Below, in pieces: positions 1-64,000 of a DNA stretch of 64,000 bases (the first letter of the stretch is position 1; each line of letters starts with the position of its first letter). The DNA comes from Mucilaginibacter rigui. GTDB lineage: Bacteria > Bacteroidota > Bacteroidia > Sphingobacteriales > Sphingobacteriaceae. The notes beneath the pieces were generated by a model. The model saw nothing but the letters and a program-made list of their open reading frames with translations, searched no databases and was not told the DNA's origin. The stretch is taken from NCBI RefSeq assembly GCF_014773275.1, contig NZ_JACWMW010000002.1:744001-808000 (forward strand), written 5' to 3'. Position numbers and translations under genes: made by a program.

Positions 1-263
1 TTATCCAGGTCATGAACACCTTTACAGATAAGTATATGAACTGGGATATGATAAAAGACCAGATGGCCGCTATGTACGCGCAGGAATTCACAGAAAAAGA
101 GCTAAAAGACCTGGCGGTTTTTTACAGGTCGCCGTTGGGTATAAAGCTTAATCAAAAACAACCTGTACTATTCCAAAAAGGGGCGCAACTTGGGCAGCAG
201 GCAGTACAAAGCCACCAGGCCGAACTGCAGCAAATGATGCAGGAAGCATTTAAAGATCAATAA
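1..263 (+). CDS. DUF2059-type protein, C-terminal part (5' end outside window)
   Basis: The reading frame is open from the first base and the ATG at 12 lies inside the protein, so only the C-terminal part is present. The residues around 'FTEKELKDLAVFYRSPLGIKL' match the conserved helical core of DUF2059 proteins, where an acidic helix leads into a (F/Y)Y-SP-G-K motif. Members are usually small exported proteins of unknown function. No signal peptide can be judged because the N-terminus is missing. The stop at 261-263 is followed by a small hairpin that may end transcription. Confidence 0.75.
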   Translation, partial: IQVMNTFTDKYMNWDMIKDQMAAMYAQEFTEKELKDLAVFYRSPLGIKLNQKQPVLFQKGAQLGQQAVQSHQAELQQMMQEAFKDQ

Positions 264-273
264 ACAATTTGTA

Positions 274-315
274 ACTAAGATATTCGTTTAGCATCTTAGT
301 AAAATATTCCTTTTT
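274..315 (+). terminator. Weak hairpin downstream of the DUF2059 gene
   Basis: ACTAAGAT (274-281) pairs exactly with ATCTTAGT (293-300) across an 11-nt loop. The stretch after it is A/T-rich and contains TTTTT. This may be a weak terminator, or a leader structure of the M16 protease gene that starts at 325. Confidence 0.35.
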
Positions 316-324
316 AATTTAAAT

Positions 325-3189
325 ATGAACATTAACAGAGCTTTATCTGTTGCCGCACTTGCCCTGATCATTGTATCGGGTAACGCAACGGCACAGGTAA
401 AAAGAAAACCTACCCCGTCTCCCAAAAACAGGCCCGCAACAACTGCAGCCGCCATTTATAGCCCAACGCTGCTCCCGGTTGATAAAAATGTGCTGATAGG
501 CAAATTACCAAACGGTTTAACCTACTACATTCGCCATAACGAGCAACCACAAAAACGTGCAGAGTTATACCTTGTTAATAAAGCAGGGTCGGTTTTAGAA
601 ACAGATGCGCAGCAGGGCCTGGCACATTTTACCGAGCACATGGCATTTAACGGCACACGCGATTTCCCTAAGAACGCATTGGTAGATTATCTGCAAAAAT
701 CGGGCGTAAAGTTTGGGGCCGATTTGAATGCCTATACTTCTTTTGATGAAACAGTATACCAATTACCATTGCCAACAGATAGCACTGCTGTTTTTGAAAA
801 AGGCTTTAATATCCTTGCAAACTGGGCGGGTTATGTAACATTTGACCCTGCAGAAATAGACAAAGAGCGTGGCGTTGTTTTAGAAGAAGCACGCCTGCGT
901 GGTAAGAACGCGCAAGAGCGTTTAAGCCTGCAAACGCTGCCTGTAATATTAAATAATTCGAGGTATGCATCACGCTTACCTGTAGGTAAAGAAGATGTTA
1001 TTAAAGCATTTACTGCCGAAACCATAAAAAGCTTTTACGCCGATTGGTACCGCCCTAACCTGCAGGCGGTAATTGCCGTTGGCGATTTTGATGTAAAACG
1101 CGTTGAGGAACTGATCAAGGCAAACTTCTCGGGCCTTAAAAATCCGGTTGCAGCTAAACCACGTACCGAATTTAATGTAGCGCCCACACCAGGCACTGTT
1201 GTTAAAATAGCTACTGATAAAGAGTTTCCGTATACCCTTGCCCAGATCATTGTAAAGCATCCGCAATCGGTTACACGCACAACAGATAATTACATGCAAA
1301 GTGTGCGTATATCATTATTCAACTTTATGCTGAACCAAAGGCTTGGCGAATTGCAGCAAAAAGCCGAACCACCATTTTTATATGCCCGTACTTCTTACGG
1401 CCCGCTTATTGGTAAGCAGGATGCATTCTCGTCGGTAGTGGTTGCTAACCCTGATGGGTTGGAAAAAGCGGTAAAGACAGTTGTAGCCGAAACCGAGCGT
1501 GCCCGTAAATTTGGCTTTACTCTTACCGAACTGGAGCGTGCCAAACAACAGGCGTTAGTAGGCATCCAAAATGCATATTACGAAAGAAACAAAACTAACT
1601 CGGCAAATTACGTAAGGGAGTACCAGTTAAACTTTTTAAAAGGAGAGGCTATCCCGGGTATTGATTTTGAGTATAATTTTTATGTAAACAATATCAGCAA
1701 GATAAACCTTGCCGAAATGAATGCCATGGCCGGCAAATTCATCAGCGATCAAAACCGTGTAATTATTGTTGAAGGCGCTGAAAAGGATAAAGATAAACTT
1801 CCTGACGAAAAAGCTATTTTAAGCTGGATAGGTGCAGCCGGAAATAACCTTACTGCTTATGTAGATAATGTTACCAGTAAGCCGCTAATGGAAAAAGCAC
1901 CGGAAGGTTCAAAAGTTGTATCAGAAACCAAAGACGAGGCAATAGGTACAACTACCATGATATTAGGCAACGGGCTGAAAGTAATATTAAAACCAACTGA
2001 GTTTAAAAACGATCAGATCCTGATCAATGGATCGGCCTTTGGCGGTACCTCACTGGCAAGCGATGCTGATTATACATCAGCAAGCTTCGCAGGTTCGGTT
2101 GTTGGCAGCAGCGGTATATCAGAATTTAACCAGGGCCAGCTGGATAAGATGCTTGCCGGTAAAAATGTAAATGTATCGCCTTATATAAGTGAAATTACAC
2201 AGGGCATAAGAGGCAGCGCATCCCCGCGCGATTTTGAAACTGCTATGCAATTGATATACTTGTATTTTACACAGCCACGTAAGGATGCTGAAATATGGAA
2301 GGGGACTATAAACCAAACCAAGGCACTATTAACCAACCGGACACTTGACCCGCTTAGTGTTTACCAGGATACGCTTTCAAACGTGTTAAGTAATAACAAT
2401 TTCCGCGGCGGCGCTACTACGGTTGAAAGGCTAAACACTGCTAACCTTGATAAAGGGTATGCCTTTTATAAAGACAGGTTTGCTGATGCAAGCAATTTTA
2501 CCTTTGTGGTGGTTGGTAGTTTTACGGTAAATGAGATAAGGCCTTTTATGGAAGCCTATCTTGGTGCTTTGCCATCAACCAATAAAAAAGAAACATTTAA
2601 GAATTTAAAAATGTACCCTGCACCGGGGCAGATAACCAAAACCGTTTACAAAGGTGTTGATGATAAGGCCAACGTACAAATGATATACAGTGGCGATTAT
2701 GTTTTTAACGAGGCAAATAACCTGCAGCTTGATGCGCTGGAAGAAGTGTTGAACATTAAGCTTGTTGAGCGTTTGCGCGAGCAGGAAAGCGGGATATACG
2801 CACCGGGTATAAGGGCAAACTACGTTAAAAACCCGCAAGGCAGGTACACTGTTACTATTTCGTTTACCTGTGCCGCTGCAAATGTTGATAAGCTGATAGC
2901 TGCAACGCTTGATGAGATAGGCAAAATAAAACAGACAGGTGCACAGCCCGCCGATATTGAAAAATTTGTTGCTGAAGAAGCCCGGTCAACCCAGGTGCAA
3001 ATGAAACAGAATATTTCATGGGCCGGTTACCTGGCCGGGGTTGTTCAAAATGATCAGGACCCTGATCAGATATTGAGCCACGTTAAAAACCTGGATCAAA
3101 TAACGGTACAAAGCACAAAGGATGCTGCCATCAAATATCTAAATAATAACAACCTGGCAAAAGTTATACTGATGCCTGAAAAGAAGTAA
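325..3189 (+). CDS. M16 family zinc metallopeptidase (pitrilysin/insulinase-like), secreted
   Basis: This 954-residue protein has a hydrophobic N-terminal export signal (cleavage likely after 'GNATA'), then a Lys/Pro-rich linker and two M16 halves. The inverted zinc motif HxxEH is H101-F-T-E104-H105. The acidic segment near residues 181-188 (KERGVVLEE) lies at the expected distance to supply the third zinc ligand. The C-terminal half (about 540-950) is the catalytically silent M16_C repeat. Length and order fit the large two-domain bacterial M16 proteases that act on peptides in the periplasm. The ATG at 325 gives a clean signal peptide. It is followed by a strong terminator shared with the convergent lipoprotein gene. 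The substrate is unknown. Confidence 0.93.
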   Translation: MNINRALSVAALALIIVSGNATAQVKRKPTPSPKNRPATTAAAIYSPTLLPVDKNVLIGKLPNGLTYYIRHNEQPQKRAELYLVNKAGSVLETDAQQGLAHFTEHMAFNGTRDFPKNALVDYLQKSGVKFGADLNAYTSFDETVYQLPLPTDSTAVFEKGFNILANWAGYVTFDPAEIDKERGVVLEEARLRGKNAQERLSLQTLPVILNNSRYASRLPVGKEDVIKAFTAETIKSFYADWYRPNLQAVIAVGDFDVKRVEELIKANFSGLKNPVAAKPRTEFNVAPTPGTVVKIATDKEFPYTLAQIIVKHPQSVTRTTDNYMQSVRISLFNFMLNQRLGELQQKAEPPFLYARTSYGPLIGKQDAFSSVVVANPDGLEKAVKTVVAETERARKFGFTLTELERAKQQALVGIQNAYYERNKTNSANYVREYQLNFLKGEAIPGIDFEYNFYVNNISKINLAEMNAMAGKFISDQNRVIIVEGAEKDKDKLPDEKAILSWIGAAGNNLTAYVDNVTSKPLMEKAPEGSKVVSETKDEAIGTTTMILGNGLKVILKPTEFKNDQILINGSAFGGTSLASDADYTSASFAGSVVGSSGISEFNQGQLDKMLAGKNVNVSPYISEITQGIRGSASPRDFETAMQLIYLYFTQPRKDAEIWKGTINQTKALLTNRTLDPLSVYQDTLSNVLSNNNFRGGATTVERLNTANLDKGYAFYKDRFADASNFTFVVVGSFTVNEIRPFMEAYLGALPSTNKKETFKNLKMYPAPGQITKTVYKGVDDKANVQMIYSGDYVFNEANNLQLDALEEVLNIKLVERLREQESGIYAPGIRANYVKNPQGRYTVTISFTCAAANVDKLIAATLDEIGKIKQTGAQPADIEKFVAEEARSTQVQMKQNISWAGYLAGVVQNDQDPDQILSHVKNLDQITVQSTKDAAIKYLNNNNLAKVILMPEKK

Positions 3190-3208
3190 CAAGTAATATA
3201 AAAGGAAT

Positions 3209-3243
3209 AAAAAAGCCCCTGTTAACTAACAGGGGCTTTTTTA
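3209..3243. terminator. Bidirectional rho-independent terminator
   Basis: A-rich flank, a GC-rich stem (AGCCCCTGTT pairing with AACAGGGGCT) and a T-run lie between the convergent M16 gene and the minus-strand lipoprotein gene. A/T tracts on both sides let it serve both strands. Confidence 0.85.
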
Positions 3244-3912
3244 TTTGAGGGGTTTTAAGCTGGAAAAGAACGGCAGGTAAGTAGTTGCCGCTTCTCTGCC
3301 GGGTTCGTGCACGGTAATGCCGGTAATAATGTCTTTATCATCTACATCAAAAGCGATGCCTCCCTTAATATCATCATAAAGGCTGCGTTTGCCACCATTG
3401 TATGTAAATGTTGCCACCTTTTTTAAATTATATAACGACCAAACACTTTTAAACGGAATGCCCACATATAGCTTGCTGTTAATTTTAAATGCGGGCGAGG
3501 TTACCCGTATCTGTTTAACCCGCTTTACTTCATCATCTCCCTGCCCGCGCGAAAAATACATTTGGGTTACGTAACCTGTTGTATCATGGTTGGCATACCA
3601 GATAGATATACTCTTCCCCATAGCAGCGTCTCCACCATCGGGGGGGCCCAATCTTTTATGCACATTCTCCGCGCTTTCGTTAATAGTTGTTTGGCCAAGG
3701 CTTATGCCCGGTACTATCAGCTGCGATAAAGGTACGGGTTTATCTCCCGGCAGGTCAACAACACTGGTATCTGCCGCTTTAATCAGGCTGTCCGGCTGTG
3801 GGGTATCCGTTTTGTTAGCTATGGTGTCTGCCGATGCTGGCGTAGTTTTTTGCTTGCATGAAAATAGTGCTATTGCCAGCGCCGTGACTATAAAATATTT
3901 TGAAAAATTCAT
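3241..3912 (-). CDS. Predicted lipoprotein of unknown function
   Basis: The 223-residue product starts with a lipoprotein signal; the lipobox is LFSC, with the lipidated Cys near residue 19. A Thr/Ser/Pro/Asp-rich tether follows to about residue 50. The rest is a globular domain of mixed strands with no motif I recognise. The segment 'GISLGQTTINESAENVHKRLG' resembles the beginnings of small outer-membrane-lipoprotein-type repeats, but this is too weak to name a family. It is divergent from the helicase gene (71 bp apart) and convergent with the M16 protease. Confidence 0.8.
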   Translation of the reverse strand: MNFSKYFIVTALAIALFSCKQKTTPASADTIANKTDTPQPDSLIKAADTSVVDLPGDKPVPLSQLIVPGISLGQTTINESAENVHKRLGPPDGGDAAMGKSISIWYANHDTTGYVTQMYFSRGQGDDEVKRVKQIRVTSPAFKINSKLYVGIPFKSVWSLYNLKKVATFTYNGGKRSLYDDIKGGIAFDVDDKDIITGITVHEPGREAATTYLPFFSSLKPLK

Positions 3913-3983
3913 GGTTGTAACAATTTGTTTAATTTACGGTTGATAGATATAACCAATAATAGGGTAATTTGTTACCATAAACA

Positions 3984-6560
3984 ATGACATCAAAAGGCCA
4001 AAAGGTAATACAGCAATGGTACAAACAAAAACAGTGGAAGCAGTTTCCGTTTCAAAAAGAAATGGAGGAGGCTTATCTGTCGGGCTTTTCGGGCTTGCTG
4101 AATGCGCCTACCGGCAGCGGTAAAACCTTTGCATTATTCCTGCCATTTCTGGCCGATTTTATCAATAAATACCCTGATACCTATACCACACAAAAAAACA
4201 ACGGCTTGCTGATGTTATGGATAACGCCCCTGCGTGCCTTAACTAATGATATCCGCAAGGCAATGCAGGAAGTATGTGATGATATTGGCCTGCCCTGGCG
4301 CATCATGACGCGCACCGGCGATACCTCTGCCGCCGAAAAGGCCGCATTAAAGCGAAAGCTACCCGAAGTGCTTTTAACTACCCCCGAAAGCCTGCACCTT
4401 ATGCTGGCCCAAAAGGAGTATAACAAGGTATTTAAAGGCCTGCGGGTAATGGTTTGCGATGAATGGCATGAATTGCTTGGTACCAAACGCGGCGTACAGG
4501 TGGAGCTGGGCCTGAGCAAATTGAAGAGTTTGAGTCGGGAGTCTGAACTCGAAAGTAAAGGTGGCTTAAGACTTCAAACCTCCGACTCCGAGCTTAGGAT
4601 CTGGGGTATCTCGGCAACCATAGGCAACCTTGAACAGGCCGCCGAGGTTTTGCTGGGGAATGATTTTTCGCCGGAGCGGATCAGGATGGTGCGAGCCCAT
4701 GTGAATAAGAAGCTGGTGATAGAATCTGTTATACCCCCAAATATTGAAAATTATAGTTGGGCCGGGCATATTGGGGTAAAGCTATTGCCGCAGGTAATGG
4801 AAATAGTGGCCAAAAGCAAAACCACACTCATATTTACCAATACGCGGTCGCAAAGCGAGATCTGGTATCACGCCATTATTGATAATTATCCCGAGTATGC
4901 CGGCATTATGGCCATGCACCATGGCTCGCTGGATAATGACTTGCGTAACTGGGTAGAACAGGCCTTACATGCCGAAGCACTGAAAGTGGTGGTATGTACC
5001 TCCAGTTTAGACCTGGGGGTGGATTTTCGACCGGTGGATACGGTGGTGCAGGTAGGCAGCCCAAAAGGGGTTGCCCGTTTTATGCAGCGCGCAGGCAGGA
5101 GCGGCCACCATCCGGGGGCTATATCAAAGGCTTATTTTGTGCCAACCCATTCATTAGAATTGTTGGAAGGTGCAGCGTTAAAACAAGCTATTAAAAAAGG
5201 CGTGTTTGAGAGCCGCGACCCCATGCTGCTGACCATGGATGTGCTGATACAGTTTATGGTGACGCTGGCGGTATCAGATGGTTTCCGCGCCGATGAATTG
5301 TTTAAGGAAGTGAAAACCACCTTTGCCTTTGCCGATCTGCGCCGGGATGAGTTTAACCAACTGCTTGATTTTATAACCAATGGCGGCAAAACCCTTGCCC
5401 AATACGATGAATTTTTAAAAGTAGAGGTAGAGAATGGTCTGTTTAAAGTGAATAGCAGGCGTGTAGCCATGCGCCACAGGCTTAGTATAGGCACAATTAC
5501 CAGTGAGTTAAGCATCCGCGTAAAATGGCTTAGCGGCGGCAGCTTGGGCACTGTCGAAGAAAGCTTTATATCCAAATTAAAACCGGGTAATACCTTTTGG
5601 TTTGCGGGCCGCAGCCTTGAATTTATTAAGGTGAAAGAAATGACAGCTTATGTTAAAAAATCAAAATCCACCAAAGGACTGATCCCAAGTTGGAATGGCG
5701 GGCGGATGCCTTTGTCGTCTCAATTATCTGCCGTTTTTAGGGATAAGCTGGATGAGGTGGCTAATGGCATTGAAACCGATATAGAAGTGAAAGCGCTTAA
5801 GCCTTTGTTTGGTTTGCAGGCAGAATTATCGCACTTGCCGCAAAGCCACGAGTTTTTGATAGAATCTTTTAAATCGCGCGAGGGGCACCATCTCTTATTT
5901 TACCCTTTTGAGGGGCGGTTAGTGCATGAGGGTATGGCATCATTGCTTGCTTACCGTATTTCTAAAATTAAACCGGCCAGCTTCTCCATCGCCATGAATG
6001 ATTATGGGTTTGAATTACTTACGGATGAAGATATCCCCATAGAAGAAGCTTTGGAGGATGCCGATTTCTTCAGTATTAATAACCTGATAGATGATATACA
6101 GCACAGCCTTAACTCCAATGAAATGGCCAGGCGCAGGTTCAGGGATATTGCGCACATTGGTGGGCTGGTGTTTACAGGTTATCCCGGCCAGCCGGTAAAG
6201 AATAAACATTTACAGGCATCAACATCTTTACTGTTTGAGGTATTTAACGAGTATGAGCCCGATAACCTTCTTGTGCGGCAGGCATATAATGAAGCGTTGG
6301 CTTTTCAATTGGAAGAGTTCCGCTTGCGTGCGGCCTTGCAACGTATTCAAACGCAAAACATCGTTTTAAAAGTTATCGAACGCCCAACACCATTCGCATT
6401 CCCGATACTGGTAGACAGCCTTGGGCGCGAACGGCTCACCACCGAAACCATGGAAGAACGCATTGCCAAAATGGCCCGGCGTTATGGTGCCGATGAGGTT
6501 GCGGATAAACCTTCACCGAGGAGCAGGAAAACGGGCGTTACAAGGAAAAAGGGGTTTTAG
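3984..6560 (+). CDS. Ligase-associated-type DEXH box helicase (Lhr-like)
   Basis: This is an 858-residue SF2 helicase. Walker A is APTGSGKT (41-48). Motif II is DEWH (159-162), characteristic of the Lhr group. Motif III is SATIGN, and motif VI is in the RAGRSGHH stretch (from about R369). The C-terminal half (about 430-820) matches the winged-helix/DEAD-assoc region of the 'ligase-associated DNA damage response' DEXH helicase family, whose members sit beside an ATP-dependent DNA ligase, an MBL-fold exonuclease and a phosphoesterase. None of those partners is adjacent here. A likely role is DNA unwinding or strand annealing during repair. An oddity is an in-frame insertion of about 20 residues at roughly 183-202, encoded by an imperfect palindrome (4532-4588), just before motif III. 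Confidence 0.9.
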   Translation: MTSKGQKVIQQWYKQKQWKQFPFQKEMEEAYLSGFSGLLNAPTGSGKTFALFLPFLADFINKYPDTYTTQKNNGLLMLWITPLRALTNDIRKAMQEVCDDIGLPWRIMTRTGDTSAAEKAALKRKLPEVLLTTPESLHLMLAQKEYNKVFKGLRVMVCDEWHELLGTKRGVQVELGLSKLKSLSRESELESKGGLRLQTSDSELRIWGISATIGNLEQAAEVLLGNDFSPERIRMVRAHVNKKLVIESVIPPNIENYSWAGHIGVKLLPQVMEIVAKSKTTLIFTNTRSQSEIWYHAIIDNYPEYAGIMAMHHGSLDNDLRNWVEQALHAEALKVVVCTSSLDLGVDFRPVDTVVQVGSPKGVARFMQRAGRSGHHPGAISKAYFVPTHSLELLEGAALKQAIKKGVFESRDPMLLTMDVLIQFMVTLAVSDGFRADELFKEVKTTFAFADLRRDEFNQLLDFITNGGKTLAQYDEFLKVEVENGLFKVNSRRVAMRHRLSIGTITSELSIRVKWLSGGSLGTVEESFISKLKPGNTFWFAGRSLEFIKVKEMTAYVKKSKSTKGLIPSWNGGRMPLSSQLSAVFRDKLDEVANGIETDIEVKALKPLFGLQAELSHLPQSHEFLIESFKSREGHHLLFYPFEGRLVHEGMASLLAYRISKIKPASFSIAMNDYGFELLTDEDIPIEEALEDADFFSINNLIDDIQHSLNSNEMARRRFRDIAHIGGLVFTGYPGQPVKNKHLQASTSLLFEVFNEYEPDNLLVRQAYNEALAFQLEEFRLRAALQRIQTQNIVLKVIERPTPFAFPILVDSLGRERLTTETMEERIAKMARRYGADEVADKPSPRSRKTGVTRKKGF
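4532..4588. repeat. Palindromic element inserted in-frame inside the helicase gene
   Basis: Arms 4532-4555 and 4565-4588 are imperfect inverted repeats (GAGTCGG...GAAAG versus CTTAAG...CCGACTC) around a 9-nt centre. The encoded residues (SRESELESKGGLRLQTSDSE) are polar and not typical of the family at this point, between 'KLKSL' and 'LRIWGISATIGN'. This looks like a REP-type hairpin that landed without breaking the frame. Confidence 0.65.
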
Positions 6561-6570
6561 GAAAGCAACA

Positions 6571-6661
6571 GTCATTGCGAGCGTAGCGTGGCAATCTTCT
6601 ACATAACAGTCGGTGATAAGTATGTCGAAGATTGCCACGTCACTTCGTTCCTCGCAATGAC
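6571..6661. repeat. REP-like intergenic palindrome (GTCATTGCGAG family)
   Basis: GTCATTGCGAGCGTAGCG-TGGCAATCTT is mirrored by AAGATTGCCACG-TCACTTCGTTCCTCGCAATGAC across a short centre. This layout is common as dispersed intergenic repeats in Bacteroidota. It fills the gap between the convergent helicase and infB genes. A degenerate relative is at 53576-53655. Confidence 0.75.
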
Positions 6662-6685
6662 GCGCGGGGATAAAAAAATCTAAAC

Positions 6686-6716
6686 AAAAAAGGACGGTTA
6701 TACAACCGTCCTTTTC
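6686..6716 (-). terminator. Terminator of the rimP-nusA-infB operon
   Basis: AAAAGGACGGTT (6688-6699) pairs with AACCGTCCTTTT (6704-6715). Read on the minus strand, the stem is followed by a T-run. It lies just past the infB stop codon. Confidence 0.85.
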
Positions 6717-6736
6717 AATATTAAGGTAATTAACGT

Positions 6737-9727
6737 TTACGCTAATTTACGTTTTACTTCTACGTTTTCGTATGCTTCTACTATATCACCAACTTCGATG
6801 TTGTTGTAGTTAGCAATGTTCAAACCACACTCGTAATTAGTTCCAACTTCTTTTACATCGTCTTTGAAACGTTTTAATGAAGCCAGTTCACCTGTATGGA
6901 TCACTACACCATCACGAATGATACGTATTTTACTGTTACGGCTAATTTTACCATCTAATACCATACAGCCTGCAATGGTACCAACCTTGCTGATCTTGAA
7001 GGTTTCGCGGATCTCTACGTTCGCAACAATCTTCTCTTCAAACGTTGGTGCAAGCATGCCTTCCATCGCCGCTTTTATCTCGTTGATAGCATCGTAGATG
7101 ATAGAGTATAACCTGATATCGATCTGCTCGGCCTCGGCCAGTTTACGCGCACCTCCCGAAGGACGTACCTGGAAACCTATAATGATCGCATCTGATGCAG
7201 AAGCCAGCAATACGTCTGATTCGGAGATCTGACCAACTGCTTTTGATATGATGTTAACCTGTATCTGCTCGGTAGATAGTTTAAGTAATGAATCTGACAA
7301 CGCCTCGATAGAACCATCCACGTCACCCTTAACAATAATGTTAAGTTCTTTAAAGTTACCAACTGCCAAACGGCGGCCAATTTCATCAAGGGTGATGTGT
7401 TTCTGTGTACGTAAGCCTTGCTCGCGTTGTAATTGTAAACGTTTGTTCGCAATTTCACGTGCTTCCGGCTCGGTATCTAATACGTTAAACTTATCGCCTG
7501 CTGTAGGTGCGCCCTGCATACCCAACACCTGTACCGGTGTAGATGGCCCTGCAGATTCGACCCTTTGGCCACGCTCGTTTGTTAACGCTTTAACACGCCC
7601 GCTGTAGCAACCGGCAAGTATTGGGTCGCCCACTTTTAAACGGCCTGCCTGTACCAATATAGTAGTAACAATACCACGGCCTTTGTCTAAGGCAGCTTCT
7701 ATTACTGTACCTACGGCACGTTTGTTAGGGTTAGCTTTCAGCTCAAGCAATTCTGCTTCAAGCAATACTTTCTCTAACAGCAAATCAACGTTTAAGCCTG
7801 TTTTTGCTGATATTTCTTGTGTTTGGTATTTACCGCCCCACTCTTCAACCAAAATGTTCATGGCTGATAGTTGCTCACGTACCTTATCGGCGTTAGCACC
7901 CGGCCTGTCAATTTTGTTGAAAGCAAAGATGATAGGCGCGCCGGCAGCCTGTGCGTGGTTTATGGCCTCGCGGGTTTGCGGCATCACGCTGTCATCAGCA
8001 GCAATAACAATGATAACAATATCCGTTACCTGTGCACCCCTGGCACGCATGGCGGTAAACGCCTCGTGGCCCGGTGTATCCAGGAAGGTGATCTTTCCTT
8101 TATCGCCCGGCAAAGTAACTTCGTAAGCGCCAATGTGCTGGGTTATACCCCCGGCCTCGCCGCCAATTACATTTGTTTTGCGGATAAAATCCAGTAATGA
8201 TGTTTTACCGTGGTCAACGTGGCCCATGATGGTCACAATTGGTGCACGTGGTATCAGGTCTTCCGGATCATCAGGCTGGTCAAGTATAAACTCTTCGTCC
8301 TGTGGTTTTACAAACTCAACCTGGTAGCCAAACTCATCGGCAACAATGCTTAAAGTTTCGGCATCCAAGCGTTGGTTAATGGATACGAACATACCCAAAC
8401 TCATACAAGTTGAGATGATCTGCGTTACTGATACATCCATCATGAGGGCTAATTCATTTGCCGTAACAAATTCGGTAACCTTTAACACTTTAGATTGTGC
8501 ATCCTGCTCCATTGCCAGTTCATCGGCATTTGCAGCAACATCATCACGTTTTTGACGACGGAATTTTGCACGCTGCGCAAATTTGCCCGACTTCCCTGCG
8601 CCGCTTAAGCGTGCAAGTGTAGCCTTGATCTGGTCTTGTATATCTTTTTCTGATGGTTCTTCTTTAGGACCTGAACTTGCAGGTGGCCTTCCTCCTCTAA
8701 AATCAGGACGGTTGCCACCACCCGGAGGCGCTGTTGGTCTGTTCCTGAAATCGGGACGGTTTGGATTAATTGTGCCGCTTGGCGGGGCCTGTTGGCCGCC
8801 GTTACCACCCGGGCCACCTTGCTGATCTTTACGCTTACGTTTGCGTTTCTGATCGGCAGCGTTACTTGCGGCACTTGATGAGGCTACCGGGCCACCGCGT
8901 TTAGGCTGGTTAACCGGCAACTGTATCTTACCTATAATTTTGGGCCCTGTTAAACGCTCTGCATTCGCACGGATAACTTCATCCGGTTCTGCCGCGTCTT
9001 CTGCCGGGGCTGGTGTTGCTGCTGCTTGCGGCTCAACAACCGGTGCCGCTGGGGCTGCCGGCGCTTCGGCTTTAGGCGCTTCTGCAACAGGGGCGGGCGC
9101 AGGTTTTTCTGCAACAGGCTCTGGTGCTTTTGGCGTTTCTACTTCTGCAACTGCTGCCGGTGCCTGTTTTTCTACAACAGGCTCTGGTGCTTTTGGTGTT
9201 TCTACAACCGGTGCAGGTGCCGGCGTTTCAGCAACGGGCTCGGGCGCTTTTGGGGCCTCGGCAGGTTTTTCGGCTGCGGGCGCCTTAGCGTTAAGGTTAT
9301 TAAGGTCTATTTTACCAATTACCTTTACACCCGGCAATGCTTCGTTACGCTCTTCGGTTTTCACCTTTTCAGGTTCAATCGGTTTTGGCTTTTCAGCCGG
9401 TGCTGAAGCGAAATGGCCGGTGTTTTTGATCAGTATCTCCTCGTTCTCAAAATCTCTTGAACGACGGGACTCAACAGGTTTTTCAGGTGCCTGTGCGGGC
9501 TCCTCTTTCCTGATTTTGCCTATGCTGATCTGCTTGGCCTCCTCCTTAATAATTTTATCAACAGCAAACTCCTTTAACAAAGTAGTGTACATATCGTTAT
9601 CCAGCTTGGCCATTGGTTGCTTTTCAACTTTGTAACCTTTGGAAGCAAGAAAATCGACAATGGTACCCATACCAATGTTCAGTTCTTTTACTGCTTTAAT
9701 TAATTTTATGGATTTGTCTTCTGACAT
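6737..9727 (-). CDS. infB: Translation initiation factor IF-2
   Basis: This 996-residue GTPase brings fMet-tRNA to the 30S subunit. An N-terminal IF2_N helix precedes a long Ala/Pro/Glu/Val-rich spacer (about 130-250) with tandem 'APEPVAE' units, then a Gly/Pro/Arg-rich stretch and a second IF2_N region. The G domain starts near residue 500: GHVDHGKTS (G1), DTPGHEAF (G3) and NKID (G4). Domains II-IV follow to the C-terminus. The spacer explains the spurious long open frame on the opposite strand at 8940-9635. It is the last gene of rimP-nusA-infB, 60 bp after nusA, with a terminator downstream. Confidence 0.98.
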
Positions 9728-9787
9728 TTATTAAATTTTCTCTGCTAATTATCGCAAAAATACGATTTTTTATTCGTGTTATTTCGT

Positions 9788-11023
9788 TTATTCAAATTCT
9801 GCCTGTAGAACTGATAAAACTTCTTTTATTGTTTCCTCTTCAAGGTCGGTACGTTTTACCAATTCGCCAACAGATAGTGCCAATACAGACTTAGCTGTAT
9901 CAAGCCCGATGCGTTTAAACTCGTCCAGTATCCAGCTATCTATCTCGTCTGAGAATTCTTCAATATCCACATCCTCATCATGCTCATCAGCCTCGCGGTA
10001 AACATCAATTTCGTACCCGGTTAACTTGCCGGCAAGCTTAATGTTGTGGCCGCCACGGCCAATTGCTAACGATACCTGATCGGGCTTTAAGTAAACAGCC
10101 GCCGTTTTTTTCTCGTCATCTAATTTAATAGAAGTGATTTTGGCGGGTGATAAAGCACGCTGTATGTATAACTGAATATTGTTGGTAAAGTTTATCACAT
10201 CTATGTTTTCGTTCTTCAACTCGCGAACGATACCATGGATACGTGAACCTTTCATACCTACGCAGGCACCAACCGGATCAATACGGTCATCGTAAGATTC
10301 TACTGCTACTTTAGCCCTTTCACCCGGTTCGCGAACAATTTTCTTGATAGTGATTAAGCCGTCGAAGATCTCCGGAACCTCCATCTCGAACAAACGCTGT
10401 AAAAACTCAGGCGCTGTACGCGATATAATGATCTTAGGGTTGCTGTTAAGCATATCCACCTTGCTGATGATAGCTCTCACGCTGTCGCCTTTTTTAAAGT
10501 AGTCGGCAGGGATCTGCTCAGTTTTTGGTAATAAAAGCTCGTTTCCTTCATCATCAAGCACCAAAGTTTCTTTTTTCCAAACCTGGTAAACCTCGCCGGT
10601 AACAATCTCGCCTACGCGGTCTTTATATTTTTTGAAGATCTCGTCTTTCTCCAGTTCCAGGATTTTTGATACCAGTGTTTGGCGGGCAGCTAATATAGCA
10701 CGGCGGCCAAAGCTTTCTAAAGTTATCTGCTCAATATAATCGTCGCCAACTTCCAGGTCAGGGTCAATTTTATGTGCTTCTGCCAGTTCTATCTCCAGGT
10801 CATCATCCTCGCTAAAGCCATCTTCCATTACGGTACGTGTGCGCCAGATCTCTAAGTCACCATTGTCTGTGTTCACAATTACGTCGCAATTCTCATCTGT
10901 GCCGTATTTTTTCCTGATCATGCTTCTGAAAACGTCTTCCAGAACGCTCATCATGGTTGGGCGGTCAATGTTCTTGAAATCTTTAAATTCCTGAAAAGAA
11001 TCAATTAAATTAATATTGCTCAT
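9788..11023 (-). CDS. nusA: Transcription termination/antitermination factor NusA
   Basis: The 411-residue protein has the NusA layout: an N-terminal RNA-polymerase-binding domain (1-130), an S1 domain (about 135-205; 'GEIVTGEVYQV'), then two KH domains (about 210-345). The second carries 'VSLAIGRGGHNIKLA'. A short acidic tail replaces the longer C-terminal repeats of proteobacterial NusA. It lies in operon between rimP (3-bp gap) and infB. Confidence 0.97.
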   Translation of the reverse strand: MSNINLIDSFQEFKDFKNIDRPTMMSVLEDVFRSMIRKKYGTDENCDVIVNTDNGDLEIWRTRTVMEDGFSEDDDLEIELAEAHKIDPDLEVGDDYIEQITLESFGRRAILAARQTLVSKILELEKDEIFKKYKDRVGEIVTGEVYQVWKKETLVLDDEGNELLLPKTEQIPADYFKKGDSVRAIISKVDMLNSNPKIIISRTAPEFLQRLFEMEVPEIFDGLITIKKIVREPGERAKVAVESYDDRIDPVGACVGMKGSRIHGIVRELKNENIDVINFTNNIQLYIQRALSPAKITSIKLDDEKKTAAVYLKPDQVSLAIGRGGHNIKLAGKLTGYEIDVYREADEHDEDVDIEEFSDEIDSWILDEFKRIGLDTAKSVLALSVGELVKRTDLEEETIKEVLSVLQAEFE

Positions 11024-11026
11024 CTT

Positions 11027-11491
11027 CTACTTGAATGATATTAAAACTTTTGTTTCTGTTATTTTATCTGTCGGGATAGCGCTTTCAACAGTTACAGCCT
11101 TTTTCCCTTTTTCTTTTATTATTTCTTCTATTGTTATTTCGCTTTCACCGGCGCTTAATAGTTTGCCTTCGCGTTTGGCGCCGTCATCCATTTTTATTGA
11201 TAACGTACGGCCAATGTTTTTCGCATACTGCCTTTGCAGGGTTAGCGGTGTATCAATGCCCGGCGATGAAACCTCCAGGTTGTAGGGTGTATCTATCACG
11301 TTCTCTTCTTCCAGATGAAAGCCTACATGCCTGCTTATGGCAACACAATCAGCAATCCCTATCCCGTTATCCCCATCAACCAGTACTATCAGTTTACCGT
11401 TCGAATGCATTTTAACATCCACCAAAAACAAGTTTGGCATATCGGCAATTTTTTCCTCTACCAGTTCAGCTGTTCTTTTTTCAATATTCAT
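11027..11491 (-). CDS. rimP: Ribosome maturation factor RimP
   Basis: The 154-residue protein shows the RimP pattern. An N-terminal alpha/beta domain contains 'LVDGDNGIGIADCVAISRHV', and 'YNLEVSSPGIDTPLT' leads into the C-terminal SH3-like domain. RimP helps assemble the 30S head. It is the first gene of the conserved rimP-nusA-infB operon, so the operon promoter should lie in 11492-11556. I saw no clear -7 TAnnTTTG element there. Confidence 0.95.
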   Translation of the reverse strand: MNIEKRTAELVEEKIADMPNLFLVDVKMHSNGKLIVLVDGDNGIGIADCVAISRHVGFHLEEENVIDTPYNLEVSSPGIDTPLTLQRQYAKNIGRTLSIKMDDGAKREGKLLSAGESEITIEEIIKEKGKKAVTVESAIPTDKITETKVLISFK

Positions 11492-11556
11492 TATCGTATG
11501 TTTTTACCGGTATTCCCGATAGGTAACGGGGCGGTTGATAATTTGATTGATAAAAT

Positions 11557-11586
11557 AAAAGAGGGGGCAAATGCCCCCTCTTTTTT
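11557..11586 (-). terminator. Strong terminator after the 11630-12049 lipoprotein gene
   Basis: GAGGGGGCA pairs with TGCCCCCTC, flanked by AAAA and TTTTTT, so it can work on both strands. On the minus strand it separates the lipoprotein gene from the rimP operon. Confidence 0.85.
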
Positions 11587-11629
11587 AATTCAGATGCAAA
11601 TGTAACAACTTTTTTTGATTTTTCAAAGC

Positions 11630-12049
11630 TTATTGCTTAAAAATCAAATCAATAAAACGCACTTTTCCGGGCTGCGACCGGCTTTTTATATAATCTATCA
11701 ATGCCGCGCCTTCGCCAAGGCGGTAATTGCGCACAAAGTAGGTTTGCCCTTTTGTAAAAGGGGTGTCGGGCGTAAAAACCACCACACTATCTTTTAACTG
11801 GTAGCGGCCCGGTTGCACAGGCTGGTAGTTTTTCATATCGGTATCAGCAGGCATCCGATAAACAGGCACCAGGCTTTGCCAAACATCTGCATTGGTATCG
11901 CGCCCTATATCCTGCATCACCACGTAATCTAACCCTTTAAATTGAACAGACCGGCCGTTGTTTACAAGTGATATTTGCACGGCGGCGGGGTGCCTGGCTG
12001 GAGTACAGGCTCCTATTATAAAAATTATCACGATCAGATATTTATTCAT
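11630..12049 (-). CDS. Small predicted lipoprotein of unknown function
   Basis: This 139-residue product has a short lipoprotein signal (MNKYLIVIIFIIGAC, lipidated Cys15). The remaining part appears to be a single beta-rich domain ('GRYQLKDSVVVFTPDTPFTKGQTYFVRNY') with no family I can name. It is divergent from the secreted protein at 12109 (59 bp apart) and followed by its own terminator. Confidence 0.75.
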   Translation of the reverse strand: MNKYLIVIIFIIGACTPARHPAAVQISLVNNGRSVQFKGLDYVVMQDIGRDTNADVWQSLVPVYRMPADTDMKNYQPVQPGRYQLKDSVVVFTPDTPFTKGQTYFVRNYRLGEGAALIDYIKSRSQPGKVRFIDLIFKQ

Positions 12050-12108
12050 TATTACAAAAGTGATTGTTTTATTTGTAACCTTTTACAAATGATGCACTCT
12101 TAACATCT

Positions 12109-13296
12109 ATGAGAAAAACCTTAGCCTTAACTATACTACTTGTTAGTTTTTATACACAATTAACGTATGCACAGGATAGCCTGTTAACCAGCCTTGCAAA
12201 AAGCAACACAACCCTGTTTGCCAAAGATGGCAATAAATTTACAGGTGCAGGGTGGGACAAAATTTTAGCACAGGCCAAAAGCAGCAATAATGTGATGATC
12301 GGCGAAGATCACTTTAACAACGAAACGCCTATCTTTGTATCTGCGGTGGCATCACAAATTAAATTCGATAACTTTTTTTGTGAGATAGACCCTTTTACAG
12401 CGCGTATCCTGCAGGATAAGATCAGAAATCTATCACCTGCCGAGATGGAAAAGTATGTGGCCGAATATGGCAATACATTCTCCTTTTATGCCTTCGCCCC
12501 CGAGTTTGATCTGCTTAAACAATTTACCAAAACTAACACAACCATTAACGGTACCGACCAAATATTATTGGTGGGTGATGCACTGATATGTAACGAACTT
12601 CAAAAAACTACTAAAAGCAACCGCGCTAAGGAAATTTACGAAGTGATTAAAAACAACTCAAAAACATATTTCGCCAATTTTTTGAAAGATCAGAGCAAGC
12701 CGTTTTATTTACTCACCCCCGAGTTTGAAAAAAACCTTGATGAGCTATCGGCCCTGAAGCTTAGCGAACAGGAAGTTAAAATAATAAAGGCACTGAAATT
12801 AAGCGCCAAAATATACAAATCGCAAAGCCACCATCTGCGGGTACAGCTCATGAAAAACCAATTGATGCAGGTTTACACCCAATGGCAAAATAAAAAGAAC
12901 CTGTATAAATACGGCGCAAACCACGTTGCCAGGAATGAAGGTTTAATGGATACCTACGATATTGGAAACTTGGTAAGTAGTATTGAGGATAGTAAATTCG
13001 GTAGCTCCTACCATGTTATTGTACTTGGCGTATCGGGTACACAGGCCTCGCCATTTAAAGGCTTCCCGAGTGAGAAAGTTGATGCAAACAGCGGCGTGCT
13101 TAAGTCATTGGCCCCCTTGTTAAAAGCCGCTGAGGGTAATAACTGGCATTATATAGATCTGAAGCCTTTACGTACCGCAATAGACGATGGAAAGTTATTG
13201 GTAAAGGACACTAAGCTATTGCGGATAATAAAAGGCTATGACGCTTTTGTTGTGATCCCGGAGGTTACAGCTTCTGCATTCATCGACGGGAAATAA
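12109..13296 (+). CDS. Secreted protein resembling the erythromycin-esterase/ChaN/TraB fold group
   Basis: The 395-residue product begins with a Sec signal peptide (cleavage after 'TYAQ'). A GEDH motif in 'VMIGEDHFNNETP' (about 62-74) and 'KYGANHVARNEG' (about 270) correspond in spacing and character to the paired GExH and GxxH(xxR) segments of the Ere/ChaN/TraB-PrgY group, which bind metal or haem or hydrolyse esters. The match rests on motifs seen by eye and the family assignment is tentative. It is monocistronic, ending in a hairpin shared with the convergent S9 peptidase. Confidence 0.55.
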   Translation: MRKTLALTILLVSFYTQLTYAQDSLLTSLAKSNTTLFAKDGNKFTGAGWDKILAQAKSSNNVMIGEDHFNNETPIFVSAVASQIKFDNFFCEIDPFTARILQDKIRNLSPAEMEKYVAEYGNTFSFYAFAPEFDLLKQFTKTNTTINGTDQILLVGDALICNELQKTTKSNRAKEIYEVIKNNSKTYFANFLKDQSKPFYLLTPEFEKNLDELSALKLSEQEVKIIKALKLSAKIYKSQSHHLRVQLMKNQLMQVYTQWQNKKNLYKYGANHVARNEGLMDTYDIGNLVSSIEDSKFGSSYHVIVLGVSGTQASPFKGFPSEKVDANSGVLKSLAPLLKAAEGNNWHYIDLKPLRTAIDDGKLLVKDTKLLRIIKGYDAFVVIPEVTASAFIDGK

Positions 13297-13297
13297 T

Positions 13298-13333
13298 AAC
13301 TGAAATGCCCGAGTATAATCGGGCATTTCAGTT
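13298..13333. terminator. Hairpin between convergent genes
   Basis: A perfect 15-bp stem (AACTGAAATGCCCGA with TCGGGCATTTCAGTT) and 6-nt loop lie directly after the stop at 13296. There is no long T-run, so termination efficiency is uncertain. Confidence 0.65.
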
Positions 13334-13381
13334 AACAAGTTTATAAAGGGTAAGGGGTACTCCCCCACATTTTTCTGCAAA

Positions 13382-15754
13382 CTATTTCTTAAGCGTTTCC
13401 TCAAACAGTTTATAGATGCGTTTATACTCATCCGTCCAGCTGCTGGGTTGCACAAAACCGTGGTCTTCTACCGGGTATGGCGCAAGCCACCAGTTTTCCT
13501 TATGCAACTCTATCAGTTTTTGGGTTAAGCGTACAATATCCTGAAAATTCACATTTTGGTCTACCATGCCATGCAGCATAAGCAGGTTGCCTTTTAAGCC
13601 GTCGGCAAAATAAATAGGCGAGCTTTGGCGGTAAGCCTTCTCATCGGTAAATGGTTCGTTAAGTATGTTTGAAGTATAGCCGTGGTTATAATGTGCCCAA
13701 TCGGTAACAGAGCGTATGGCTGCGCCTGATGCAAAAACATCCGGTTGGGTAAACAGTGCCATAAGCGTCATAAACCCCCCGTACGATCCTCCGTATATAC
13801 CCACATGTTTGGGGTTAACGCCATATTTTTCTACCAACAGTTTTACGCCGTCAACCTGGTCGGTAAGGTCGGCGCCGCCCATGTGGCGGTAAATACCGGT
13901 GCGGATATCGCGCCCGTAGCCCGAGCTGGCGGTGTAATCGATATCCATTACGGTGTAGCCATTATCGGTAAGCATATTATTGAACATATACTCGCGGAAA
14001 TAGCTGCTCCACCAGTAATGTACGTTTTGCAGGTAACCCGCGCCGTGTACAAATACTACGGCGGGTTTTGAAGGGTCGGGGGTTTTAGGCACATAAACAC
14101 GCGCGTAAATATCTTTACCGTTACGATTTTTAAAGCTGATCACCTCCGGCTCGCGCCAAGGGTACGAATTAAATTCGGCGGTGGTAGAGCTGGTTACCTG
14201 TACCGCTTTTGCACCCGGTTTATTGGCCTGCACATAAAGTTCCCACGGTTTGTTGGAGTATGAATAACGAATAGCCAGCCATTTTTCATCAGGCGACAGA
14301 TCCACCTCGTTGCCGCCCTTAATGCCGGTAATTTTAACTGGTGCGCCACCTGTAACCGGGATGCGGTAAAAGTGCGTAATGCCGGGATGCTCAATGTTTG
14401 CGGTAAAGTAAAACGTCTTTTTATCGTTCGACAAATGCAGGGTTTGCACCTCCCATTTGCCTGATGTTAATTGCTTTTTTTCGCCGGTTACCACATCAGC
14501 CATGTACAGGTGCGAGTAGCCGCTTGCCTCGCTCTGGAAATAAAAGTGGGTATTATCTGCCCAGCCAAGGCTGCCATCGGCAAAAAAGCCACCGGTACCG
14601 GGGCCGCCTATCCATGCGTCATCATGCTGGCGGTCAAGCAGGGTTAGTTTGCCGGTAGTGGCATCTAATTTCATCAACCAGCGGTCCTTGTTGTCCTGTG
14701 CATCTACATTAACAATGGCGTATTTGCCGTCGGGGCTCCAGTAGGGGCCGGCTATGTCAACTTTACGGTCGGCGTTTAGCCTTTTGCGGGCCTCCATTTC
14801 TTTAGGATAGTCTTTTATAAATTCAGGGATATCCTTTATGCCGGGCAGGTCTTTGGTTATGATACTGTAAACAGTGTCGCGCTGCCTGTCGTAAATAAAA
14901 CTTTCTGAGGTTGATTGCGGGCTGCCCACTTTGGTGCGGTTAGGGATATCCTCTGTATAACCGGATGAGGTTACATAATCGGGCACTATGCCGCTCTTTG
15001 CACCTTCGGCAGCCTGAATAAGGCGGTAGGTTACATACCGGCCATCCGGACTAAGCTGTACACCGGTTAAGCGTTTATCGCCAAATGCCAGCTCTTTTAA
15101 TTTTGAAGGTTTAAATAATGCCCGCTCGGCCGAATCGAGCTTGCGGTCCTTCTCGTTAACTTTTATAATATCAAACAGTTCCAGCTGTTGTTTTTTAAGC
15201 CAGGCGGCCTGCTCGTTCTCTTTGGCGGGTTTCTTTTCGCCGGTGGATGCTTTTACAAAATTGGTAAGCTGTGTAAGTTCGGCTTTATTAAGCTTTAACT
15301 GGTACAGGTTGTTATCGCTGGTGAACACAATACTGCCTTCATCCCCGCTAAAAGTGGGGTTGCTTTCGCGGCCGGTGGTATTGGTGAGCTGTATAGCTTT
15401 ACCTTTTGCTGCATCCAGCAGGTAGATGTCGCCATTCTTTTCAAAGGTTTTTAGCGTGCGCTTTTTGTTCCATTTGCCGTTTTCGGGCACCATGGCTTTA
15501 CGCTCATCAACACTAACTTTTTGCGGTTTTGTGTTGTTTGGCGTGATAGAAAAAAGCTCATCCCGTTCTGTTTTATCGGGGTTCCAGTTAAAATAGATCT
15601 TCTTGCTATCATCGCTCCAGCGGATATTTGAGGGTGATACCCCCATCCATTTTGGGTCGCGCATTATTTTTTCGATAGTAAGCTGGCCAAGGGTTTGCGC
15701 AGATGCGTAAAGGCCGAAACAAAGGAATAATAATAAGGTAAAGCTTTTTTTCAT
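13382..15754 (-). CDS. S9 family serine peptidase (prolyl oligopeptidase / DPP-like), secreted
   Basis: I chose the ATG at 15754 (790 residues) because it begins a clear signal peptide (MKKSFTLLLFLC...ASAQ). The in-frame ATG at 15832 would put 26 odd residues before it. A beta-propeller region (about 30-530) contains repeated 'SPDGKY/SPDEKWLAI' units. The alpha/beta-hydrolase domain has the nucleophile elbow GGSYGG (Ser near 656), Asp in 'HGMVDQNV' (about 730) and His in 'EDHGF' (about 763). It probably cleaves dipeptides or short peptides in the periplasm. It is divergent from the GNAT gene. Confidence 0.92.
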   Translation of the reverse strand: MKKSFTLLLFLCFGLYASAQTLGQLTIEKIMRDPKWMGVSPSNIRWSDDSKKIYFNWNPDKTERDELFSITPNNTKPQKVSVDERKAMVPENGKWNKKRTLKTFEKNGDIYLLDAAKGKAIQLTNTTGRESNPTFSGDEGSIVFTSDNNLYQLKLNKAELTQLTNFVKASTGEKKPAKENEQAAWLKKQQLELFDIIKVNEKDRKLDSAERALFKPSKLKELAFGDKRLTGVQLSPDGRYVTYRLIQAAEGAKSGIVPDYVTSSGYTEDIPNRTKVGSPQSTSESFIYDRQRDTVYSIITKDLPGIKDIPEFIKDYPKEMEARKRLNADRKVDIAGPYWSPDGKYAIVNVDAQDNKDRWLMKLDATTGKLTLLDRQHDDAWIGGPGTGGFFADGSLGWADNTHFYFQSEASGYSHLYMADVVTGEKKQLTSGKWEVQTLHLSNDKKTFYFTANIEHPGITHFYRIPVTGGAPVKITGIKGGNEVDLSPDEKWLAIRYSYSNKPWELYVQANKPGAKAVQVTSSTTAEFNSYPWREPEVISFKNRNGKDIYARVYVPKTPDPSKPAVVFVHGAGYLQNVHYWWSSYFREYMFNNMLTDNGYTVMDIDYTASSGYGRDIRTGIYRHMGGADLTDQVDGVKLLVEKYGVNPKHVGIYGGSYGGFMTLMALFTQPDVFASGAAIRSVTDWAHYNHGYTSNILNEPFTDEKAYRQSSPIYFADGLKGNLLMLHGMVDQNVNFQDIVRLTQKLIELHKENWWLAPYPVEDHGFVQPSSWTDEYKRIYKLFEETLKK

Positions 15755-15831
15755 AACAAAGAATGCTGTTAAGTTGTGCAATTTAACAGTTTGTGTAATA
15801 TTACTATTTTTAGCCATTGTATTGTTACACA

Positions 15832-16344
15832 ATGGAGATAAAAGGGAGCCAATTTATACTGCGCCACTGGCAACTGGCCGATGCGCCGGCATTGCAAAAA
15901 CATGCCAATAATCCTAAAGTGCCAGCGTATTTGCTGGACAGGTTCCCCTCGCCCTATTCGCTGGCAGATGCGGAGGCATTTATCGATGTAATGGTAAACA
16001 AACTAACCGTTACCAATTTCGCTATAGAAATAAACGGAGAAGTTGCAGGCGGTATTGGTTTGGAGTTTAGGGACGATGTGTACCGTAAATCGCCACTGAT
16101 AGGTTATTGGCTTAGCGAGCAATACTGGGGGCTTGGCGTAATGACCGAAGCGGCTAAGCTGGTAACCCGTTATGCCTTTACTAATTTTGACACCATTTGT
16201 GTAATGGGCTTTATTTTTAGCGAAAATCTGGGGTCGATGCGGGTGCTGGAAAAAGCGGGATACACCCTACAGGGGGTATTAAAGCAAAGTGTAATTAAAG
16301 GCGATAAGGTAATGGATGAGCATATTTATGTGGCGTATAAATAG
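15832..16344 (+). CDS. GNAT-family N-acetyltransferase (RimJ/RimL-like)
   Basis: I chose the ATG at 15832 (170 residues); an upstream TTG at 15817 is in frame but less likely. Features are the family opening 'FILRHWQLADAPALQKHANNP', the acetyl-CoA-binding region 'IGYWLSEQYWGLGVMTEAAKLVTRYAF' (about 95-125) and 'ENLGSMRVLEKAGYTLQGVLK' near the end. These are typical of RimJ/RimL-type ribosomal-protein or small-molecule acetyltransferases. The substrate is unknown. Confidence 0.9.
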   Translation: MEIKGSQFILRHWQLADAPALQKHANNPKVPAYLLDRFPSPYSLADAEAFIDVMVNKLTVTNFAIEINGEVAGGIGLEFRDDVYRKSPLIGYWLSEQYWGLGVMTEAAKLVTRYAFTNFDTICVMGFIFSENLGSMRVLEKAGYTLQGVLKQSVIKGDKVMDEHIYVAYK

Positions 16345-16532
16345 CCGCCTCGTTGTCATGCTGTACGTAGTGAAGCATCTAATCGCCAACATGCATGTGG
16401 CGATGTTACTCACCTTGTCATCGCTGCACTCGACATCCCTCCCTTCGCTACGGGGAAAGAGGGCTTTTCATTCACCCTCTTTGCGAAGCAGAGAGGATCG
16501 CGCACGTAGTGTCGCGGGGTGAGTAAAACTCA
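16345..16532. repeat. Repeat-rich gap between the GNAT gene and the ThiE-like gene
   Basis: This stretch has no gene. It holds short inverted pieces such as GTAGTGAAGCATCTAATCGCC...GGCGATGTTACTCACC and a CTCTTTGCGAAGCAGAGAG hairpin, resembling degraded dispersed intergenic repeats. No clear terminator T-run is seen. Confidence 0.45.
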
Positions 16533-17156
16533 CTAATATATCCTCCTATAGATCTCTTTCACCATCCCCCCCGGATCTAACGACAAATTTATCGCCGATG
16601 ATACCGCGATACCATATACACCGGATTGCATCAATAACTCTACATCCTTTAACTGCACACCACCTACCGCAATAACAGGTATCTCAATTGGCTGCTGTTC
16701 TAATTCGCGGTAGCCCTCATATCCCAATAAGGGCTTATTATTGGGTTTGGTATCGGTATGGGCAAAAGGGCCGTAGCCGCAATAATCAACTACGCCGGTA
16801 TCTTGTATTTTTAATAAACCGTTTATATTGGTGGCAGATGCACCCAGTGTTTTTTCATCTGTTATAGTTTCGCGGATAGCTGCAAAATCGGCATCAAAAT
16901 CTTCAACATGCACGCCCTGCGCATCAACCGTATCCAACAAATGATAATGATTAGCAAGGATCAATGTTGCACCCCAGTCATCACATATAGATGCTATTTG
17001 GTGTAACTCGCGGATCATCTCCTCATCGGTTTTACTCATGCAGCGGTACTGGATCCAGTTGGCTCCGGCTTCGCAGGCTGTTTGTGCCTGCTCTATGTGG
17101 CTGCGGTTGGGCAGGTCTTGTGTGAGGTAATGGAATTTGGATATATATTTTTTCAT
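16533..17156 (-). CDS. thiE: Thiamine-phosphate synthase-like protein (ThiE/TenI family)
   Basis: The 207-residue TIM-barrel protein has 'GANWIQYRCMSKT' (pyrophosphate/substrate-binding strand, canonical 'GVxxIQLR.K'), 'TLILANHYHLL' (canonical ILINDr), 'AQGVHVEDFD' (canonical GVHLGQ.D) and 'YCGYGPFAHTDTK' (canonical G.i..T.TK). ThiE joins HMP-PP and thiazole phosphate to make thiamine phosphate. TenI, which only tautomerises the thiazole, shares this fold, and departures such as VEDFD for LGQ.D leave TenI possible. It is the last minus-strand gene after the TPP-riboswitch cluster, about 170 bp past the phosphatase start side, separated by repeats. Confidence 0.8.
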   Translation of the reverse strand: MKKYISKFHYLTQDLPNRSHIEQAQTACEAGANWIQYRCMSKTDEEMIRELHQIASICDDWGATLILANHYHLLDTVDAQGVHVEDFDADFAAIRETITDEKTLGASATNINGLLKIQDTGVVDYCGYGPFAHTDTKPNNKPLLGYEGYRELEQQPIEIPVIAVGGVQLKDVELLMQSGVYGIAVSSAINLSLDPGGMVKEIYRRIY

Positions 17157-17176
17157 CGGATGCTTTTGTTTTTAAC

Positions 17177-17320
17177 CACAGAGGGCACAAAGATAAAAAC
17201 ACAAAGGTCACAGAGGGTTTATGTAAATCTCTGTGACCTTTGTGCCGTTGTTGGCGTTGAAGGTGAGCTTGTCGAACCATTAACAAAGCGGCAAGTCTTC
17301 GACAAGCTCAGACTGACAAA
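17177..17320. repeat. Two stacked intergenic inverted repeats
   Basis: The first has perfect 16-bp arms CACAAAGGTCACAGAG (17200-17215) and CTCTGTGACCTTTGTG (17229-17244). The second has 12-bp arms GAGCTTGTCGAA (17265-17276) and TTCGACAAGCTC (17298-17309). A relative of the second is at 42426-42487. Both look like dispersed chromosomal repeats. They could act as terminators of the phosphatase gene, but have no T-run. Confidence 0.7.
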
Positions 17321-17324
17321 AAAC

Positions 17325-18980
17325 TTATTTTAACACCTCGCCAATAGCTGTACCAACATTGCCATTTGGCGCCTGGATATGCAATAACTCGGCAACGGTA
17401 GGGGCAATATCTGTCATGTGGGTTTCGCGGGTCAGGCTGCCATGTTTAATGCCCCATCCCATAAATACCAACGGGATATGCGCATCGTAAGGGTTCCAGC
17501 TGCCATGGGTAGTGCCTGTTTGGCCGCCGCTAAACCATCCCGGTTTAAGGATGATCTGGATAGCGCCACTGCGTTCGGCATTATAGCCGTTTTGGATACG
17601 CGTGCGAAGCTCGTCGGGTATGGTGGCCAATTGTACACGCTGCATATCAACCGCATAAGCTATTTGTGGTTCCTGCTGTAAAAACTGAATGCAATCAAAC
17701 TTTAAAGCGTCGGTATTCAGGTTCTCTTTTTTAATAACGGCATTGTTAAAGTTTACCTGGTAGTTCTCAAGGCTTAACACCGCGCCTTTTACTTTATACT
17801 TGTCCTCAAGCATTTTATTTAAGCGGGTTTGTGTATCGCTGCTTTTCCAAACACCTGCCGGGATATTATGATCTGTTAAAAAATTAGGATTATGCGCAGC
17901 ACCATGGTCGGCACTCAGGAAAACGGTATAGTTTCCTTTACCCAATTTACCATCTAAATAAGTAAAGAAAGCAGCAATATCTTTATCTAAACGCAGATAG
18001 GTGTCTTCAGCCTCAACAGAGTTCGGCCCAAACTGGTGACCAACATAATCTGTTGAGGAAAGGCTTACCGCCAGGAAATCGGTCACTGTGCCTGCACCAA
18101 GTTTTTCATTTTCGATAGCGGCCTTAGCAAGGTCAAGGGTCATGCTGTTGCCGTATGGCGTAGAGCGGATCATGCCAGCTTTGCCTTTATACAGTTCAGA
18201 TGTTTTTATCGGGAAGGTTGGCGCGTCGGTCCCGGCGAATTTACCTTCATATTTGGGGCTGTTATCCGGTGCGCTTTGTACGTAAGTATTGATCGGGTAT
18301 AGAGTGTTCCAGTCCTGCTTCAGGTATTTTTCGGCCGGTTTTGTAGCGTTAAAAGATTTTACCCATGTTGGCAGTTCGGCCATATAATAGGTGCTGCTTA
18401 TCCAGGCGCCGGTTGCATCGTCAAACCAGTAAGCGGCGTTGGCTGCGTGCCCGCCAGGTAATATGCCGCCCCGATCTTTTAACGCTATGCCGATCACTTT
18501 TGAGCGGAAGTTTGTGGCTAATCTTAACTCGTCCGTCACGGTGCTTACCAGCAAATTGCGTGGCGACATTTTGCCCGCCTTCGAATCGCTGCCTACAGCA
18601 GTAACCGTGCTATCGTCTGTGCAATACATTGATTTGCCGGTTGCCTGTATGATAAAATCATTGCCGGCAATGCCATGTATGGCAGGTACCGAACCGGTAT
18701 AAATAGAGGAGTGCCCTATAGCGGTAACCGTAGGTATATACGGGATCTGAGTGTTCTCGCAGGTAAACCCTTCGTTAAGCATACGTTTAAAACCACCTGC
18801 CTGGTAACGGTCGTAGTAGCGGTACAGGTAATCCCAACGCATTTGGTCGACCACTAAACCCACTACCAGTTTTGGGCGGGGCAGAGTTGTTGAAACAGTG
18901 GCTGCGGTTTTTTTTGTTTGTGCCGATAAGCTAAATACGGCGGTTGCAAAGGTTAGCGTAAGCAGAACTTTTATCTTCAT
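17325..18980 (-). CDS. Secreted PafA-like alkaline phosphatase (nucleotide pyrophosphatase/phosphodiesterase fold)
   Basis: The ATG at 18980 gives a 551-residue protein with a signal peptide ('MKIKVLLTLTFATAVFSLSA'); the ORF start at 19028 adds 16 unlikely residues. Motifs of the alkaline phosphatase superfamily are 'VGLVVDQMRWDYLYRY' (metal Asp), 'IPTVTAIGHSSIYTG' (nucleophile Thr region), 'STDYVGHQFGPNS' (Asp/His ligands) and 'SADHGAAHN'. The size is close to PafA of Flavobacteriia. It should release phosphate from many monoesters in the periplasm. It lies 89 bp after the flavoprotein gene of the TPP-riboswitch operon on the same strand, so it could dephosphorylate thiamine phosphates before uptake (inference), although it may have its own promoter. 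Confidence 0.88.
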   Translation of the reverse strand: MKIKVLLTLTFATAVFSLSAQTKKTAATVSTTLPRPKLVVGLVVDQMRWDYLYRYYDRYQAGGFKRMLNEGFTCENTQIPYIPTVTAIGHSSIYTGSVPAIHGIAGNDFIIQATGKSMYCTDDSTVTAVGSDSKAGKMSPRNLLVSTVTDELRLATNFRSKVIGIALKDRGGILPGGHAANAAYWFDDATGAWISSTYYMAELPTWVKSFNATKPAEKYLKQDWNTLYPINTYVQSAPDNSPKYEGKFAGTDAPTFPIKTSELYKGKAGMIRSTPYGNSMTLDLAKAAIENEKLGAGTVTDFLAVSLSSTDYVGHQFGPNSVEAEDTYLRLDKDIAAFFTYLDGKLGKGNYTVFLSADHGAAHNPNFLTDHNIPAGVWKSSDTQTRLNKMLEDKYKVKGAVLSLENYQVNFNNAVIKKENLNTDALKFDCIQFLQQEPQIAYAVDMQRVQLATIPDELRTRIQNGYNAERSGAIQIILKPGWFSGGQTGTTHGSWNPYDAHIPLVFMGWGIKHGSLTRETHMTDIAPTVAELLHIQAPNGNVGTAIGEVLK

Positions 18981-19068
18981 AGCATATGATATTAAAGGGC
19001 AAATATCAGGATTGCAATATATAAACAATGTGATATTTGTGTTACTTTTTATTAAAAGCGAGGCGTAA

Positions 19069-20163
19069 CTAATCTAAAAAAGTAAGCAAGGCATGCTGGC
19101 TTGCGGTATGCAGATCGCGCCAAACCCGGTTGATCTCGGTATCGGGCGATGCCGCTAACAAGCCGCAATAAGGGTACAATTCATCCACGCATTCGCGCGA
19201 TACCTTAGCCAAAACGCGGCTGGTACTACTTACAGCTTTTAACAACTCTTCATCGGTTGGGTTAGCCCATGAAGCTTCCACGGCAGTGAAAAATGCCGCG
19301 CGTGCCTGGTTCAATAGCGCTGTAGCCGATCGCAAAGCCTCGTCCATTACCAAAACATTTGCCTGGTTAACGCGGCGAATGTTGGTTGCCTTATTTGCGA
19401 AGGCGGGTACGCACAGGTCAATAAAATGCACGGCCGTGCCCGATATATTTGCGGCCAGGGTAGCTTCGGCCAGTTGCAAAAATGGGTAGGTGTACAAAAG
19501 CGAATCGATCACCGCAGCACCCGTGTCAATTTTAAAGCAGCGGTTTTTATCAACGTATAAATCGGTAACCGAATAGGCATCGCTGCCGGTAGCAATCATA
19601 CCTATATATTTCCAGCCGGATAATAGCTGCACATCTTTGCGATCTAATACAAATGGCAGTATTAGTGGCGCGCCGTCTTCATTTAATACTGAAGTATCGC
19701 CATCCATTATATTACAGCTAACCGTAATGTATGTGGCATGGTGCACGCCGCTGGCGTATTTCCAGATGCCGTTTATGACATAGCCATTGCCGGTAATGGT
19801 GGCTGTGCCGGTAGGTGCACCGCTGCCGGCTAAACATACTTCCTTATCGCTATAAATTTGCTGCGCGATTTTGGGGGCGATAAAACCGCCAAACCAACCG
19901 GCACCGCAGCATAAAGTAACTACCCAACCCAGGCTGCCATCGGCCCAGCTTAGTGCTTCTTCTAATTTTATCAGATCGGGCAAGGATGTTTGCAAGCCGC
20001 CATAAGCAGCAGGAGCCAATAAATTGAACCATTGCTGCTCATAAACCAGTTGCAATTGCGCCGGTTGCAATTTGCCCAAACGTTCTGCTTCGGCGGCTTT
20101 ATCACGAATGATAGCTACCCATTCGGGTTTTAGCAGGGTTGACGGATGTTTTATGTTTTCCAT
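19069..20163 (-). CDS. Acyl-CoA dehydrogenase-like flavoprotein in a TPP-riboswitch operon
   Basis: The 364-residue protein follows the acyl-CoA dehydrogenase fold. It has a helical N-terminal domain with 'LLAPAAYGGLQTSLPDLIKLEEALSWADGSLGW' (about 49-81), a beta middle domain ('GYVINGIWKYASGVHHATYI', about 125-145) and a helical C-terminal domain. The sequence looks closer to the DszC/HsaA-type flavin monooxygenase branch than to fatty-acid enzymes, judged by eye. It is one base from the transporter stop and so translationally coupled to a thiamine-transport pair. Its substrate is unknown. A role in thiamine or thiazole/pyrimidine precursor salvage is a guess from context. Confidence 0.8.
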   Translation of the reverse strand: MENIKHPSTLLKPEWVAIIRDKAAEAERLGKLQPAQLQLVYEQQWFNLLAPAAYGGLQTSLPDLIKLEEALSWADGSLGWVVTLCCGAGWFGGFIAPKIAQQIYSDKEVCLAGSGAPTGTATITGNGYVINGIWKYASGVHHATYITVSCNIMDGDTSVLNEDGAPLILPFVLDRKDVQLLSGWKYIGMIATGSDAYSVTDLYVDKNRCFKIDTGAAVIDSLLYTYPFLQLAEATLAANISGTAVHFIDLCVPAFANKATNIRRVNQANVLVMDEALRSATALLNQARAAFFTAVEASWANPTDEELLKAVSSTSRVLAKVSRECVDELYPYCGLLAASPDTEINRVWRDLHTASQHALLTFLD

Positions 20164-20164
20164 A

Positions 20165-20782
20165 TCAATTTGCTGATGAATTTTCCTGCCGCGCTATTTT
20201 CCGCCAATCGAAATAACCAAACACGGCAACAATAAATAATATGAGTGTGAGCAGCGCAAACATCGCCAGGTTTTTGTGGTACAATAAGGGGATGGCAAAC
20301 AGGTTACTTATGTTTAGCAATACCCAGTTTTCTACCTTGCGCCGGGCCAGCAGCCACATACCCGCCCACGCAGTTGATGATACCCACGAATCCCAGATGG
20401 GAACGGTTGATGGTGTGAACTTAACAAGGATCACATACAATACCCCCCATCCGCCAAAAACAATTAATAGAGTTATTAGCCATTCCTGCCGGTTTGCGAA
20501 GCGCACTTTTACAGCAGGCAGGTGGCGTTTTTTTATCCAGTGGTACCAGCCGTAAACGCTCATTACTACGTAGTAAAAACTCAGCAGGCATTCGGCATAA
20601 AGCATGGCATTCAGCAGCAAGTAAATAGAAATTAAAGTGGCGGCTATACCTGTTGGGTATAGCCACACTTTGTTTGCGCGGGCAAGGAGTACCTCGGCCA
20701 CGCCTAATATTACTGCCGCCCACTCCAGCCAGGTGGTTGCTTTTACCTGTTCGGTGAACAGCTCTATCCAGTGTTGCATCAC
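20165..20782 (-). CDS. pnuT: PnuC-family vitamin transporter, probably thiamine (PnuT)
   Basis: The 205-residue integral membrane protein has about seven hydrophobic helices and the PnuC signature region 'YAECLLSFYYVVMSVYGWYHWIKK' (about 62-85). 'STAWAGMWLLARRKVENWVLLNISNLFAIPLL' lies downstream. PnuC proteins carry nicotinamide riboside, and PnuT paralogs in Bacteroidota carry thiamine and are controlled by TPP riboswitches. The riboswitch upstream of this operon therefore favours thiamine. It abuts the TonB receptor stop (20783) and is followed after 1 bp by the flavoprotein gene. Confidence 0.87.
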   Translation of the reverse strand: MMQHWIELFTEQVKATTWLEWAAVILGVAEVLLARANKVWLYPTGIAATLISIYLLLNAMLYAECLLSFYYVVMSVYGWYHWIKKRHLPAVKVRFANRQEWLITLLIVFGGWGVLYVILVKFTPSTVPIWDSWVSSTAWAGMWLLARRKVENWVLLNISNLFAIPLLYHKNLAMFALLTLILFIVAVFGYFDWRKIARQENSSAN

Positions 20783-23248
20783 CTAAAAGCTAAATGTTAC
20801 CGATGCCAGGAAGTTGCGTGTTGCCTGCGGGAAATAGTAGTTATAGTTAACCAGCGTGCCATTGTCTACTTCGGGGTAGGTGGCACCATTGGCTTCGTAT
20901 TTTTTACTGAAAACGTTGTTCACCAATAAGCCTATGTTTATATTTTTAATAGTACTGGTTTGGATATTATAACTTAGCCTTACATCGTTTACAAAATAAG
21001 CTTTTAACAGCCTGTTTACAGCGTATGGGTTGTTAGCCACATCCGGCGAGGTACTGATGCCGGCAGGGTTTATGTTTCCGGTATTATCCAGGTATTGCTT
21101 GCTTACGTACTTACTAATAAAGGCCACGCTGCCATTTTTTACCGGAGAGTAAGCTATCTCGCTCCCAACAATAAGTGACGGAGAAAACGCGATATCCGTC
21201 TTTTTAAGCGACTGTGCTATAGGCGCAAGTTTATTGTAGTCGGCATCATAATTAGCTAAAAACAGGTCGAGGTTTTTTATTTTATTGGTGCTGATAGTGG
21301 CGTTGGCAGCCCAGCTTAATTGGCTTGTTATTTTAACGCGGCCGTCAACCTCAATACCTGCACGGTAGCTGTCGTCAACATTCATGCGTGTTGCCCCGCC
21401 TACATCATTCAAGGCACCCGTTAATATTAGCTGGTTTTTATAAAGCATATAAAACAGGTTAATGCCACCTTTAAATACATCGCCGCTGGTGCGGTAGCCT
21501 GCTTCAAAATCTTTCAGGTTTTCGGGTTTGGGCCTGCTGGCCGGGGTAGAGTTGGTATAATCGTCACGGTTTGGCTCGTGATTACCAACAGCAAATGATG
21601 CATAGATATTATTATGCTCGTCCAGCTCATAGGTTATACCTGCTTTGGGGTTAAAAAAGTTAAGCGTAGCATTTTGCTGTACGTTGTTCAGGTTTCTGTC
21701 GTACCCTAAGAAGGAGTAAAAAATGCGGCGGTATTGCATATCCGCAAAGAGGGTTGCATTGCCTATTTTGTATTCGCCGCGGCCAAAAATGTTAAAATCA
21801 TTCTTTTTGGCGTCATCTCGGTAGTACTCGTAATTTGGCGGGATGCCGGCACTCTCTTTAGTATAAAGGATGTTGCCGTAATGCGCACCTGTGTAGCGGT
21901 TATAAGCGCCGCCCAAAGTAAAGTTAAGGTTGCTTTGCGCCTGGTACTTTAAGGCATAGGTTATACCGTAAAAGTCGTTATTCAGCCATAGGCGGCGGGT
22001 AAGGTCTGATGTATATATGGTTGTTGTACCATAGGTTACCGGCTTTAAACCATAGTTTTTTAAAGAATCGGCATTCTTAAACTCCTCATAATAACCAAAG
22101 CCTTTTGTGTAATGCAACGCACCGCTGAAGGATAACTTATCAGATAGTTTATGATCATACAGTAACTGGTAGTGGTTTTGCTGGTAGTTATCTACCTGAT
22201 CTTTATAATAAGTACTATCAGGCATCAGGCCAAGCTCGTTATAGGTTCGGTTATCCTTACGGGTATTATCGCCAATAACATAATCGGGCACACCGTTCCA
22301 GGCCTGGCCGGTACGCTCTATGCCCGAGAATACATTAAGCCTTAACGTACTGTTTTTGCCATAGTAAGCGCCGCTTAAAAAGAACGACCGCAGGCTGGAT
22401 GATGCACGATCTATATACCCGTCAGATTTTATCCTCGACAAACGGCCATCAACACTAAAATGCCCGCCCAGTAAACCTGTACCCAGGCTAACCGTATTTT
22501 TCATGGTGTTGTATGAACCCACTGTTGTGCCAATTTCGGCGTAGCCGGTATCGCGGCGGGTAGCGGTTTGTATGTTAATGCTGCCGCCAAAAGCGCCTGC
22601 GCCATTGGTTGATGTACCCACCCCGCGCTGTACCTGTATGTTATTTACAGACGAAGCAAGATCGGGCAGGTTAATGAAAAATGAGCCCTGGCTTTCGGCA
22701 TCATTTAAAGGGATGCCGTTAATGGTAACGTTTACACGTGTGCCGTCGCTGCCACGGATACGAATGCCTGTATAGCCAACGCCTGCACCGGCATCAGAAC
22801 TTACTACTACCGATGGGGTTTGGTTTAACAGGTAAGGCATATCCTGCCCGAAGTTGTTTTTCTGCAGGTCTTTTTTGCTGAGGTTGGTAAAGGCCGTAGG
22901 GGAGTTTTTACCCGCACGGGTGGCCGTTACGGTAACTTCCTCAGCGCTGAAGGTGGCGTTGGTAAGCGAAAAATTTAAGATTTGGTTACCGCTTAAAGTA
23001 ACCGTTTGTGTAGTAATTTGATAACCAATATAACTGGCTTTAATGGTGTAAACACCGGCAGGTATATCGCCAATGTGGTAATTGCCTTTTACATCGGCTT
23101 GTGTGTTTACAGCCGGGTTGCTAATGGTTACGGTTGCGCCGGGCAAAGCTTCGCCGGCTTGATTGGTGATCTTTCCGCTGATGGAAAATTGGGCCGATGC
23201 CAGGACAGGCAGCAGCAAGGCGATAAACGCCGCAAATAAGTTTTTCAA
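20783..23248 (-). CDS. TonB-dependent outer-membrane receptor, probably for thiamine
   Basis: This 821-residue protein has a signal peptide ending 'VLASAQ', a carboxypeptidase-regulatory-like beta domain (about 22-105; 'ISGKITNQAGEALPGATVTI'), a plug domain (about 115-225; 'VRIRGSDGTRVNVTINGIPLNDAESQ') and a 22-strand barrel ending in an aromatic residue (SVTFSF). The ligand is inferred from the TPP riboswitch directly upstream and the PnuT-like inner-membrane transporter directly downstream. It should import thiamine or its phosphates across the outer membrane using TonB. Confidence 0.93.
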   Translation of the reverse strand: MKNLFAAFIALLLPVLASAQFSISGKITNQAGEALPGATVTISNPAVNTQADVKGNYHIGDIPAGVYTIKASYIGYQITTQTVTLSGNQILNFSLTNATFSAEEVTVTATRAGKNSPTAFTNLSKKDLQKNNFGQDMPYLLNQTPSVVVSSDAGAGVGYTGIRIRGSDGTRVNVTINGIPLNDAESQGSFFINLPDLASSVNNIQVQRGVGTSTNGAGAFGGSINIQTATRRDTGYAEIGTTVGSYNTMKNTVSLGTGLLGGHFSVDGRLSRIKSDGYIDRASSSLRSFFLSGAYYGKNSTLRLNVFSGIERTGQAWNGVPDYVIGDNTRKDNRTYNELGLMPDSTYYKDQVDNYQQNHYQLLYDHKLSDKLSFSGALHYTKGFGYYEEFKNADSLKNYGLKPVTYGTTTIYTSDLTRRLWLNNDFYGITYALKYQAQSNLNFTLGGAYNRYTGAHYGNILYTKESAGIPPNYEYYRDDAKKNDFNIFGRGEYKIGNATLFADMQYRRIFYSFLGYDRNLNNVQQNATLNFFNPKAGITYELDEHNNIYASFAVGNHEPNRDDYTNSTPASRPKPENLKDFEAGYRTSGDVFKGGINLFYMLYKNQLILTGALNDVGGATRMNVDDSYRAGIEVDGRVKITSQLSWAANATISTNKIKNLDLFLANYDADYNKLAPIAQSLKKTDIAFSPSLIVGSEIAYSPVKNGSVAFISKYVSKQYLDNTGNINPAGISTSPDVANNPYAVNRLLKAYFVNDVRLSYNIQTSTIKNINIGLLVNNVFSKKYEANGATYPEVDNGTLVNYNYYFPQATRNFLASVTFSF

Positions 23249-23314
23249 TTTGTTTGAACAATAAAATTAGTTAAACCATCTGCTCACCAGGGTATAATGG
23301 CAGTACACTTAACT

Positions 23315-23510
23315 TGTTACCTCTCCCTACGCCGGCATTACCCGGATCAGGTGCATGTTTTTATTTTAAAGTTGGAAGCCCGTCAGGAAATCTTAAGCGT
23401 GCACACTCTCGACTTATTAACTTGACTTTTAACTTTTCAAAAAACAATGGGTTTGATCTCAGCCTGTCTTTCAGTTTTGATTGCTCAAAGCAAGGCACCC
23501 CTTGAGAATT
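23315..23510 (-). promoter_or_regulatory. TPP (thiamine pyrophosphate) riboswitch
   Basis: Read on the minus strand, the RNA shows the THI-element core: TCAAGGGGTGCC (about 23507-23494), CTGAGATCAAACCC (23463-23450), then ACCTGATCCGGGTAATGCC followed by GGCGTAGGGAG (about 23351-23323). These are the conserved pyrimidine-sensor and pyrophosphate-sensor helices. About 95 nt of variable sequence sits in the P3 arm, including a GAAAAGTTAAAAGTCAAG repeat. TPP binding should lower expression of the TonB receptor-pnuT-flavoprotein operon that starts at 23248. I could not resolve the switching helix near the start codon. Confidence 0.93.
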
Positions 23511-23620
23511 ATGGGGCAAATATAGATGTTATTTCGGATTTAGAAGGTTCAAATTCGGATTTATGCAGTTCTAAGACCAAACCTTTCGCCTTTTACCTTT
23601 TACCTTTCGCCTCAAAAACG

Positions 23621-23628
23621 TAGTTTTG
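23621..23628 (+). promoter_or_regulatory. Candidate Bacteroidota -7 element for aspS
   Basis: TAGTTTTG fits the TAnnTTTG -7 consensus and lies 22 bases before the aspS ATG, leaving a short leader with an AAAAGGA purine stretch. The -33 TTG is not convincing. Confidence 0.5.
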
Positions 23629-23650
23629 CAGACTTTTAATAAAAGGAATT

Positions 23651-25405
23651 ATGCTTAGAACACATACCTGCGGAGAATTAAATATCAGCAATTTAGGTGA
23701 AACGGTAACCCTTTGCGGATGGGTACAAAAATCGCGCGATTTAGGGGGCACCACATTTATTGATGTGCGCGACCGTTATGGTTTAACCCAATTGGTTTTA
23801 AATACTGATACTGATGCCGGCCTGCGCGAAGCTGGTAAGCAACTGGGCCGCGAGTTTGTTATTAAAGTAACAGGCACCGTGGTAGAGCGTTCTAACAAAA
23901 ATACCAAGATCCCAACCGGTGAGATTGAAATAACCGTTACCGAGCTGGAAATACTGAACGCTGCTAAGATCCCTCCGTTTTTAATTGAGGACGAGACAGA
24001 CGGCGGCGAGGAGCTGCGCGCTAAATACCGCTACCTGGATCTGCGCCGCAACCCTATCCGTAACAACCTTGTTTTGCGCCACAAAATGGCACAAGAGATC
24101 CGTAAGTATTTAGATGGATTGGACTTCATCGAGGTGGAAACCCCGGTGCTGATCAAATCTACCCCGGAAGGCGCACGCGATTTTGTGGTACCAAGCCGCA
24201 TGAACCCGGGCGAGTTTTACGCCCTGCCGCAATCGCCGCAAACGTTTAAACAGTTATTGATGGTAAGCGGGTTCGACCGTTACTTCCAGATAGTGAAATG
24301 TTTTAGGGATGAGGATCTGCGCGCCGACAGGCAACCGGAGTTTACGCAGATTGACTGCGAGATGTCGTTCATCACCCAGGAAGATATCCTGAATATTTTT
24401 GAAGGGTTAACCCGCCACCTGTTCAGCACCGTAAAAGGCCTGGAACTTGGCGATTTTCCGCGGATGCAATATGCAGATGCTATGCGCTTATACGGTTCTG
24501 ATAAACCTGATACCCGTTTTGGGATGCAGTTTGTTGAGCTGAACGATGTGGTTAAAGGCAAAGGCTTCAGCATTTTTGATAATGCCGAACTGGTTGTTGG
24601 TATCAACGCCAAAGGCTGCGCAGGTTACACCCGCAAGCAAATTGATGAACTAACCGAGTGGATGAAACGCCCGCAAGTTGGCGCTACAGGGTTAATTTAT
24701 TGCCGTTATAATGAAGATGGCACATTGAAATCATCTGTAGATAAATTTTACAGCGAGGATGAACTGACCAACTGGGCAGCTGCATTTGAAGCTGAACAAG
24801 GCGATTTAATCCTGATCTTAGCCGGCGAAATCGATAAGGTACGTAAGCAACTAAACGAACTGCGCCTTGAAGTGGGCAGCCGATTGGGCCTGCGTGATAA
24901 AAATAAATTTGCGCCGCTTTGGGTGCTTGATTTCCCGCTGCTGGAGTGGGACGAAGAAACAGAACGCTACCACGCAATGCACCACCCGTTCACTTCGCCA
25001 AAACCTGAGGATATCGCCCTGCTGGATACCGACCCTAAAAACGTACGCGCAAACGCATACGATCTGGTGATAAACGGTACCGAAATTGGCGGTGGCTCTA
25101 TCCGTATCCATGACAGGGAACTACAGGCGCTGATGTTTAAGCACCTGGGCTTTTCAAAAGAAGAAGCGCAAAAACAATTCGGGTTTTTAATGGATGCCTT
25201 TGAGTATGGTGCCCCTCCGCATGGTGGTATCGCTTTCGGGTTTGACAGGCTTACGTCTATCTTCGCAGGATTAGATTCTATCCGCGATGTTATCGCCTTC
25301 CCTAAAAACAATTCGGGCCGCGATGTGATGATAGATTCGCCATCAACCATAGCTGATGCGCAACTTAATGAACTAAAAATTAAAACAGCTGTATCGCCTG
25401 CGTAA
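23651..25405 (+). CDS. aspS: Aspartate--tRNA ligase
   Basis: This 584-residue class IIb synthetase charges tRNA-Asp. The N-terminal OB-fold anticodon domain (1-105) contains '[31 protein letters not shown]'. Motif 2 is '[24 protein letters not shown]' (about 214-237). The bacterial GAD insertion lies at about 285-410, and motif 3 is '[14 protein letters not shown]' (about 524-537). It is full length. The FKBP lipoprotein gene begins 19 bp downstream and may be cotranscribed. Confidence 0.98.
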
Positions 25406-25424
25406 TTTTTAACGTAATCATAAA

Positions 25425-25892
25425 ATGAAAAAATATATTCTAATACTAACTTTACTCATATCGGTTTTTGCATCGTGCAAAAAAGATGACAATTTTAACG
25501 CCGATACACAGGCGGCGAAAGACGAAGCTGATATACAAGCTTATTTAAAAGCCAACCCAAGCATCAATGCAACTAAAGACGCTAATGGCGTTTATTACCA
25601 GGTTATTACAGCAGGTACCGGGGCTAACCCAACGGGCGCCAACACCGTTACCGTAAATTATACCGGTAAACTATTAAACGGTAGCCAGTTTGATGCCGGT
25701 ACAGGGTTTTCGGCCAATTTAGCAGGCGGTGTTATAAAAGGGTGGACACTGGGTATACCCCATGGTAAAGTTGGTGGCCGTTTGTTATTAATTATACCAT
25801 CTGTTTTAGCTTATGGTAATACCTCGCCGGGTGCAGGTATTCCTAAAAACTCGGTATTGGTTTTTACTATTGATATTTTAGGCATTAAATAA
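25425..25892 (+). CDS. FKBP-type peptidyl-prolyl isomerase lipoprotein (first of a pair)
   Basis: The 155-residue product has a lipobox (VFASC, Cys near 18). A short helix follows ('DIQAYLKANPSINATKDANGVYYQVI'), then an FKBP domain (about 60-155) with 'VTVNYTGKLLNGSQFDAG', 'VIKGWTLGIPHGKVGGRLLLIIPSVLAYG' and 'SVLVFTIDILGIK'. These are the active-site and core residues of an active FKBP. It should assist folding of exported proteins at the outer membrane or in the periplasm. It is probably cotranscribed with the related gene at 25923. Confidence 0.93.
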   Translation: MKKYILILTLLISVFASCKKDDNFNADTQAAKDEADIQAYLKANPSINATKDANGVYYQVITAGTGANPTGANTVTVNYTGKLLNGSQFDAGTGFSANLAGGVIKGWTLGIPHGKVGGRLLLIIPSVLAYGNTSPGAGIPKNSVLVFTIDILGIK

Positions 25893-25922
25893 TTCATTTA
25901 AAATTCATACGTTTATATTATT

Positions 25923-26429
25923 ATGAAAAAATACTTATTTATACTAAGCGTGCTGGTTATCGGATTAGCCTCATGCTCAAAGGATAAAACAACACCACAA
26001 CCAGTGGTTGACCCTGCTGTACAGGCAAAAGTTGATGACGATGCAATTGTTGCATATCTTGATGCACACCCCAATATTATGGCAGTTAAGGATGCTTCAA
26101 ATAATGGGTTGTATTACCAGATAATAGACGCAGGTACGGGTGCAGCAATAACAGCAAGCTCTAAGCTTGTAGTAAGTTATGTGGGTACCGATCTTAAAGA
26201 CGTTCAGTTTGACAGGAATGACAACTTTGCTTTTTCACTTTCGCAAAACATCATCGCCGGATGGCAGTTAGGTGTGCCTAAAATTAAAAATGGAGGGAAA
26301 ATATTATTGTTCATACCGTCAGCTTTAGGCTATGGCCCATATGCTAATGGTGCGCTTCCGGCTAATTCTGTATTGGTGTTTACAATTACTATTAAATCAG
26401 TAGACGGCGTAGCTCCTGTTATTGAATAA
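25923..26429 (+). CDS. FKBP-type peptidyl-prolyl isomerase lipoprotein (second of a pair)
   Basis: The 168-residue product has a lipobox (GLASC) and the same plan as its neighbour, so the two are likely a tandem duplication. Its FKBP core is more divergent: 'VVSYVGTDLKDVQFDRND' replaces 'VNYTGKLLNGSQFDAG', while 'IAGWQLGVPKIKNGGKILLFIPSALGYGP' and 'LPANSVLVFTITI' are kept. Altered binding-pocket residues may mean weaker isomerase activity or a chaperone role (inference). Confidence 0.9.
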   Translation: MKKYLFILSVLVIGLASCSKDKTTPQPVVDPAVQAKVDDDAIVAYLDAHPNIMAVKDASNNGLYYQIIDAGTGAAITASSKLVVSYVGTDLKDVQFDRNDNFAFSLSQNIIAGWQLGVPKIKNGGKILLFIPSALGYGPYANGALPANSVLVFTITIKSVDGVAPVIE

Positions 26430-26499
26430 TCATAAATACGATAGTATCATTTTTATATTTCGGGGTTAAAAGCTTATCTTACTGCACTAAGCCGTAGTA

Positions 26500-26951
26500 A
26501 TGAAAAAGCTTTTAACCCTTCTTTTTTGCCTTTCTGTTTTACACGGAATGGCTCAGAACACCCCATTAAGAAAAATAGTGAGTGTAAAGGCCGATGCTTT
26601 ACAAAGCAAAATAGTGGCCTGGCGCCGCGATTTTCATGAACACCCTGAACTGGGTAACCGAGAGGTGCGTACATCAGGCATTATTGCCAAACATCTGCAA
26701 TCATTAGGGATAGAGGTACAAACCGGCATTGCCACTACAGGCGTTGTGGGTATTTTAAAAGGCGGGCAGCCAGGCCCGGTTGTGGCCCTGCGTGCCGATA
26801 TGGACGCGCTGCCTGTTACCGAGCGGGTAGACCTGCCCTTCGCATCAAAAGTAAAGGCACAGTACAACGGGCAGGAGGTCGGCGTAATGCATGCCTGCGG
26901 GCATGATTCGCACATGGCTATCCTGATGGGTGTGGCAGAGGTATTATCGTC
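26500..26951 (+). pseudogene. M20 amidohydrolase, N-terminal fragment (split by the Mu-type element)
   Basis: The first 150 codons of a secreted M20D-type amidohydrolase (IAA-amino-acid hydrolase/hippuricase group). It has a signal peptide (MKKLLTLLFCLSVLHGMAQ), 'WRRDFHEHPELGNRE', 'VALRADMDALPV' and the metal-binding 'HACGHDSHMA'. The frame then enters mobile-element sequence and stops at 26979 after a few foreign residues (GGILNSI). The remaining half, with the catalytic 'QPAEEG', resumes at 39576. Rejoining at the CGTC duplication gives one uninterrupted frame of 436 residues, the usual family length. The fragment alone cannot be active because the metal site needs residues from both halves. 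Confidence 0.95.
26948..26951. repeat. Target-site duplication, left copy (CGTC)
   Basis: CGTC here is repeated at 39572-39575 immediately outside the two ends of the mobile element. With one copy removed, the host frame reads V-L-S-S-M-K-K across the site, as expected for this family. Mu normally gives 5 bp; here the fifth base differs on either side. Confidence 0.75.
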
Positions 26952-27173
26952 TATGGGGGGTATTTTAAATAGTATATAATACACAAAATAGAAAAAAGTG
27001 CGATTTGTGTGCAAAAAGGCCGTTTTTACTTATGTAGAGGCGGTTTTTTATTTTGAGTGCCTTTTTTAGTTGCGGAATGAAAAAGGTATATTATCTTGTA
27101 TTTGGTTGGATTACAATTGGATGAAGCTGCTTTAAATACCATATTTTAACGCACCTATATTTGATTTATCTTG
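26952..27173. other. Left end of the element (transposase-binding region), non-coding
   Basis: These 222 bases between the left tip and the repressor stop hold no gene. Visible words are ATGGGGGGTA (26953-26962), GTGCAAAAA (27009-27017), and the near-repeats GGCCGTTTTTA and AGGCGGTTTTTTA (about 27018-27050). Repeated G/C-plus-T-tract words are what one expects of MuA end-binding sites, but I cannot define the sites. The T-rich part may also end the repressor transcript. Confidence 0.6.
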
Positions 27174-27866
27174 TTACTTGCTGTTTAATAGTAAATCCTT
27201 AGACTGCTCCCGTATTCCGTCTAACATTATTCTTATAGCCTCTTCGCTATTTAACAAAGAGTTAAACAAAACCTTAGATGTTGGATGACCTGAAGATAGT
27301 ACGTCTCTAAGTAAAACGACCATATTTTTAATACTTTTCGCTCTTTCTTCGAAATCTTCTCGGTCAAATTTTTTGCCGGTAATTTTCTCATTAAGAAACT
27401 TAAGATTTAATAAGATATCTGACAAATGAAATTCGAGGTATAACAAATTTGATTGAATTACTTTCGTTAATCCCTGGTTTAATTCATCCAAATTTAAAGA
27501 AGCACCCTTTTTACTATTTTCTGTTTTTTTAGTATGTTTTTTACTGTTTAGGTTATCATCAGTGTTACTATTTAGGTAATCACCAATTTTGTCATTATTG
27601 ATGACATTTTCAGCGTTATTTTTAATGCCATTGATTACAAATAAAACTGTGTCATAAGTGGCAGGGTCATCATTGGTCAAAAAGTAATCAGCCGTTACAT
27701 TAAATAACCCACATACAGAGGTAATAAAGTCAAAAGTAGGGTTATTTCGCCCTGACTCGATCATTGAAATATTGTTTCTTTTAATACTTAGCTTGCTGGC
27801 CAACTCCTCTTGAGTGAGCCCTGCAAGCAGTCGTAATTTTTTTAGTTGTGTTCCCGGACTGTACAT
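27174..27866 (-). CDS. Phage repressor with XRE-type helix-turn-helix
   Basis: The 230-residue protein opens with an HTH_XRE domain: 'GTQLKKLRLLAGLTQEELASKLSIKRNNISMIESGRNNPTFDFITSVCGLFNV' (about 5-57). The rest is helical and Asn/Lys-rich with no peptidase motif, so it is not a LexA/CI-type self-cleaving repressor. It is divergent from the Ner-like gene, the same arrangement as c and ner in Mu, and probably controls the early operon from the 87-bp gap between them. Confidence 0.85.
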   Translation of the reverse strand: MYSPGTQLKKLRLLAGLTQEELASKLSIKRNNISMIESGRNNPTFDFITSVCGLFNVTADYFLTNDDPATYDTVLFVINGIKNNAENVINNDKIGDYLNSNTDDNLNSKKHTKKTENSKKGASLNLDELNQGLTKVIQSNLLYLEFHLSDILLNLKFLNEKITGKKFDREDFEERAKSIKNMVVLLRDVLSSGHPTSKVLFNSLLNSEEAIRIMLDGIREQSKDLLLNSK

Positions 27867-27953
27867 TGTTATTTTAAATTACAATTAAAGTTGCAAATGT
27901 CATTTATAATATCAAGATTTGCAATACAAAAGTTAATCAAAAATAACAAAAGC
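27867..27953. promoter_or_regulatory. Divergent early/repressor control region with inverted operator-like sites
   Basis: In this 87-bp gap TTGCAAAT (27891-27898) and its exact inverse ATTTGCAA (27917-27924) are spaced 18 bp apart. The sequence is very A/T-rich. They are candidate operators for the repressor or the Ner-like protein. No -7 TAnnTTTG element was found with confidence. Confidence 0.5.
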
Positions 27954-28151
27954 ATGGAAAGAAACGAATTAAAAGCAAAAATACCGCATGGTTACGGTAA
28001 AATAATTGCAGAACGGGCAGGAACAACTAAGCAAGCCGTTTCGCAATTTCTAAATGGGAAAAGCGATAACGTTAACGTTGAAATGGCAACGCTGGAAGTG
28101 CTTGCAGAAATAAATGAAAAGAGGAAAGCTTTACTAAATCGACTTAAATAA
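27954..28151 (+). CDS. Small Ner/Cro-like HTH regulator
   Basis: The likely start is the ATG at 27954 (65 residues). The frame is open back to 27846, but that would overlap the divergent control region and gives an atypical N-terminus. 'GKIIAERAGTTKQAVSQFLNGKS' (about 14-36) is a helix-turn-helix. Its position between the repressor and transposase is that of ner in Mu, which turns down the early promoter. Confidence 0.75.
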   Translation: MERNELKAKIPHGYGKIIAERAGTTKQAVSQFLNGKSDNVNVEMATLEVLAEINEKRKALLNRLK

Positions 28152-28174
28152 TATAATCCATAATCATTTTAATT

Positions 28175-30268
28175 ATGAGAATTGAAGGTTATAAGGATAT
28201 CGTATTATCAATAGAAGAATTGGTAGAACTAAGCGAAGGTAATTTATCGGCGAAAAATATTAAGTTTTATTGTCATCGCGCCGCCGCCAAGCAAAACAGT
28301 ACTGTATGGTTAAGCCAGCCCGACCCAACAGACGGGCGCAAAATACTTATTAGCTATAAGAGTATCCCAAAAACTACTATAGAGAAGTACGGCCTACCGA
28401 GTATAGATACATTAAAGGAGTTGGTAAGGCAAGAACGTGCATTGGAGCAAGAAGGCCAAAAACAATTGACCTTAGAGTTTGCGCAAGGCCGTTTACAGGA
28501 TTGCATTAACCATGCTTTAAACGAGGATTTTGTTAAGTATTGTAAGGTATATGATAAGCTGTTTCCTAAATATAAAGACAGGTCAAAAGTATTGCTATTT
28601 GCTAAAACCCACTCCGTTTTGCAGTGCTGCATTGATCTTAAACCACGTTACACCATTGCCGAACTGCATAGCGCATATTTAAGAGCGCCGGGCATTAAAA
28701 TAACGCTTAAAAATCAACTCAAATTCGGCCAGCGGCTTAAGGAATGGCAAACAAGCCCTATACAATTAATCCATAAGGCTAAAGGCAAGCCCAAAACCGA
28801 GATACGCAAAATGAGCGATTGGCATATAGCCGTAATACGCGACTTGTATGCTCACCCAAACAAGCTAACTAACAGGATTATACACAACATGTTAACCGAC
28901 GAGTGTTTACAGCAAGGTAAAACGGTTGTATCACTCGGTAGCGTGGAGAAATACCTGGCAAGGCCGGAAGTTAAAAACGCTCTATCAATCAGCCGCGATA
29001 AAGATTATTACCGCCGTGTAGTGCAACCCTACACCCGCCGCAAAGCGCCGCTTTATGCAGGTGATTTGTATTACGCCGATGGCTCACCAATACAAATGAC
29101 CTGCCTTAACGAAGCGCAAAACAAGGAAATACGGCTAAATCTGTTTGTCGTTATGGACGTAAACAGCAAAAAAATAGTTGGTTTTGACCTGGCCGAAAGT
29201 GAAGATAAATTTAACTGGATGGCAGCCTTTAAAATGGCCTTTGGCGTACAAATGCTATTGCCGTTTGAAGTAATGTATGATAATGCCAGCGCGACTAAAA
29301 CGGCAGAATTTAAGGCTTTAAAAGAGGCTTTAATGTTAAAGGGCTGCACACTTAACCCTACTACTAAAGGCGAACCAAAGCAAAAGGCCGATGTAGAACG
29401 ATGGTTTAACACGTTCCAAAGTGAGTATCAACGCTGTGTTGACGGCTATATCGGTGAGGGCATACGGTCAAAGCGCCAAAACGGCCATACCGATGTTGAA
29501 CACTTAGCATACCTGCGCAAAACAAAAGGAGTGCCGACAAAAAGCGAAACCATTGAAATTATATCGCAACTGATAGCAGCCTATAATGCTAATGGCCGCG
29601 AAAAGAAAGTATCACCTAACCAAAAATTTGCGGAAAGTGAGCGGCCAAACGTGGTGCCGATTGATGCAGCCGATTTAGCATTATTATTTAACCATAGCCG
29701 CAAAATAAAGGTTAGCAATAGCGAAGTAAAATTGACCATACGGCATAATGAATATTACTATGAAGTATATGAGCATACCGCCGCTTTAAAAATTGATGGT
29801 ACTTCTGTAATGGTTTACTACGATGAAACCGACCTTTCAGGAGTACACATTTGCGACCTTGACGGTGGTTACCTATGCTATTGCAGGCAAAAAGTGCAAT
29901 TCCATAAAGCTAAAGCCAATCAAACCGAGGCTGATGTGCATCAAATCATCAAGCAAACAAAGCACAATGAGGCTAAAAAGAATGTTGCCAAAGGCATAAA
30001 TAACGAATTGGTAGCGCCGTTAGCTGGCTTAGAACTGCAAACCTTAAATCCGCTGAATGCCGCTTTAAAGGATAGCCGCAACGATGCAGAAACGCAAGCT
30101 TATCTAAACTGGGTACAACAGGCAACAGGTATAAAATTTACTGACAAAATAGGCAATGTTGATTTTAACGACCGACCAAACCCAAACAAAAAAACCAAAA
30201 CCATACAGGAAAAGCACGCTAAAAAGAACATAGTAGCGGCAACATTAACAGTAATTGAGAGGCCATAA
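28175..30268 (+). CDS. MuA-type DDE transposase
   Basis: The 697-residue protein has an N-terminal Mu-type DNA-binding region (about 1-200), an rve/RNase-H-like catalytic core and a C-terminal Mu-transposase beta domain. The catalytic triad is D302 ('YYADGSP'), D369 ('MYDNASAT') and E408 ('ADVERWF'). The 67-residue D-D spacing equals that recalled for MuA (D269/D336). 'RIIHNMLTDECLQQGKTVVSLGSVEKYL' just before the core fits the domain that precedes it in this family. The C-terminus (about 600-697) should contact MuB and the host ClpX. The ORF is intact, so the element may still be transposition-competent. Confidence 0.95.
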   Translation: MRIEGYKDIVLSIEELVELSEGNLSAKNIKFYCHRAAAKQNSTVWLSQPDPTDGRKILISYKSIPKTTIEKYGLPSIDTLKELVRQERALEQEGQKQLTLEFAQGRLQDCINHALNEDFVKYCKVYDKLFPKYKDRSKVLLFAKTHSVLQCCIDLKPRYTIAELHSAYLRAPGIKITLKNQLKFGQRLKEWQTSPIQLIHKAKGKPKTEIRKMSDWHIAVIRDLYAHPNKLTNRIIHNMLTDECLQQGKTVVSLGSVEKYLARPEVKNALSISRDKDYYRRVVQPYTRRKAPLYAGDLYYADGSPIQMTCLNEAQNKEIRLNLFVVMDVNSKKIVGFDLAESEDKFNWMAAFKMAFGVQMLLPFEVMYDNASATKTAEFKALKEALMLKGCTLNPTTKGEPKQKADVERWFNTFQSEYQRCVDGYIGEGIRSKRQNGHTDVEHLAYLRKTKGVPTKSETIEIISQLIAAYNANGREKKVSPNQKFAESERPNVVPIDAADLALLFNHSRKIKVSNSEVKLTIRHNEYYYEVYEHTAALKIDGTSVMVYYDETDLSGVHICDLDGGYLCYCRQKVQFHKAKANQTEADVHQIIKQTKHNEAKKNVAKGINNELVAPLAGLELQTLNPLNAALKDSRNDAETQAYLNWVQQATGIKFTDKIGNVDFNDRPNPNKKTKTIQEKHAKKNIVAATLTVIERP

Positions 30269-30352
30269 GAAAGCCGTTAAGCCTGCCAGCTTAACGGCCA
30301 TTTAAAAGGCTTTTAACAACCATTTAAAACTAATTTAAAATCTATTTCAAAG

Positions 30353-31183
30353 ATGCAAAAAGAAACCCTGATTGAACAAGCCCGCAAGTTAATAAATGAC
30401 TTTACGGGTATCAAAAAAGTTAGCAAGGCTGATCTTGCTAAAAAGCTAAACATTAGCGATGCTGTGCTAACTTTTATTAAGCAAGGACAGGCCGAAAAAC
30501 TTTCGGTAGAAATGCTGAATAGCATTATCGCCCAATTACAGCCCGGTAGTGGCTTTAATTTGGTTGGAACCTCTAACTATAACAGCATACAAAACATTTG
30601 CCTCAAAACGCAGAACAGCCGCCAACTGAACGTAGTAATAGGTTATACCGGCGCAGGTAAAAGCGTTGCCCTAAATGACTATTACCGTAGTAAAGAAAGG
30701 GTGTACTATATGGTTTGTAAGAACTCTATGAACCGCCGCCAATTCCTGTGCGCTATCCTCGCTGAAATGGGTGTAAATTTTATGGGTAACGTTTACGATA
30801 TGGTTAACAAAATCGTTGACTTGCTAAATGAACAGCCTAATACGTTGCTGATAATTGATGAAGCTGGCAAGGTTAGCACCAATGTAATATTAGACCTCCA
30901 CGACATACGCAACGCAACCATGTACAGCGCTGGTATTTTATTGGCCGGATGCGAGTATTTTCAAACCAATATAGAAAAAGCGGTTACCAAAGAGAAAATT
31001 GGTTACCCCGAGTTTCATAGCCGGGTCACTAATTGGAATGTACTTAACAGACCTACCAAAGCCGAGGTAACAGCCATTTGCCAGGCAAACGGATTGACAG
31101 ATGAAGCCACTATAAAAGAGTTGCACCGCATCCCTAATTACAGGCTTTTATATAACGCAATCACTAACGAAACCGATAATTAA
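30353..31183 (+). CDS. MuB-type AAA+ ATPase, target selection protein
   Basis: The 276-residue protein has an N-terminal HTH ('VSKADLAKKLNISDAVLTFIKQGQ', about 23-46) and an AAA+ ATPase domain. Walker A is GYTGAGKS (97-104) and Walker B is LLIIDE, with D169. MuB binds target DNA with ATP, activates the transposase and gives target immunity. It is 84 bp downstream of the transposase, in the same order as in Mu. It is intact. Confidence 0.93.
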   Translation: MQKETLIEQARKLINDFTGIKKVSKADLAKKLNISDAVLTFIKQGQAEKLSVEMLNSIIAQLQPGSGFNLVGTSNYNSIQNICLKTQNSRQLNVVIGYTGAGKSVALNDYYRSKERVYYMVCKNSMNRRQFLCAILAEMGVNFMGNVYDMVNKIVDLLNEQPNTLLIIDEAGKVSTNVILDLHDIRNATMYSAGILLAGCEYFQTNIEKAVTKEKIGYPEFHSRVTNWNVLNRPTKAEVTAICQANGLTDEATIKELHRIPNYRLLYNAITNETDN

Positions 31184-31190
31184 TTTAACC

Positions 31191-31661
31191 ATGAGCGAAG
31201 CAAATAACATTATAAAAACAAAAGCCTATTACGCCGATCTAAGGCATCAGGCGGCAGTGCTATACATTAAGGATGGATTATCAGCCAAAGAGATTAGAAG
31301 TCGCTTAGGCGTAGCAGAACAATCAATAGCAAGGTGGCGCGATGCGGGTAGATGGAATGAACTAAGGCCGGATATGCTTAAGGCTAAGGAATATAAGTCA
31401 GCGCATCTATACATAGTTGAGGGGCTTACACCCGGCCAAATAGCCATGAAATTAAGCATTAGCGAAGTGACCGTAAACTATTGGATAACGATTAACCGAT
31501 GGGATATTGTTAAACAAGTGCCTGAAATGCTGGATGCCGCCGCCGAGAATGTTAATCGCTTTTGCGAACATTTTAAAAAACACTTTCCGCACCTGGGCGC
31601 TGAAATTGAAGTGTCCCGCCAAGGATATATAAAGCGAAAGATCAAACAAACAAAACCTTAA
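31191..31661 (+). CDS. Protein with two tandem helix-turn-helix repeats
   Basis: In this 156-residue product two similar units, 'YIKDGLSAKEIRSRLGVAEQSIARWRDAGRW' (about 25-55) and 'YIVEGLTPGQIAMKLSISEVTVNYWITINRW' (about 70-100), resemble the gpP-like HTH found at the start of phage terminase subunits. A basic C-terminal tail follows. It may be a small-terminase-like DNA binder or an early regulator. No ATPase motif is present. It starts 7 bp after the MuB-type gene, so it belongs to the early operon. Confidence 0.7.
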   Translation: MSEANNIIKTKAYYADLRHQAAVLYIKDGLSAKEIRSRLGVAEQSIARWRDAGRWNELRPDMLKAKEYKSAHLYIVEGLTPGQIAMKLSISEVTVNYWITINRWDIVKQVPEMLDAAAENVNRFCEHFKKHFPHLGAEIEVSRQGYIKRKIKQTKP

Positions 31662-31665
31662 ACCA

Positions 31666-32088
31666 ATGAACCAACAAATAAACGATTTTACGAATATACT
31701 TACCTATGCACATGAAGCATGCAGTAAGTACGAACTTAACGAGATTGATAGCGAAGTTTTACTATTCGCTATTGCCGACGATATGAATTGCATGGCATAC
31801 GAGGTTATGACAAATGCCGGGTACAATGTCAATAAGCTTAAAAAAGTATTACGGGAACGCTTTAAAATCAACAAGCCTGAAACCTATATAGCTGGCAGTC
31901 CTTTTAGCGTGTCTGTAGAGGGTTTAATTGCCCTACATGCCTTACACTATGGCGGCAGGCCGTTAACGACTATTACCATGTTAAAAACGATCATACGCAA
32001 TGATAACACGGCGGCAGCGCGGTTGCTTCGCGCCGAATGTATATCACTCAATTACAATAACGAATTAACTTATAAACCATTAATCTAA
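31666..32088 (+). CDS. Stand-alone Clp N-domain-like protein
   Basis: The 140-residue protein appears to contain two Clp_N-type helical repeats. The first is 'EIDSEVLLFAIADDMNCMAYEVMTNAGYNVNKLKKVLRE' (about 25-63). The second is 'SVEGLIALHALHYGGRPLTTITMLKTIIRNDNTAAARLLRAECIS' (about 81-125). In ClpA/ClpC the same pattern (hEHLLLALL...a..LL...gvd...L...l) forms the N-terminal substrate/adaptor-binding domain. No ATPase module is attached. This is by-eye similarity only. Because Mu relies on host Clp proteins for repressor turnover and transpososome remodelling, a modulator of Clp is a reasonable guess. Confidence 0.55.
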   Translation: MNQQINDFTNILTYAHEACSKYELNEIDSEVLLFAIADDMNCMAYEVMTNAGYNVNKLKKVLRERFKINKPETYIAGSPFSVSVEGLIALHALHYGGRPLTTITMLKTIIRNDNTAAARLLRAECISLNYNNELTYKPLI

Positions 32089-32095
32089 TCACGCT

Positions 32096-32560
32096 ATGCA
32101 GTTTGCCACAAAACAACAAATAACAAAAATACACGTGCTTTTAGCTAACACCGGGTTTATGGATAGTAAAGCTGATATTATCTATGGATTGACAGATGGC
32201 CGCACGGAAAGCACCAAAGAATTAACGATTGATGAAGCGCGCCGCCTTATCACCAGCTTGGCTAATTGCGACCCAAAGGAGCGACAAAAGCGACTTGTGT
32301 TTTCGTTGGCTTACCAAGCCGGTATCATATACGGCGAAACCTCCGACGATAAAAAAATAAATGCCGCAAAATTAAACCTGTTTTTAAAAGAACGGGGCGC
32401 AATTAAAAAGGAGCTTAACCAAATGACATTAGACGAGCTTGTTAAAACACACCGGCAGTTTGAGGCTATTGTCAGGAATAACACAAAGGCCGGCGACAAA
32501 AAGGCGGCTAACAAATTAGTAAATAACCTATTAGGCGAACTTGATATTAAAGTATTATAA
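32096..32560 (+). CDS. GemA/Gp16-like protein (DUF1018)
   Basis: The 154-residue protein begins 'KQQITKIHVLLANTGFMDSKADIIYGLTDGRTESTKELTIDEARRLITSL', the signature of the Mu Gp16/GemA family. Mu GemA lies in the semi-essential early region and alters host gene expression and DNA supercoiling. The C-terminal helices contain a Lys-rich stretch ('NNTKAGDKKAANKLVNNLLGEL'). It is in the early operon. Confidence 0.85.
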   Translation: MQFATKQQITKIHVLLANTGFMDSKADIIYGLTDGRTESTKELTIDEARRLITSLANCDPKERQKRLVFSLAYQAGIIYGETSDDKKINAAKLNLFLKERGAIKKELNQMTLDELVKTHRQFEAIVRNNTKAGDKKAANKLVNNLLGELDIKVL

Positions 32561-32562
32561 TT

Positions 32563-32781
32563 ATGAATGCAAATACAAACAGTGTAGCCGAAATGGTTGA
32601 GCACTTTAAACAATATATCACAGGCGGTATAGACCCGGTGATAGCGCGAAAAGCGTTAACGCAATTATATGTAAACTACACGCGCTCACTTGTGCGCCAA
32701 CCCGATCAAATCACTAATGCAACAGAAGATCAGCTGTATGTTTTAGCTGAATTTATAGAGATTTTGGACGGTGGATATTAA
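32563..32781 (+). CDS. Small unknown protein of the early operon
   Basis: This is a 72-residue, probably all-helical protein with no recognised domain. It starts 2 bp after the GemA stop, so it is probably translated with it. It is the last gene before the early terminator. Confidence 0.6.
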   Translation: MNANTNSVAEMVEHFKQYITGGIDPVIARKALTQLYVNYTRSLVRQPDQITNATEDQLYVLAEFIEILDGGY

Positions 32782-32813
32782 CTAAGCCGTGCGCTAACCA
32801 ACTTAAAACCTAT

Positions 32814-32849
32814 AAAAAAGGCCTTTACAATAGTGTAAAGGCCTTTTTT
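32814..32849 (+). terminator. Strong terminator of the early operon
   Basis: A perfect 16-bp stem (AAAAAAGGCCTTTACA with TGTAAAGGCCTTTTTT) with an ATAG loop and T-run. It ends the early transcript 33 bp after the last early stop codon. Confidence 0.92.
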
Positions 32850-32863
32850 ATAGAATTAACACC

Positions 32864-33106
32864 CCTGTTTTTTGCACTTACCCCCCTACGTTCGCGGTGT
32901 TTATTTGTCGTTACCTAACGAATTATAGGTATTAAATAGTGCAGTTACCCCGGCACTTTTAGCAACACTTTCAGCAACAACAACCCGAGTTTATCCAAAT
33001 ACCCCTTTTGTGCCAATTTAAAAGGAGGTCATTAGTATAGTCTTTTTAAAGCCACAAACGTGCAAAAAAAGTGCTTGAAGCATGGGGGGTAAGTGCAAAA
33101 AACAGG
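32864..33106. repeat. 243-bp non-coding block bounded by a perfect 23-bp inverted repeat
   Basis: Arms 32864-32886 and 33084-33106 are exact inverse complements (outer CCTG...CAGG, inner C6/G6 runs) around 197 bp without a gene. The right arm and its flank contain ATGGGGGGTA (33082-33091) and GTGCAAAAAA (33093-33102), words also present at the left tip of the element (26953-26962; 27009-27017). Another GTGCAAAAAA is at 33060-33069. The block lies almost at the centre of the element (33261). It could be a nested MITE, a leftover end, a structured RNA, or a protein-binding site like Mu's central gyrase site. Confidence 0.75.
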
Positions 33107-33268
33107 CCTCAAAACGCCACTTTAGGCACTCGGAAAATCAATCAATTTTAAGTTATAATAAACTGATAAACAGTTAATTAGCTCTAATTTTCATAACTAT
33201 TTTTTGTTGTAAAAATGGCGCGAAGTAGCTTTACAAGCTACTTGATATTCACAAGCAAATAATATGAT
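33107..33268 (+). promoter_or_regulatory. Upstream region of the late-like genes with a palindrome
   Basis: AAGTAGCT (33223-33230) and AGCTACTT (33236-33243) form an 8-bp inverted repeat with a 5-nt centre, 25 bases before the protease start. It could be an operator or a leader hairpin. The upstream 110 bases are A/T-rich. No consensus promoter fits exactly. Confidence 0.45.
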
Positions 33269-34270
33269 ATGATTAAAAGCACAAAACGATTTATTTTAAC
33301 TACCGATGCCGTCAATTCGTACAGCTTTCGTGTTTTAACGGCGGGCATAGACTTAACCCAATTCAAAAGCAACCCGCTTATGTTGTGGATGCACCGCCGT
33401 GCAAATGGCAGCAGCCGGGATGAGGTTTTGCCATTGGGCTATTGGGATGATCTGCAAGTAACCGAAAACAGCATTTCCGGTGTACCCGTGTTTGATGATT
33501 CCGACCTTTTCGCAATGTCTATTTACAACAAGGTTGAGAACGGCACGATTAAAATGGCAAGTGCCGGATTGAAGCCGGTGGAGTGGAATGATAGCCAGCA
33601 ATACAAACTGCCCGGTCAAACAGCGGCCACACTAATGCGCTCAATTATGGAGGAGGTAAGTTTGTGCGATATTGGCGCAAACTCGGATGCAATAGCGGTA
33701 ACGCTGTATAGCAACAATGGCGGCGTAATTCAGCTATCAACACTGGGAGCGCTTAATGATCCTTACATTTTAAAGCTTGCCGCTAAAAGCTGGGAAGAGC
33801 TTGATAAGGCGGGCGAAATGAAAGCCCTTAAAGCCGCCGCACCCGATATGTACGCTAAAAAGTTCCATGAACGATTTGGAAAATATCCTGATGGATACAC
33901 TGCCCCTGCTAATTTATCAATGGATAGCAACGGCCATACACCCCGTGCTTTATTTCTTGCTGCTAAAAGTTGGGATGAACTTCACAGATCAACAGACCTT
34001 GCTGAACTTAAACGGCTTTCAGTTGACTTGTATAACCACAAATTTTATGAGCATTTTGGTGAGATGCCGAAAAGTGTAACCCGGTCAACAAAAACGGTGC
34101 TTTCACACTCCGTAAGCCAAACCCTCACCTTATCACAAATCTTAGACCTTGATTGTAAAAGCTGGGATGAACTTGACCGCTCAAACGAATTGCTACAATT
34201 TAAACAGGCAGCCCCGCAATTATTTGCATCTAAATTTTTTAATCGCTTCGGTAAAATGCCAAGCAACTAA
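33269..34270 (+). CDS. Prohead-protease-like protein with three C-terminal repeats
   Basis: Residues 1-150 of 333 resemble HK97/Mu-type prohead serine proteases. 'FKSNPLMLWMH' supplies a candidate catalytic His (H42), 'LPLGYWDDLQV' follows, and 'GTIKMASAGLKPVEW' supplies a candidate Ser (S98). The C-terminal half has three copies of an about 39-residue unit (169-207, 229-267, 292-331), with core K-S-W-(D/E)-E-L, then K..(A/S)..(L/M)(Y/F)..KF..(R/H)FG.(M/Y)P. Such repeats are unusual for a prohead protease and may be a scaffold or binding module. The expected neighbouring major capsid gene is absent. Confidence 0.65.
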   Translation: MIKSTKRFILTTDAVNSYSFRVLTAGIDLTQFKSNPLMLWMHRRANGSSRDEVLPLGYWDDLQVTENSISGVPVFDDSDLFAMSIYNKVENGTIKMASAGLKPVEWNDSQQYKLPGQTAATLMRSIMEEVSLCDIGANSDAIAVTLYSNNGGVIQLSTLGALNDPYILKLAAKSWEELDKAGEMKALKAAAPDMYAKKFHERFGKYPDGYTAPANLSMDSNGHTPRALFLAAKSWDELHRSTDLAELKRLSVDLYNHKFYEHFGEMPKSVTRSTKTVLSHSVSQTLTLSQILDLDCKSWDELDRSNELLQFKQAAPQLFASKFFNRFGKMPSN

Positions 34271-34300
34271 CCTTAAATATTAACTTTTAAAACAATCAAA

Positions 34301-34975
34301 ATGCCACCAGTATTAATTTACACAGACACACAAAAAGCCACAGAAGAAAAAGCGTATTTAACCACCGTTATACCTTTTCTGCAAAGCGCCTACAATGCTA
34401 TTTTAGGCTTACAGTTAACCGCAACATTAGCGGAACTTGAAAGCCTGTTTAACAGTATTTCACGTAACCCACAAGGCACAGATCATTTAGAGCAGCTTGC
34501 CAAATCTTTTGTAAAAAACAAGTTAGTTATCAAAGCCGGTAGCCAAGATTATAACGGCGTGCCGATAAGCGCACAAAAGATTGCCGATATGATAGACGTG
34601 CCTAACGTATCTACATTGGTTAGCGCTTTAGATGGTTACTTCCACGCCCGTAGAAGTGCAGGCTTTGGTATTCGTTTTACCTTGCTGGATTTGGTTGATG
34701 ATGTTATCAGCAAGAAAGGAACGGCTGATGCCTCAATAACCACCGAGTACACATACTATTCAAAAAATGATTATGGTGCAGCCCTGGCAACACAACTATT
34801 TACCATGTGCGATGCTATGAACCAATTAGAGGCTCTTGATACAAGCGCATTAAGCCTTAAAGTAGGCGGACTAAAACAGGATGGTATTTTTAAAGGTGTT
34901 GAGTTTATAAACAACACCTGGAGACCAAGTCTGTATTTTATCAGGGAGCGCGAAGCGCAAAAACCAAACGCATAA
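34301..34975 (+). CDS. Unknown phage protein between the protease and tape-measure-like genes
   Basis: The 224-residue, soluble, mixed alpha/beta protein has no motif I recognise. 'VLIYTDTQKATEEKAYL' begins the protein, and 'GIFKGVEFINNTWRPSLYFIREREAQ' ends it. It is too short and not similar enough to call a major capsid protein. It ends 3 bp before the next start, so it is cotranscribed with it. Confidence 0.6.
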   Translation: MPPVLIYTDTQKATEEKAYLTTVIPFLQSAYNAILGLQLTATLAELESLFNSISRNPQGTDHLEQLAKSFVKNKLVIKAGSQDYNGVPISAQKIADMIDVPNVSTLVSALDGYFHARRSAGFGIRFTLLDLVDDVISKKGTADASITTEYTYYSKNDYGAALATQLFTMCDAMNQLEALDTSALSLKVGGLKQDGIFKGVEFINNTWRPSLYFIREREAQKPNA

Positions 34976-34978
34976 CCT

Positions 34979-35464
34979 ATGAGAGATTTAAAAACCGAAA
35001 CGGTTAATGCCGATTTAGAGCAGCGCGATACTGAAACAATATTAGATAAGGGGTTGCCAATAAAATTGCGCACCCCCTTGCTTTTAAGATTGTTCATGAA
35101 AAATCATTTTGTATTAGTATTGACTAATCCGGCAGGTGCTGCTTACACACAAATTCTAACCTATTATTTAAGTATGGAGCTAACGAGTAAGGATGGTTAC
35201 CATACCGATTTTAACAGCCTGCTTACTGTGCAGGCCAAGCACCGTAAAAAAGTATATCGAGCATTTGCATGCGGGTTGCTTAATAGTCGTTTGTTGCGTT
35301 GGTTGCTTACCAAACCGCTTGCGTGGATGCTGGATAATTCATTGCCATATAAAGCCGCTTGCCGTGTTTTTGAATTATTGGTACTACATGGCGGTATTGA
35401 TGATTTTATACAGGTTATAGGTTTGGGCGCAAGAATGAACTTGGTATCAAAAAAGGAGGGCTAA
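34979..35464 (+). CDS. Unknown phage protein directly upstream of the tape-measure-like gene
   Basis: The 161-residue, helical, Leu/Arg-rich protein is without a named domain. In tailed phages the slot just before the tape measure gene usually holds tail assembly chaperones, so that role is possible by position only. It ends 3 bp before the next start. Confidence 0.55.
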   Translation: MRDLKTETVNADLEQRDTETILDKGLPIKLRTPLLLRLFMKNHFVLVLTNPAGAAYTQILTYYLSMELTSKDGYHTDFNSLLTVQAKHRKKVYRAFACGLLNSRLLRWLLTKPLAWMLDNSLPYKAACRVFELLVLHGGIDDFIQVIGLGARMNLVSKKEG

Positions 35465-35467
35465 AAG

Positions 35468-38400
35468 ATGAGCGATTTAGATTTAGATATAGAATTTAGA
35501 ATTAATGATGCGGAAACGGAACGGCAATTAAATTCAACCCGTGAACGCATCCGCTCTGTTGGTACCGAAGCCCGGACACAAGGGCAGGTTGTAAGGCAAA
35601 GCTTTAACGGTCTGCAAAACTCCATAAATCAAATTGGCCGCGAGTTGCCAGCATTTACCTATTCAGCCCAAACGGGCTTTATGGCCATAGCTAACAATAT
35701 ACCAATACTTACAGATGAAATTGGGCGGTTAAGGGCAGCAAACGCCCAGTTAACCGCATCAGGGCAAACGGCGGTGCCGGTATGGCGGCAAGTAGTTAGC
35801 GGGCTGTTCTCATGGGGTACTGCAATGTCAGTTGGTATAACCTTAATGACCGTTTACGGCAAAGAACTTGGTAATTTAATTACCTCGCTTTTTAAGGGTA
35901 AGGATGCTATAAATAACGCCCTGTTAGCACTAAAAAACTTTAATGAAGTGATGGCTAAGGCTAACGAGGCCGCAGCCCCTCAAATATCCAAACTTAAGAT
36001 TTTGTATAGTGTAACACAGGATGTTACACAGGCGATGGAAGAACGCGTAAAGGCAGCACAGGAGTTAAAAAAAGAGTTCCCCAATGAGTTTGCAAACGCT
36101 TCATCATTACAAATCATCAACGGTAAACTGGCCAGTAGCTATGATGATGTAACAAAATCTATTATGAGCCAGGCGAGAGCCAAGGCAGGACTTGATAAAA
36201 TAACCGAACTGGAAAAAACTAAGCTTAATGCAGAAATACAAAAGCAGAAAATAAGGAGCGCGGAAAATTACGCTACACAAAAGGCTATTAAAAGCGATGT
36301 CGATTTTACGATGAACAAAAACCCCGGCATGACGCTGGAAGAGGCTAAAGCTTATGTATTGTCGCATCAGGCTGTGATGCAACGAAATAAAGTCGGCGCA
36401 GATGTGGTGTTAAAATCAGGTATGGCCAGCGGGGTTGACCTTATCCATGGTAGCGCGGTTGAAGCTGCTAAAGCACAAGATGAGATTATAAATTCCACTA
36501 AAATACAGCAGGAAAATATACAAAAACTTGTCGGCGGCGGTGCTAAAATTGCCAGTGTGATAGAGGGCAATAATAAGCTTATCCAAGACCCGCTAAAAAA
36601 CTTCGATGCAATAGTTAAAAATGCGTCCCAAAAAGCAGATTTAGAAATACTTGAAAAGTCGTTACAGGCCAAGCTTGATGCTTTAGCACCGAACGATAAA
36701 CAAAGGGCATTGTTGAGCGATAAGATTGAACAGGTTAAAAAAATCATTAAAGATGCTTATACTATTGATGATGGCAAAAGCGCCAATGATGCCCTAAAAA
36801 ACATTACCGATAGTAGTGAGAGTGTTTACAAACAATTACAGGCGCTGGATGCCGAATATTCCCGCAAAGGCTTTACTAAGGATGAAGAGGAGAAACAAGC
36901 CCTAAAAGACAAGTTTACTGCATTTCGCAAGATCATTGCCGACGAGAACGCCAAGATAGCCGAGTACAATAAAACCCATAAAAAGCAAATCGGTACTATT
37001 GATGTTGGCGCGGTGCAGCCCATAGAGGATAAAGCAACCGCCGACCTTACCTACAGGCAGGACACCGCCAAGCTTAAAACATCGCTCGACGAGCAAAAAA
37101 AGCTGTACAGGGAATATGAGGACTATAAAACCAGCTTTGGTGAAACAAAGGCAAACGAGCGTTACAGTTGGGATTTAGATACCTCAAAAACCTACCTGCA
37201 AAAGCTTACCGACGAGTATAATAAACTAACAGATCAGCAAAGCGCAGCACCATTAACCGGCGTTCAAAAAGAGCGGCTAAAAATGTTGGGCGATGGTATC
37301 AAAGCAGAGCAATCTTTAACAGAGGCAAACTTTACAAAGCTGCTTGCCGATAATCAGTCTTTCGAGGATAAGCGTACCGCCATACAGGAGAACGCTATGG
37401 CCAAAATTCAGGAACTGCGCAGCAAGGGCAATACCGTTGAGGCCGATAATCTGCGCAAAAAGACAGAGGCCGAATTAACCGAGTTTGATAAAAAACGGGT
37501 TGAGCAACTGGATAGCTATAAAGAGTTATACGATAACCTCGACCACATGAGTACATCGGCCTTGCGTAAAAGCCTTGCCGGTTTGCAAAGCCAGGTTAGC
37601 AAGCTTGCGTTAACGCCAAAAGCAAAAGAGTTTTTCGATAAACTTTTTGGTGATATGCAGTTTCGTATTGATAGCAAGTCGGGAAGCGATTTTAAAAACA
37701 TTGCTTCATCGCTTAATGATGCTGCGCAATATGCCGGTAATTTAAGCGAGGGGCTTGGCTCGGCACTTCGTACCGCCGCCGACCTTGTAGGGCAGGTAGG
37801 CAACATTAAACAAGGCATGGCCGACTTTAAGAAAGCCTCAACGGATAAAGATATGTTCGGGCAGATCAGCGCAGGCCTTGGCATGGTAGGCGCGGCAATA
37901 GGCATTATTTCTACAATTGGCGGCTTATTCAGCAATGCAAAGGCAAAGGCCGAACAGCAAAAATACATTACCGATTTGCAGTTAAAGGCAACAGAGGCGG
38001 TAAACAAAGCCCTTGAACGCCAATTGGCATTAACAAAAGAAACATACGGCCCCGAAAGGCTTGTAGCTTATAAAAAGTCATTAGAAGATATTGCAAAGGC
38101 GCAGGCTGATGCATCTGCAAAATTGGCCGGTAGAACTACATTAAGCGGCATCAAAGTGCTTGATGAAAAATATATCAATCAGTTAAATAATGGCGAAAAA
38201 CCATTAAATCAACTGCTTGAAAGCATGTATAAAGGGGCGGTTGCTCAAAATGCAGTAATTAGCTTGACTGGTAAAAGTATTGAAGACCTCACAAGGCTAA
38301 TGGACGAGGGTAAACTGGACGAAAGGACAGCCGCCATTGTAAAAAGCATGATTGACCTTAAGCAACAGGCTAAAGACACCGCCAACGCGCTAACGGAAGA

Positions 38401-39025
38401 AATTACCGGCGTTAACTTCGATAGCTTAAACGAAGAGATACGCGGGATTTTTGACAGCGGCGAGGCTGATTCGCAAAAGTTTGCCGATGCGATAGAAAAA
38501 AACATTCGCCGTGCTTTCTCCAATGCCTTTAAGCGTAACGAGATCGAAAAGGCTATGCAGCCTTTCTATGACCAGCTTTATAAGGCTGGCGAGGATGGTG
38601 TGTTCAGTCAAAATGAGATTGATACGTTAAGGGCGCAAAAAGATGCTATTGCCAAGTTATTGGCCGACAAAGCCGCCGCATACGAGAAAATTATCGGTGC
38701 TGATGATACCGTAACCAATACCGATAATAACAGCCTGCAAGGTGCTTATAAAACCGCCTCGCAGGAAAGTATAGACCTGCTATCTGCTAATACAGGCGGG
38801 TTGCGCCTGGCTGCCGTAGAGGGCAATAATTTAACCAGGGCAGGAAATAAAACTTTGAGCGATGGGCTTGATGAAATGAAAAAGCATACGCTTTCATTAA
38901 TGGAAATATCCGTCAATACAAAAGTATCGGCTGATTATGCCCCCTATTTAAAACACCTTGAGTCTATGGATAAAAAGATGGACGATTATAAAAACTATAG
39001 CGCTGGAATGGGGAGGGTTGTGTAA
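35468..39025 (+). CDS. Tape-measure-like protein
   Basis: The 1185-residue protein is rich in Lys, Ala, Glu and Gln and is predicted to be long coiled coil (about 160-740 and 1000-1185). Hydrophobic segments lie near 110-145 ('LFSWGTAMSVGITLMTVYGKELGNLI') and about 800-825 ('GQISAGLGMVGAAIGIISTIGGLF'). The N-terminus 'DLDIEFRINDAETERQLNSTRERIRSVG' is typical of tape-measure openings. Such proteins set tail length and help eject DNA. No sheath, tube or baseplate genes accompany it, so its job in this element is unclear. Confidence 0.75.
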   Translation: MSDLDLDIEFRINDAETERQLNSTRERIRSVGTEARTQGQVVRQSFNGLQNSINQIGRELPAFTYSAQTGFMAIANNIPILTDEIGRLRAANAQLTASGQTAVPVWRQVVSGLFSWGTAMSVGITLMTVYGKELGNLITSLFKGKDAINNALLALKNFNEVMAKANEAAAPQISKLKILYSVTQDVTQAMEERVKAAQELKKEFPNEFANASSLQIINGKLASSYDDVTKSIMSQARAKAGLDKITELEKTKLNAEIQKQKIRSAENYATQKAIKSDVDFTMNKNPGMTLEEAKAYVLSHQAVMQRNKVGADVVLKSGMASGVDLIHGSAVEAAKAQDEIINSTKIQQENIQKLVGGGAKIASVIEGNNKLIQDPLKNFDAIVKNASQKADLEILEKSLQAKLDALAPNDKQRALLSDKIEQVKKIIKDAYTIDDGKSANDALKNITDSSESVYKQLQALDAEYSRKGFTKDEEEKQALKDKFTAFRKIIADENAKIAEYNKTHKKQIGTIDVGAVQPIEDKATADLTYRQDTAKLKTSLDEQKKLYREYEDYKTSFGETKANERYSWDLDTSKTYLQKLTDEYNKLTDQQSAAPLTGVQKERLKMLGDGIKAEQSLTEANFTKLLADNQSFEDKRTAIQENAMAKIQELRSKGNTVEADNLRKKTEAELTEFDKKRVEQLDSYKELYDNLDHMSTSALRKSLAGLQSQVSKLALTPKAKEFFDKLFGDMQFRIDSKSGSDFKNIASSLNDAAQYAGNLSEGLGSALRTAADLVGQVGNIKQGMADFKKASTDKDMFGQISAGLGMVGAAIGIISTIGGLFSNAKAKAEQQKYITDLQLKATEAVNKALERQLALTKETYGPERLVAYKKSLEDIAKAQADASAKLAGRTTLSGIKVLDEKYINQLNNGEKPLNQLLESMYKGAVAQNAVISLTGKSIEDLTRLMDEGKLDERTAAIVKSMIDLKQQAKDTANALTEEITGVNFDSLNEEIRGIFDSGEADSQKFADAIEKNIRRAFSNAFKRNEIEKAMQPFYDQLYKAGEDGVFSQNEIDTLRAQKDAIAKLLADKAAAYEKIIGADDTVTNTDNNSLQGAYKTASQESIDLLSANTGGLRLAAVEGNNLTRAGNKTLSDGLDEMKKHTLSLMEISVNTKVSADYAPYLKHLESMDKKMDDYKNYSAGMGRVV

Positions 39026-39037
39026 GAGATGAAAAAA

Positions 39038-39066
39038 TCAGAGCCTTGCTATTTGCAGGGCTCTGA
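39038..39066. terminator. Hairpin after the tape-measure-like gene
   Basis: TCAGAGCC (39038-39045) pairs with GGCTCTGA (39059-39066). The A-run lies upstream on the plus strand, so the T-run would follow the stem only on the minus strand. It may block antisense reading into the element rather than end the sense transcript. Confidence 0.45.
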
Positions 39067-39132
39067 AATATAAATAAATAACCTAATTAATTTACGATCA
39101 GCAAATTGTTAAACTGATCTCTGTTGTATTAA

Positions 39133-39450
39133 ATGATAAGAGGTAGCCAAACCCTAACCGTAATATTTACTGATGAAGAGCCGAAAACCCGAAAGGTTAA
39201 CGGTGCTTTATTAGACGATAGGGATATGGCCATGGCGTACCGTTTTTATTATCACTTCAATATCATTCGCCGTAGGTTTGATGACGTACCTGATATTTTG
39301 GAAAAGGAGTTTTATATAAGTGCTACAACTGTTGTTAAAAAGCTAACCGAAAACAGCGATATGTTAAAGGATATTAAGGATAATTCACCAGGTAGAGAAC
39401 AGCTTAAACAAATGTATCCGCACTTCAATTGGAGCGAAAAAATGCAATAG
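39133..39450 (+). CDS. Small conserved-looking protein near the right end
   Basis: The 105-residue protein has a central 'YRFYYHFNIIRRRFDDVPDILEKEFYISATTVVKKL' segment (about 35-70). It resembles small HTH-like proteins I recall from Bacteroidota mobile elements, but I cannot name a family. It lies alone between a hairpin and the right tip, where Mu carries its modification and accessory genes. Confidence 0.6.
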   Translation: MIRGSQTLTVIFTDEEPKTRKVNGALLDDRDMAMAYRFYYHFNIIRRRFDDVPDILEKEFYISATTVVKKLTENSDMLKDIKDNSPGREQLKQMYPHFNWSEKMQ

Positions 39451-39571
39451 ATGCGGAGTTAAAAAGGTATGCTAAAATCATTTAAATTACTGTTGCTAAT
39501 TGTTAAAATGTTTTTTGTTTCGCTATACGTTTTTATTTGCTTTGATTTACTTTTTAATTTTCCGCTTCATA
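39451..39571. other. Right end of the element
   Basis: Read inward (minus strand) the tip is TATGAAGCGGAAAATTA, with GCGAAACAAAAAACA about 30 bases further in. G-C-rich words followed by A-runs are candidate transposase sites. On the plus strand a small frame starting at 39469 runs through the tip into the host M20 remnant. Confidence 0.6.
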
Positions 39572-39575
39572 CGTC
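39572..39575. repeat. Target-site duplication, right copy (CGTC)
   Basis: This matches CGTC at 26948-26951. The flanking bases (A before, A after) differ from the left copy (T before, T after), limiting the exact duplication to 4 bp. Confidence 0.75.
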
Positions 39576-40434
39576 AATGAAAAAGGACCTGCACGGTACT
39601 GTAAAGTTTATTTTTCAACCCGCTGAAGAGGGGGCACCCGTGGGAGAGAAAGGTGGCGCTGAAGAAATGGTAAAACAAGGTGTACTTGAAAACCCAAAGG
39701 TTGATGTGATCTTTGGCTTACACATCAATTCGCAAACGGAGGTTGGCAAAATAGTTTACCGCCCGGGCGGTATCATGGCAGGCGTAAAAGACCTGCAAAT
39801 AACGGTAAAAGGCCGTTCGGCACACGGCGCTTACCCATGGAGCAGTATAGACCCTATCGTGGTTTCGGCACAGATCATCAGTAGCTTGCAAAGCATCGTT
39901 AGCCGTAATATAAACGTAACCGAAAACCCTGCGGTGGTAACTATCGGTTTAATAAATGGCGGCTCGCGCTTTAATATTATCCCCGAGAGTGTTAAAATGC
40001 AAGGCACGGTAAGGTACTTTACAGATGCTGACGAGAAAATGATCACCGGGAACGTGAAACGAATTGCCACCAAAACAGCCGAAGCCTATGGCGCCACAGC
40101 CGAGGTGCTAATACCCTACAGCAATAAATACCCTGTTACCTTTAACGATGTAGCCCTTACCGCCAAAATGCTGCCCACGTTAGAGGGTACCGCCGGTAAG
40201 AAAAATGTATTACTGCGCCCGCCGGTAACCGGTGCCGAAGATTTTAGCTTTTACCAGGAAAAAGTACCCGGCATATTCTTCTTTTTGGGCGGGATGCCAA
40301 AAGACGGCAACAGCATAACAGCCCCATCGCACCACACCCCTGATTTCTTTATTGACGAAAGCGGGTTTACCCTCGGCGTAAAAGCCCTGTGTAATTTAAC
40401 GCTTAATTATATGAACGGAGCTAAGAACAAATAA
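39576..40434 (+). pseudogene. M20 amidohydrolase, C-terminal fragment
   Basis: This continues the gene broken at 26951. It opens 'MKKDLHGTVKFIFQPAEEG', including the catalytic Glu pair. 'FGLHINS' supplies a metal His, the dimerisation domain is 'GRSAHGAYPWSSIDPIVVSAQI', and 'TGAEDFSFYQEKVPGIFFFLG' and 'SHHTPDFF' follow. An ATG at 39469 inside the element gives an in-frame 321-residue hybrid whose first 36 residues are element-encoded and hydrophobic. That product lacks HACGHD and cannot form the full metal site. Confidence 0.95.
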
Positions 40435-40462
40435 ATTATCCTAAATGTGCCATGAAATACTT

Positions 40463-41324
40463 ATGAAAAAGTACATCATTATTGCTTTTATGCTTTTTTC
40501 TACTATCATAACCTCACTGGCCCAGGAAAAGGAACCAGGGCGAGCCGAAGTGGACCATCTTACAGATAGTGTTGTAACAGAAGGGAAAGCTCTGTATCGT
40601 TCGGAATGGGCATCCTGGCATGGGACAGATATTTTTTTAGAAAATGCAAAGAAAAGCAAAATCAATTGGCGGCTACGTATCTTACGAAACCCCAACCAAC
40701 CTTGTTAATACATTTTTCAGTAAGGGCGAGAAGCCGGTTGCTATCGGTGTGATCACTTTCGGCAAAGATTTCAATGTGCAAAATTACCAGTTGGATACCG
40801 TTACGAGGCAATTGAATACTATTGAGAAAGATCTTTTTACCTTACGTGTTGCTGCATTTAAAACTCTTCGCAGCGATACAACATTTAAGCAGTATAGCGG
40901 TACATCCTTTAACGTAATACCTTTTATTAACAAGGGAATAAAGCGTGTTTATATTCTTTCGGCACCCACCTCGTCGGGTATTATTTTATTTGGAAACGAT
41001 TACATGTTAGATGTAAATTACAAAAGCGAGGTGGTTTCCATAAAAAGGATACACAATAGCCTTATATCAACCGATACAAAAAAGAATGACGTAAAAGCTA
41101 TTTTTCACACGCATATTCCTGGTAAGGATGAAATAATGAGTGCAACTGATATTTGTACAATGATGCTATATGAAAAGGAAAATAACGTGAAGCAATCTTA
41201 TGTGATGTCCCGCAAATATGTTTCAATATGGGACGCAAAAGACGACCAGTTAGTAGTGCTTACCAAACAAGCATGGGATAGAATCAATAATGATCAAAAG
41301 ACGCGGCACCCCGATAAACACTAA
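40463..41324 (+). pseudogene. Frameshifted secreted protein with a JAMM-like metal motif
   Basis: The first part (from ATG 40463, frame ending 40708) encodes a signal peptide ('MKKYIIIAFMLFSTIITSLAQ') and a short domain ending '...ASWHGTDIFLENAKK'. The second part (frame 40644-41324) continues without its own export signal ('SIGGYVSYETPTNLVNTFF...'). The frames overlap at an A-rich stretch (about 40645-40665). A one-base change there joins them into about 286 residues. The second part has H-T-H-x8-S-x2-D ('HTHIPGKDEIMSATD'), the spacing of JAB/JAMM metalloproteases and DUF4329-like domains. It could be a real pseudogene, a sequencing error or slippage. Confidence 0.65.
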
Positions 41325-41327
41325 GCG

Positions 41328-41642
41328 ATGGCCAACCTCCTATTCATCTGCAGTAAAAATCAATGGCGCAGCCCCACAGCCGAGGGTTTGTTTAAAGGGC
41401 ACCAGGTACACCATGCGCGTAGCGCGGGTACAAGCGATAGGGCACGAATTAAGCTGAACCAAAGATTAATGGATTGGGCCGATGTGATTTTGGTAATGGA
41501 ATATAAACACCGTGATATAGTAAAGCAGCAGTTTAATTTGCAGGATAAACCAGTTATTGTGCTTAATATTGAAGACGATTACCAGTTTAATGACCCCGAA
41601 CTGGTTGAGATATTAAAGTTAGCATTGGCCGATTGGTTGTAG
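41328..41642 (+). CDS. Small protein-tyrosine-phosphatase-like protein
   Basis: The 104-residue protein 'ANLLFICSKNQWRSPTAE' carries the C-x5-R-S phosphatase loop (Cys8, Arg14) near the N-terminus, as in low-molecular-weight phosphatases. It is shorter than the usual 150 residues. The family of about 105-residue proteins with this loop is common in bacteria. 'VLNIEDDYQFNDPELVEILK' near the end supplies possible general-acid Asp residues. It starts 3 bp after the JAMM-like frame. Confidence 0.82.
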   Translation: MANLLFICSKNQWRSPTAEGLFKGHQVHHARSAGTSDRARIKLNQRLMDWADVILVMEYKHRDIVKQQFNLQDKPVIVLNIEDDYQFNDPELVEILKLALADWL

Positions 41643-41836
41643 ATTGATCTAAATTTTCATATCGAACGAGTTGCGAGGAGATATCGTGTTAGATATACAA
41701 AGTTTACCGCCGGCTAATTTAACGAAATTTCTCTCTGCCATTTGAAATGACATAGAGGCCTTTGATGTTTTTGCTCGTCCATGGCTTATGAAAGGGGCTC
41801 ATGCAACGATAAGAAGAACTCGTAATACTATAATAT
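41643..41836. repeat. Repeat-like gap
   Basis: There is no gene. It contains a degraded form of the dispersed 'CGAACGAGTTGCGAGGAGAT...ATTTCTCTCTGCC' type intergenic repeat (about 41660-41755). The last 60 bases are the probable upstream region of the DinB-like gene. Confidence 0.45.
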
Positions 41837-42283
41837 ATGATAAAAGATACGCTGAAAAAACTGATCATCCGCGACCTTGAAAAGTTAAAGCAGGAGATAG
41901 AGGCTTACCAGAACGAAGAAAAGATCTGGTATATCGAAAAGAGTATATTGAATTCTGCCGGCAACCTTTGTTTACATTTGGTTGGTAACTTAAGTACTTA
42001 CATCGGTGCGGAATTTGGCAAAACCGGATATGTAAGAAACCGCGAGGATGAGTTTGCACTGAAAAATGTACCGCGTGCAGAATTGGTGGATAAAGTGGAA
42101 AAAACGATCACGATGATCGACAAAACCTTCGATATGATCTCAGGAGAGCAGATGAGCGAAGAATACCCGGGCGATAGGCCCTTAGATGGCGCATCTACCG
42201 AATACTTTTTTGTTCACCTGGCCATGCACTTAGGCTACCATTTGGGGCAGATAAACTACCATCGCAGGTTGCTTGATAATTGA
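41837..42283 (+). CDS. DinB/DUF1572-family protein
   Basis: This 148-residue four-helix-bundle protein has His residues placed for a metal site: one in 'NLCLHLVGNLSTYIG' (about 50-60) and the pair in 'HLAMHLGYHLGQINYHRR' (about 127-144). DinB-type proteins include thiol transferases, but the function here is not known. The length is typical. Confidence 0.85.
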   Translation: MIKDTLKKLIIRDLEKLKQEIEAYQNEEKIWYIEKSILNSAGNLCLHLVGNLSTYIGAEFGKTGYVRNREDEFALKNVPRAELVDKVEKTITMIDKTFDMISGEQMSEEYPGDRPLDGASTEYFFVHLAMHLGYHLGQINYHRRLLDN

Positions 42284-42425
42284 TTATCAGTTAATTGTAA
42301 ATATTACAGGTGTTCACGGCAGTGAACGTGAACACCTTACTCCACTTTCTTACATACGCTCGTCTGTGACGAGTGCTTAATCTGTTGCTGCGATTATATC
42401 GCAAGCGTTGAAAAACCAACTTTGT

Positions 42426-42487
42426 GTCAGCCTGGGCTTGTCGAAGACTTGTACGCTTTACTAATGTTCGACAGGCTCAGCATGGCA
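42426..42487. repeat. Dispersed inverted repeat (GCTTGTCGAA family)
   Basis: GTCAGCCTGGGCTTGTCGAA is mirrored by TTCGACAGGCTCAGCATGGC. It is related to the repeat at 17265-17309 and lies in the 222-bp gap between convergent genes. Confidence 0.65.
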
Positions 42488-42505
42488 ATCAAATCGCAAG
42501 AACCA

Positions 42506-44038
42506 TTATTCTACCTTCCTGAAATCGTAAGTGTTGTACTCTACAAAATCGGCTACCTTAACGCGCAGGTTGGTTACTTTTCCCTCTTTCACCGTAAAAG
42601 GGAAAATGGCTTTACCAAATACCGGGTCTGAAAAGGTTACATAAAAGCGGTTGCCGCCAAGCGGCTGTAGCTTAGCATACATTTTTGGATGGTGCTCAAA
42701 GCGGATCTCCAGGCCGTTGCCGGTTTCGCCGCGGGTTATTTCCAGGCTGCCATAAAGGTCGTTTACATATTTACCGGTGTATTTATTGGCAGATAGTTGG
42801 GGCTTAATGTTCAGCAAAGTGCTGTCGCGCATTTTCTTATCAATAGCCTGGAACTGGGCTGTGTTAGATTTATTGTATTCTAAAAATACATCGTTGTAAT
42901 GATAATTTTTGTTTTTAAAATAAGCGTCAACAATATCCCATTTTAAAGCTTCGTACAGTTCATTCTGGTCGGTATTGGTTAGTATCACAATACCCAGGTT
43001 TTCTTTCGGAACCAGTGTTACCGAGGATACATAACCGTTAACGCCGCCTGTATGCATCACCAGCCGCCGCCCGCAATAATCTTGTATTGACCAACCTAAG
43101 CCATACAGCTCAAATCCAATATCGCCATTTAAATAATTGGCAGTAGATACATAATCCTGTGGTTGGCGTGTAGCTGCAATTGCCGATGCAGGTATCACCT
43201 GCTTGCCGCCCACCTTGCCATTATCAAGCAAGGCCATTACCCATTTACTCATATCATTAACAGATGAACTGATGCTGCCCGCAGGTGCCAGCCCATCAAT
43301 ATTACAATAAGGTATGGCGGTAAGGCGGCCGTCAACCAGGGTATGCGGCACGGTACGGTTAAGCGCTTTTGGCATCTCGGCGGTTAAAGCCAAGGTGCTG
43401 TTCATGCCCAATGGCGCAAAAATATTCTCTTTTAAGTAGGTTTCCCATTGTTTACCGGTAACACGCGGAATGATCTCGCCGGCAGTTAAAAAAGCCGAAT
43501 TGGTATAGCCCCATGTAGTGCGGAAAGGATAAGTGGCCTTCATTTTTCCCAATTTTTCAATCACCTCATGGCGGCTTAGGTTGGTGTTGTAAAAGGTAAA
43601 ATCGCCCTGAAACGTGCGGAACCCTAAACGGTGGCATAATAAATCTTTCACAATAGCCATATCGCCTGCGGCCTTGTTTTCCAGCTTAAATTCGGGGATG
43701 TATTTAGTTACCTTTTCATCAAGCGATAATTTTTTTTCGGCCTGCAGCATGGCCAAAGCAGTTGCTGTAAATGCCTTGGTGTTGCTGCCTATCATAAACA
43801 AGGTGTTTTGGTCAACTTTGCCCGGTAGGCCAAGTTCTTTAATACCATAGCCCTTCATCAGTATAATTTTGCCATCTTTTACAATACAAACAGCTGCGCC
43901 GGGTATGCGCCAGTTGGTAAGTGCTTTGTTAATGTAAATATCAAGGCTATCTGCTATGAATTTACTCCTGTCGATATTTTGGGCATTAACAGTTATAAAA
44001 GCAAAAAGGCATAAAAATAGCAAGTGTAATTTTTTCAT
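42506..44038 (-). CDS. Serine hydrolase, class C beta-lactamase family, with C-terminal DUF3471-like domain
   Basis: The 510-residue protein has a signal peptide (cleavage after 'ITVNAQ'). The penicillin-binding fold carries S85-N-T-K88 (SxxK), Y178-T-N180 (YxN) and 'HTGG' (KTG position). Residues about 395-510 form a small beta domain ('KYTGKYVNDLYGSLEITR') often attached to esterase-like family members. It likely hydrolyses esters, peptides or D-amino-acid peptides in the periplasm; antibiotic resistance should not be assumed. Confidence 0.92.
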   Translation of the reverse strand: MKKLHLLFLCLFAFITVNAQNIDRSKFIADSLDIYINKALTNWRIPGAAVCIVKDGKIILMKGYGIKELGLPGKVDQNTLFMIGSNTKAFTATALAMLQAEKKLSLDEKVTKYIPEFKLENKAAGDMAIVKDLLCHRLGFRTFQGDFTFYNTNLSRHEVIEKLGKMKATYPFRTTWGYTNSAFLTAGEIIPRVTGKQWETYLKENIFAPLGMNSTLALTAEMPKALNRTVPHTLVDGRLTAIPYCNIDGLAPAGSISSSVNDMSKWVMALLDNGKVGGKQVIPASAIAATRQPQDYVSTANYLNGDIGFELYGLGWSIQDYCGRRLVMHTGGVNGYVSSVTLVPKENLGIVILTNTDQNELYEALKWDIVDAYFKNKNYHYNDVFLEYNKSNTAQFQAIDKKMRDSTLLNIKPQLSANKYTGKYVNDLYGSLEITRGETGNGLEIRFEHHPKMYAKLQPLGGNRFYVTFSDPVFGKAIFPFTVKEGKVTNLRVKVADFVEYNTYDFRKVE

Positions 44039-44134
44039 GAGGGATAAATATAAAAGGCTTTAAAATGCTAATTTAACGCAAAAATTACAGCGGCGTTATT
44101 TTATTAAAAAATACCCATCATCATTTTAACTAAT

Positions 44135-46360
44135 ATGAATATAAAAATTTACCGCGCAGGGGCATTATCCATTGCGTTTTTAATGCTGTTGCTTTTGCAA
44201 AATAAAGCCATAGCGCAAATCCCATCTACCCATTGGGCAAAAGACGGGTACCAATATTATAAAGTACAAAGCGGAGAAATTGTTGTGCTTGATGCTCGCG
44301 ATGCCGCTAAAAAAACCATCCTTTTGGGTAAAGAAGCGCTAACCCCGCAAGGGCAAAAAACAATTGCAGTACGTAGCTTTTATTTGAGTGCCGACGGGCA
44401 GAAAGTTTTGTTATATACCAATTCAAAAAAAGTATGGCGCTACAATACCCGAGGCGATTATTGGGTGTATGATTTTGCCGCCAAAAAACTAACCAAACTT
44501 GGGGCCGATAAACCGGCATCATCATTAATGTTTGCCAAATTCTCACCTGATGCCAGCAAGGTTGGTTACGTAAGCGGGCATAATATTTATGTAGAAACCC
44601 TTGCTGATAACAGTATTAAGCAATTAACCAGCGACGGAACGGATAAACTGATCAATGGTACGTTCGACTGGGTGTATGAGGAAGAGTTTTTCTGCCGCGA
44701 TGGTTTCCGCTGGAGCCCGGATAGCAAACAGATAGCTTACTGGCAAATTGATGCAAGCAAAACAAAGAACTATTTAATGCTCAACACTACCGATTCTATT
44801 TACCCGTATGTAAAACCGGTAGAGTATCCGGTAGCCGGCGAAGCTCCATCACCCTTTAAAATTGGTGTAGTAGGTGTTACGGGTGGCGCTACCAAATGGA
44901 TGGATATCCCGACAGACCCGGTGCTGCAATCATATGTGCCGCGTATGGAGTGGGCAGCTAACAATACAGAGCTGATCATACAGCACCTGAACAGGGCGCA
45001 AAACCAAAGCGATGTGATGATTTGTAACGTTAATACGGGTAAATCAAATACCATATATCAGGAAAAAGACGCCGCATGGATAGATATATTGCCCGAGTGG
45101 GAAGAGCATTACTACTATGGTGGATGGGATTGGTTTAAAAAAGGGGCCGACTTTTTATGGGCCAGTGAAAAAGACGGATGGCGCCATCTGTACCGCATCA
45201 GCCGTGACGGTAAAAAGGAGAAACTAATTACCAAAGGCAATTATGATGTGATGCAGATAAATGCGGTTGATGAAACATCGGGTTATGTTTATTTTTCGGC
45301 TTCGCCTGATAATGCAACCCAAAAATACTTGTACCGTACAAAACTCGACGGGAGTGGCAAGGCGGAACGCCTTACTCCGATGAACGAACCGGGTACGCAC
45401 GAGTATGATGTATCGCCAAATGGTAAAACAGCTACACATGCTTTTTCAAACTATTATACTGATGGTGTAAACGAAGTGGTTTCACTGCCCGGGCATAAAA
45501 CCTTTGATGGGTCTGAAAAAGTGGCTAAGGCTGTTGCTGCGTCGGCAGCTAACAAATCAAAATCAAATGTGGAGTTTTTTAAAATAAAAACTGAGGATGG
45601 TGTTGAAATGGACGGTTGGATGGTGAAGCCGAATAATTTTGACGCAGCCAAAAAATACCCGGTTGTTTTATATGTTTATGGCGAACCATGGGGCCAAAAT
45701 GTAAAGGACGAGAACGGCAGCAGCTTTAACTTTATGTATACCGGCGATATGGCTGCCGATGGCTATATCTATATGTCGATTGATAACAGGGGTACACCTG
45801 TGCCAAAAGGCCGCGAATGGCGTAAATCTATTTATAAAGGCATCGGTACCATAAACATCCGCGACCTGGCCATGGGCACCAAGCAAATGTTAAAAGAACG
45901 TTCTTACCTGGATACCTCGCGTGTAGCCGTTTGGGGTTGGAGCGGTGGTGGTTCATCAACCTTAAACCTGATGTTCCAATACCCAGAGATCTTTAAAACA
46001 GGTATTGCCATAGCAGCCGTTGGTAACCAGTTAACTTATGATAACATTTACCAGGAGCGTTATACAGGTGTACCTGTTGATGCAGATGGCAGGGCAGCAT
46101 ACACAAAAGGATCGCCCATTACTTATGCAAAAAACTTAAAGGGTAACTTATTATACATACACGGTACGGGTGATGATAACGTGCATTACCAAAATGCAGA
46201 GCTGTTGATAAACGAGTTGGTGAAATACAACAAGCAGTTTCAGTTGATGCTGTACCCAAACCGCACCCACAGTATATCTGAAGGGCCGGGTACAAGTATG
46301 CATTTACGCACCTTGTATACAAATTATTTAAGAGAACACTGCGCGCCGGGGGCGAGATAG
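44135..46360 (+). CDS. Dipeptidyl-peptidase IV-like S9 peptidase, secreted
   Basis: This 741-residue protein has a hydrophobic N-terminal signal. An eight-bladed DPP4 propeller (about 60-470) carries 'VYEEEFFCRDGFRWSPDSKQIAYWQID', whose Glu pair binds the substrate amino-terminus. The hydrolase domain has S603 in 'GWSGGG', an Asp in 'HGTGDDNVHYQNA' (about 678) and a His in 'PNRTHSIS' (about 710). It removes X-Pro/X-Ala dipeptides. It complements the S9 enzyme at 13382 and the M16/M20 enzymes in peptide use. Confidence 0.95.
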   Translation: MNIKIYRAGALSIAFLMLLLLQNKAIAQIPSTHWAKDGYQYYKVQSGEIVVLDARDAAKKTILLGKEALTPQGQKTIAVRSFYLSADGQKVLLYTNSKKVWRYNTRGDYWVYDFAAKKLTKLGADKPASSLMFAKFSPDASKVGYVSGHNIYVETLADNSIKQLTSDGTDKLINGTFDWVYEEEFFCRDGFRWSPDSKQIAYWQIDASKTKNYLMLNTTDSIYPYVKPVEYPVAGEAPSPFKIGVVGVTGGATKWMDIPTDPVLQSYVPRMEWAANNTELIIQHLNRAQNQSDVMICNVNTGKSNTIYQEKDAAWIDILPEWEEHYYYGGWDWFKKGADFLWASEKDGWRHLYRISRDGKKEKLITKGNYDVMQINAVDETSGYVYFSASPDNATQKYLYRTKLDGSGKAERLTPMNEPGTHEYDVSPNGKTATHAFSNYYTDGVNEVVSLPGHKTFDGSEKVAKAVAASAANKSKSNVEFFKIKTEDGVEMDGWMVKPNNFDAAKKYPVVLYVYGEPWGQNVKDENGSSFNFMYTGDMAADGYIYMSIDNRGTPVPKGREWRKSIYKGIGTINIRDLAMGTKQMLKERSYLDTSRVAVWGWSGGGSSTLNLMFQYPEIFKTGIAIAAVGNQLTYDNIYQERYTGVPVDADGRAAYTKGSPITYAKNLKGNLLYIHGTGDDNVHYQNAELLINELVKYNKQFQLMLYPNRTHSISEGPGTSMHLRTLYTNYLREHCAPGAR

Positions 46361-46445
46361 AAGGCCCTGGTATAGAATAATAAATATCCAATAGCGAAGA
46401 AATTAATACTTCAACATTCGATCTCCTGCATTGAAAGTGACAAGC

Positions 46446-46476
46446 AAAAGCCCCGCCGTTAACGGCGGGGCTTTTT
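46446..46476. terminator. Bidirectional terminator between DPP4 and ssb
   Basis: AAAAGCCCCGCCGTT pairs with AACGGCGGGGCTTTTT. A perfect GC-rich stem with flanking A/T runs on both strands, between convergent genes. Confidence 0.92.
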
Positions 46477-46503
46477 ATTATATAAGATGTTTAATTAAGC
46501 TAA

Positions 46504-46926
46504 CTAAAATGGCAGGTCGTCCGCGTCATTATTGCGGTAGCCATCGGTATCTGATGTTTTTAGGGCCTGGCGCGGGGCAGGTTCGTTCTCAAAATCCGTT
46601 TTGCGGCCAAGCATGGTAAAGTTTTCAGCAACTACCTCGGTAGTGTATTTCTTAACGCCTTCTTTATCTTCAAATGAGCGTGTACGCAATTTACCTTCTA
46701 TATAAACCAGTTTACCTTTTTGTAAAAATTTGGCCGCTACATCAGCAAGGCCACGCCACATAACTATGTTGTGCCACTCAGTTTGTTCAACCTTGCGGCC
46801 ATCTTTGTTAAACGTTTCAGATGTTGCTAAAGGGAAGCTTGCAACGGCTACACCACCCTCTAAATGCCGAACTTCGGGGTCCTTACCTAAATGTCCAACC
46901 AGTATTACTTTATTAATTCCAGACAT
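46504..46926 (-). CDS. ssb: Single-stranded DNA-binding protein
   Basis: This 140-residue OB-fold protein reads 'INKVILVGHLGKDPEVRHLEGG...FPLATSE', 'EWHNIVMWRGLADVAAKFLQKGKLVYIEGKLRTR' and a short linker ending in the acidic tail DDLPF, which docks repair and replication partners. It is 23 bp downstream of mutY, probably the same transcript. Confidence 0.96.
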   Translation of the reverse strand: MSGINKVILVGHLGKDPEVRHLEGGVAVASFPLATSETFNKDGRKVEQTEWHNIVMWRGLADVAAKFLQKGKLVYIEGKLRTRSFEDKEGVKKYTTEVVAENFTMLGRKTDFENEPAPRQALKTSDTDGYRNNDADDLPF

Positions 46927-46949
46927 GCCATAAATTAACGGAGAATTAT

Positions 46950-47993
46950 TTAGAAATTAAAAAAATATTTTATAAATATAAAAATAGGTTTCGGAAGCGC
47001 TAAATTTTTCAGGTTTTCAATATCGGCATAAAACCAGTTTTCCTGTAATTCTTTCGGGAAATCTTTAAGGATCAAAAACCTGATATATAATTGCTGGTGC
47101 GTTAATACATGCTTAATTATAGCTGAATTATCCTTTAAAGCAATATTGCTGCCCAGGTTTTTCATTTGGGGCAGTTGTAATAACTCAACAATATCCATTA
47201 ACTCCGGCGTTTCAACCAATGGCAAATCATACATATTTGCCCAAATATCACCTTCATTTCTTTTGTTCATTAATATTTTCTCACCGTCGGATATTAACAT
47301 ATAGTTAAAATATCTTTTTCGGATCTTAACGGTCTTTAGTTTTACAGGCAAACAGGTTGTTGCATTTGTTTTAAAAGCAATACAGTCCATACGCACGGGG
47401 CAAATACCACAGGCAGGGTTTTTAGGTTTACAAAGCATGGCCCCAAACTCCATTATAGCCTGGTTATGCAGGGCCGGCCGGGCGTTATCCAGCACATCAT
47501 CAGCAATTTTTTGAAAGGTTTTTTTGCCTTTGGGCGAATTTATAGGCTCATCAATGCCAAAATACCGGGCTAATACGCGATAAACATTGCCATCAACAAC
47601 GGCCCTTGCCTCGTTTGCTGAAAAAGAGGAAATGGCGGCGGCGGTATACTCGCCTATCCCTTTTAGTTTGATCAGCTGATGGTAGCTTACCGGGAAAACG
47701 CCGTTATACTGCTGCTGTACCAGTTGTGCAGTTTTGAGCATGTTGCGCCCGCGCGAATAATAACCCAAGCCCTGCCATAACTTTAGTATATCATCCTCAT
47801 GGGCTGCTGCAAAGGCTGTTACAGTTGGATATCTCTCCGCAAAACGATAAAAGTAAGGCATGCCCTGCTCTACGCGAGTTTGCTGCAGTATAATTTCAGA
47901 TAGCCATATTATATAGGCATCGGTAGTATTACGCCATGGCAGGTCGCGTTTATTATCGGTGTACCAGGCTATCAGTTCGGCAGAAAAATTCAT
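46950..47993 (-). CDS. mutY: A/G-specific adenine glycosylase
   Basis: I prefer the ATG at 47993 (MNFSAELIAWY..., 347 residues); the ATG at 48002 adds three residues. The glycosylase domain has 'LSEIILQQTRVEQGMPYF' (catalytic Glu), the helix-hairpin-helix 'LKGIGEYTAAAI' and 'VVDGNVYRVLARYFGI' (catalytic Asp). The iron-sulfur loop is C-x6-C-x2-C-x5-C ('CKPKNPACGICPVRMDC'). The C-terminal NUDIX-like domain (about 225-345) recognises 8-oxoG. It removes adenine mispaired with 8-oxoG. Confidence 0.95.
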   Translation of the reverse strand: MNFSAELIAWYTDNKRDLPWRNTTDAYIIWLSEIILQQTRVEQGMPYFYRFAERYPTVTAFAAAHEDDILKLWQGLGYYSRGRNMLKTAQLVQQQYNGVFPVSYHQLIKLKGIGEYTAAAISSFSANEARAVVDGNVYRVLARYFGIDEPINSPKGKKTFQKIADDVLDNARPALHNQAIMEFGAMLCKPKNPACGICPVRMDCIAFKTNATTCLPVKLKTVKIRKRYFNYMLISDGEKILMNKRNEGDIWANMYDLPLVETPELMDIVELLQLPQMKNLGSNIALKDNSAIIKHVLTHQQLYIRFLILKDFPKELQENWFYADIENLKNLALPKPIFIFIKYFFNF

Positions 47994-48097
47994 CCTATGC
48001 AAAGTAACATCTTATCATCGCCGTATCATAATTTGAGGCGAAAAAGCGTCTCAGAAAAAAAATGTGCTATTTATTTTAATCTTTAATTTTAAAGCGA

Positions 48098-48105
48098 TAC
48101 TTTTG
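48098..48105 (+). promoter_or_regulatory. Candidate -7 promoter element for the HU gene
   Basis: TACTTTTG fits the Bacteroidota TAnnTTTG consensus, 51 bases before the HU start. I saw no good -33 TTG. Confidence 0.5.
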
Positions 48106-48156
48106 CAACCCCAAAACAGTTAAGTATTTATACATTTAAATAAAAGAAAACAGGAT

Positions 48157-48459
48157 ATGACCAAGGCAGAAATTATAGCTGAAATCTCATCTAAAACAGG
48201 AATAGAAAAAGTGGACGTGCAGGAAACTGTTGAGGCGTTTTTCAAAGTAGTTAAAACCTCAATGGTTGGCGGCGAAAACGTATACGTTAGAGGTTTCGGT
48301 AGTTTTGTAGTTAAAAAAAGAGCTAAAAAGACAGCCCGTAACATCTCAAAAAACACTGCCATCATTATCCCTGAGCATTTTGTACCGAGCTTTAAACCAG
48401 CTAAAACTTTTGTTGAGAAAGTACGCAGCGGTAACAAAACTACAAAAGCAGCCAAATAA
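48157..48459 (+). CDS. HU/IHF-family DNA-binding protein
   Basis: The 100-residue protein shows 'MTKAEIIAEISSKTGIEKVDVQETVEAFFKVVK' (helical dimer body) and 'VYVRGFGSFVVKKRAKKTARNI' (the beta-arm approach with GFGSF). The C-terminus is basic. It bends and compacts DNA. It starts the run HU-TPR-COX24-like-rng. Confidence 0.95.
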   Translation: MTKAEIIAEISSKTGIEKVDVQETVEAFFKVVKTSMVGGENVYVRGFGSFVVKKRAKKTARNISKNTAIIIPEHFVPSFKPAKTFVEKVRSGNKTTKAAK

Positions 48460-48464
48460 TCATT

Positions 48465-49313
48465 ATGAAGAAAAAACAAATAGTTGTTGCAGTAGCAGTA
48501 GTTGCTATAATGGGCTATTTGTATTCATTACCGGTTAAAGGGTTAATAAAACCCGAAGCAACACGCGGCAATGCAAAAGCGGCTACGGCCCCGGCGCTAA
48601 AACCAAATGCTAATATAAATGAGGCTTCGGTATCGGCATTGGCTAAACCCAATATTGATGCTACCATTGCGCGAGAGATAAGCGCGCTTGAGGCCAAACT
48701 TAAAACAGCCGGCGAAGCTGATAAAATTACCCTGCAAAGGCAAATTGCCAAAGCGTGGGATAGTGTTACACAGCCAGCCCCTGCTGCCTTTTATTACCTG
48801 GATATTGCTCATAAAAGCAACGCTATGGCAGATTGGGTAGATGCAGGTAACCGTTTTAACACGGCGTATAAACTATCAAGCGATACATCGGCACAAGGTA
48901 CGTTTGTTGCAAATGCTGTTGAGGCGTTTGACCATGCTACGAAACTGCAGCCCGCCAGCCTTGAGGCTAAAACGGGTTTAGGTGTGGCTTATGTAAACGG
49001 CGGCGCTATGCCAATGCAAGGTATTGCACTTTTGCTTGAGGTAGTAAAGCAGGACCCTAAAAACCACGACGCACTGCTAAACTTAGGCATGTTTGCCATG
49101 AAGAGCGGGCAGTACGAAAAAGCGGTTGACAGGTTTAAAACCCTTATTGCGCAAAAGGAAGAGATTGAGCCTTACTTTTATTTAGCCGAAAGCTATAAGC
49201 AACTGGGCAAGAAACAGGAAGCGATTGCAGCTTATGAAAAATGCAAAGATTTAATGGGCGACCCGGTAGCGGGCCAGCGCATAGATGAGTATATAAAGGA
49301 ATTAAAAAAATAA
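48465..49313 (+). CDS. Membrane-anchored TPR protein
   Basis: This 282-residue protein has an uncleaved-looking N-terminal hydrophobic helix ('VVAVAVVAIMGYLYSL') and an Ala/Lys/Asn-rich linker. At least three tetratricopeptide repeats span about 120-280 ('LLNLGMFAMKSGQYEKAVDRFKTLI', 'PYFYLAESYKQLGKKQEAIAAYEKCKDL'). It is a scaffold of unknown partner. It starts 5 bp after the HU stop, so it is cotranscribed. Confidence 0.88.
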   Translation: MKKKQIVVAVAVVAIMGYLYSLPVKGLIKPEATRGNAKAATAPALKPNANINEASVSALAKPNIDATIAREISALEAKLKTAGEADKITLQRQIAKAWDSVTQPAPAAFYYLDIAHKSNAMADWVDAGNRFNTAYKLSSDTSAQGTFVANAVEAFDHATKLQPASLEAKTGLGVAYVNGGAMPMQGIALLLEVVKQDPKNHDALLNLGMFAMKSGQYEKAVDRFKTLIAQKEEIEPYFYLAESYKQLGKKQEAIAAYEKCKDLMGDPVAGQRIDEYIKELKK

Positions 49314-49338
49314 ATTAATCACATTTAAAAATTATACT

Positions 49339-49428
49339 ATGCCAAGCGGTAAAAAACGTAAAAGACATAAAATGGCTACTCACAAACGCAAAAAGCGTTT
49401 AAGAAAAAACAGACATAAGAAAAAATAA
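49339..49428 (+). CDS. 29-residue very basic AURKAIP1/COX24-like (mS38-like) protein
   Basis: The short ORF encodes MPSGKKRKRHK followed by MATHKRKKRLRKNRHKKK. This composition and pattern match the C-terminal domain of mitochondrial AURKAIP1/Cox24 (mS38, DUF1713), which bacteria of this phylum carry as a tiny ribosome-associated protein. It sits between the TPR gene and rng, 25 bp after the TPR stop. The role on the ribosome is inferred from the mitochondrial relative. Confidence 0.85.
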   Translation: MPSGKKRKRHKMATHKRKKRLRKNRHKKK

Positions 49429-49448
49429 GCTACTGTAAAATAGCTTAT

Positions 49449-49471
49449 ACCTCGCTTTGCGGGGTTTTTAT
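49449..49471 (+). terminator. Terminator-like hairpin after the 29-residue gene
   Basis: ACCTCGC-TTT-GCGGGGT followed by TTTTT. The stem includes a G-T pair. It may partly separate the basic-peptide gene from rng. Confidence 0.6.
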
Positions 49472-49499
49472 GTGTGTATTTTACCCACTTATTAACTTG

Positions 49500-49521
49500 C
49501 GGCGCAATTGTGCGCCGTTTT
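49500..49521 (+). promoter_or_regulatory. Hairpin directly upstream of the RNase G/E gene
   Basis: CGGCGCA-ATTG-TGCGCCG (49500-49517) followed by TTTT, about 20 bases before the rng start codon. It may be an attenuator or a leader stem sensed by the nuclease itself, as RNase E mRNA leaders are in proteobacteria (analogy only). Confidence 0.5.
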
Positions 49522-49538
49522 AAGAAATGGAGTAGCAG

Positions 49539-51089
49539 TTGATAAAAGAATTAATTATCGATTCATCCCCCAACGGGGCTACCATTGCATTATTACAGGA
49601 CAAACAACTTGTAGAACTCCATAAAGAGCAAATTACTAACAATTATACTGTTGGTGATATTTATTTAGGACGCATAAAAAAAATTATGCCGAGCCTGAAT
49701 GCAGCTTTTGTGGACGTAGGTTACGAGAAGGATGCCTTTTTGCATTATCTTGATTTGGGGCCGCAGGTACAAAGCCTGCTTAAGCTAACCAAACAAGTAC
49801 GTAGCGGTGGGTACCAATCGAAGCTTTTAGATAATTTTAAGCCGGAAGCTGATATTAACAAAGGGGGAAAAATCTCTGATGTATTATCAAAAAGCCTGCT
49901 TGTACCTGTACAAATAGCTAAGGAGCCAATTTCAACAAAAGGCCCCCGCTTAAGTTCCGACCTGTCAATAGCCGGTCGGTACGTAGTACTGGTACCTTTT
50001 TCTGAGGTGATATCTATCTCAAAAAAGATCAAAAGCAATACGGAACGCAACCGCCTGCGTAAGGTGGTTGAAAGCATTAAACCAAAGCATTTCGGCGTAA
50101 TTATACGTACCGTATCTGAAGGTAAAGGTGTGCCCGAACTTCAGAAGGATCTGCTTGACCTGATATCAAAATGGGAAACCTTTGTTACCAAGTTGCACGG
50201 AACCGAACCTTCTAAAAAGGTACTGGGCGAAATTGGCCGTACATCAACCATATTAAGGGATATCCTGAATCCCGATTTTCAGCATATTTATGTGAACGAA
50301 CAGAGTATGTATGAAGAGGTACGGTCGTACATCCACGAAATTTCACCTGATCTGGAGGGCATCGTTCGTTTGCATAAACACAAGGAGCCAATTTTTGAGC
50401 ATCATGGTGTTGATAAGCAGATCAAATCTACCTTCGGTAAAACGGTAAACCTTGCCGGTGGCGCTTACCTGGTTATTGAGCATACAGAAGCCCTGCACGT
50501 TATTGATGTGAACAGCGGTAACCGTACAGCCAACAAAGAGAACCAGGAAGAGAACGCCTACCAGGTAAACAAGGAGGCCGCCAAAGAAATTGCCCGCCAG
50601 TTGCGCCTGCGTGATATGGGTGGTATTGTGGTTGTCGATTTTATTGACATGCACAAGCCAACTAACCGTAAGGAGTTGTTTGATTATCTGAAAGCTCAAA
50701 TGGCTGATGACAGAGCGAAGCACACCATATTGCCGCCAAGTAAATTTGGATTGATACAAATTACCCGCCAAAGGGTAAGGCCCGAAATGAACATTGTTAC
50801 CAGCGAGGTTTGCCCTGCGTGTGGTGGCACCGGTACCATCAGGCCAACCGTTTTGCTTATTGATGATATTGAAAACAACTTCAATTACATACTTGAGGAG
50901 CAAAACGAGAAAAATATTACGCTTTGTGTACACCCGTACATTGAGGCATACATTAAAAAGGGGTTATTTAACCGCCAGATGAAATGGTATTTTAAGTACA
51001 ACCAGTGGATAAAGGTGAAAAGCAACCCTGCTTACCAGATCACTGAGTTTAAATTCTTCTCGAGTAAAGACGAAGAAATAAAATTGTAG
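49539..51089 (+). CDS. rng: Ribonuclease G/E family endoribonuclease
   Basis: The 516-residue protein starts at a TTG; the nearest ATG upstream (49527) runs into a stop. It opens 'KELIIDSSPNGATIALLQDKQLVELH', then has an S1 domain with an insertion (about 37-130). The RNase-H-like core contains 'LHVIDVNSGNRT' and 'GGIVVVDFIDM' (metal Asp residues), and the zinc-link 'CPACGGTG' follows (about 426-433). The C-terminal region is short, as in RNase G. It processes rRNA and starts mRNA decay. A strong terminator follows. Confidence 0.95.
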   Translation: MIKELIIDSSPNGATIALLQDKQLVELHKEQITNNYTVGDIYLGRIKKIMPSLNAAFVDVGYEKDAFLHYLDLGPQVQSLLKLTKQVRSGGYQSKLLDNFKPEADINKGGKISDVLSKSLLVPVQIAKEPISTKGPRLSSDLSIAGRYVVLVPFSEVISISKKIKSNTERNRLRKVVESIKPKHFGVIIRTVSEGKGVPELQKDLLDLISKWETFVTKLHGTEPSKKVLGEIGRTSTILRDILNPDFQHIYVNEQSMYEEVRSYIHEISPDLEGIVRLHKHKEPIFEHHGVDKQIKSTFGKTVNLAGGAYLVIEHTEALHVIDVNSGNRTANKENQEENAYQVNKEAAKEIARQLRLRDMGGIVVVDFIDMHKPTNRKELFDYLKAQMADDRAKHTILPPSKFGLIQITRQRVRPEMNIVTSEVCPACGGTGTIRPTVLLIDDIENNFNYILEEQNEKNITLCVHPYIEAYIKKGLFNRQMKWYFKYNQWIKVKSNPAYQITEFKFFSSKDEEIKL

Positions 51090-51123
51090 ATGCGCAGATT
51101 TTAACTGTGCAAATATGCAAATG

Positions 51124-51160
51124 AAAAGAGCAGATGTTTTAGGTAGCATCTGCTCTTTTT
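51124..51160 (+). terminator. Terminator of rng
   Basis: AAAAGAGCAGATG pairs with CATCTGCTCTTTTT over a 10-nt loop, followed by a T-run. Confidence 0.9.
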
Positions 51161-51218
51161 ATTTAGAACAATATCTGCATGAATATGGTTACGCATATAA
51201 TAACCTTACTTAAACCGC

Positions 51219-52043
51219 ATGAACGGAACGATAGCACAGCTTGTATCATTGGCAACTTATGGTAACGCTTATTTAAAACATCAAATATCTTCTGATGAGT
51301 TAAACCTGTACTGTTCAACTTTTATTTATTGTAAAAAGATCGAATTTGTAAACATTGAAAAAGGTACCGGGGGCCTACCTGATAAAGAAAGTACAATAGC
51401 TAATAACCCGGGCGAATGGTACCGGTATTTACAAACGGAGGGCTGCACTTCGTTAAAATTGTATTACGAGCACTCCGCAGATCAATCCATGTTTAGTGAC
51501 CATAAAACATCGGGCTTTGTTGGCGGTGGCGGTGTTTGGCTAATTGAATCGGCCCATAAAAAGGGCTATTTTAAATATTGGTTCGCAAAATGGGAAGTTA
51601 CCGATACCAAAGCGCCCGATAATAGGATCTGGTCTATAACTTATTATGCGGTACTTACGGCTGATAAAAGCCGGATAAAGCAATCGCCTCCATTGGCTGT
51701 TGTTAAAAAAGAACTATCAAATACACTTAAAACAGCATTAGATTTTTCATTGAACAACGATACCGGTGGTTTCTCAACAGCCTTTGAAAATGCCATAAGT
51801 AATATAGACAGCCCCAACCCCAAGGTTGAATATTATAAAGACCTAATACCCCCCGATGGGTTTTCCCTTGAGCAGCAACAGTTACTTTTTTCGGCCGCCT
51901 CTTCATGGGTTTTTGGTGGGATGGGTTCATGGAATGACCTTGGCTTTGGCGATGAACAAACCCAGGCAGAATACAACGATATCTCTAAAACGCTTTATGA
52001 TGATATTATAGCTGCAATAGTAACTGCTATTAACGCTAATTGA
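51219..52043 (+). CDS. Unknown soluble protein
   Basis: The 274-residue protein has no signal peptide and no family that I recognise. An aromatic/Gly-rich region 'HKTSGFVGGGGVWLIESAHKKGYFKYWFAKWEV' (about 92-125) and acidic C-terminal helices are visible. It is monocistronic between the rng terminator and radA. The ORF has normal-looking codon use and a plausible ATG, so I keep it as real. Confidence 0.7.
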   Translation: MNGTIAQLVSLATYGNAYLKHQISSDELNLYCSTFIYCKKIEFVNIEKGTGGLPDKESTIANNPGEWYRYLQTEGCTSLKLYYEHSADQSMFSDHKTSGFVGGGGVWLIESAHKKGYFKYWFAKWEVTDTKAPDNRIWSITYYAVLTADKSRIKQSPPLAVVKKELSNTLKTALDFSLNNDTGGFSTAFENAISNIDSPNPKVEYYKDLIPPDGFSLEQQQLLFSAASSWVFGGMGSWNDLGFGDEQTQAEYNDISKTLYDDIIAAIVTAINAN

Positions 52044-52127
52044 TACTTAGAGCCCTTATATTCAATTGCTAATTTTTTTGGCAAAAAATTAGCATATTTG
52101 CACCTTTGAATCTGCATATCCAATATA

Positions 52128-53567
52128 ATGGCTAAAACTAAAATCGCTTATTTCTGTCAAAGCTGCGGCTACGAATCTCCTAAATGGTTGGGTAAATGCC
52201 CAAGCTGCCAGCAATGGAACACTTTTGTTGAAGAGATTTTGGAGAAATCCAGCGCATCGGTGCCTAACTGGAAAAGCAGCCCGGCTTCATCGCAGCGGGC
52301 AAATAAGCCGGTTGAGGTAGCTGACATCACTTTTAAGGAAGAACACCGCCTGCTTACACCCGATAAGGAGTTTAACCGTGTTTTAGGCGGTGGTATTGTA
52401 GCCGGCTCACTGGTGCTGATAGGCGGCGAACCAGGTATCGGTAAATCAACCCTGATGCTGCAACTGGCGCTGAACATGCCCAATGTAAAAGTGCTGTATG
52501 TATCGGGTGAGGAAAGCGACCACCAAATAAAAATGCGGGCAGAAAGGCTGGCATTAGACGGAAGTCAAAAGTTAAAAGTCAAAAGTCAAAATCCGGAGGA
52601 AAACAAGGGGTGCTATATATTAACAGAAACATCAACCCAAAATATATTTAAGCAGATAGAAGAATTACAGCCCGATATTCTGGTGATCGACTCTATCCAA
52701 ACGCTGCATTCCTCGCATGTAGAATCAACCCCGGGCAGTGTATCTCAGGTGCGGGAATGTACGGCCGAATTGCTGCGTTTTGCCAAAGAAACTTCTACCC
52801 CGGTATTCCTGATAGGCCATATTACCAAAGATGGTATGATAGCCGGCCCAAAGATACTGGAGCACATGGTTGATACCGTGCTACAATTTGAAGGCGACCG
52901 CCACCACGTGTACCGCATTTTGCGTACCATCAAAAATCGGTTCGGTTCATCGTCAGAACTGGGTATTTACGAAATGCTGGGCGAGGGACTTCGTGAGGTC
53001 TCAAACCCATCAGAGATCTTATTATCTCAACGCGACGAACCATTAAGCGGTATTACCATATCTGCCACGTTAGAGGGGATGAGGCCCATGTTGATAGAAA
53101 CCCAGGCGCTGGTGAGTACATCGGCTTATGGCACGCCACAGCGCACCGCAACGGGCTTTGATACTAAACGTATGAGTATGCTGCTGGCCGTGTTAGAAAA
53201 ACGTTGTGGTTTCCGCCTCGGTGCCAAAGATGTGTTCCTGAATATTACCGGTGGTATCAGGGTAGAAGACCCGGCTATCGACCTGGGGTTGGCTGCTGCC
53301 ATTATCTCCTCGCACGAGGATATCCCAATCCCAACTAAAACCTGTTTTGCGGGCGAGATAGGCTTGTCGGGCGAGATCCGTGCTGTTAACCGCATAGAGC
53401 AACGTATTGCCGAAGCACAAAAACTGGGCTTTGAGCAGATCTTTATATCTAAATACAATATGCCAACCGCCGCCAAGGATAAAAACCGGCTTGACCTGTC
53501 GCGTTATACTATTGATGTAAAAGTTGTGGGGCGGATAGAAGAAGTGTTTGGGCTATTGTTTGGATAA
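52128..53567 (+). CDS. radA: DNA repair protein RadA
   Basis: The 479-residue protein has a C4 zinc finger 'CQSCGYESPKWLGKCPSC' (about 9-26). The RecA-like ATPase has Walker A GGEPGIGKS (99-107, K106), and KNRFG occurs at about residue 266. The C-terminal Lon-like domain includes 'LGAKDVFLNITGGIRVEDPAIDLGLAAAI'. RadA drives branch migration in recombination. A lysine-rich stretch at about 145-158 (GSQKLKVKSQNPEEN) interrupts the usual sequence and is encoded by a direct-repeat tract. Confidence 0.95.
   Translation: MAKTKIAYFCQSCGYESPKWLGKCPSCQQWNTFVEEILEKSSASVPNWKSSPASSQRANKPVEVADITFKEEHRLLTPDKEFNRVLGGGIVAGSLVLIGGEPGIGKSTLMLQLALNMPNVKVLYVSGEESDHQIKMRAERLALDGSQKLKVKSQNPEENKGCYILTETSTQNIFKQIEELQPDILVIDSIQTLHSSHVESTPGSVSQVRECTAELLRFAKETSTPVFLIGHITKDGMIAGPKILEHMVDTVLQFEGDRHHVYRILRTIKNRFGSSSELGIYEMLGEGLREVSNPSEILLSQRDEPLSGITISATLEGMRPMLIETQALVSTSAYGTPQRTATGFDTKRMSMLLAVLEKRCGFRLGAKDVFLNITGGIRVEDPAIDLGLAAAIISSHEDIPIPTKTCFAGEIGLSGEIRAVNRIEQRIAEAQKLGFEQIFISKYNMPTAAKDKNRLDLSRYTIDVKVVGRIEEVFGLLFG
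52562..52592. repeat. AAGTCAAAA/AAGTTAAAA direct repeats inside radA
   Basis: AAGTCAAAAGTTAAAAGTC followed by AAAAGTCAAAA: three to four near-identical 8-9 bp units. The same words in inverse orientation occur in the P3 arm of the TPP riboswitch (23421-23445). It adds about ten in-frame residues to RadA. Confidence 0.6.
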
Positions 53568-53575
53568 TTATAAAA

Positions 53576-53655
53576 ATCGCATTGCGGGAAGTAGCGACTT
53601 GGCAATCTCGACGACAAGCATGTCGAAGACTGCACGCTATAGCTCGCAATTGTAA
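53576..53655. repeat. Degenerate REP-like palindrome
   Basis: CGCATTGCGGGAAGTAGCGACTTGGCAATCTC, then GACAAGCATGTCGAAGACTGC and ...CTCGCAATTG. A worn relative of the repeat at 6571-6661, between the convergent radA and phosphatase genes. Confidence 0.55.
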
Positions 53656-53665
53656 GGATTTGAAC

Positions 53666-54901
53666 TTATGATATTCGCAACGTCAGCAAGGTAATATCAT
53701 CAATGGCCTTACCTTTTACTACCGAATTGATGTGGGTCATCAGGGCTTCGTTAAATTCATCGGGAGATAATTCACCATTGGCTATTACAAATTCAAGCAG
53801 CTTTTCTTCGCTCCAATTTTTGCTTTGTAATTCGTAATCCATCAGGCCGTCTGTATAGTTAAATATCAGGCTGCCGGGTTCCAGGTCCACTTCACCCTCG
53901 TTAAGGAAGGGTAGCTCTTCAAAGGCGCCTATCATGGTGGTGCCCAGCTTTAATGGGATGGCTCCACCTTCAGCGTATAGGATGGTTGGGTTATGCCCCG
54001 CGTTGATATAGTTTAGTTTGCGGGTTTTCTCGTTATACTTGGCCAAAAACAGGGTTATAAAACGTTCGCCTTTGGTGTTTCTTATCACAATTTTGTTCAG
54101 GCGTTCTACTACGGTGGTCAGTTCATCCTCAATGGCTGCCAAACCATGCAGGCTTGCCTGGAAGTTGGCCATCAGCAAAGCTGCCGAGATGCCCTTGCCT
54201 GATACATCGGCCACGCACCATAAAAATTCGTTTTCGTTAAGCCTGAAGAAATCAAAATAATCGCCGCCTATGTCCTGATGGGGCAGGTAGCGCGCCCCCA
54301 CTTCAACGCCCTCCTCTTTATGCTCGCGCAGGGGGATCAGCATATTCTGCACTTCAACTGCCAGTTCCATTTCGCGCTTAAAACGTTCGGCTTGTAAGCG
54401 TTCCCGAAAAAGTTTTTTATTCTCAAGGGCTACTACTATCACGTTTATCAATGTCTGTATAAAGTTCAGGTCATTGTTAAGCATGTCGCCCGAGGTGTTA
54501 AAATCACCAATAAGGGCAAAGGCAAGTGCTTTGTTTTTATGATAGATGGGGATAAAGTAATTATACTTATTTAACAAGGCATCGATATGGCCGGTTAAGG
54601 GCGAGGGGGCTTTTATTTTATTGAGGTGCGCCCAGCTTTGGTTAAGCGCAAAGGAGGGCTCAATCTCGCCCCCATATTTTGAGATACAGGTAAACGTATT
54701 GTCCTTTTCTATCAAAAACCTGAACTTGCCTATCTGCAGGTAATTTTTGAGGATAACCTCCAGCATCTGCACCAATACGGGTGTTGGGGTATTCTTGTTA
54801 ATAGCCCTGGTGACCTCCAAAAGGGAGTTCAGTTCAGACTGCCGTTTAAGCAGCAAGCGGATCAGTTCGTCCTCGCCAGAACTATCGTTGTTGTTTTGCA
54901 T
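53666..54901 (-). CDS. GAF-like plus PP2C/SpoIIE-type serine phosphatase
   Basis: The 411-residue protein has an N-terminal coiled-coil/GAF-like sensor (about 10-175). The PP2C-type SpoIIE domain (about 195-410) has 'GARYLPHQDIGGDYFDFFRL' and 'FLWCVADVSGKGISAALLMA' (metal Asp residues), 'AGHNPTIL' and 'FNYTDGLMD'. It dephosphorylates Ser/Thr, usually on anti-sigma antagonists or other switches; the partner is not in this window. It is a soluble protein with no membrane helix. Confidence 0.92.
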   Translation of the reverse strand: MQNNNDSSGEDELIRLLLKRQSELNSLLEVTRAINKNTPTPVLVQMLEVILKNYLQIGKFRFLIEKDNTFTCISKYGGEIEPSFALNQSWAHLNKIKAPSPLTGHIDALLNKYNYFIPIYHKNKALAFALIGDFNTSGDMLNNDLNFIQTLINVIVVALENKKLFRERLQAERFKREMELAVEVQNMLIPLREHKEEGVEVGARYLPHQDIGGDYFDFFRLNENEFLWCVADVSGKGISAALLMANFQASLHGLAAIEDELTTVVERLNKIVIRNTKGERFITLFLAKYNEKTRKLNYINAGHNPTILYAEGGAIPLKLGTTMIGAFEELPFLNEGEVDLEPGSLIFNYTDGLMDYELQSKNWSEEKLLEFVIANGELSPDEFNEALMTHINSVVKGKAIDDITLLTLRIS

Positions 54902-54993
54902 TTATTACTTTAGGCAGCCTAAAATAGCCAAATATTCTTTTTTAAACGGATACGTTTAGCCTTTTTTACAACTGTGCACAAAAATGAACAACT

Positions 54994-56124
54994 TTAACGT
55001 ACCGTACGGCCTTTCCAAACATATTTTTTGGTGTTACCAATAAGGCCAACGTACACAAAATAAATAATATGTATCGGTATAAGTATGATGAGCAGGCCCA
55101 CCAGGTTTGCCCGTTTAAAAAACGAGGTTATAGGCAGCAGGAAGGCCGCCTCTATCAGATATTTAAGCAGGAACTGCACCAGGAAAAGTTTAAAGTAAAA
55201 GATATTGTAAAAACCCAGGCCGGCATTAACCAACATCGATAGGTTAAACAGCCATATGCAAACGGCCAGGGCTACCACCTTTTTATCTTTATACCGGGTT
55301 GATTTTGATGCCCAGCGCCTGCGTTGCTGTAAAAACTCCTGCAAGGTGTGTTTGGCATGCGTAAATACTACTGCATCGTGGTTTTTAAAGAAACCTATTT
55401 TGTTGGGATATGTTTCGGCTACTTTTTGCAGCAGTAGCTCATCATCACCAGAGGCAAGGTCGTCGATGCCTTTAAATCCGCCAACTTCGTAAAAAACATC
55501 TTTTCTGTATGCAAAGTTGGCCCCGTTGCAGGTTGATGCGCGCCCGTTGCCTATAAAGGCAGCGCCAATACCAATCAGGTACGAAAACTCCAGCGTTTGC
55601 AGGCGTTCAAATAAAGTAGTTTCTTCAAAATAAGTTACCGGCGATGAGATCATGACCGGATGATGGGTTTCATAATACCCTACAATTGATGATAGCCAGC
55701 TTTTACCCATGCGGCAATCGGCATCGGTACAAACCATCAGCTCGCCGGTTGATAAGGCAATAGCTTCGGCAATGGCTTTCTTTTTATAGGAGTTTAAGGG
55801 TTTATCCTCGTTTAGTTGCAACAGCTTAACACCCATGTGGGCATAGCTGCTAATAATGGCGGCAGTATCATCGGTAGAGTGGTCGTCTACAATAATAATT
55901 TCGGTAAGGTGTTTAGGGTAGTTTTGCGCTATAATATCATCAATTGTATATCGGATACGGGCAGATTCATTACGGGCGGCTATTAGTACGGTAACTTTTG
56001 TAGTAAAACCACTGGTGCTGATATTTGGGCGTTTTAATGCCCCCCAGCCTTTAATTAAATAGGCAACTACCAGCAGGTATAAACCTGTTAGTAATAACGA
56101 AATGGTGCTATGCAGTACGATCAA
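54994..56124 (-). CDS. Membrane glycosyltransferase, family 2
   Basis: In this 376-residue protein an N-terminal membrane helix precedes a GT-A domain with 'VTVLIAARNESARI', 'IIIVDDHSTDDTAAII' (nucleotide-binding Asp), 'ELMVCTDADCRM' (DxD-like), 'GDDELLLQKV' (acceptor Asp) and 'QQRRRWASKSTRY' (QxxRW-like). Three or so membrane helices end the protein. It is a processive or lipid-linked sugar transferase of cell-envelope glycans. It overlaps the flippase-like gene start side by 17 bp, so the two work from one transcript. Confidence 0.92.
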   Translation of the reverse strand: MIVLHSTISLLLTGLYLLVVAYLIKGWGALKRPNISTSGFTTKVTVLIAARNESARIRYTIDDIIAQNYPKHLTEIIIVDDHSTDDTAAIISSYAHMGVKLLQLNEDKPLNSYKKKAIAEAIALSTGELMVCTDADCRMGKSWLSSIVGYYETHHPVMISSPVTYFEETTLFERLQTLEFSYLIGIGAAFIGNGRASTCNGANFAYRKDVFYEVGGFKGIDDLASGDDELLLQKVAETYPNKIGFFKNHDAVVFTHAKHTLQEFLQQRRRWASKSTRYKDKKVVALAVCIWLFNLSMLVNAGLGFYNIFYFKLFLVQFLLKYLIEAAFLLPITSFFKRANLVGLLIILIPIHIIYFVYVGLIGNTKKYVWKGRTVR

Positions 56125-57082
56125 AAAACTTCAGTTTAAAAACAAATACCGAACCTATAATGGCAGGGATAATAAGGTTGATCAGCCAGATGGATGAAAC
56201 CGCTGCAATTATAGCTATTTGCTGGTTGGTTACATATAAAAATAAATGCAGGGCGGTAAAACTCCTTACACCAATATCCAGTAGATCTAATGATGGCATG
56301 GCCGATTGGATAAAGAGAAATACGAATACCGTCATCATCATATTAAAAAACGGGATGTTGGGCAGCAACAGGTTTATCACCAGGTAATACTGCAGCGAGA
56401 ATACAAAAAAGCGAGCCAGGCTATAACCAAATACTACCCAAAGTTCATTGGCATTGTACCGGCCCATGATCTCGAAAAAACGGTTGTATTTCCTTAAAAA
56501 TTTGATACGGTTAAGCCATATAACCAGCCAGCTGATATTGAAATAAAACATCAGGAAAAGGCCCAAAAACGCCAGCGACAATACCATTATCCCTAAATAT
56601 AGCCAGGTGTTAAGGCTGAGGAAATAATAGATAAACCATAATGAGGCCAGTATGCCCACCAGGTTGGTTATTACGTTTTGGGCAAAAGCGCCAACCGCCA
56701 TAGCAAAAATCCCATGGATACGTTTACGGTTTGGTAAAAACATTACCCTGCCACCGTATTCGCCTATACGGTTTGGGGTAAATATGGCCCAGGTTAAGCC
56801 ACAAAAAACAGCTTCTACAGCTACCCATACAGATATATTGGTTAGCTTTTTGGCCAGATACTGCCATTTAAGGCTCTCTAAAAACCAATTGGCTACCATT
56901 AGTAATACTACTGCTGTTAAGGTATAAATAACCTGGTTACGGCTGATAACAGATATTAAAACCTCGAATTGTTTAAGGCTGTCGTTTTTCCCTAAAAATT
57001 TGCTGTAAATAAATACAAATGCTAAAACAACAATGCTTGCTTTTAACAGGTATGAGAATATTTTTTTGGCGGCGGCTGTCAA
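56108..57082 (-). CDS. Lysylphosphatidylglycerol-synthase-type flippase domain protein (UPF0104)
   Basis: The 324-residue integral membrane protein has about eight helices. Family marks are 'NWFLESLKWQYLAKKL', 'FCGLTWAIFTPNRIGEYGGRVMFL' and 'SLDLLDIGVRSFTALHLF'. Relatives include the lipid-flipping half of MprF and putative carriers for lipid-linked sugars. It is upstream of and overlaps the family-2 glycosyltransferase, which suggests that it moves that enzyme's lipid product or substrate (inference). Confidence 0.88.
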   Translation of the reverse strand: MTAAAKKIFSYLLKASIVVLAFVFIYSKFLGKNDSLKQFEVLISVISRNQVIYTLTAVVLLMVANWFLESLKWQYLAKKLTNISVWVAVEAVFCGLTWAIFTPNRIGEYGGRVMFLPNRKRIHGIFAMAVGAFAQNVITNLVGILASLWFIYYFLSLNTWLYLGIMVLSLAFLGLFLMFYFNISWLVIWLNRIKFLRKYNRFFEIMGRYNANELWVVFGYSLARFFVFSLQYYLVINLLLPNIPFFNMMMTVFVFLFIQSAMPSLDLLDIGVRSFTALHLFLYVTNQQIAIIAAVSSIWLINLIIPAIIGSVFVFKLKFFDRTA

Positions 57083-57372
57083 TCTGAAAATTTGTGCAAT
57101 GTTACAAAAAGCAAGTTATAAGCCGGAAGCAATAAAGCCGTATGCGGTAGATATTTTATTCATGCTTTAAAAAAATGTGATAACGATGATGTTAAGTTAA
57201 GCTAAATACAACATTAAGTTTAGTTTTGTTTGAGGCTGAAATTTTTAGAAGCAAAACCATTTATATATTGCACCAGTCGCTCACTAAAAGGTATTTTATC
57301 TGTTACATTATTCAATTGATAAAGCCAAACCCGGATGGAATAACGATATTTCTAAATTAAAACGCTACTACC

Positions 57373-58587
57373 ATGATTCAACACCAAAAAGCCCTGTTAC
57401 TGGCCCTAAGTTTTTCTGTTGCAGTAACCGCAAGTTATGCGGCTGTACAGCGCGATACAACGTTGGCTCCCGTAGAAACGCAAAGCCCTAACAGTACATA
57501 TAAGCCCGCCTTTAAAGGCCAAACCCGTATAGGTGGTGTAAAAACCAAAACTCCTTATTCGGTTACGGTTATTAATAGCAGCCTTAAAAACCCCTGGGGT
57601 ATCCACGTATTGCCTGATGGCCGTTTCCTGGTGACTGAAAAAGCAGGCAGCATGCGCATATTAAAAGCAAATGGCGAATTTGATAAACAAATAACCGGTT
57701 TCCCGGCGGTGTTATACCGTGCACAGGGTGGATTGCTTGATGTTACCATCGACCCCGCCTTTACCACCAACCGTATGGTTTATTGGGGGTATACCGAACA
57801 AACTGATGGTGGCTCGCTATTGGCCATTGCCAAAGGCAAGCTATCGGCAGATGAAACTAAACTGGACAATGTAGAAGTAATATACCGTGCAACACCCGCC
57901 TATAAAGGCAACCTGCAATACGGTGCGCGTATTGTGTTTGATAAGCAGGGTAACCTGTTTGTAAGCACAGGCGAAAGAAGCGGCAGCGACATCCGCATGA
58001 AGGCGCAGGACCTGAGCGCGGGTATAGGCAAGATCATCCATATAACCAAAGCGGGTAAAGCAGTAGCAGGCGGCCCGTTTGCGGGAAAAGCAAATGCCCT
58101 GCCCGAGGTATATGCTTATGGTTTACGTAACCCCGATGGCCTGGCCTGGAACCCTGCAACAGGCGAACTATGGGAAGCCGAATTTGGACCGCGCGGTGGT
58201 GACGAGATCAATATTATTAAACCGGGGCGTAACTACGGCTGGCCTGTGGTTACCTACGGCATTGAATACAGCGGCGAAAAGGTTGGCGACGGTATACAGC
58301 AAAAAGAAGGCGTTACGCAACCTGTTTATTATTGGGACCCTACCATATCGCCCGGCGGTATAACTTTTTACACCGGTAACATTGCCGAATGGAAAAATAA
58401 CCTGTTTGTTGGTGGCCTGAGCGGATCGCACATTGCAAGGCTGGTTATCCGGAACAATAAAGTAGTTGGCGAAGAACGCTTACTTAGAGATAGAAACGAA
58501 CGCTGGCGCGCTGTTGTAACCGGTAAAGACGGCGCTTTATATGGTTTAACTGATAGTGGTAAACTGTACAGGATAGCTAAGAAATAG
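57373..58587 (+). CDS. PQQ-dependent aldose sugar dehydrogenase-like protein, secreted
   Basis: The 404-residue protein has a signal peptide (cleavage after 'SYAA'). The six-bladed soluble glucose dehydrogenase propeller includes 'SSLKNPWGIHVLPDGRFLVTEKAGSMRI', 'QGGLLDVTIDPAF', 'YGLRNPDGLAWNPATGELWEAEFGPRGGDEINIIKPGRNYGWP' and 'ISPGGITFYTG'. It is like E. coli YliI, which oxidises aldoses in the periplasm using PQQ. No PQQ synthesis genes are in view. The 290-bp upstream gap (57083-57372) shows no other gene. Confidence 0.93.
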   Translation: MIQHQKALLLALSFSVAVTASYAAVQRDTTLAPVETQSPNSTYKPAFKGQTRIGGVKTKTPYSVTVINSSLKNPWGIHVLPDGRFLVTEKAGSMRILKANGEFDKQITGFPAVLYRAQGGLLDVTIDPAFTTNRMVYWGYTEQTDGGSLLAIAKGKLSADETKLDNVEVIYRATPAYKGNLQYGARIVFDKQGNLFVSTGERSGSDIRMKAQDLSAGIGKIIHITKAGKAVAGGPFAGKANALPEVYAYGLRNPDGLAWNPATGELWEAEFGPRGGDEINIIKPGRNYGWPVVTYGIEYSGEKVGDGIQQKEGVTQPVYYWDPTISPGGITFYTGNIAEWKNNLFVGGLSGSHIARLVIRNNKVVGEERLLRDRNERWRAVVTGKDGALYGLTDSGKLYRIAKK

Positions 58588-58621
58588 TTGTTTTGCTGAG
58601 GATGCCGAAACAAAGAAATAT

Positions 58622-58659
58622 TTAAAAAGGGGTTGGTGCTTCACCAGTCCCTTTTATCA
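58622..58659 (+). terminator. Terminator after the sugar dehydrogenase gene
   Basis: AAAAGGGGTTGGTG pairs with CACCAGTCCCTTTT, including two G-T pairs, followed by a short A/T-rich stretch. Confidence 0.7.
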
Positions 58660-58754
58660 TTTCAATCGCTCGGGCCGGGTGATAAACTATTAGCAGGCCT
58701 CTGGCCGCCTTTATAATTAATTAGCATACTGCGGCGGGACGCCGTGTAATAACG

Positions 58755-58778
58755 GTCGCTCGGCTGGAGCCGAGCGAC
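58755..58778. repeat. Intergenic hairpin near the SNF2 gene stop
   Basis: GTCGCTCGGCT (58755-58765) and AGCCGAGCGAC (58768-58778) form a long GC-rich hairpin just past the end of the minus-strand SNF2 gene. No T-run is present; it may be a dispersed repeat or a weak terminator. Confidence 0.6.
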
Positions 58779-58789
58779 AACGGCCATCT

Positions 58790-61690
58790 TTACCCCAATA
58801 TTTCCTTAATATCATCAGCCGAAAGCGACTTGATGAAACTATCTTCGGTAGTGATCAACGCGCGGGCTACACTAAGCTTGCGTTGTTGTAAGGCCAGGAT
58901 TTTTTCTTCAACCGTATCTTTGGTGATGAATTTATAGATGAATACATTTTTGGTTTGGCCGATGCGGTGCGTACGGTCAATGGCTTGCTGCTCAACCGCC
59001 GGGTTCCACCATGGGTCGAGGATGAAAACGTAATCGGCTTCGGTGAGGTTAAGGCCCACGCCGCCTGCTTTTATAGAAATAAGAAACACCCGTGTACTGG
59101 TATCTTCCTGGAATTGTTTTACCACATCACCCCGGTTTTGGGTGCTGCCATCCAGGTAAACATATGGGATGCCCTCTTTATCAAAATGGTTGCGGTAAAT
59201 GGTAAGCTGCTTTACAAACTGCGAGAAGATAAGCACCTTGTGGCCGCCATCCAGTACGTTGGCAAGGGTATGCACCACGTTCTCAAATTTGCCGCTATCG
59301 CCCTCATATTCCGCATCAATCATGGACGGGTGGTTGGCTATCTGGCGCAATTTAATAAGGCCCTGAAGTACCTGGATCTGCGTTTTTGCGTAAGTGCCAT
59401 CCTCAATACTCCGTAGCAATTCGTTTCGGTATTCTGATTTTACCTTGTCGTAAACCTCGGCCTGTTCCTCGCTCATTTTGCAATAGAACAGTGTTTCGGT
59501 TTTTGGCGGCAGCTCGGTGGCTACCTGCTCTTTGGTACGGCGCAATACAAAAGGTTTGATGATGGCCTGTAACTTGCGGGCTTTGTCCTCGTCTTTTTTC
59601 TTTTCTATCGGGGTTACAAATTCGTTTTGGAAAAACTGCTGGGCGCCTAACAAGCCCGGGTTTATGAACGACATCTGCGTCCAAAGATCATTCACTGAAT
59701 TCTCTACCGGCGTACCGCTGAGTATCAGCTTGAACCTTGATTTTAGCTGCCTTACCGATTGGAAAGATTTTGACGAAGGGTTTTTAATGTTCTGGCTTTC
59801 GTCCAGTATCACATAATCAAAATAGTAGGCCTTAAACATCTCAATATCTATGCGGCTAATACCGTAAGTGGTTATCACCACATCGTAATTGGCAAATACC
59901 TCTGCCGATTTATAGCGGAACGCCCCGGTGTGTACCATCAGCCTTAGTTGCGGCGCGAATTTTTTGGCCTCGTTAAGCCAGTTATAAATAAGCGAGGTGG
60001 GCATAATTACCAGTGAGGTGGCTTTGCTGCCAACCGCCTCGGTATCTTCTTTATGCTTTTGTAGCAGGGCCAGGGTTTGTATGGTTTTACCAAGGCCCAT
60101 GTCATCTGCAAGGCAGCCACCAAAGTGGTATTCCTTTAAAAAGTGGAACCAGTTATACCCCGCCTTTTGGTATGGGCGCAGGCTCCCCGCAAAGTTTACC
60201 GGCATTGGCACATCTTCGGTCTCTTCAAAATCACTAAGCTTTTGCAGCTTGCGGTTCATTGATACTTCGGCCATTTCGCCGTCGCTCAGGTCGTTAACTA
60301 AACCAAGGTGGTGCCTGCGCAGTTTTAGTTCATCGCCGCCCTCGCTAAAATGCAGCAGGTTGCCGTATTGCGAAAACCAACTTTCAGGGATAATGGCTAT
60401 CTCGCCCGATGGTAGTAAAAATTCCTTTTTATGGTTAAGGATATGATTTTTTAACTGGATGAACGGGATACGGTATGGCCCGAAATAAACTACTGCGTTA
60501 ATATCAAACCAATCGTTGTTTTCGCTTATCTCCAGGTCTATTTTGGTGTTGCCAAACACATATCGCTTTTGCCCGTCGGGCTGTTCCAGTTCAAAACCTT
60601 TTTCCAATAGCTCATCATGGTGCTGGTTAAGCCATTCAAAAACAGGGAAAGAGCGGTCGCTTTCTTCATCGTGGGCGGCAACCTCCAGGTTTTGAAATAG
60701 AGAGGAAACCGTTTTTAAGCCCATGGCCTCTAACAGCTGTAGTTTACCCTTCTCCCAGGTAACCGAACGTTTAATACGATGGAACAGATAATCATCACCG
60801 GTTTTCTCCATCCGTACCGATACGTGCCTGCCATCCCCGTAAGGGAAAATATAACCGGCATATTTAAAATAGAGTTGCAGCTGTGATGTGCCGCCTTCTA
60901 CATATATGGGTTTCAGGAAAGCCGTGGCATCGTACTTTTCGGTGTTTATGGTAAAGCCCTCGGCGTAAACATTATGCTTTTCTATCAGCGGGGCAACAAA
61001 TTTTTCGAAGTAAGATTGCTCTGACGATTTTGGGATAGAGATGAAACGCTTATTGAGAAATGGCTGCAGCTTTTTACCCTCTATCTCTTTATCAAAATAA
61101 TATAATGTATCATCCAGCAGCATCCAGGCAGGGTGGTTGCAAATGATCTCGGCATCCTTAAACATAAACTCAATGCGCATCCCCTGGTATTTAATGGTAG
61201 GGAAGTAACGGATCTCATCATCGCCCCGCCTAAAGTGGAACAATACCGAAGCCGGTTCATCGGCAATATGCAGTTTACGCCCGGCGGGGTAACCCTCTTT
61301 ACTCATCAGGTAAATTTGCCTATTCCCACTCCCTAAGAGAGCCAATGCCTCTACCAGTTTTTTTTCAATTTTTGGGCGGATGGTATCAAAAAGCTGGTCG
61401 TTAAAGATCTTGGCAAAAAACTCGAACGGGCGGATCGGCTTTTTGTAGAATTTTTTGATAATGTTACCCTGTTCAATATCCTCCAGTATTTTGATGAGTT
61501 TGCGGTCGGTATCATCAATACACTGGGCAAACTCTTCGGCTGTGTTTGAGAATAAGCGCTGGTGGGTAAAAGAAAATTCGCCGTTGGGGTTTAACTGAAC
61601 AACATGCGGTTCTATCACGTACGACAGGTAATCGTGCCGGGCTATGGCATAAATTATTTGGCAGGGTTTACTACTGTCTACGCGTAACAT
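58790..61690 (-). CDS. SNF2-family DEAD/DEAH helicase
   Basis: The 966-residue protein has a long N-terminal region (about 1-490) of unknown structure. A SNF2 ATPase follows: motif I 'LADDMGLGKTIQTLALL' (near 530), Ia 'LVIMPTSLIYNWLNEAKKF', II 'DESQ' ('YVILDESQNIKNPSSK'), III 'LILSGTPVENS', then the C-terminal helicase lobe ('VFLISIKAGGVGLNLTEADYVFILDPWWNPAVEQQAIDRTHRIGQ'). It probably remodels protein-nucleic acid complexes (RapA/HepA-like relatives recycle RNA polymerase). It stands alone. Confidence 0.94.
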   Translation of the reverse strand: MLRVDSSKPCQIIYAIARHDYLSYVIEPHVVQLNPNGEFSFTHQRLFSNTAEEFAQCIDDTDRKLIKILEDIEQGNIIKKFYKKPIRPFEFFAKIFNDQLFDTIRPKIEKKLVEALALLGSGNRQIYLMSKEGYPAGRKLHIADEPASVLFHFRRGDDEIRYFPTIKYQGMRIEFMFKDAEIICNHPAWMLLDDTLYYFDKEIEGKKLQPFLNKRFISIPKSSEQSYFEKFVAPLIEKHNVYAEGFTINTEKYDATAFLKPIYVEGGTSQLQLYFKYAGYIFPYGDGRHVSVRMEKTGDDYLFHRIKRSVTWEKGKLQLLEAMGLKTVSSLFQNLEVAAHDEESDRSFPVFEWLNQHHDELLEKGFELEQPDGQKRYVFGNTKIDLEISENNDWFDINAVVYFGPYRIPFIQLKNHILNHKKEFLLPSGEIAIIPESWFSQYGNLLHFSEGGDELKLRRHHLGLVNDLSDGEMAEVSMNRKLQKLSDFEETEDVPMPVNFAGSLRPYQKAGYNWFHFLKEYHFGGCLADDMGLGKTIQTLALLQKHKEDTEAVGSKATSLVIMPTSLIYNWLNEAKKFAPQLRLMVHTGAFRYKSAEVFANYDVVITTYGISRIDIEMFKAYYFDYVILDESQNIKNPSSKSFQSVRQLKSRFKLILSGTPVENSVNDLWTQMSFINPGLLGAQQFFQNEFVTPIEKKKDEDKARKLQAIIKPFVLRRTKEQVATELPPKTETLFYCKMSEEQAEVYDKVKSEYRNELLRSIEDGTYAKTQIQVLQGLIKLRQIANHPSMIDAEYEGDSGKFENVVHTLANVLDGGHKVLIFSQFVKQLTIYRNHFDKEGIPYVYLDGSTQNRGDVVKQFQEDTSTRVFLISIKAGGVGLNLTEADYVFILDPWWNPAVEQQAIDRTHRIGQTKNVFIYKFITKDTVEEKILALQQRKLSVARALITTEDSFIKSLSADDIKEILG

Positions 61691-61863
61691 GAACTTTCTT
61701 TAGGTAAAAAATTAAAGAAAGCTACATCGAGAAAAAATTCAAACGTAACGTAAAATATTTACAACCGAAAATTTTCGGCAGTAAATATTTGTTAACAGAG
61801 AGGCGGGATGCATGCAAGGGATTGCCCCTGTTTCGCAATTACAGCCGTATTGTTTGGCTTTGA

Positions 61864-62649
61864 TTAAATATCTATCTCCCCCTCAAAAACTAACTCAGCA
61901 GGGCCTTCTAAAAATATATTACTGAAGGTTGAGCCGTCGTAATCAAAGCGGATATTAAGATCGCCACCCAGTACTTTAACCGGGGTGGTTATAGCGCCCG
62001 TTTGGTGGTTATGTTTGGCCATGGCCAGTGCTACGGCTGTAACACCGGTACCACAGGCGTAGGTTTCATTTTCTACACCACGCTCAAAGGTGCGTACAAA
62101 ATATCCGCCGTCGGTTTTTTCAACAAAGTTTACGTTAATGCCATCTTGTTTATAAGTGGGGTTATTACGGATGGCGTAGCCTTCGTTATAAACATCCTTA
62201 ACTTCCAGGTTGTTGGCCAGGGCCACATAATGCGGCGAACCTGTATTAAGCACATAGGCATCGCCATCTTTATTTATAGTTGCCACATCTATCATTTGCA
62301 GGCTTACCCAGTTGCCCGTTTCTGAAATTTTGGCATGGTGCACGCCGTCAGTTGCCAGAAATTTTGTCGTATCGGTAATAACGCCAAGGTGTTTGGCAAA
62401 AGCTACTATACAGCGGCCGCCATTACCGCACATGCTGCCCTCGTTACCATCGGCATTGTAGTAAACCATCTTAAAGTCGAACCCGGGTTCGTTCTCTAAT
62501 AACATTAGCCCATCGCCGCCAATGCCAAATCGCCTGTCGCAAATTTTTGCAACAGATTGTTTATCAAGGCCTTTTACGGTGCCGGCGCGATTGTCTATAA
62601 GTATAAAATCGTTTCCTGCCCCCTGGTATTTATAAAAGCTTATATGCAC
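61864..62649 (-). CDS. dapF: Diaminopimelate epimerase
   Basis: The 261-residue protein reads 'FYKYQGAGNDFILIDNR' at the N-terminus, 'NEGSMCGNGGRC' (first catalytic Cys, about 72-83) and 'YACGTGVTAVALA' (second catalytic Cys, about 197-209). It converts LL-DAP to meso-DAP for lysine and peptidoglycan synthesis. It is full length and monocistronic. Confidence 0.96.
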   Translation of the reverse strand: MHISFYKYQGAGNDFILIDNRAGTVKGLDKQSVAKICDRRFGIGGDGLMLLENEPGFDFKMVYYNADGNEGSMCGNGGRCIVAFAKHLGVITDTTKFLATDGVHHAKISETGNWVSLQMIDVATINKDGDAYVLNTGSPHYVALANNLEVKDVYNEGYAIRNNPTYKQDGINVNFVEKTDGGYFVRTFERGVENETYACGTGVTAVALAMAKHNHQTGAITTPVKVLGGDLNIRFDYDGSTFSNIFLEGPAELVFEGEIDI

Positions 62650-62761
62650 AATGGTTTCCTATCTTAGTCGTTAAATAATTTGGTATAGCAATACGTAACA
62701 AATATAACGTGCCGCTACTCTTAATTTAACAAATTTTAACAATATTACATATACCTTATTA

Positions 62762-62793
62762 TTGATAATATCGTCTATATGGTATTAAATTTG
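62762..62793 (+). promoter_or_regulatory. Bacteroidota-type promoter of the HtrA gene
   Basis: TTG (62762-62764) and TAAATTTG (62786-62793) match the -33 TTG and -7 TAnnTTTG elements with 21-bp spacing. The start codon is 40 bases downstream. Confidence 0.65.
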
Positions 62794-62833
62794 AATCCCG
62801 GATTAAAAAAGTAAAAGAAAAGTGAATAATAAT

Positions 62834-64000
62834 ATGAAAAAATTTGGTTTAACATTATTAACCGCCTTTGTTGGCGGTGCCATGGCGTTAGGCGTATATA
62901 AACTTGCCGAAAACAAATACGCCGATAATATGAGTTTGGAGGATAAACAAAAAGTTTATTTTGCAAATAACCGCGCGGCCGCACCTGTTGTATCATCGGC
63001 AGGGGCTGTAGATTTTACGCAGGCTGCTGCCGATGTAACCCCGGCAGTGGTGTACATACGTACTACTTATGCCGCTAAAAATAATGATCGCCAGGATCAG
63101 TTTGAGCAGATGTTTGGGCAGATGTTTGGTCAGCGCATGCGTCCGCAGGGGCCGCAAATGGCATCAGGCTCGGGTGTTATTATTTCTCCCGATGGTTATA
63201 TTGTAACAAACAACCACGTAGTGGCCAAGGCAGAGAAAATCACTATTGTAACCAACGATCACCGCAGCTTTGAAGCTAAGGTAATTGGTACCGACCCTAA
63301 TACCGACCTTGCCCTGATCAAAATTAACGCAACCAACCTGCCTATTGTAAAATTGGGCAACTCTGATGCGGTACGCGTTGGCGAATGGGTATTGGCTGTT
63401 GGTAACCCTTTTAAATTAAACTCTACCGTTACTGCGGGTATTGTTAGTGCTAAAGGCCGCCAGATAGACATCATTGGTAAAGATGATGAAGACGAAGATA
63501 ACCCATACCCGGTTAGGCAACAGGATAGCCCTACTTTAAAAAAGGGTATCGAATCTTTCATCCAAACAGACGCGGCTATTAACCCTGGTAACAGTGGCGG
63601 TGCACTGGTAAACACTGCCGGCGAGTTGATAGGTATTAACGCGGCTATTGCCTCGCATACAGGTTCGTACGAGGGTTACGGTTTTGCTATCCCGGTTAAC
63701 CTGGCTAAAAAAGTACTGAACGATATTAAAAAATACGGCGCTGTTAAACGCGGGTATGTTGGTATTACCTTTGCTGATCTTAGCAACCCCGAAATGGCAC
63801 AAGGCATAAAAACAGATAAAACCAATGGGTTATATGTTAACAGTCTTGTTACAGGTGGCGGCGCAGAGCAGGCTGGTATAAAAACAGGCGACATCATTGT
63901 AAAAGTTGAGGGTAACCCGGTTTACGAAGCATCTGACTTGCAGGAGCGCGTTGGCCGTTTACAACCCGGTGATAAAATTAACCTGACTGTTTTACGTGAC
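62834..64000 (+). CDS. HtrA/DegP-type periplasmic serine protease (3' end outside window)
   Basis: The first 389 codons are present. The N-terminal hydrophobic segment ('FGLTLLTAFVGGAMALGVYKL') acts as a signal or anchor. The trypsin-like domain has H128 ('NNHVV'), D158 ('TDLALIKI') and S254 ('GNSGGAL'). A Gln/Met-rich LA-loop-like stretch lies at about 88-105. A first PDZ domain starts near 300 and is cut by the window edge. It degrades or refolds damaged exported proteins. A consensus promoter lies at 62762-62793. Confidence 0.95.
   Translation, partial: MKKFGLTLLTAFVGGAMALGVYKLAENKYADNMSLEDKQKVYFANNRAAAPVVSSAGAVDFTQAAADVTPAVVYIRTTYAAKNNDRQDQFEQMFGQMFGQRMRPQGPQMASGSGVIISPDGYIVTNNHVVAKAEKITIVTNDHRSFEAKVIGTDPNTDLALIKINATNLPIVKLGNSDAVRVGEWVLAVGNPFKLNSTVTAGIVSAKGRQIDIIGKDDEDEDNPYPVRQQDSPTLKKGIESFIQTDAAINPGNSGGALVNTAGELIGINAAIASHTGSYEGYGFAIPVNLAKKVLNDIKKYGAVKRGYVGITFADLSNPEMAQGIKTDKTNGLYVNSLVTGGGAEQAGIKTGDIIVKVEGNPVYEASDLQERVGRLQPGDKINLTVLRD

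Follow-up and report, generated by a model that had tools for sequence, protein, structure and literature searches.

An interrupted M20 amidohydrolase gene

In the 64,000-nucleotide stretch of Mucilaginibacter rigui DNA analysed here (the window), a Mu-type element lies inside a gene for an M20 amidohydrolase, which raises the question of what kind of element it is and how it spreads. The interrupted gene and the boundaries of the element are as follows.

26500..26951, + strand: M20 amidohydrolase gene, 5' half (Pfam M20, 9.1e-12; joined frame of 436 codons)
26948..26951, no strand: target duplication CGTC, left copy (sequence reading)
26952..39571, + strand: whole element, 12,620 bp, TATGGGGGG...CATA (sequence reading; ends agree with relatives)
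39572..39575, no strand: target duplication CGTC, right copy (sequence reading)
39576..40434, + strand: M20 amidohydrolase gene, 3' part (Pfam M20, 2.9e-24; joined frame)

The original prediction was that the two halves belong to one gene, whose 436-codon frame is restored by removing the element and one CGTC. Both parts hold. The halves correspond to Pfam Peptidase_M20 profile positions 1-50 (5' half) and 51-204 (3' part), and direct reading of the joined sequence gives 436 codons and a stop, with V-L-S-S-M-K-K over the joint. Among 61 genomes of the genus, counting the window's own, 59 have a match to the joined protein, some of these matches being paralogues at ~40%. When the 20 best orthologous loci were aligned, the gene was unbroken in all of them, with no indel at the joint; in relatives the halves are a single gene. 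The two closest orthologues read TCGTCCATG at the joint, and the empty site is accounted for by CGTC duplication. The genome carries one full copy of the element, and a recent insertion is plausible because both M20 halves are still open frames.

At the left junction the flank ...GTATTATCGTC is followed by TATGGGGGG, and at the right the element ends ...CCGCTTCATA before the flank resumes with CGTCAATGAAAAAGG; this reading, together with the ends of relatives, bears out the boundaries proposed to the base. In L133 and G132, whose tips were set by homology, the elements start TATAGGGGG and have 4-bp duplications (GTTG and TAAA), and four other relatives have GATT, GGAA, CAAG and AATT. The right tips of the window element, L133 and G132 were placed without using the 4-mer, and those of G102, G317, G300b and G239a were located with the aid of the duplicated 4-mer itself; scripted target-duplication scans gave many chance 4-mers, and only ends backed by tip similarity were retained. 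An 8-bp duplication with one mismatch, CGTC[T/A]ATG, was entertained because that codon position varies among orthologues, and was rejected given that relatives begin TATAGGGGG and have 4-bp duplications.

Phage Mu duplicates 5 bp. The shorter duplication first proposed for this element recurs in the six relatives, but it is not odd for a Bacteroidota Mu-like phage, since for P. gingivalis phages conserved termini have been described together with bounding repeats of 4 bp (PMC10367356). The occurrence of TGAAGCGG in the right tip, initially taken as a likeness to Mu, is no family feature, because only the window element has an exact copy among seven right tips.

Gene content of the element

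27174..27866, - strand: HTH_3 repressor (Pfam, 1.9e-13)
27954..28151, + strand: Ner/Cro-like small HTH protein (92% identity to L132 over 65 aa)
28175..30268, + strand: MuA transposase (phrog_310, 1.5e-57; Mu-transpos_C)
30353..31183, + strand: MuB-like AAA ATPase (phrog_296, 1.4e-39; AAA_22)
31191..31661, + strand: HTH protein akin to full-phage small terminases in their DNA-binding part (matches 2.4e-07 to 0.0011)
31666..32088, + strand: Clp_N-domain protein (Pfam, 1.2e-05)
32096..32560, + strand: GemA-like protein (49-75% identity to eight other satellites)
32563..32781, + strand: o72, small satellite protein (BLAST matches in six satellites)
33269..34270, + strand: prohead protease lacking the scaffold-like segment of the phage enzyme (1.3e-34 against the prohead protease of a Porphyromonas phage)
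34301..34975, + strand: o224, hallmark satellite protein (profile search; predicted model)
34979..35464, + strand: o161, tail-module protein (2.6e-26 to the protein directly before the tape measure in TCUEAP3)
35468..39025, + strand: tape-measure protein (85% aa identity with the G234 phage across 1185 aa)
39133..39450, + strand: o105, akin to the protein closing the early region of full phages (65% identity with the G234 phage across 99 aa)

The transposase and MuB-like frames are intact, as predicted, and match the PHROG transposase and DNA transposition protein families. The start of the Ner/Cro-like protein was placed using L132, a contig with a sister satellite of the same design. The HTH protein at 31191..31661 matches the corresponding gene in all four public phages, annotated as small terminase in three and as a DNA-binding regulator in one; its six best BLAST matches span 57-66 aa only. 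With the match limited to the HTH region, this TerS-like protein may be a regulator. A Porphyromonas phage frame also matches o105 (1.1e-14), and at E 1e-4 BLAST matches o72 to no full phage.

Large terminase, portal and major capsid genes gave no match at E 0.05 in the window element and 13 other satellites (14 in all, seven with both ends and seven partial or trimmed contigs), using profiles that recover 19-20 of 29 mapped loci, partly by construction. No tyrosine integrase, P4-type integrase or P4-type primase is present among the annotated ORFs, where the only integrase-family match is the transposase core. Judged by its genes, with MuA, MuB and a repressor present and head genes not found, the element falls short of a complete Mu phage.

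It is very probably a Mu-type transposing phage satellite, which a helper phage would package. This reading is based on the 4-bp duplication, the element's own repressor, MuA and MuB, the lack of detectable head genes, the hallmark gene and a conserved family under selection, and also on the left-end motif, protease lineage and tape measure that the element has in common with full-length Mu-like phages from its own bacterial family.

A conserved reduced design

A single bacterial family supplies six genomes with the same small design, and many metagenomic contigs also carry it; it covers several genera, and units with both ends known measure 10.8-12.6 kb. The common gene order is rep, ner, MuA, MuB, TerS-like HTH, gemA, prot, o224 and o105. 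A profile of o224 recovers nine satellites, six of them used to build it, and no full phage below E 0.44. The predicted o224 model has a pLDDT of 86.6, and a fold search with it gave no hit better than E 0.5 in the PDB or E 0.7 in a viral library. When the window element is compared with L132 as the reference, dN/dS is 0.03-0.19 in eight of 13 gene comparisons with finite dS; by this measure the element's genes are under purifying selection.

The tape-measure protein is closer to that of the complete phage G234, from the same genus, than to that of its sister satellite L132 (85% vs ~41%), and the frame is broken in the L132 contig. The gene is one that has been exchanged, exactly as a gene, with the full-length phage lineage of G234. 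In the protease tree, 15 of 18 satellites form one clade inside full-phage diversity, and the proteases of the satellite-like contigs L157, L159 and L160 fall outside it. The satellite protease lacks the scaffold-like segment of the longer protease of related prophages. The MuA and MuB trees require two and four switches, respectively, between satellite and full phage.

Several of the element's genes descend from full Mu-like phages, and tail genes without a head resemble leftovers, as would be expected of a normal Mu-like prophage of 33-36 kb that shed its head genes and persists as a defective transposon. Such a deletion remnant is nonetheless a quite unlikely explanation: the small design with o224 turns up in several genera, o224 occurs in no full phage examined, purifying selection has acted since the window element and L132 split, when the design was already common to both, and the tape-measure exchange covered exactly one gene. 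By its recurrent gene complement, the element belongs to a conserved satellite-like lineage and is not a one-off deletion.

The left-end motif

26990..27015, + strand: left-end motif AGAAAAAAGTGCGATTTGTGTGCAAA, candidate packaging (pac) site at +39 (matrix score 25.2)

The motif's score compares with 10.0 for the next same-strand site in the element and 10.5 for the best site in flanking host DNA (51 kb), under a matrix that was built from sites of seven full phages and is partly circular, because those sites were chosen with the window element's left end as query (in that choice, only G234, G186 and G239b clearly exceeded shuffles). A second test dispensed with the query and anchored windows on the terminal G-run alone. 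For the window element, the match of its left window to those of phages exceeded all 200 shuffles. All six core satellite left windows matched nine helper-like phages, with best scores of 42-58 and no shuffle of 200 as high; matches to five phages of other lineages were clearly weaker (best 20-31). The satellites G317 and G102 have transposases that belong to one of these weakly matching lineages, and the motif tracks the protease lineage, not that of the transposase. It is absent from G144, a phage of the helper-like lineage, and from the small element G300b. We infer that it is a packaging signal matching that of the helper.

It may be that the motif, which adjoins the transposition end, is instead a site for the transposase or a host factor, in which case it would be uninformative on packaging and still compatible with a satellite. 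This is rather unlikely: besides the association with protease lineage, the window element's MuA has no match above ~25% identity among full phages, and none of the six core satellites has a second site of similar score. A different possibility is a plain MuA/MuB transposon, itself unpackaged, that turns its phage genes against incoming Mu-like phages. The protease, tape-measure and TerS-like proteins could upset assembly, and MuA/MuB loci without recognised phage genes do occur in the bacterial family (G277 and G113), but a transposon of this kind would have no need for a motif common to phages and kept at a fixed distance, and the explanation is highly improbable.

A proposed model for satellite spread

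The family consists of small self-moving Mu-like elements that seem adapted to packaging by larger Mu-like phages. When a helper of the G234-type lineage grows in the cell, the satellite would replicate by its own transposition, and the helper terminase would begin packaging satellite DNA at the common left-end motif. In the related hankyphage, packaging is reported to start at the left end and to proceed by headful (PMC12135933). The scaffold-less protease might alter or compete in head assembly, perhaps leading to smaller heads, and the satellite tape measure would join the helper tail. The particles could then inject the satellite, which would transpose into a new site such as the M20 gene. 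No resident helper was found, since the window's genome has no second match to the element's protease. The broader proposal, in which self-transposing satellites of Bacteroidota pirate Mu-like phages by means of a copied packaging site, a scaffold-stripped protease that redirects heads and whole tape-measure swaps, with the transposition module replaced independently, is favoured by a little over even chances.

Comparison with known systems

The element resembles complete Bacteroidota Mu-like phages (Porphyromonas phages, hankyphage p00, Peternella_1, TCUEAP3 and G234-type prophages) in its MuA, MuB and left repressor, in having relatives of the prohead protease, o105 or the tape measure, and in a G-rich left tip, present in three of four public phage records. 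Unlike the element, those phages are 33-43 kb long and have large terminase, portal, capsid and tail genes, and o224 was not found in them.

PICIs and SaPIs integrate at att sites with a tyrosine recombinase, whereas the element uses MuA/MuB transposition, with varied sites and 4-bp duplications. The cf-PICIs have their own capsid and packaging genes, unlike the element, in which no capsid or large terminase gene was found. P4-like satellites are parasites of ~11 kb that exploit phages about three times larger; the element is similar in size but has no P4-type integrase or primase family among its annotated ORFs. Laboratory mini-Mu constructs, with Mu ends and transposition genes, are packaged by helper Mu; they are man-made deletions, and the element represents a naturally occurring family that has hallmark genes of its own. 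Like PICIs (SaPIs and Gram-negative PICIs), the element is small, headless and phage-derived. One PICI, PmCI172, is described as occurring alongside a Mu-like prophage and as seen in small capsids (PMC6893505).

A search of titles and abstract openings, with most subscription journals outside its scope, found no Mu-type transposing satellites. The phage satellites known to us integrate with site-specific recombinases. If the present reading is true, replication and spread by Mu-type transposition would set these elements apart as a distinct form of satellite, Mu-like phages would have natural parasites dedicated to them, and tape-measure swapping and the scaffold-stripped protease would become testable as tools of piracy.

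Distribution and rejected candidates

Of three human faecal phage records matched by the protease, the two examined carry terminase genes and are therefore of the phage type; another record has a GemA match. AH14b of Pseudomonas was rejected as a Mu-type satellite, since it is described as having a tyrosine recombinase (PMC4936722).

The MuA probe gave no matches in viral contigs and, in 60 genomes, two remote matches apart from the one in the window. In 301 genomes of the bacterial family it found matches in ten, which besides the window's own reached at least 40% in G132 and G300. The GemA and o224 profiles are better probes for the family than MuA. A scan of named genomes returned five loci, each already in the set, and the G239 genome carries a satellite and a full phage together.

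Insertion into the M20 gene and target duplication

The Mu-type element inside the M20 amidohydrolase gene, here called W, is read as a transposing phage satellite. Its boundaries had been predicted to the base, and direct reading of the sequence agrees: positions 26952-39571 (12,620 bp) are flanked at each end by CGTC. Joining the gene halves restores the expected frame of 436 codons, and the halves match consecutive parts of the Pfam M20 profile. The joined protein has a match in 59 of 61 genomes of the same genus, the window's own counted, although some of these matches are paralogues. The orthologous empty site, which the original prediction had offered as a check, is unbroken in all of the best 20 M20 loci aligned (20/20), with no indel at the joint. 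The 4.7 Mb genome contains one full copy of W. Directly 5' of the interrupted gene (25425-26429) are two similar tandem frames, the second of which matches FKBP-type isomerase.

Duplications of 4 bp also flank related elements, labelled here by genome (G) or by mapped locus or contig (L). This length is ordinary in this branch, since an account of Porphyromonas gingivalis transposable phages gives bounding repeats of 4 bp (PMC10367356).

Elements with both ends known: size in bp, 4-bp duplication, basis of the ends
W: 12,620; CGTC; direct reading
G239a: 12,571; AATT; the 4-mer itself and tip similarity
G132: 11,829; TAAA; tips fixed by homology
G102: 11,475; GATT; the 4-mer itself and tip similarity
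G317: 11,201; GGAA; the 4-mer itself and tip similarity
L133: 10,845; GTTG; tips fixed by homology
G300b: 7,484; CAAG; the 4-mer itself and tip similarity

A G-rich left tip also opens the records of three of four public Bacteroidota Mu-like phages (a Porphyromonas phage, hankyphage p00 and Peternella_1), but not that of TCUEAP3. The presence of TGAAGCGG in the right tip had been taken as a likeness to Mu; this did not hold, the exact sequence occurring in W's right tip only. Repeats containing AAAAAGGTAT lie near both ends of W (27078-27093 and 39458-39474), and in G132 and L133 too; they are candidate transposase sites, inconsistent in orientation.

Gene content

W encodes a repressor, a Ner-like protein, MuA, MuB, a TerS-like helix-turn-helix (HTH) protein related to the DNA-binding part of small terminases, a Clp_N protein, a GemA-like protein, o72, a prohead protease, o224, o161, a tape measure and o105. 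The protease, o161, tape measure, o105, GemA-like and HTH proteins have relatives in some or all of the four public phages, in which o224, o72 and the Clp_N protein have none. A near-perfect palindrome with T-runs ending both strands (32810-32853) separates the early genes from the protease and is probably a two-way terminator. Further along, 5' of the protease (33080-33100), GCATGGGGGGTAAGTGCAAAA resembles the left tip and could be a promoter or operator; a similar motif is found 5' of the G132 protease, and G239a also has a G-run followed by TAAGTGCAAA.

The family of small elements to which W belongs

Protease matches occur in 25 of 399 genomes from the window's bacterial family (own genome counted). 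Twenty-nine loci were mapped, and further MuA/protease matches exist beyond them. Most of the 29 are full Mu-like phages carrying genes for large terminase, portal and capsid; of these, G122 is only partly in view and G326 is damaged. The group of small elements comprises W, G132, G239a, G102, G317, G347 (at a contig end) and G300b, the last without protease or o224. A profile of o224, the hallmark satellite protein, matches 7 of 399 family genomes. In a second search its matches at 1e-70 or better are nine satellites, including the six from which the profile was built, and no full phage falls below E 0.44; G154 matches weakly in both searches. IMG/VR yielded four loci by o224 and 26 by the GemA-like profile, 20 of which read as satellite-type, several partial or near-identical; in L162 a capsid gene adjoins the protease, and L164-L168 are of phage type. 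Across Bacteroidota as a whole, 7 of 395 genomes match the GemA profile, all weakly except the window's own.

Several other designs were seen. L143 (G154:C19, 3584-12311) is a second satellite-like design with Ner-like, MuA and MuB genes, the weak o224 relative, a hub-like tail gene and a short tape measure; in the 14 kb seen, none of gemA, protease and head genes was recognised. L157, L159, L160, L161 and L163 are divergent contigs of satellite type whose late genes are reordered and whose proteases are unrecognised at full length or outside the clade described below. MuA/MuB relatives without recognised phage genes, their neighbours unrecognised by phage queries, occur in L054 (G277, 2575-5990) and L053 (G113, 5202-7279), and are perhaps plain Mu-type transposons. 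The G317 satellite (L055) has, at 15287-17828, a laminin-G/head-fibre-like protein and a SASA esterase, perhaps receptor-binding cargo; it has no recognised tape measure.

Head genes and protease

With speed filters off, full-phage profiles for large terminase, portal, capsid and adaptor found no match at E 0.05 in 14 satellites (seven with both ends, seven partial or trimmed contigs). As a positive control, the scan recovered 19-20 of 29 mapped loci, partly by construction. Neck-like genes are present in three of the 14 (L132, L148, L151) and major-tail-like genes in two (G102, L148); the tail-completion profile gave a single marginal match (G317, 0.023).

In a quick protease tree, 15 of 18 satellites form one clade (SH-aLRT 99) nested among full phages, with L157, L159 and L160 outside it. 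With start codons set mechanically, the clade's satellite proteases are 252-333 aa long, versus 348-384 aa in ten related phages. They lack a charged, coiled-coil-like stretch, which would be the scaffold part, and retain the N-terminal protease portion as well as a W-x-ELD motif at the C-terminus.

Left-end motif

A matrix was built from the left ends of seven full phages and whole satellites were scanned. In all six core satellites whose left end is known, its best match falls at +36 to +39, with scores of 21.3-33.7 and the next same-strand site at 10.8 or less in each; the window's host DNA peaks at 10.5. Among eight further sequences, L154, L160 and L161 score 18 or more, and G300b, G154, L156, L157 and L163 score below this. 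Phages outside the training set score 32.1 (G399), 26.7 (G423) and 31.3 (G325, a near-copy of a training phage). G144, a phage of the helper-like lineage (full phages of the satellites' protease lineage), reaches 7.5, and none of eight phages outside that lineage exceeds 12.6, the left tip being unrecognised in some.

Because the training sites had been picked using W's left end as query, the test was repeated with the terminal G-run as sole anchor of the windows. Against nine helper-like phages the six core satellites then score 42-58, a level reached in 0/200 shuffles; against five phages from other lineages they score 20-31. G300b gives no signal (20; 16/200 shuffles as high), and G144 is at odds with its own lineage (20). 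The satellites G317 and G102 have MuA from the lineage of the motif-less phages G260, G295 and G320, and motif and protease from the other lineage; the motif thus tracks the protease rather than the transposase, which suggests a packaging role. In Mu itself, the pac site is close to the left end. For the hankyphage, packaging is described as starting at the left end, where 29-31 bp of host DNA are taken along (PMC12135933).

Selection and tape-measure exchange

The IMG/VR contig L132 has W's gene order and served as the reference for selection. It also has a neck-like gene and one additional frame of 103 aa, and a frame shift or sequencing error interrupts its tape measure. In eight comparisons with finite dS (0.9-2.4), dN/dS is 0.03-0.19, values that are rough because counting was by simple Nei-Gojobori; dS is saturated in five (TerS-like, Clp_N, both tape-measure pieces and o105). 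The design common to W and L132 predates their split, and the genes were therefore kept while the element was already a satellite.

W and L132 are 62-92% identical in 11 other genes compared, versus about 41% (BLAST) in the tape measure. Over 1185 aa, the W tape measure shares 85% identity with its counterpart in the full phage of genome G234, the only near match in 149 genomes of the genus (next best 37%). At the DNA level the match is 82.5% and covers 35462-39025, which almost coincides with the open frame (35468-39025). Elsewhere, W and that phage align at 69-71% in parts of o161, o105 and the protease, and at 88% over 41 bp of the left end. These alignments show that the tape-measure gene was exchanged, in one direction or the other, between W and a G234-type full phage.

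Proposed mechanism

The insertion, gene set, selection, motif common with phages and gene exchange are established by sequence comparison. In the mechanism we propose, W would replicate via MuA/MuB as a helper grows, and the helper terminase would package it from the left-end site common to both. The scaffold-stripped protease, possibly with o224, would alter head assembly, and W would use helper tails with its matched tape measure. Phage satellites are known, as are Mu-like phages; a literature search of titles and abstract openings found no conserved, self-transposing family combining the two. A PICI coexisting with a Mu-like prophage has already been described (PMC6893505). No helper is seen in the window's own genome, which lacks a second match to the protease; the G239 genome contains both a satellite and a full phage.
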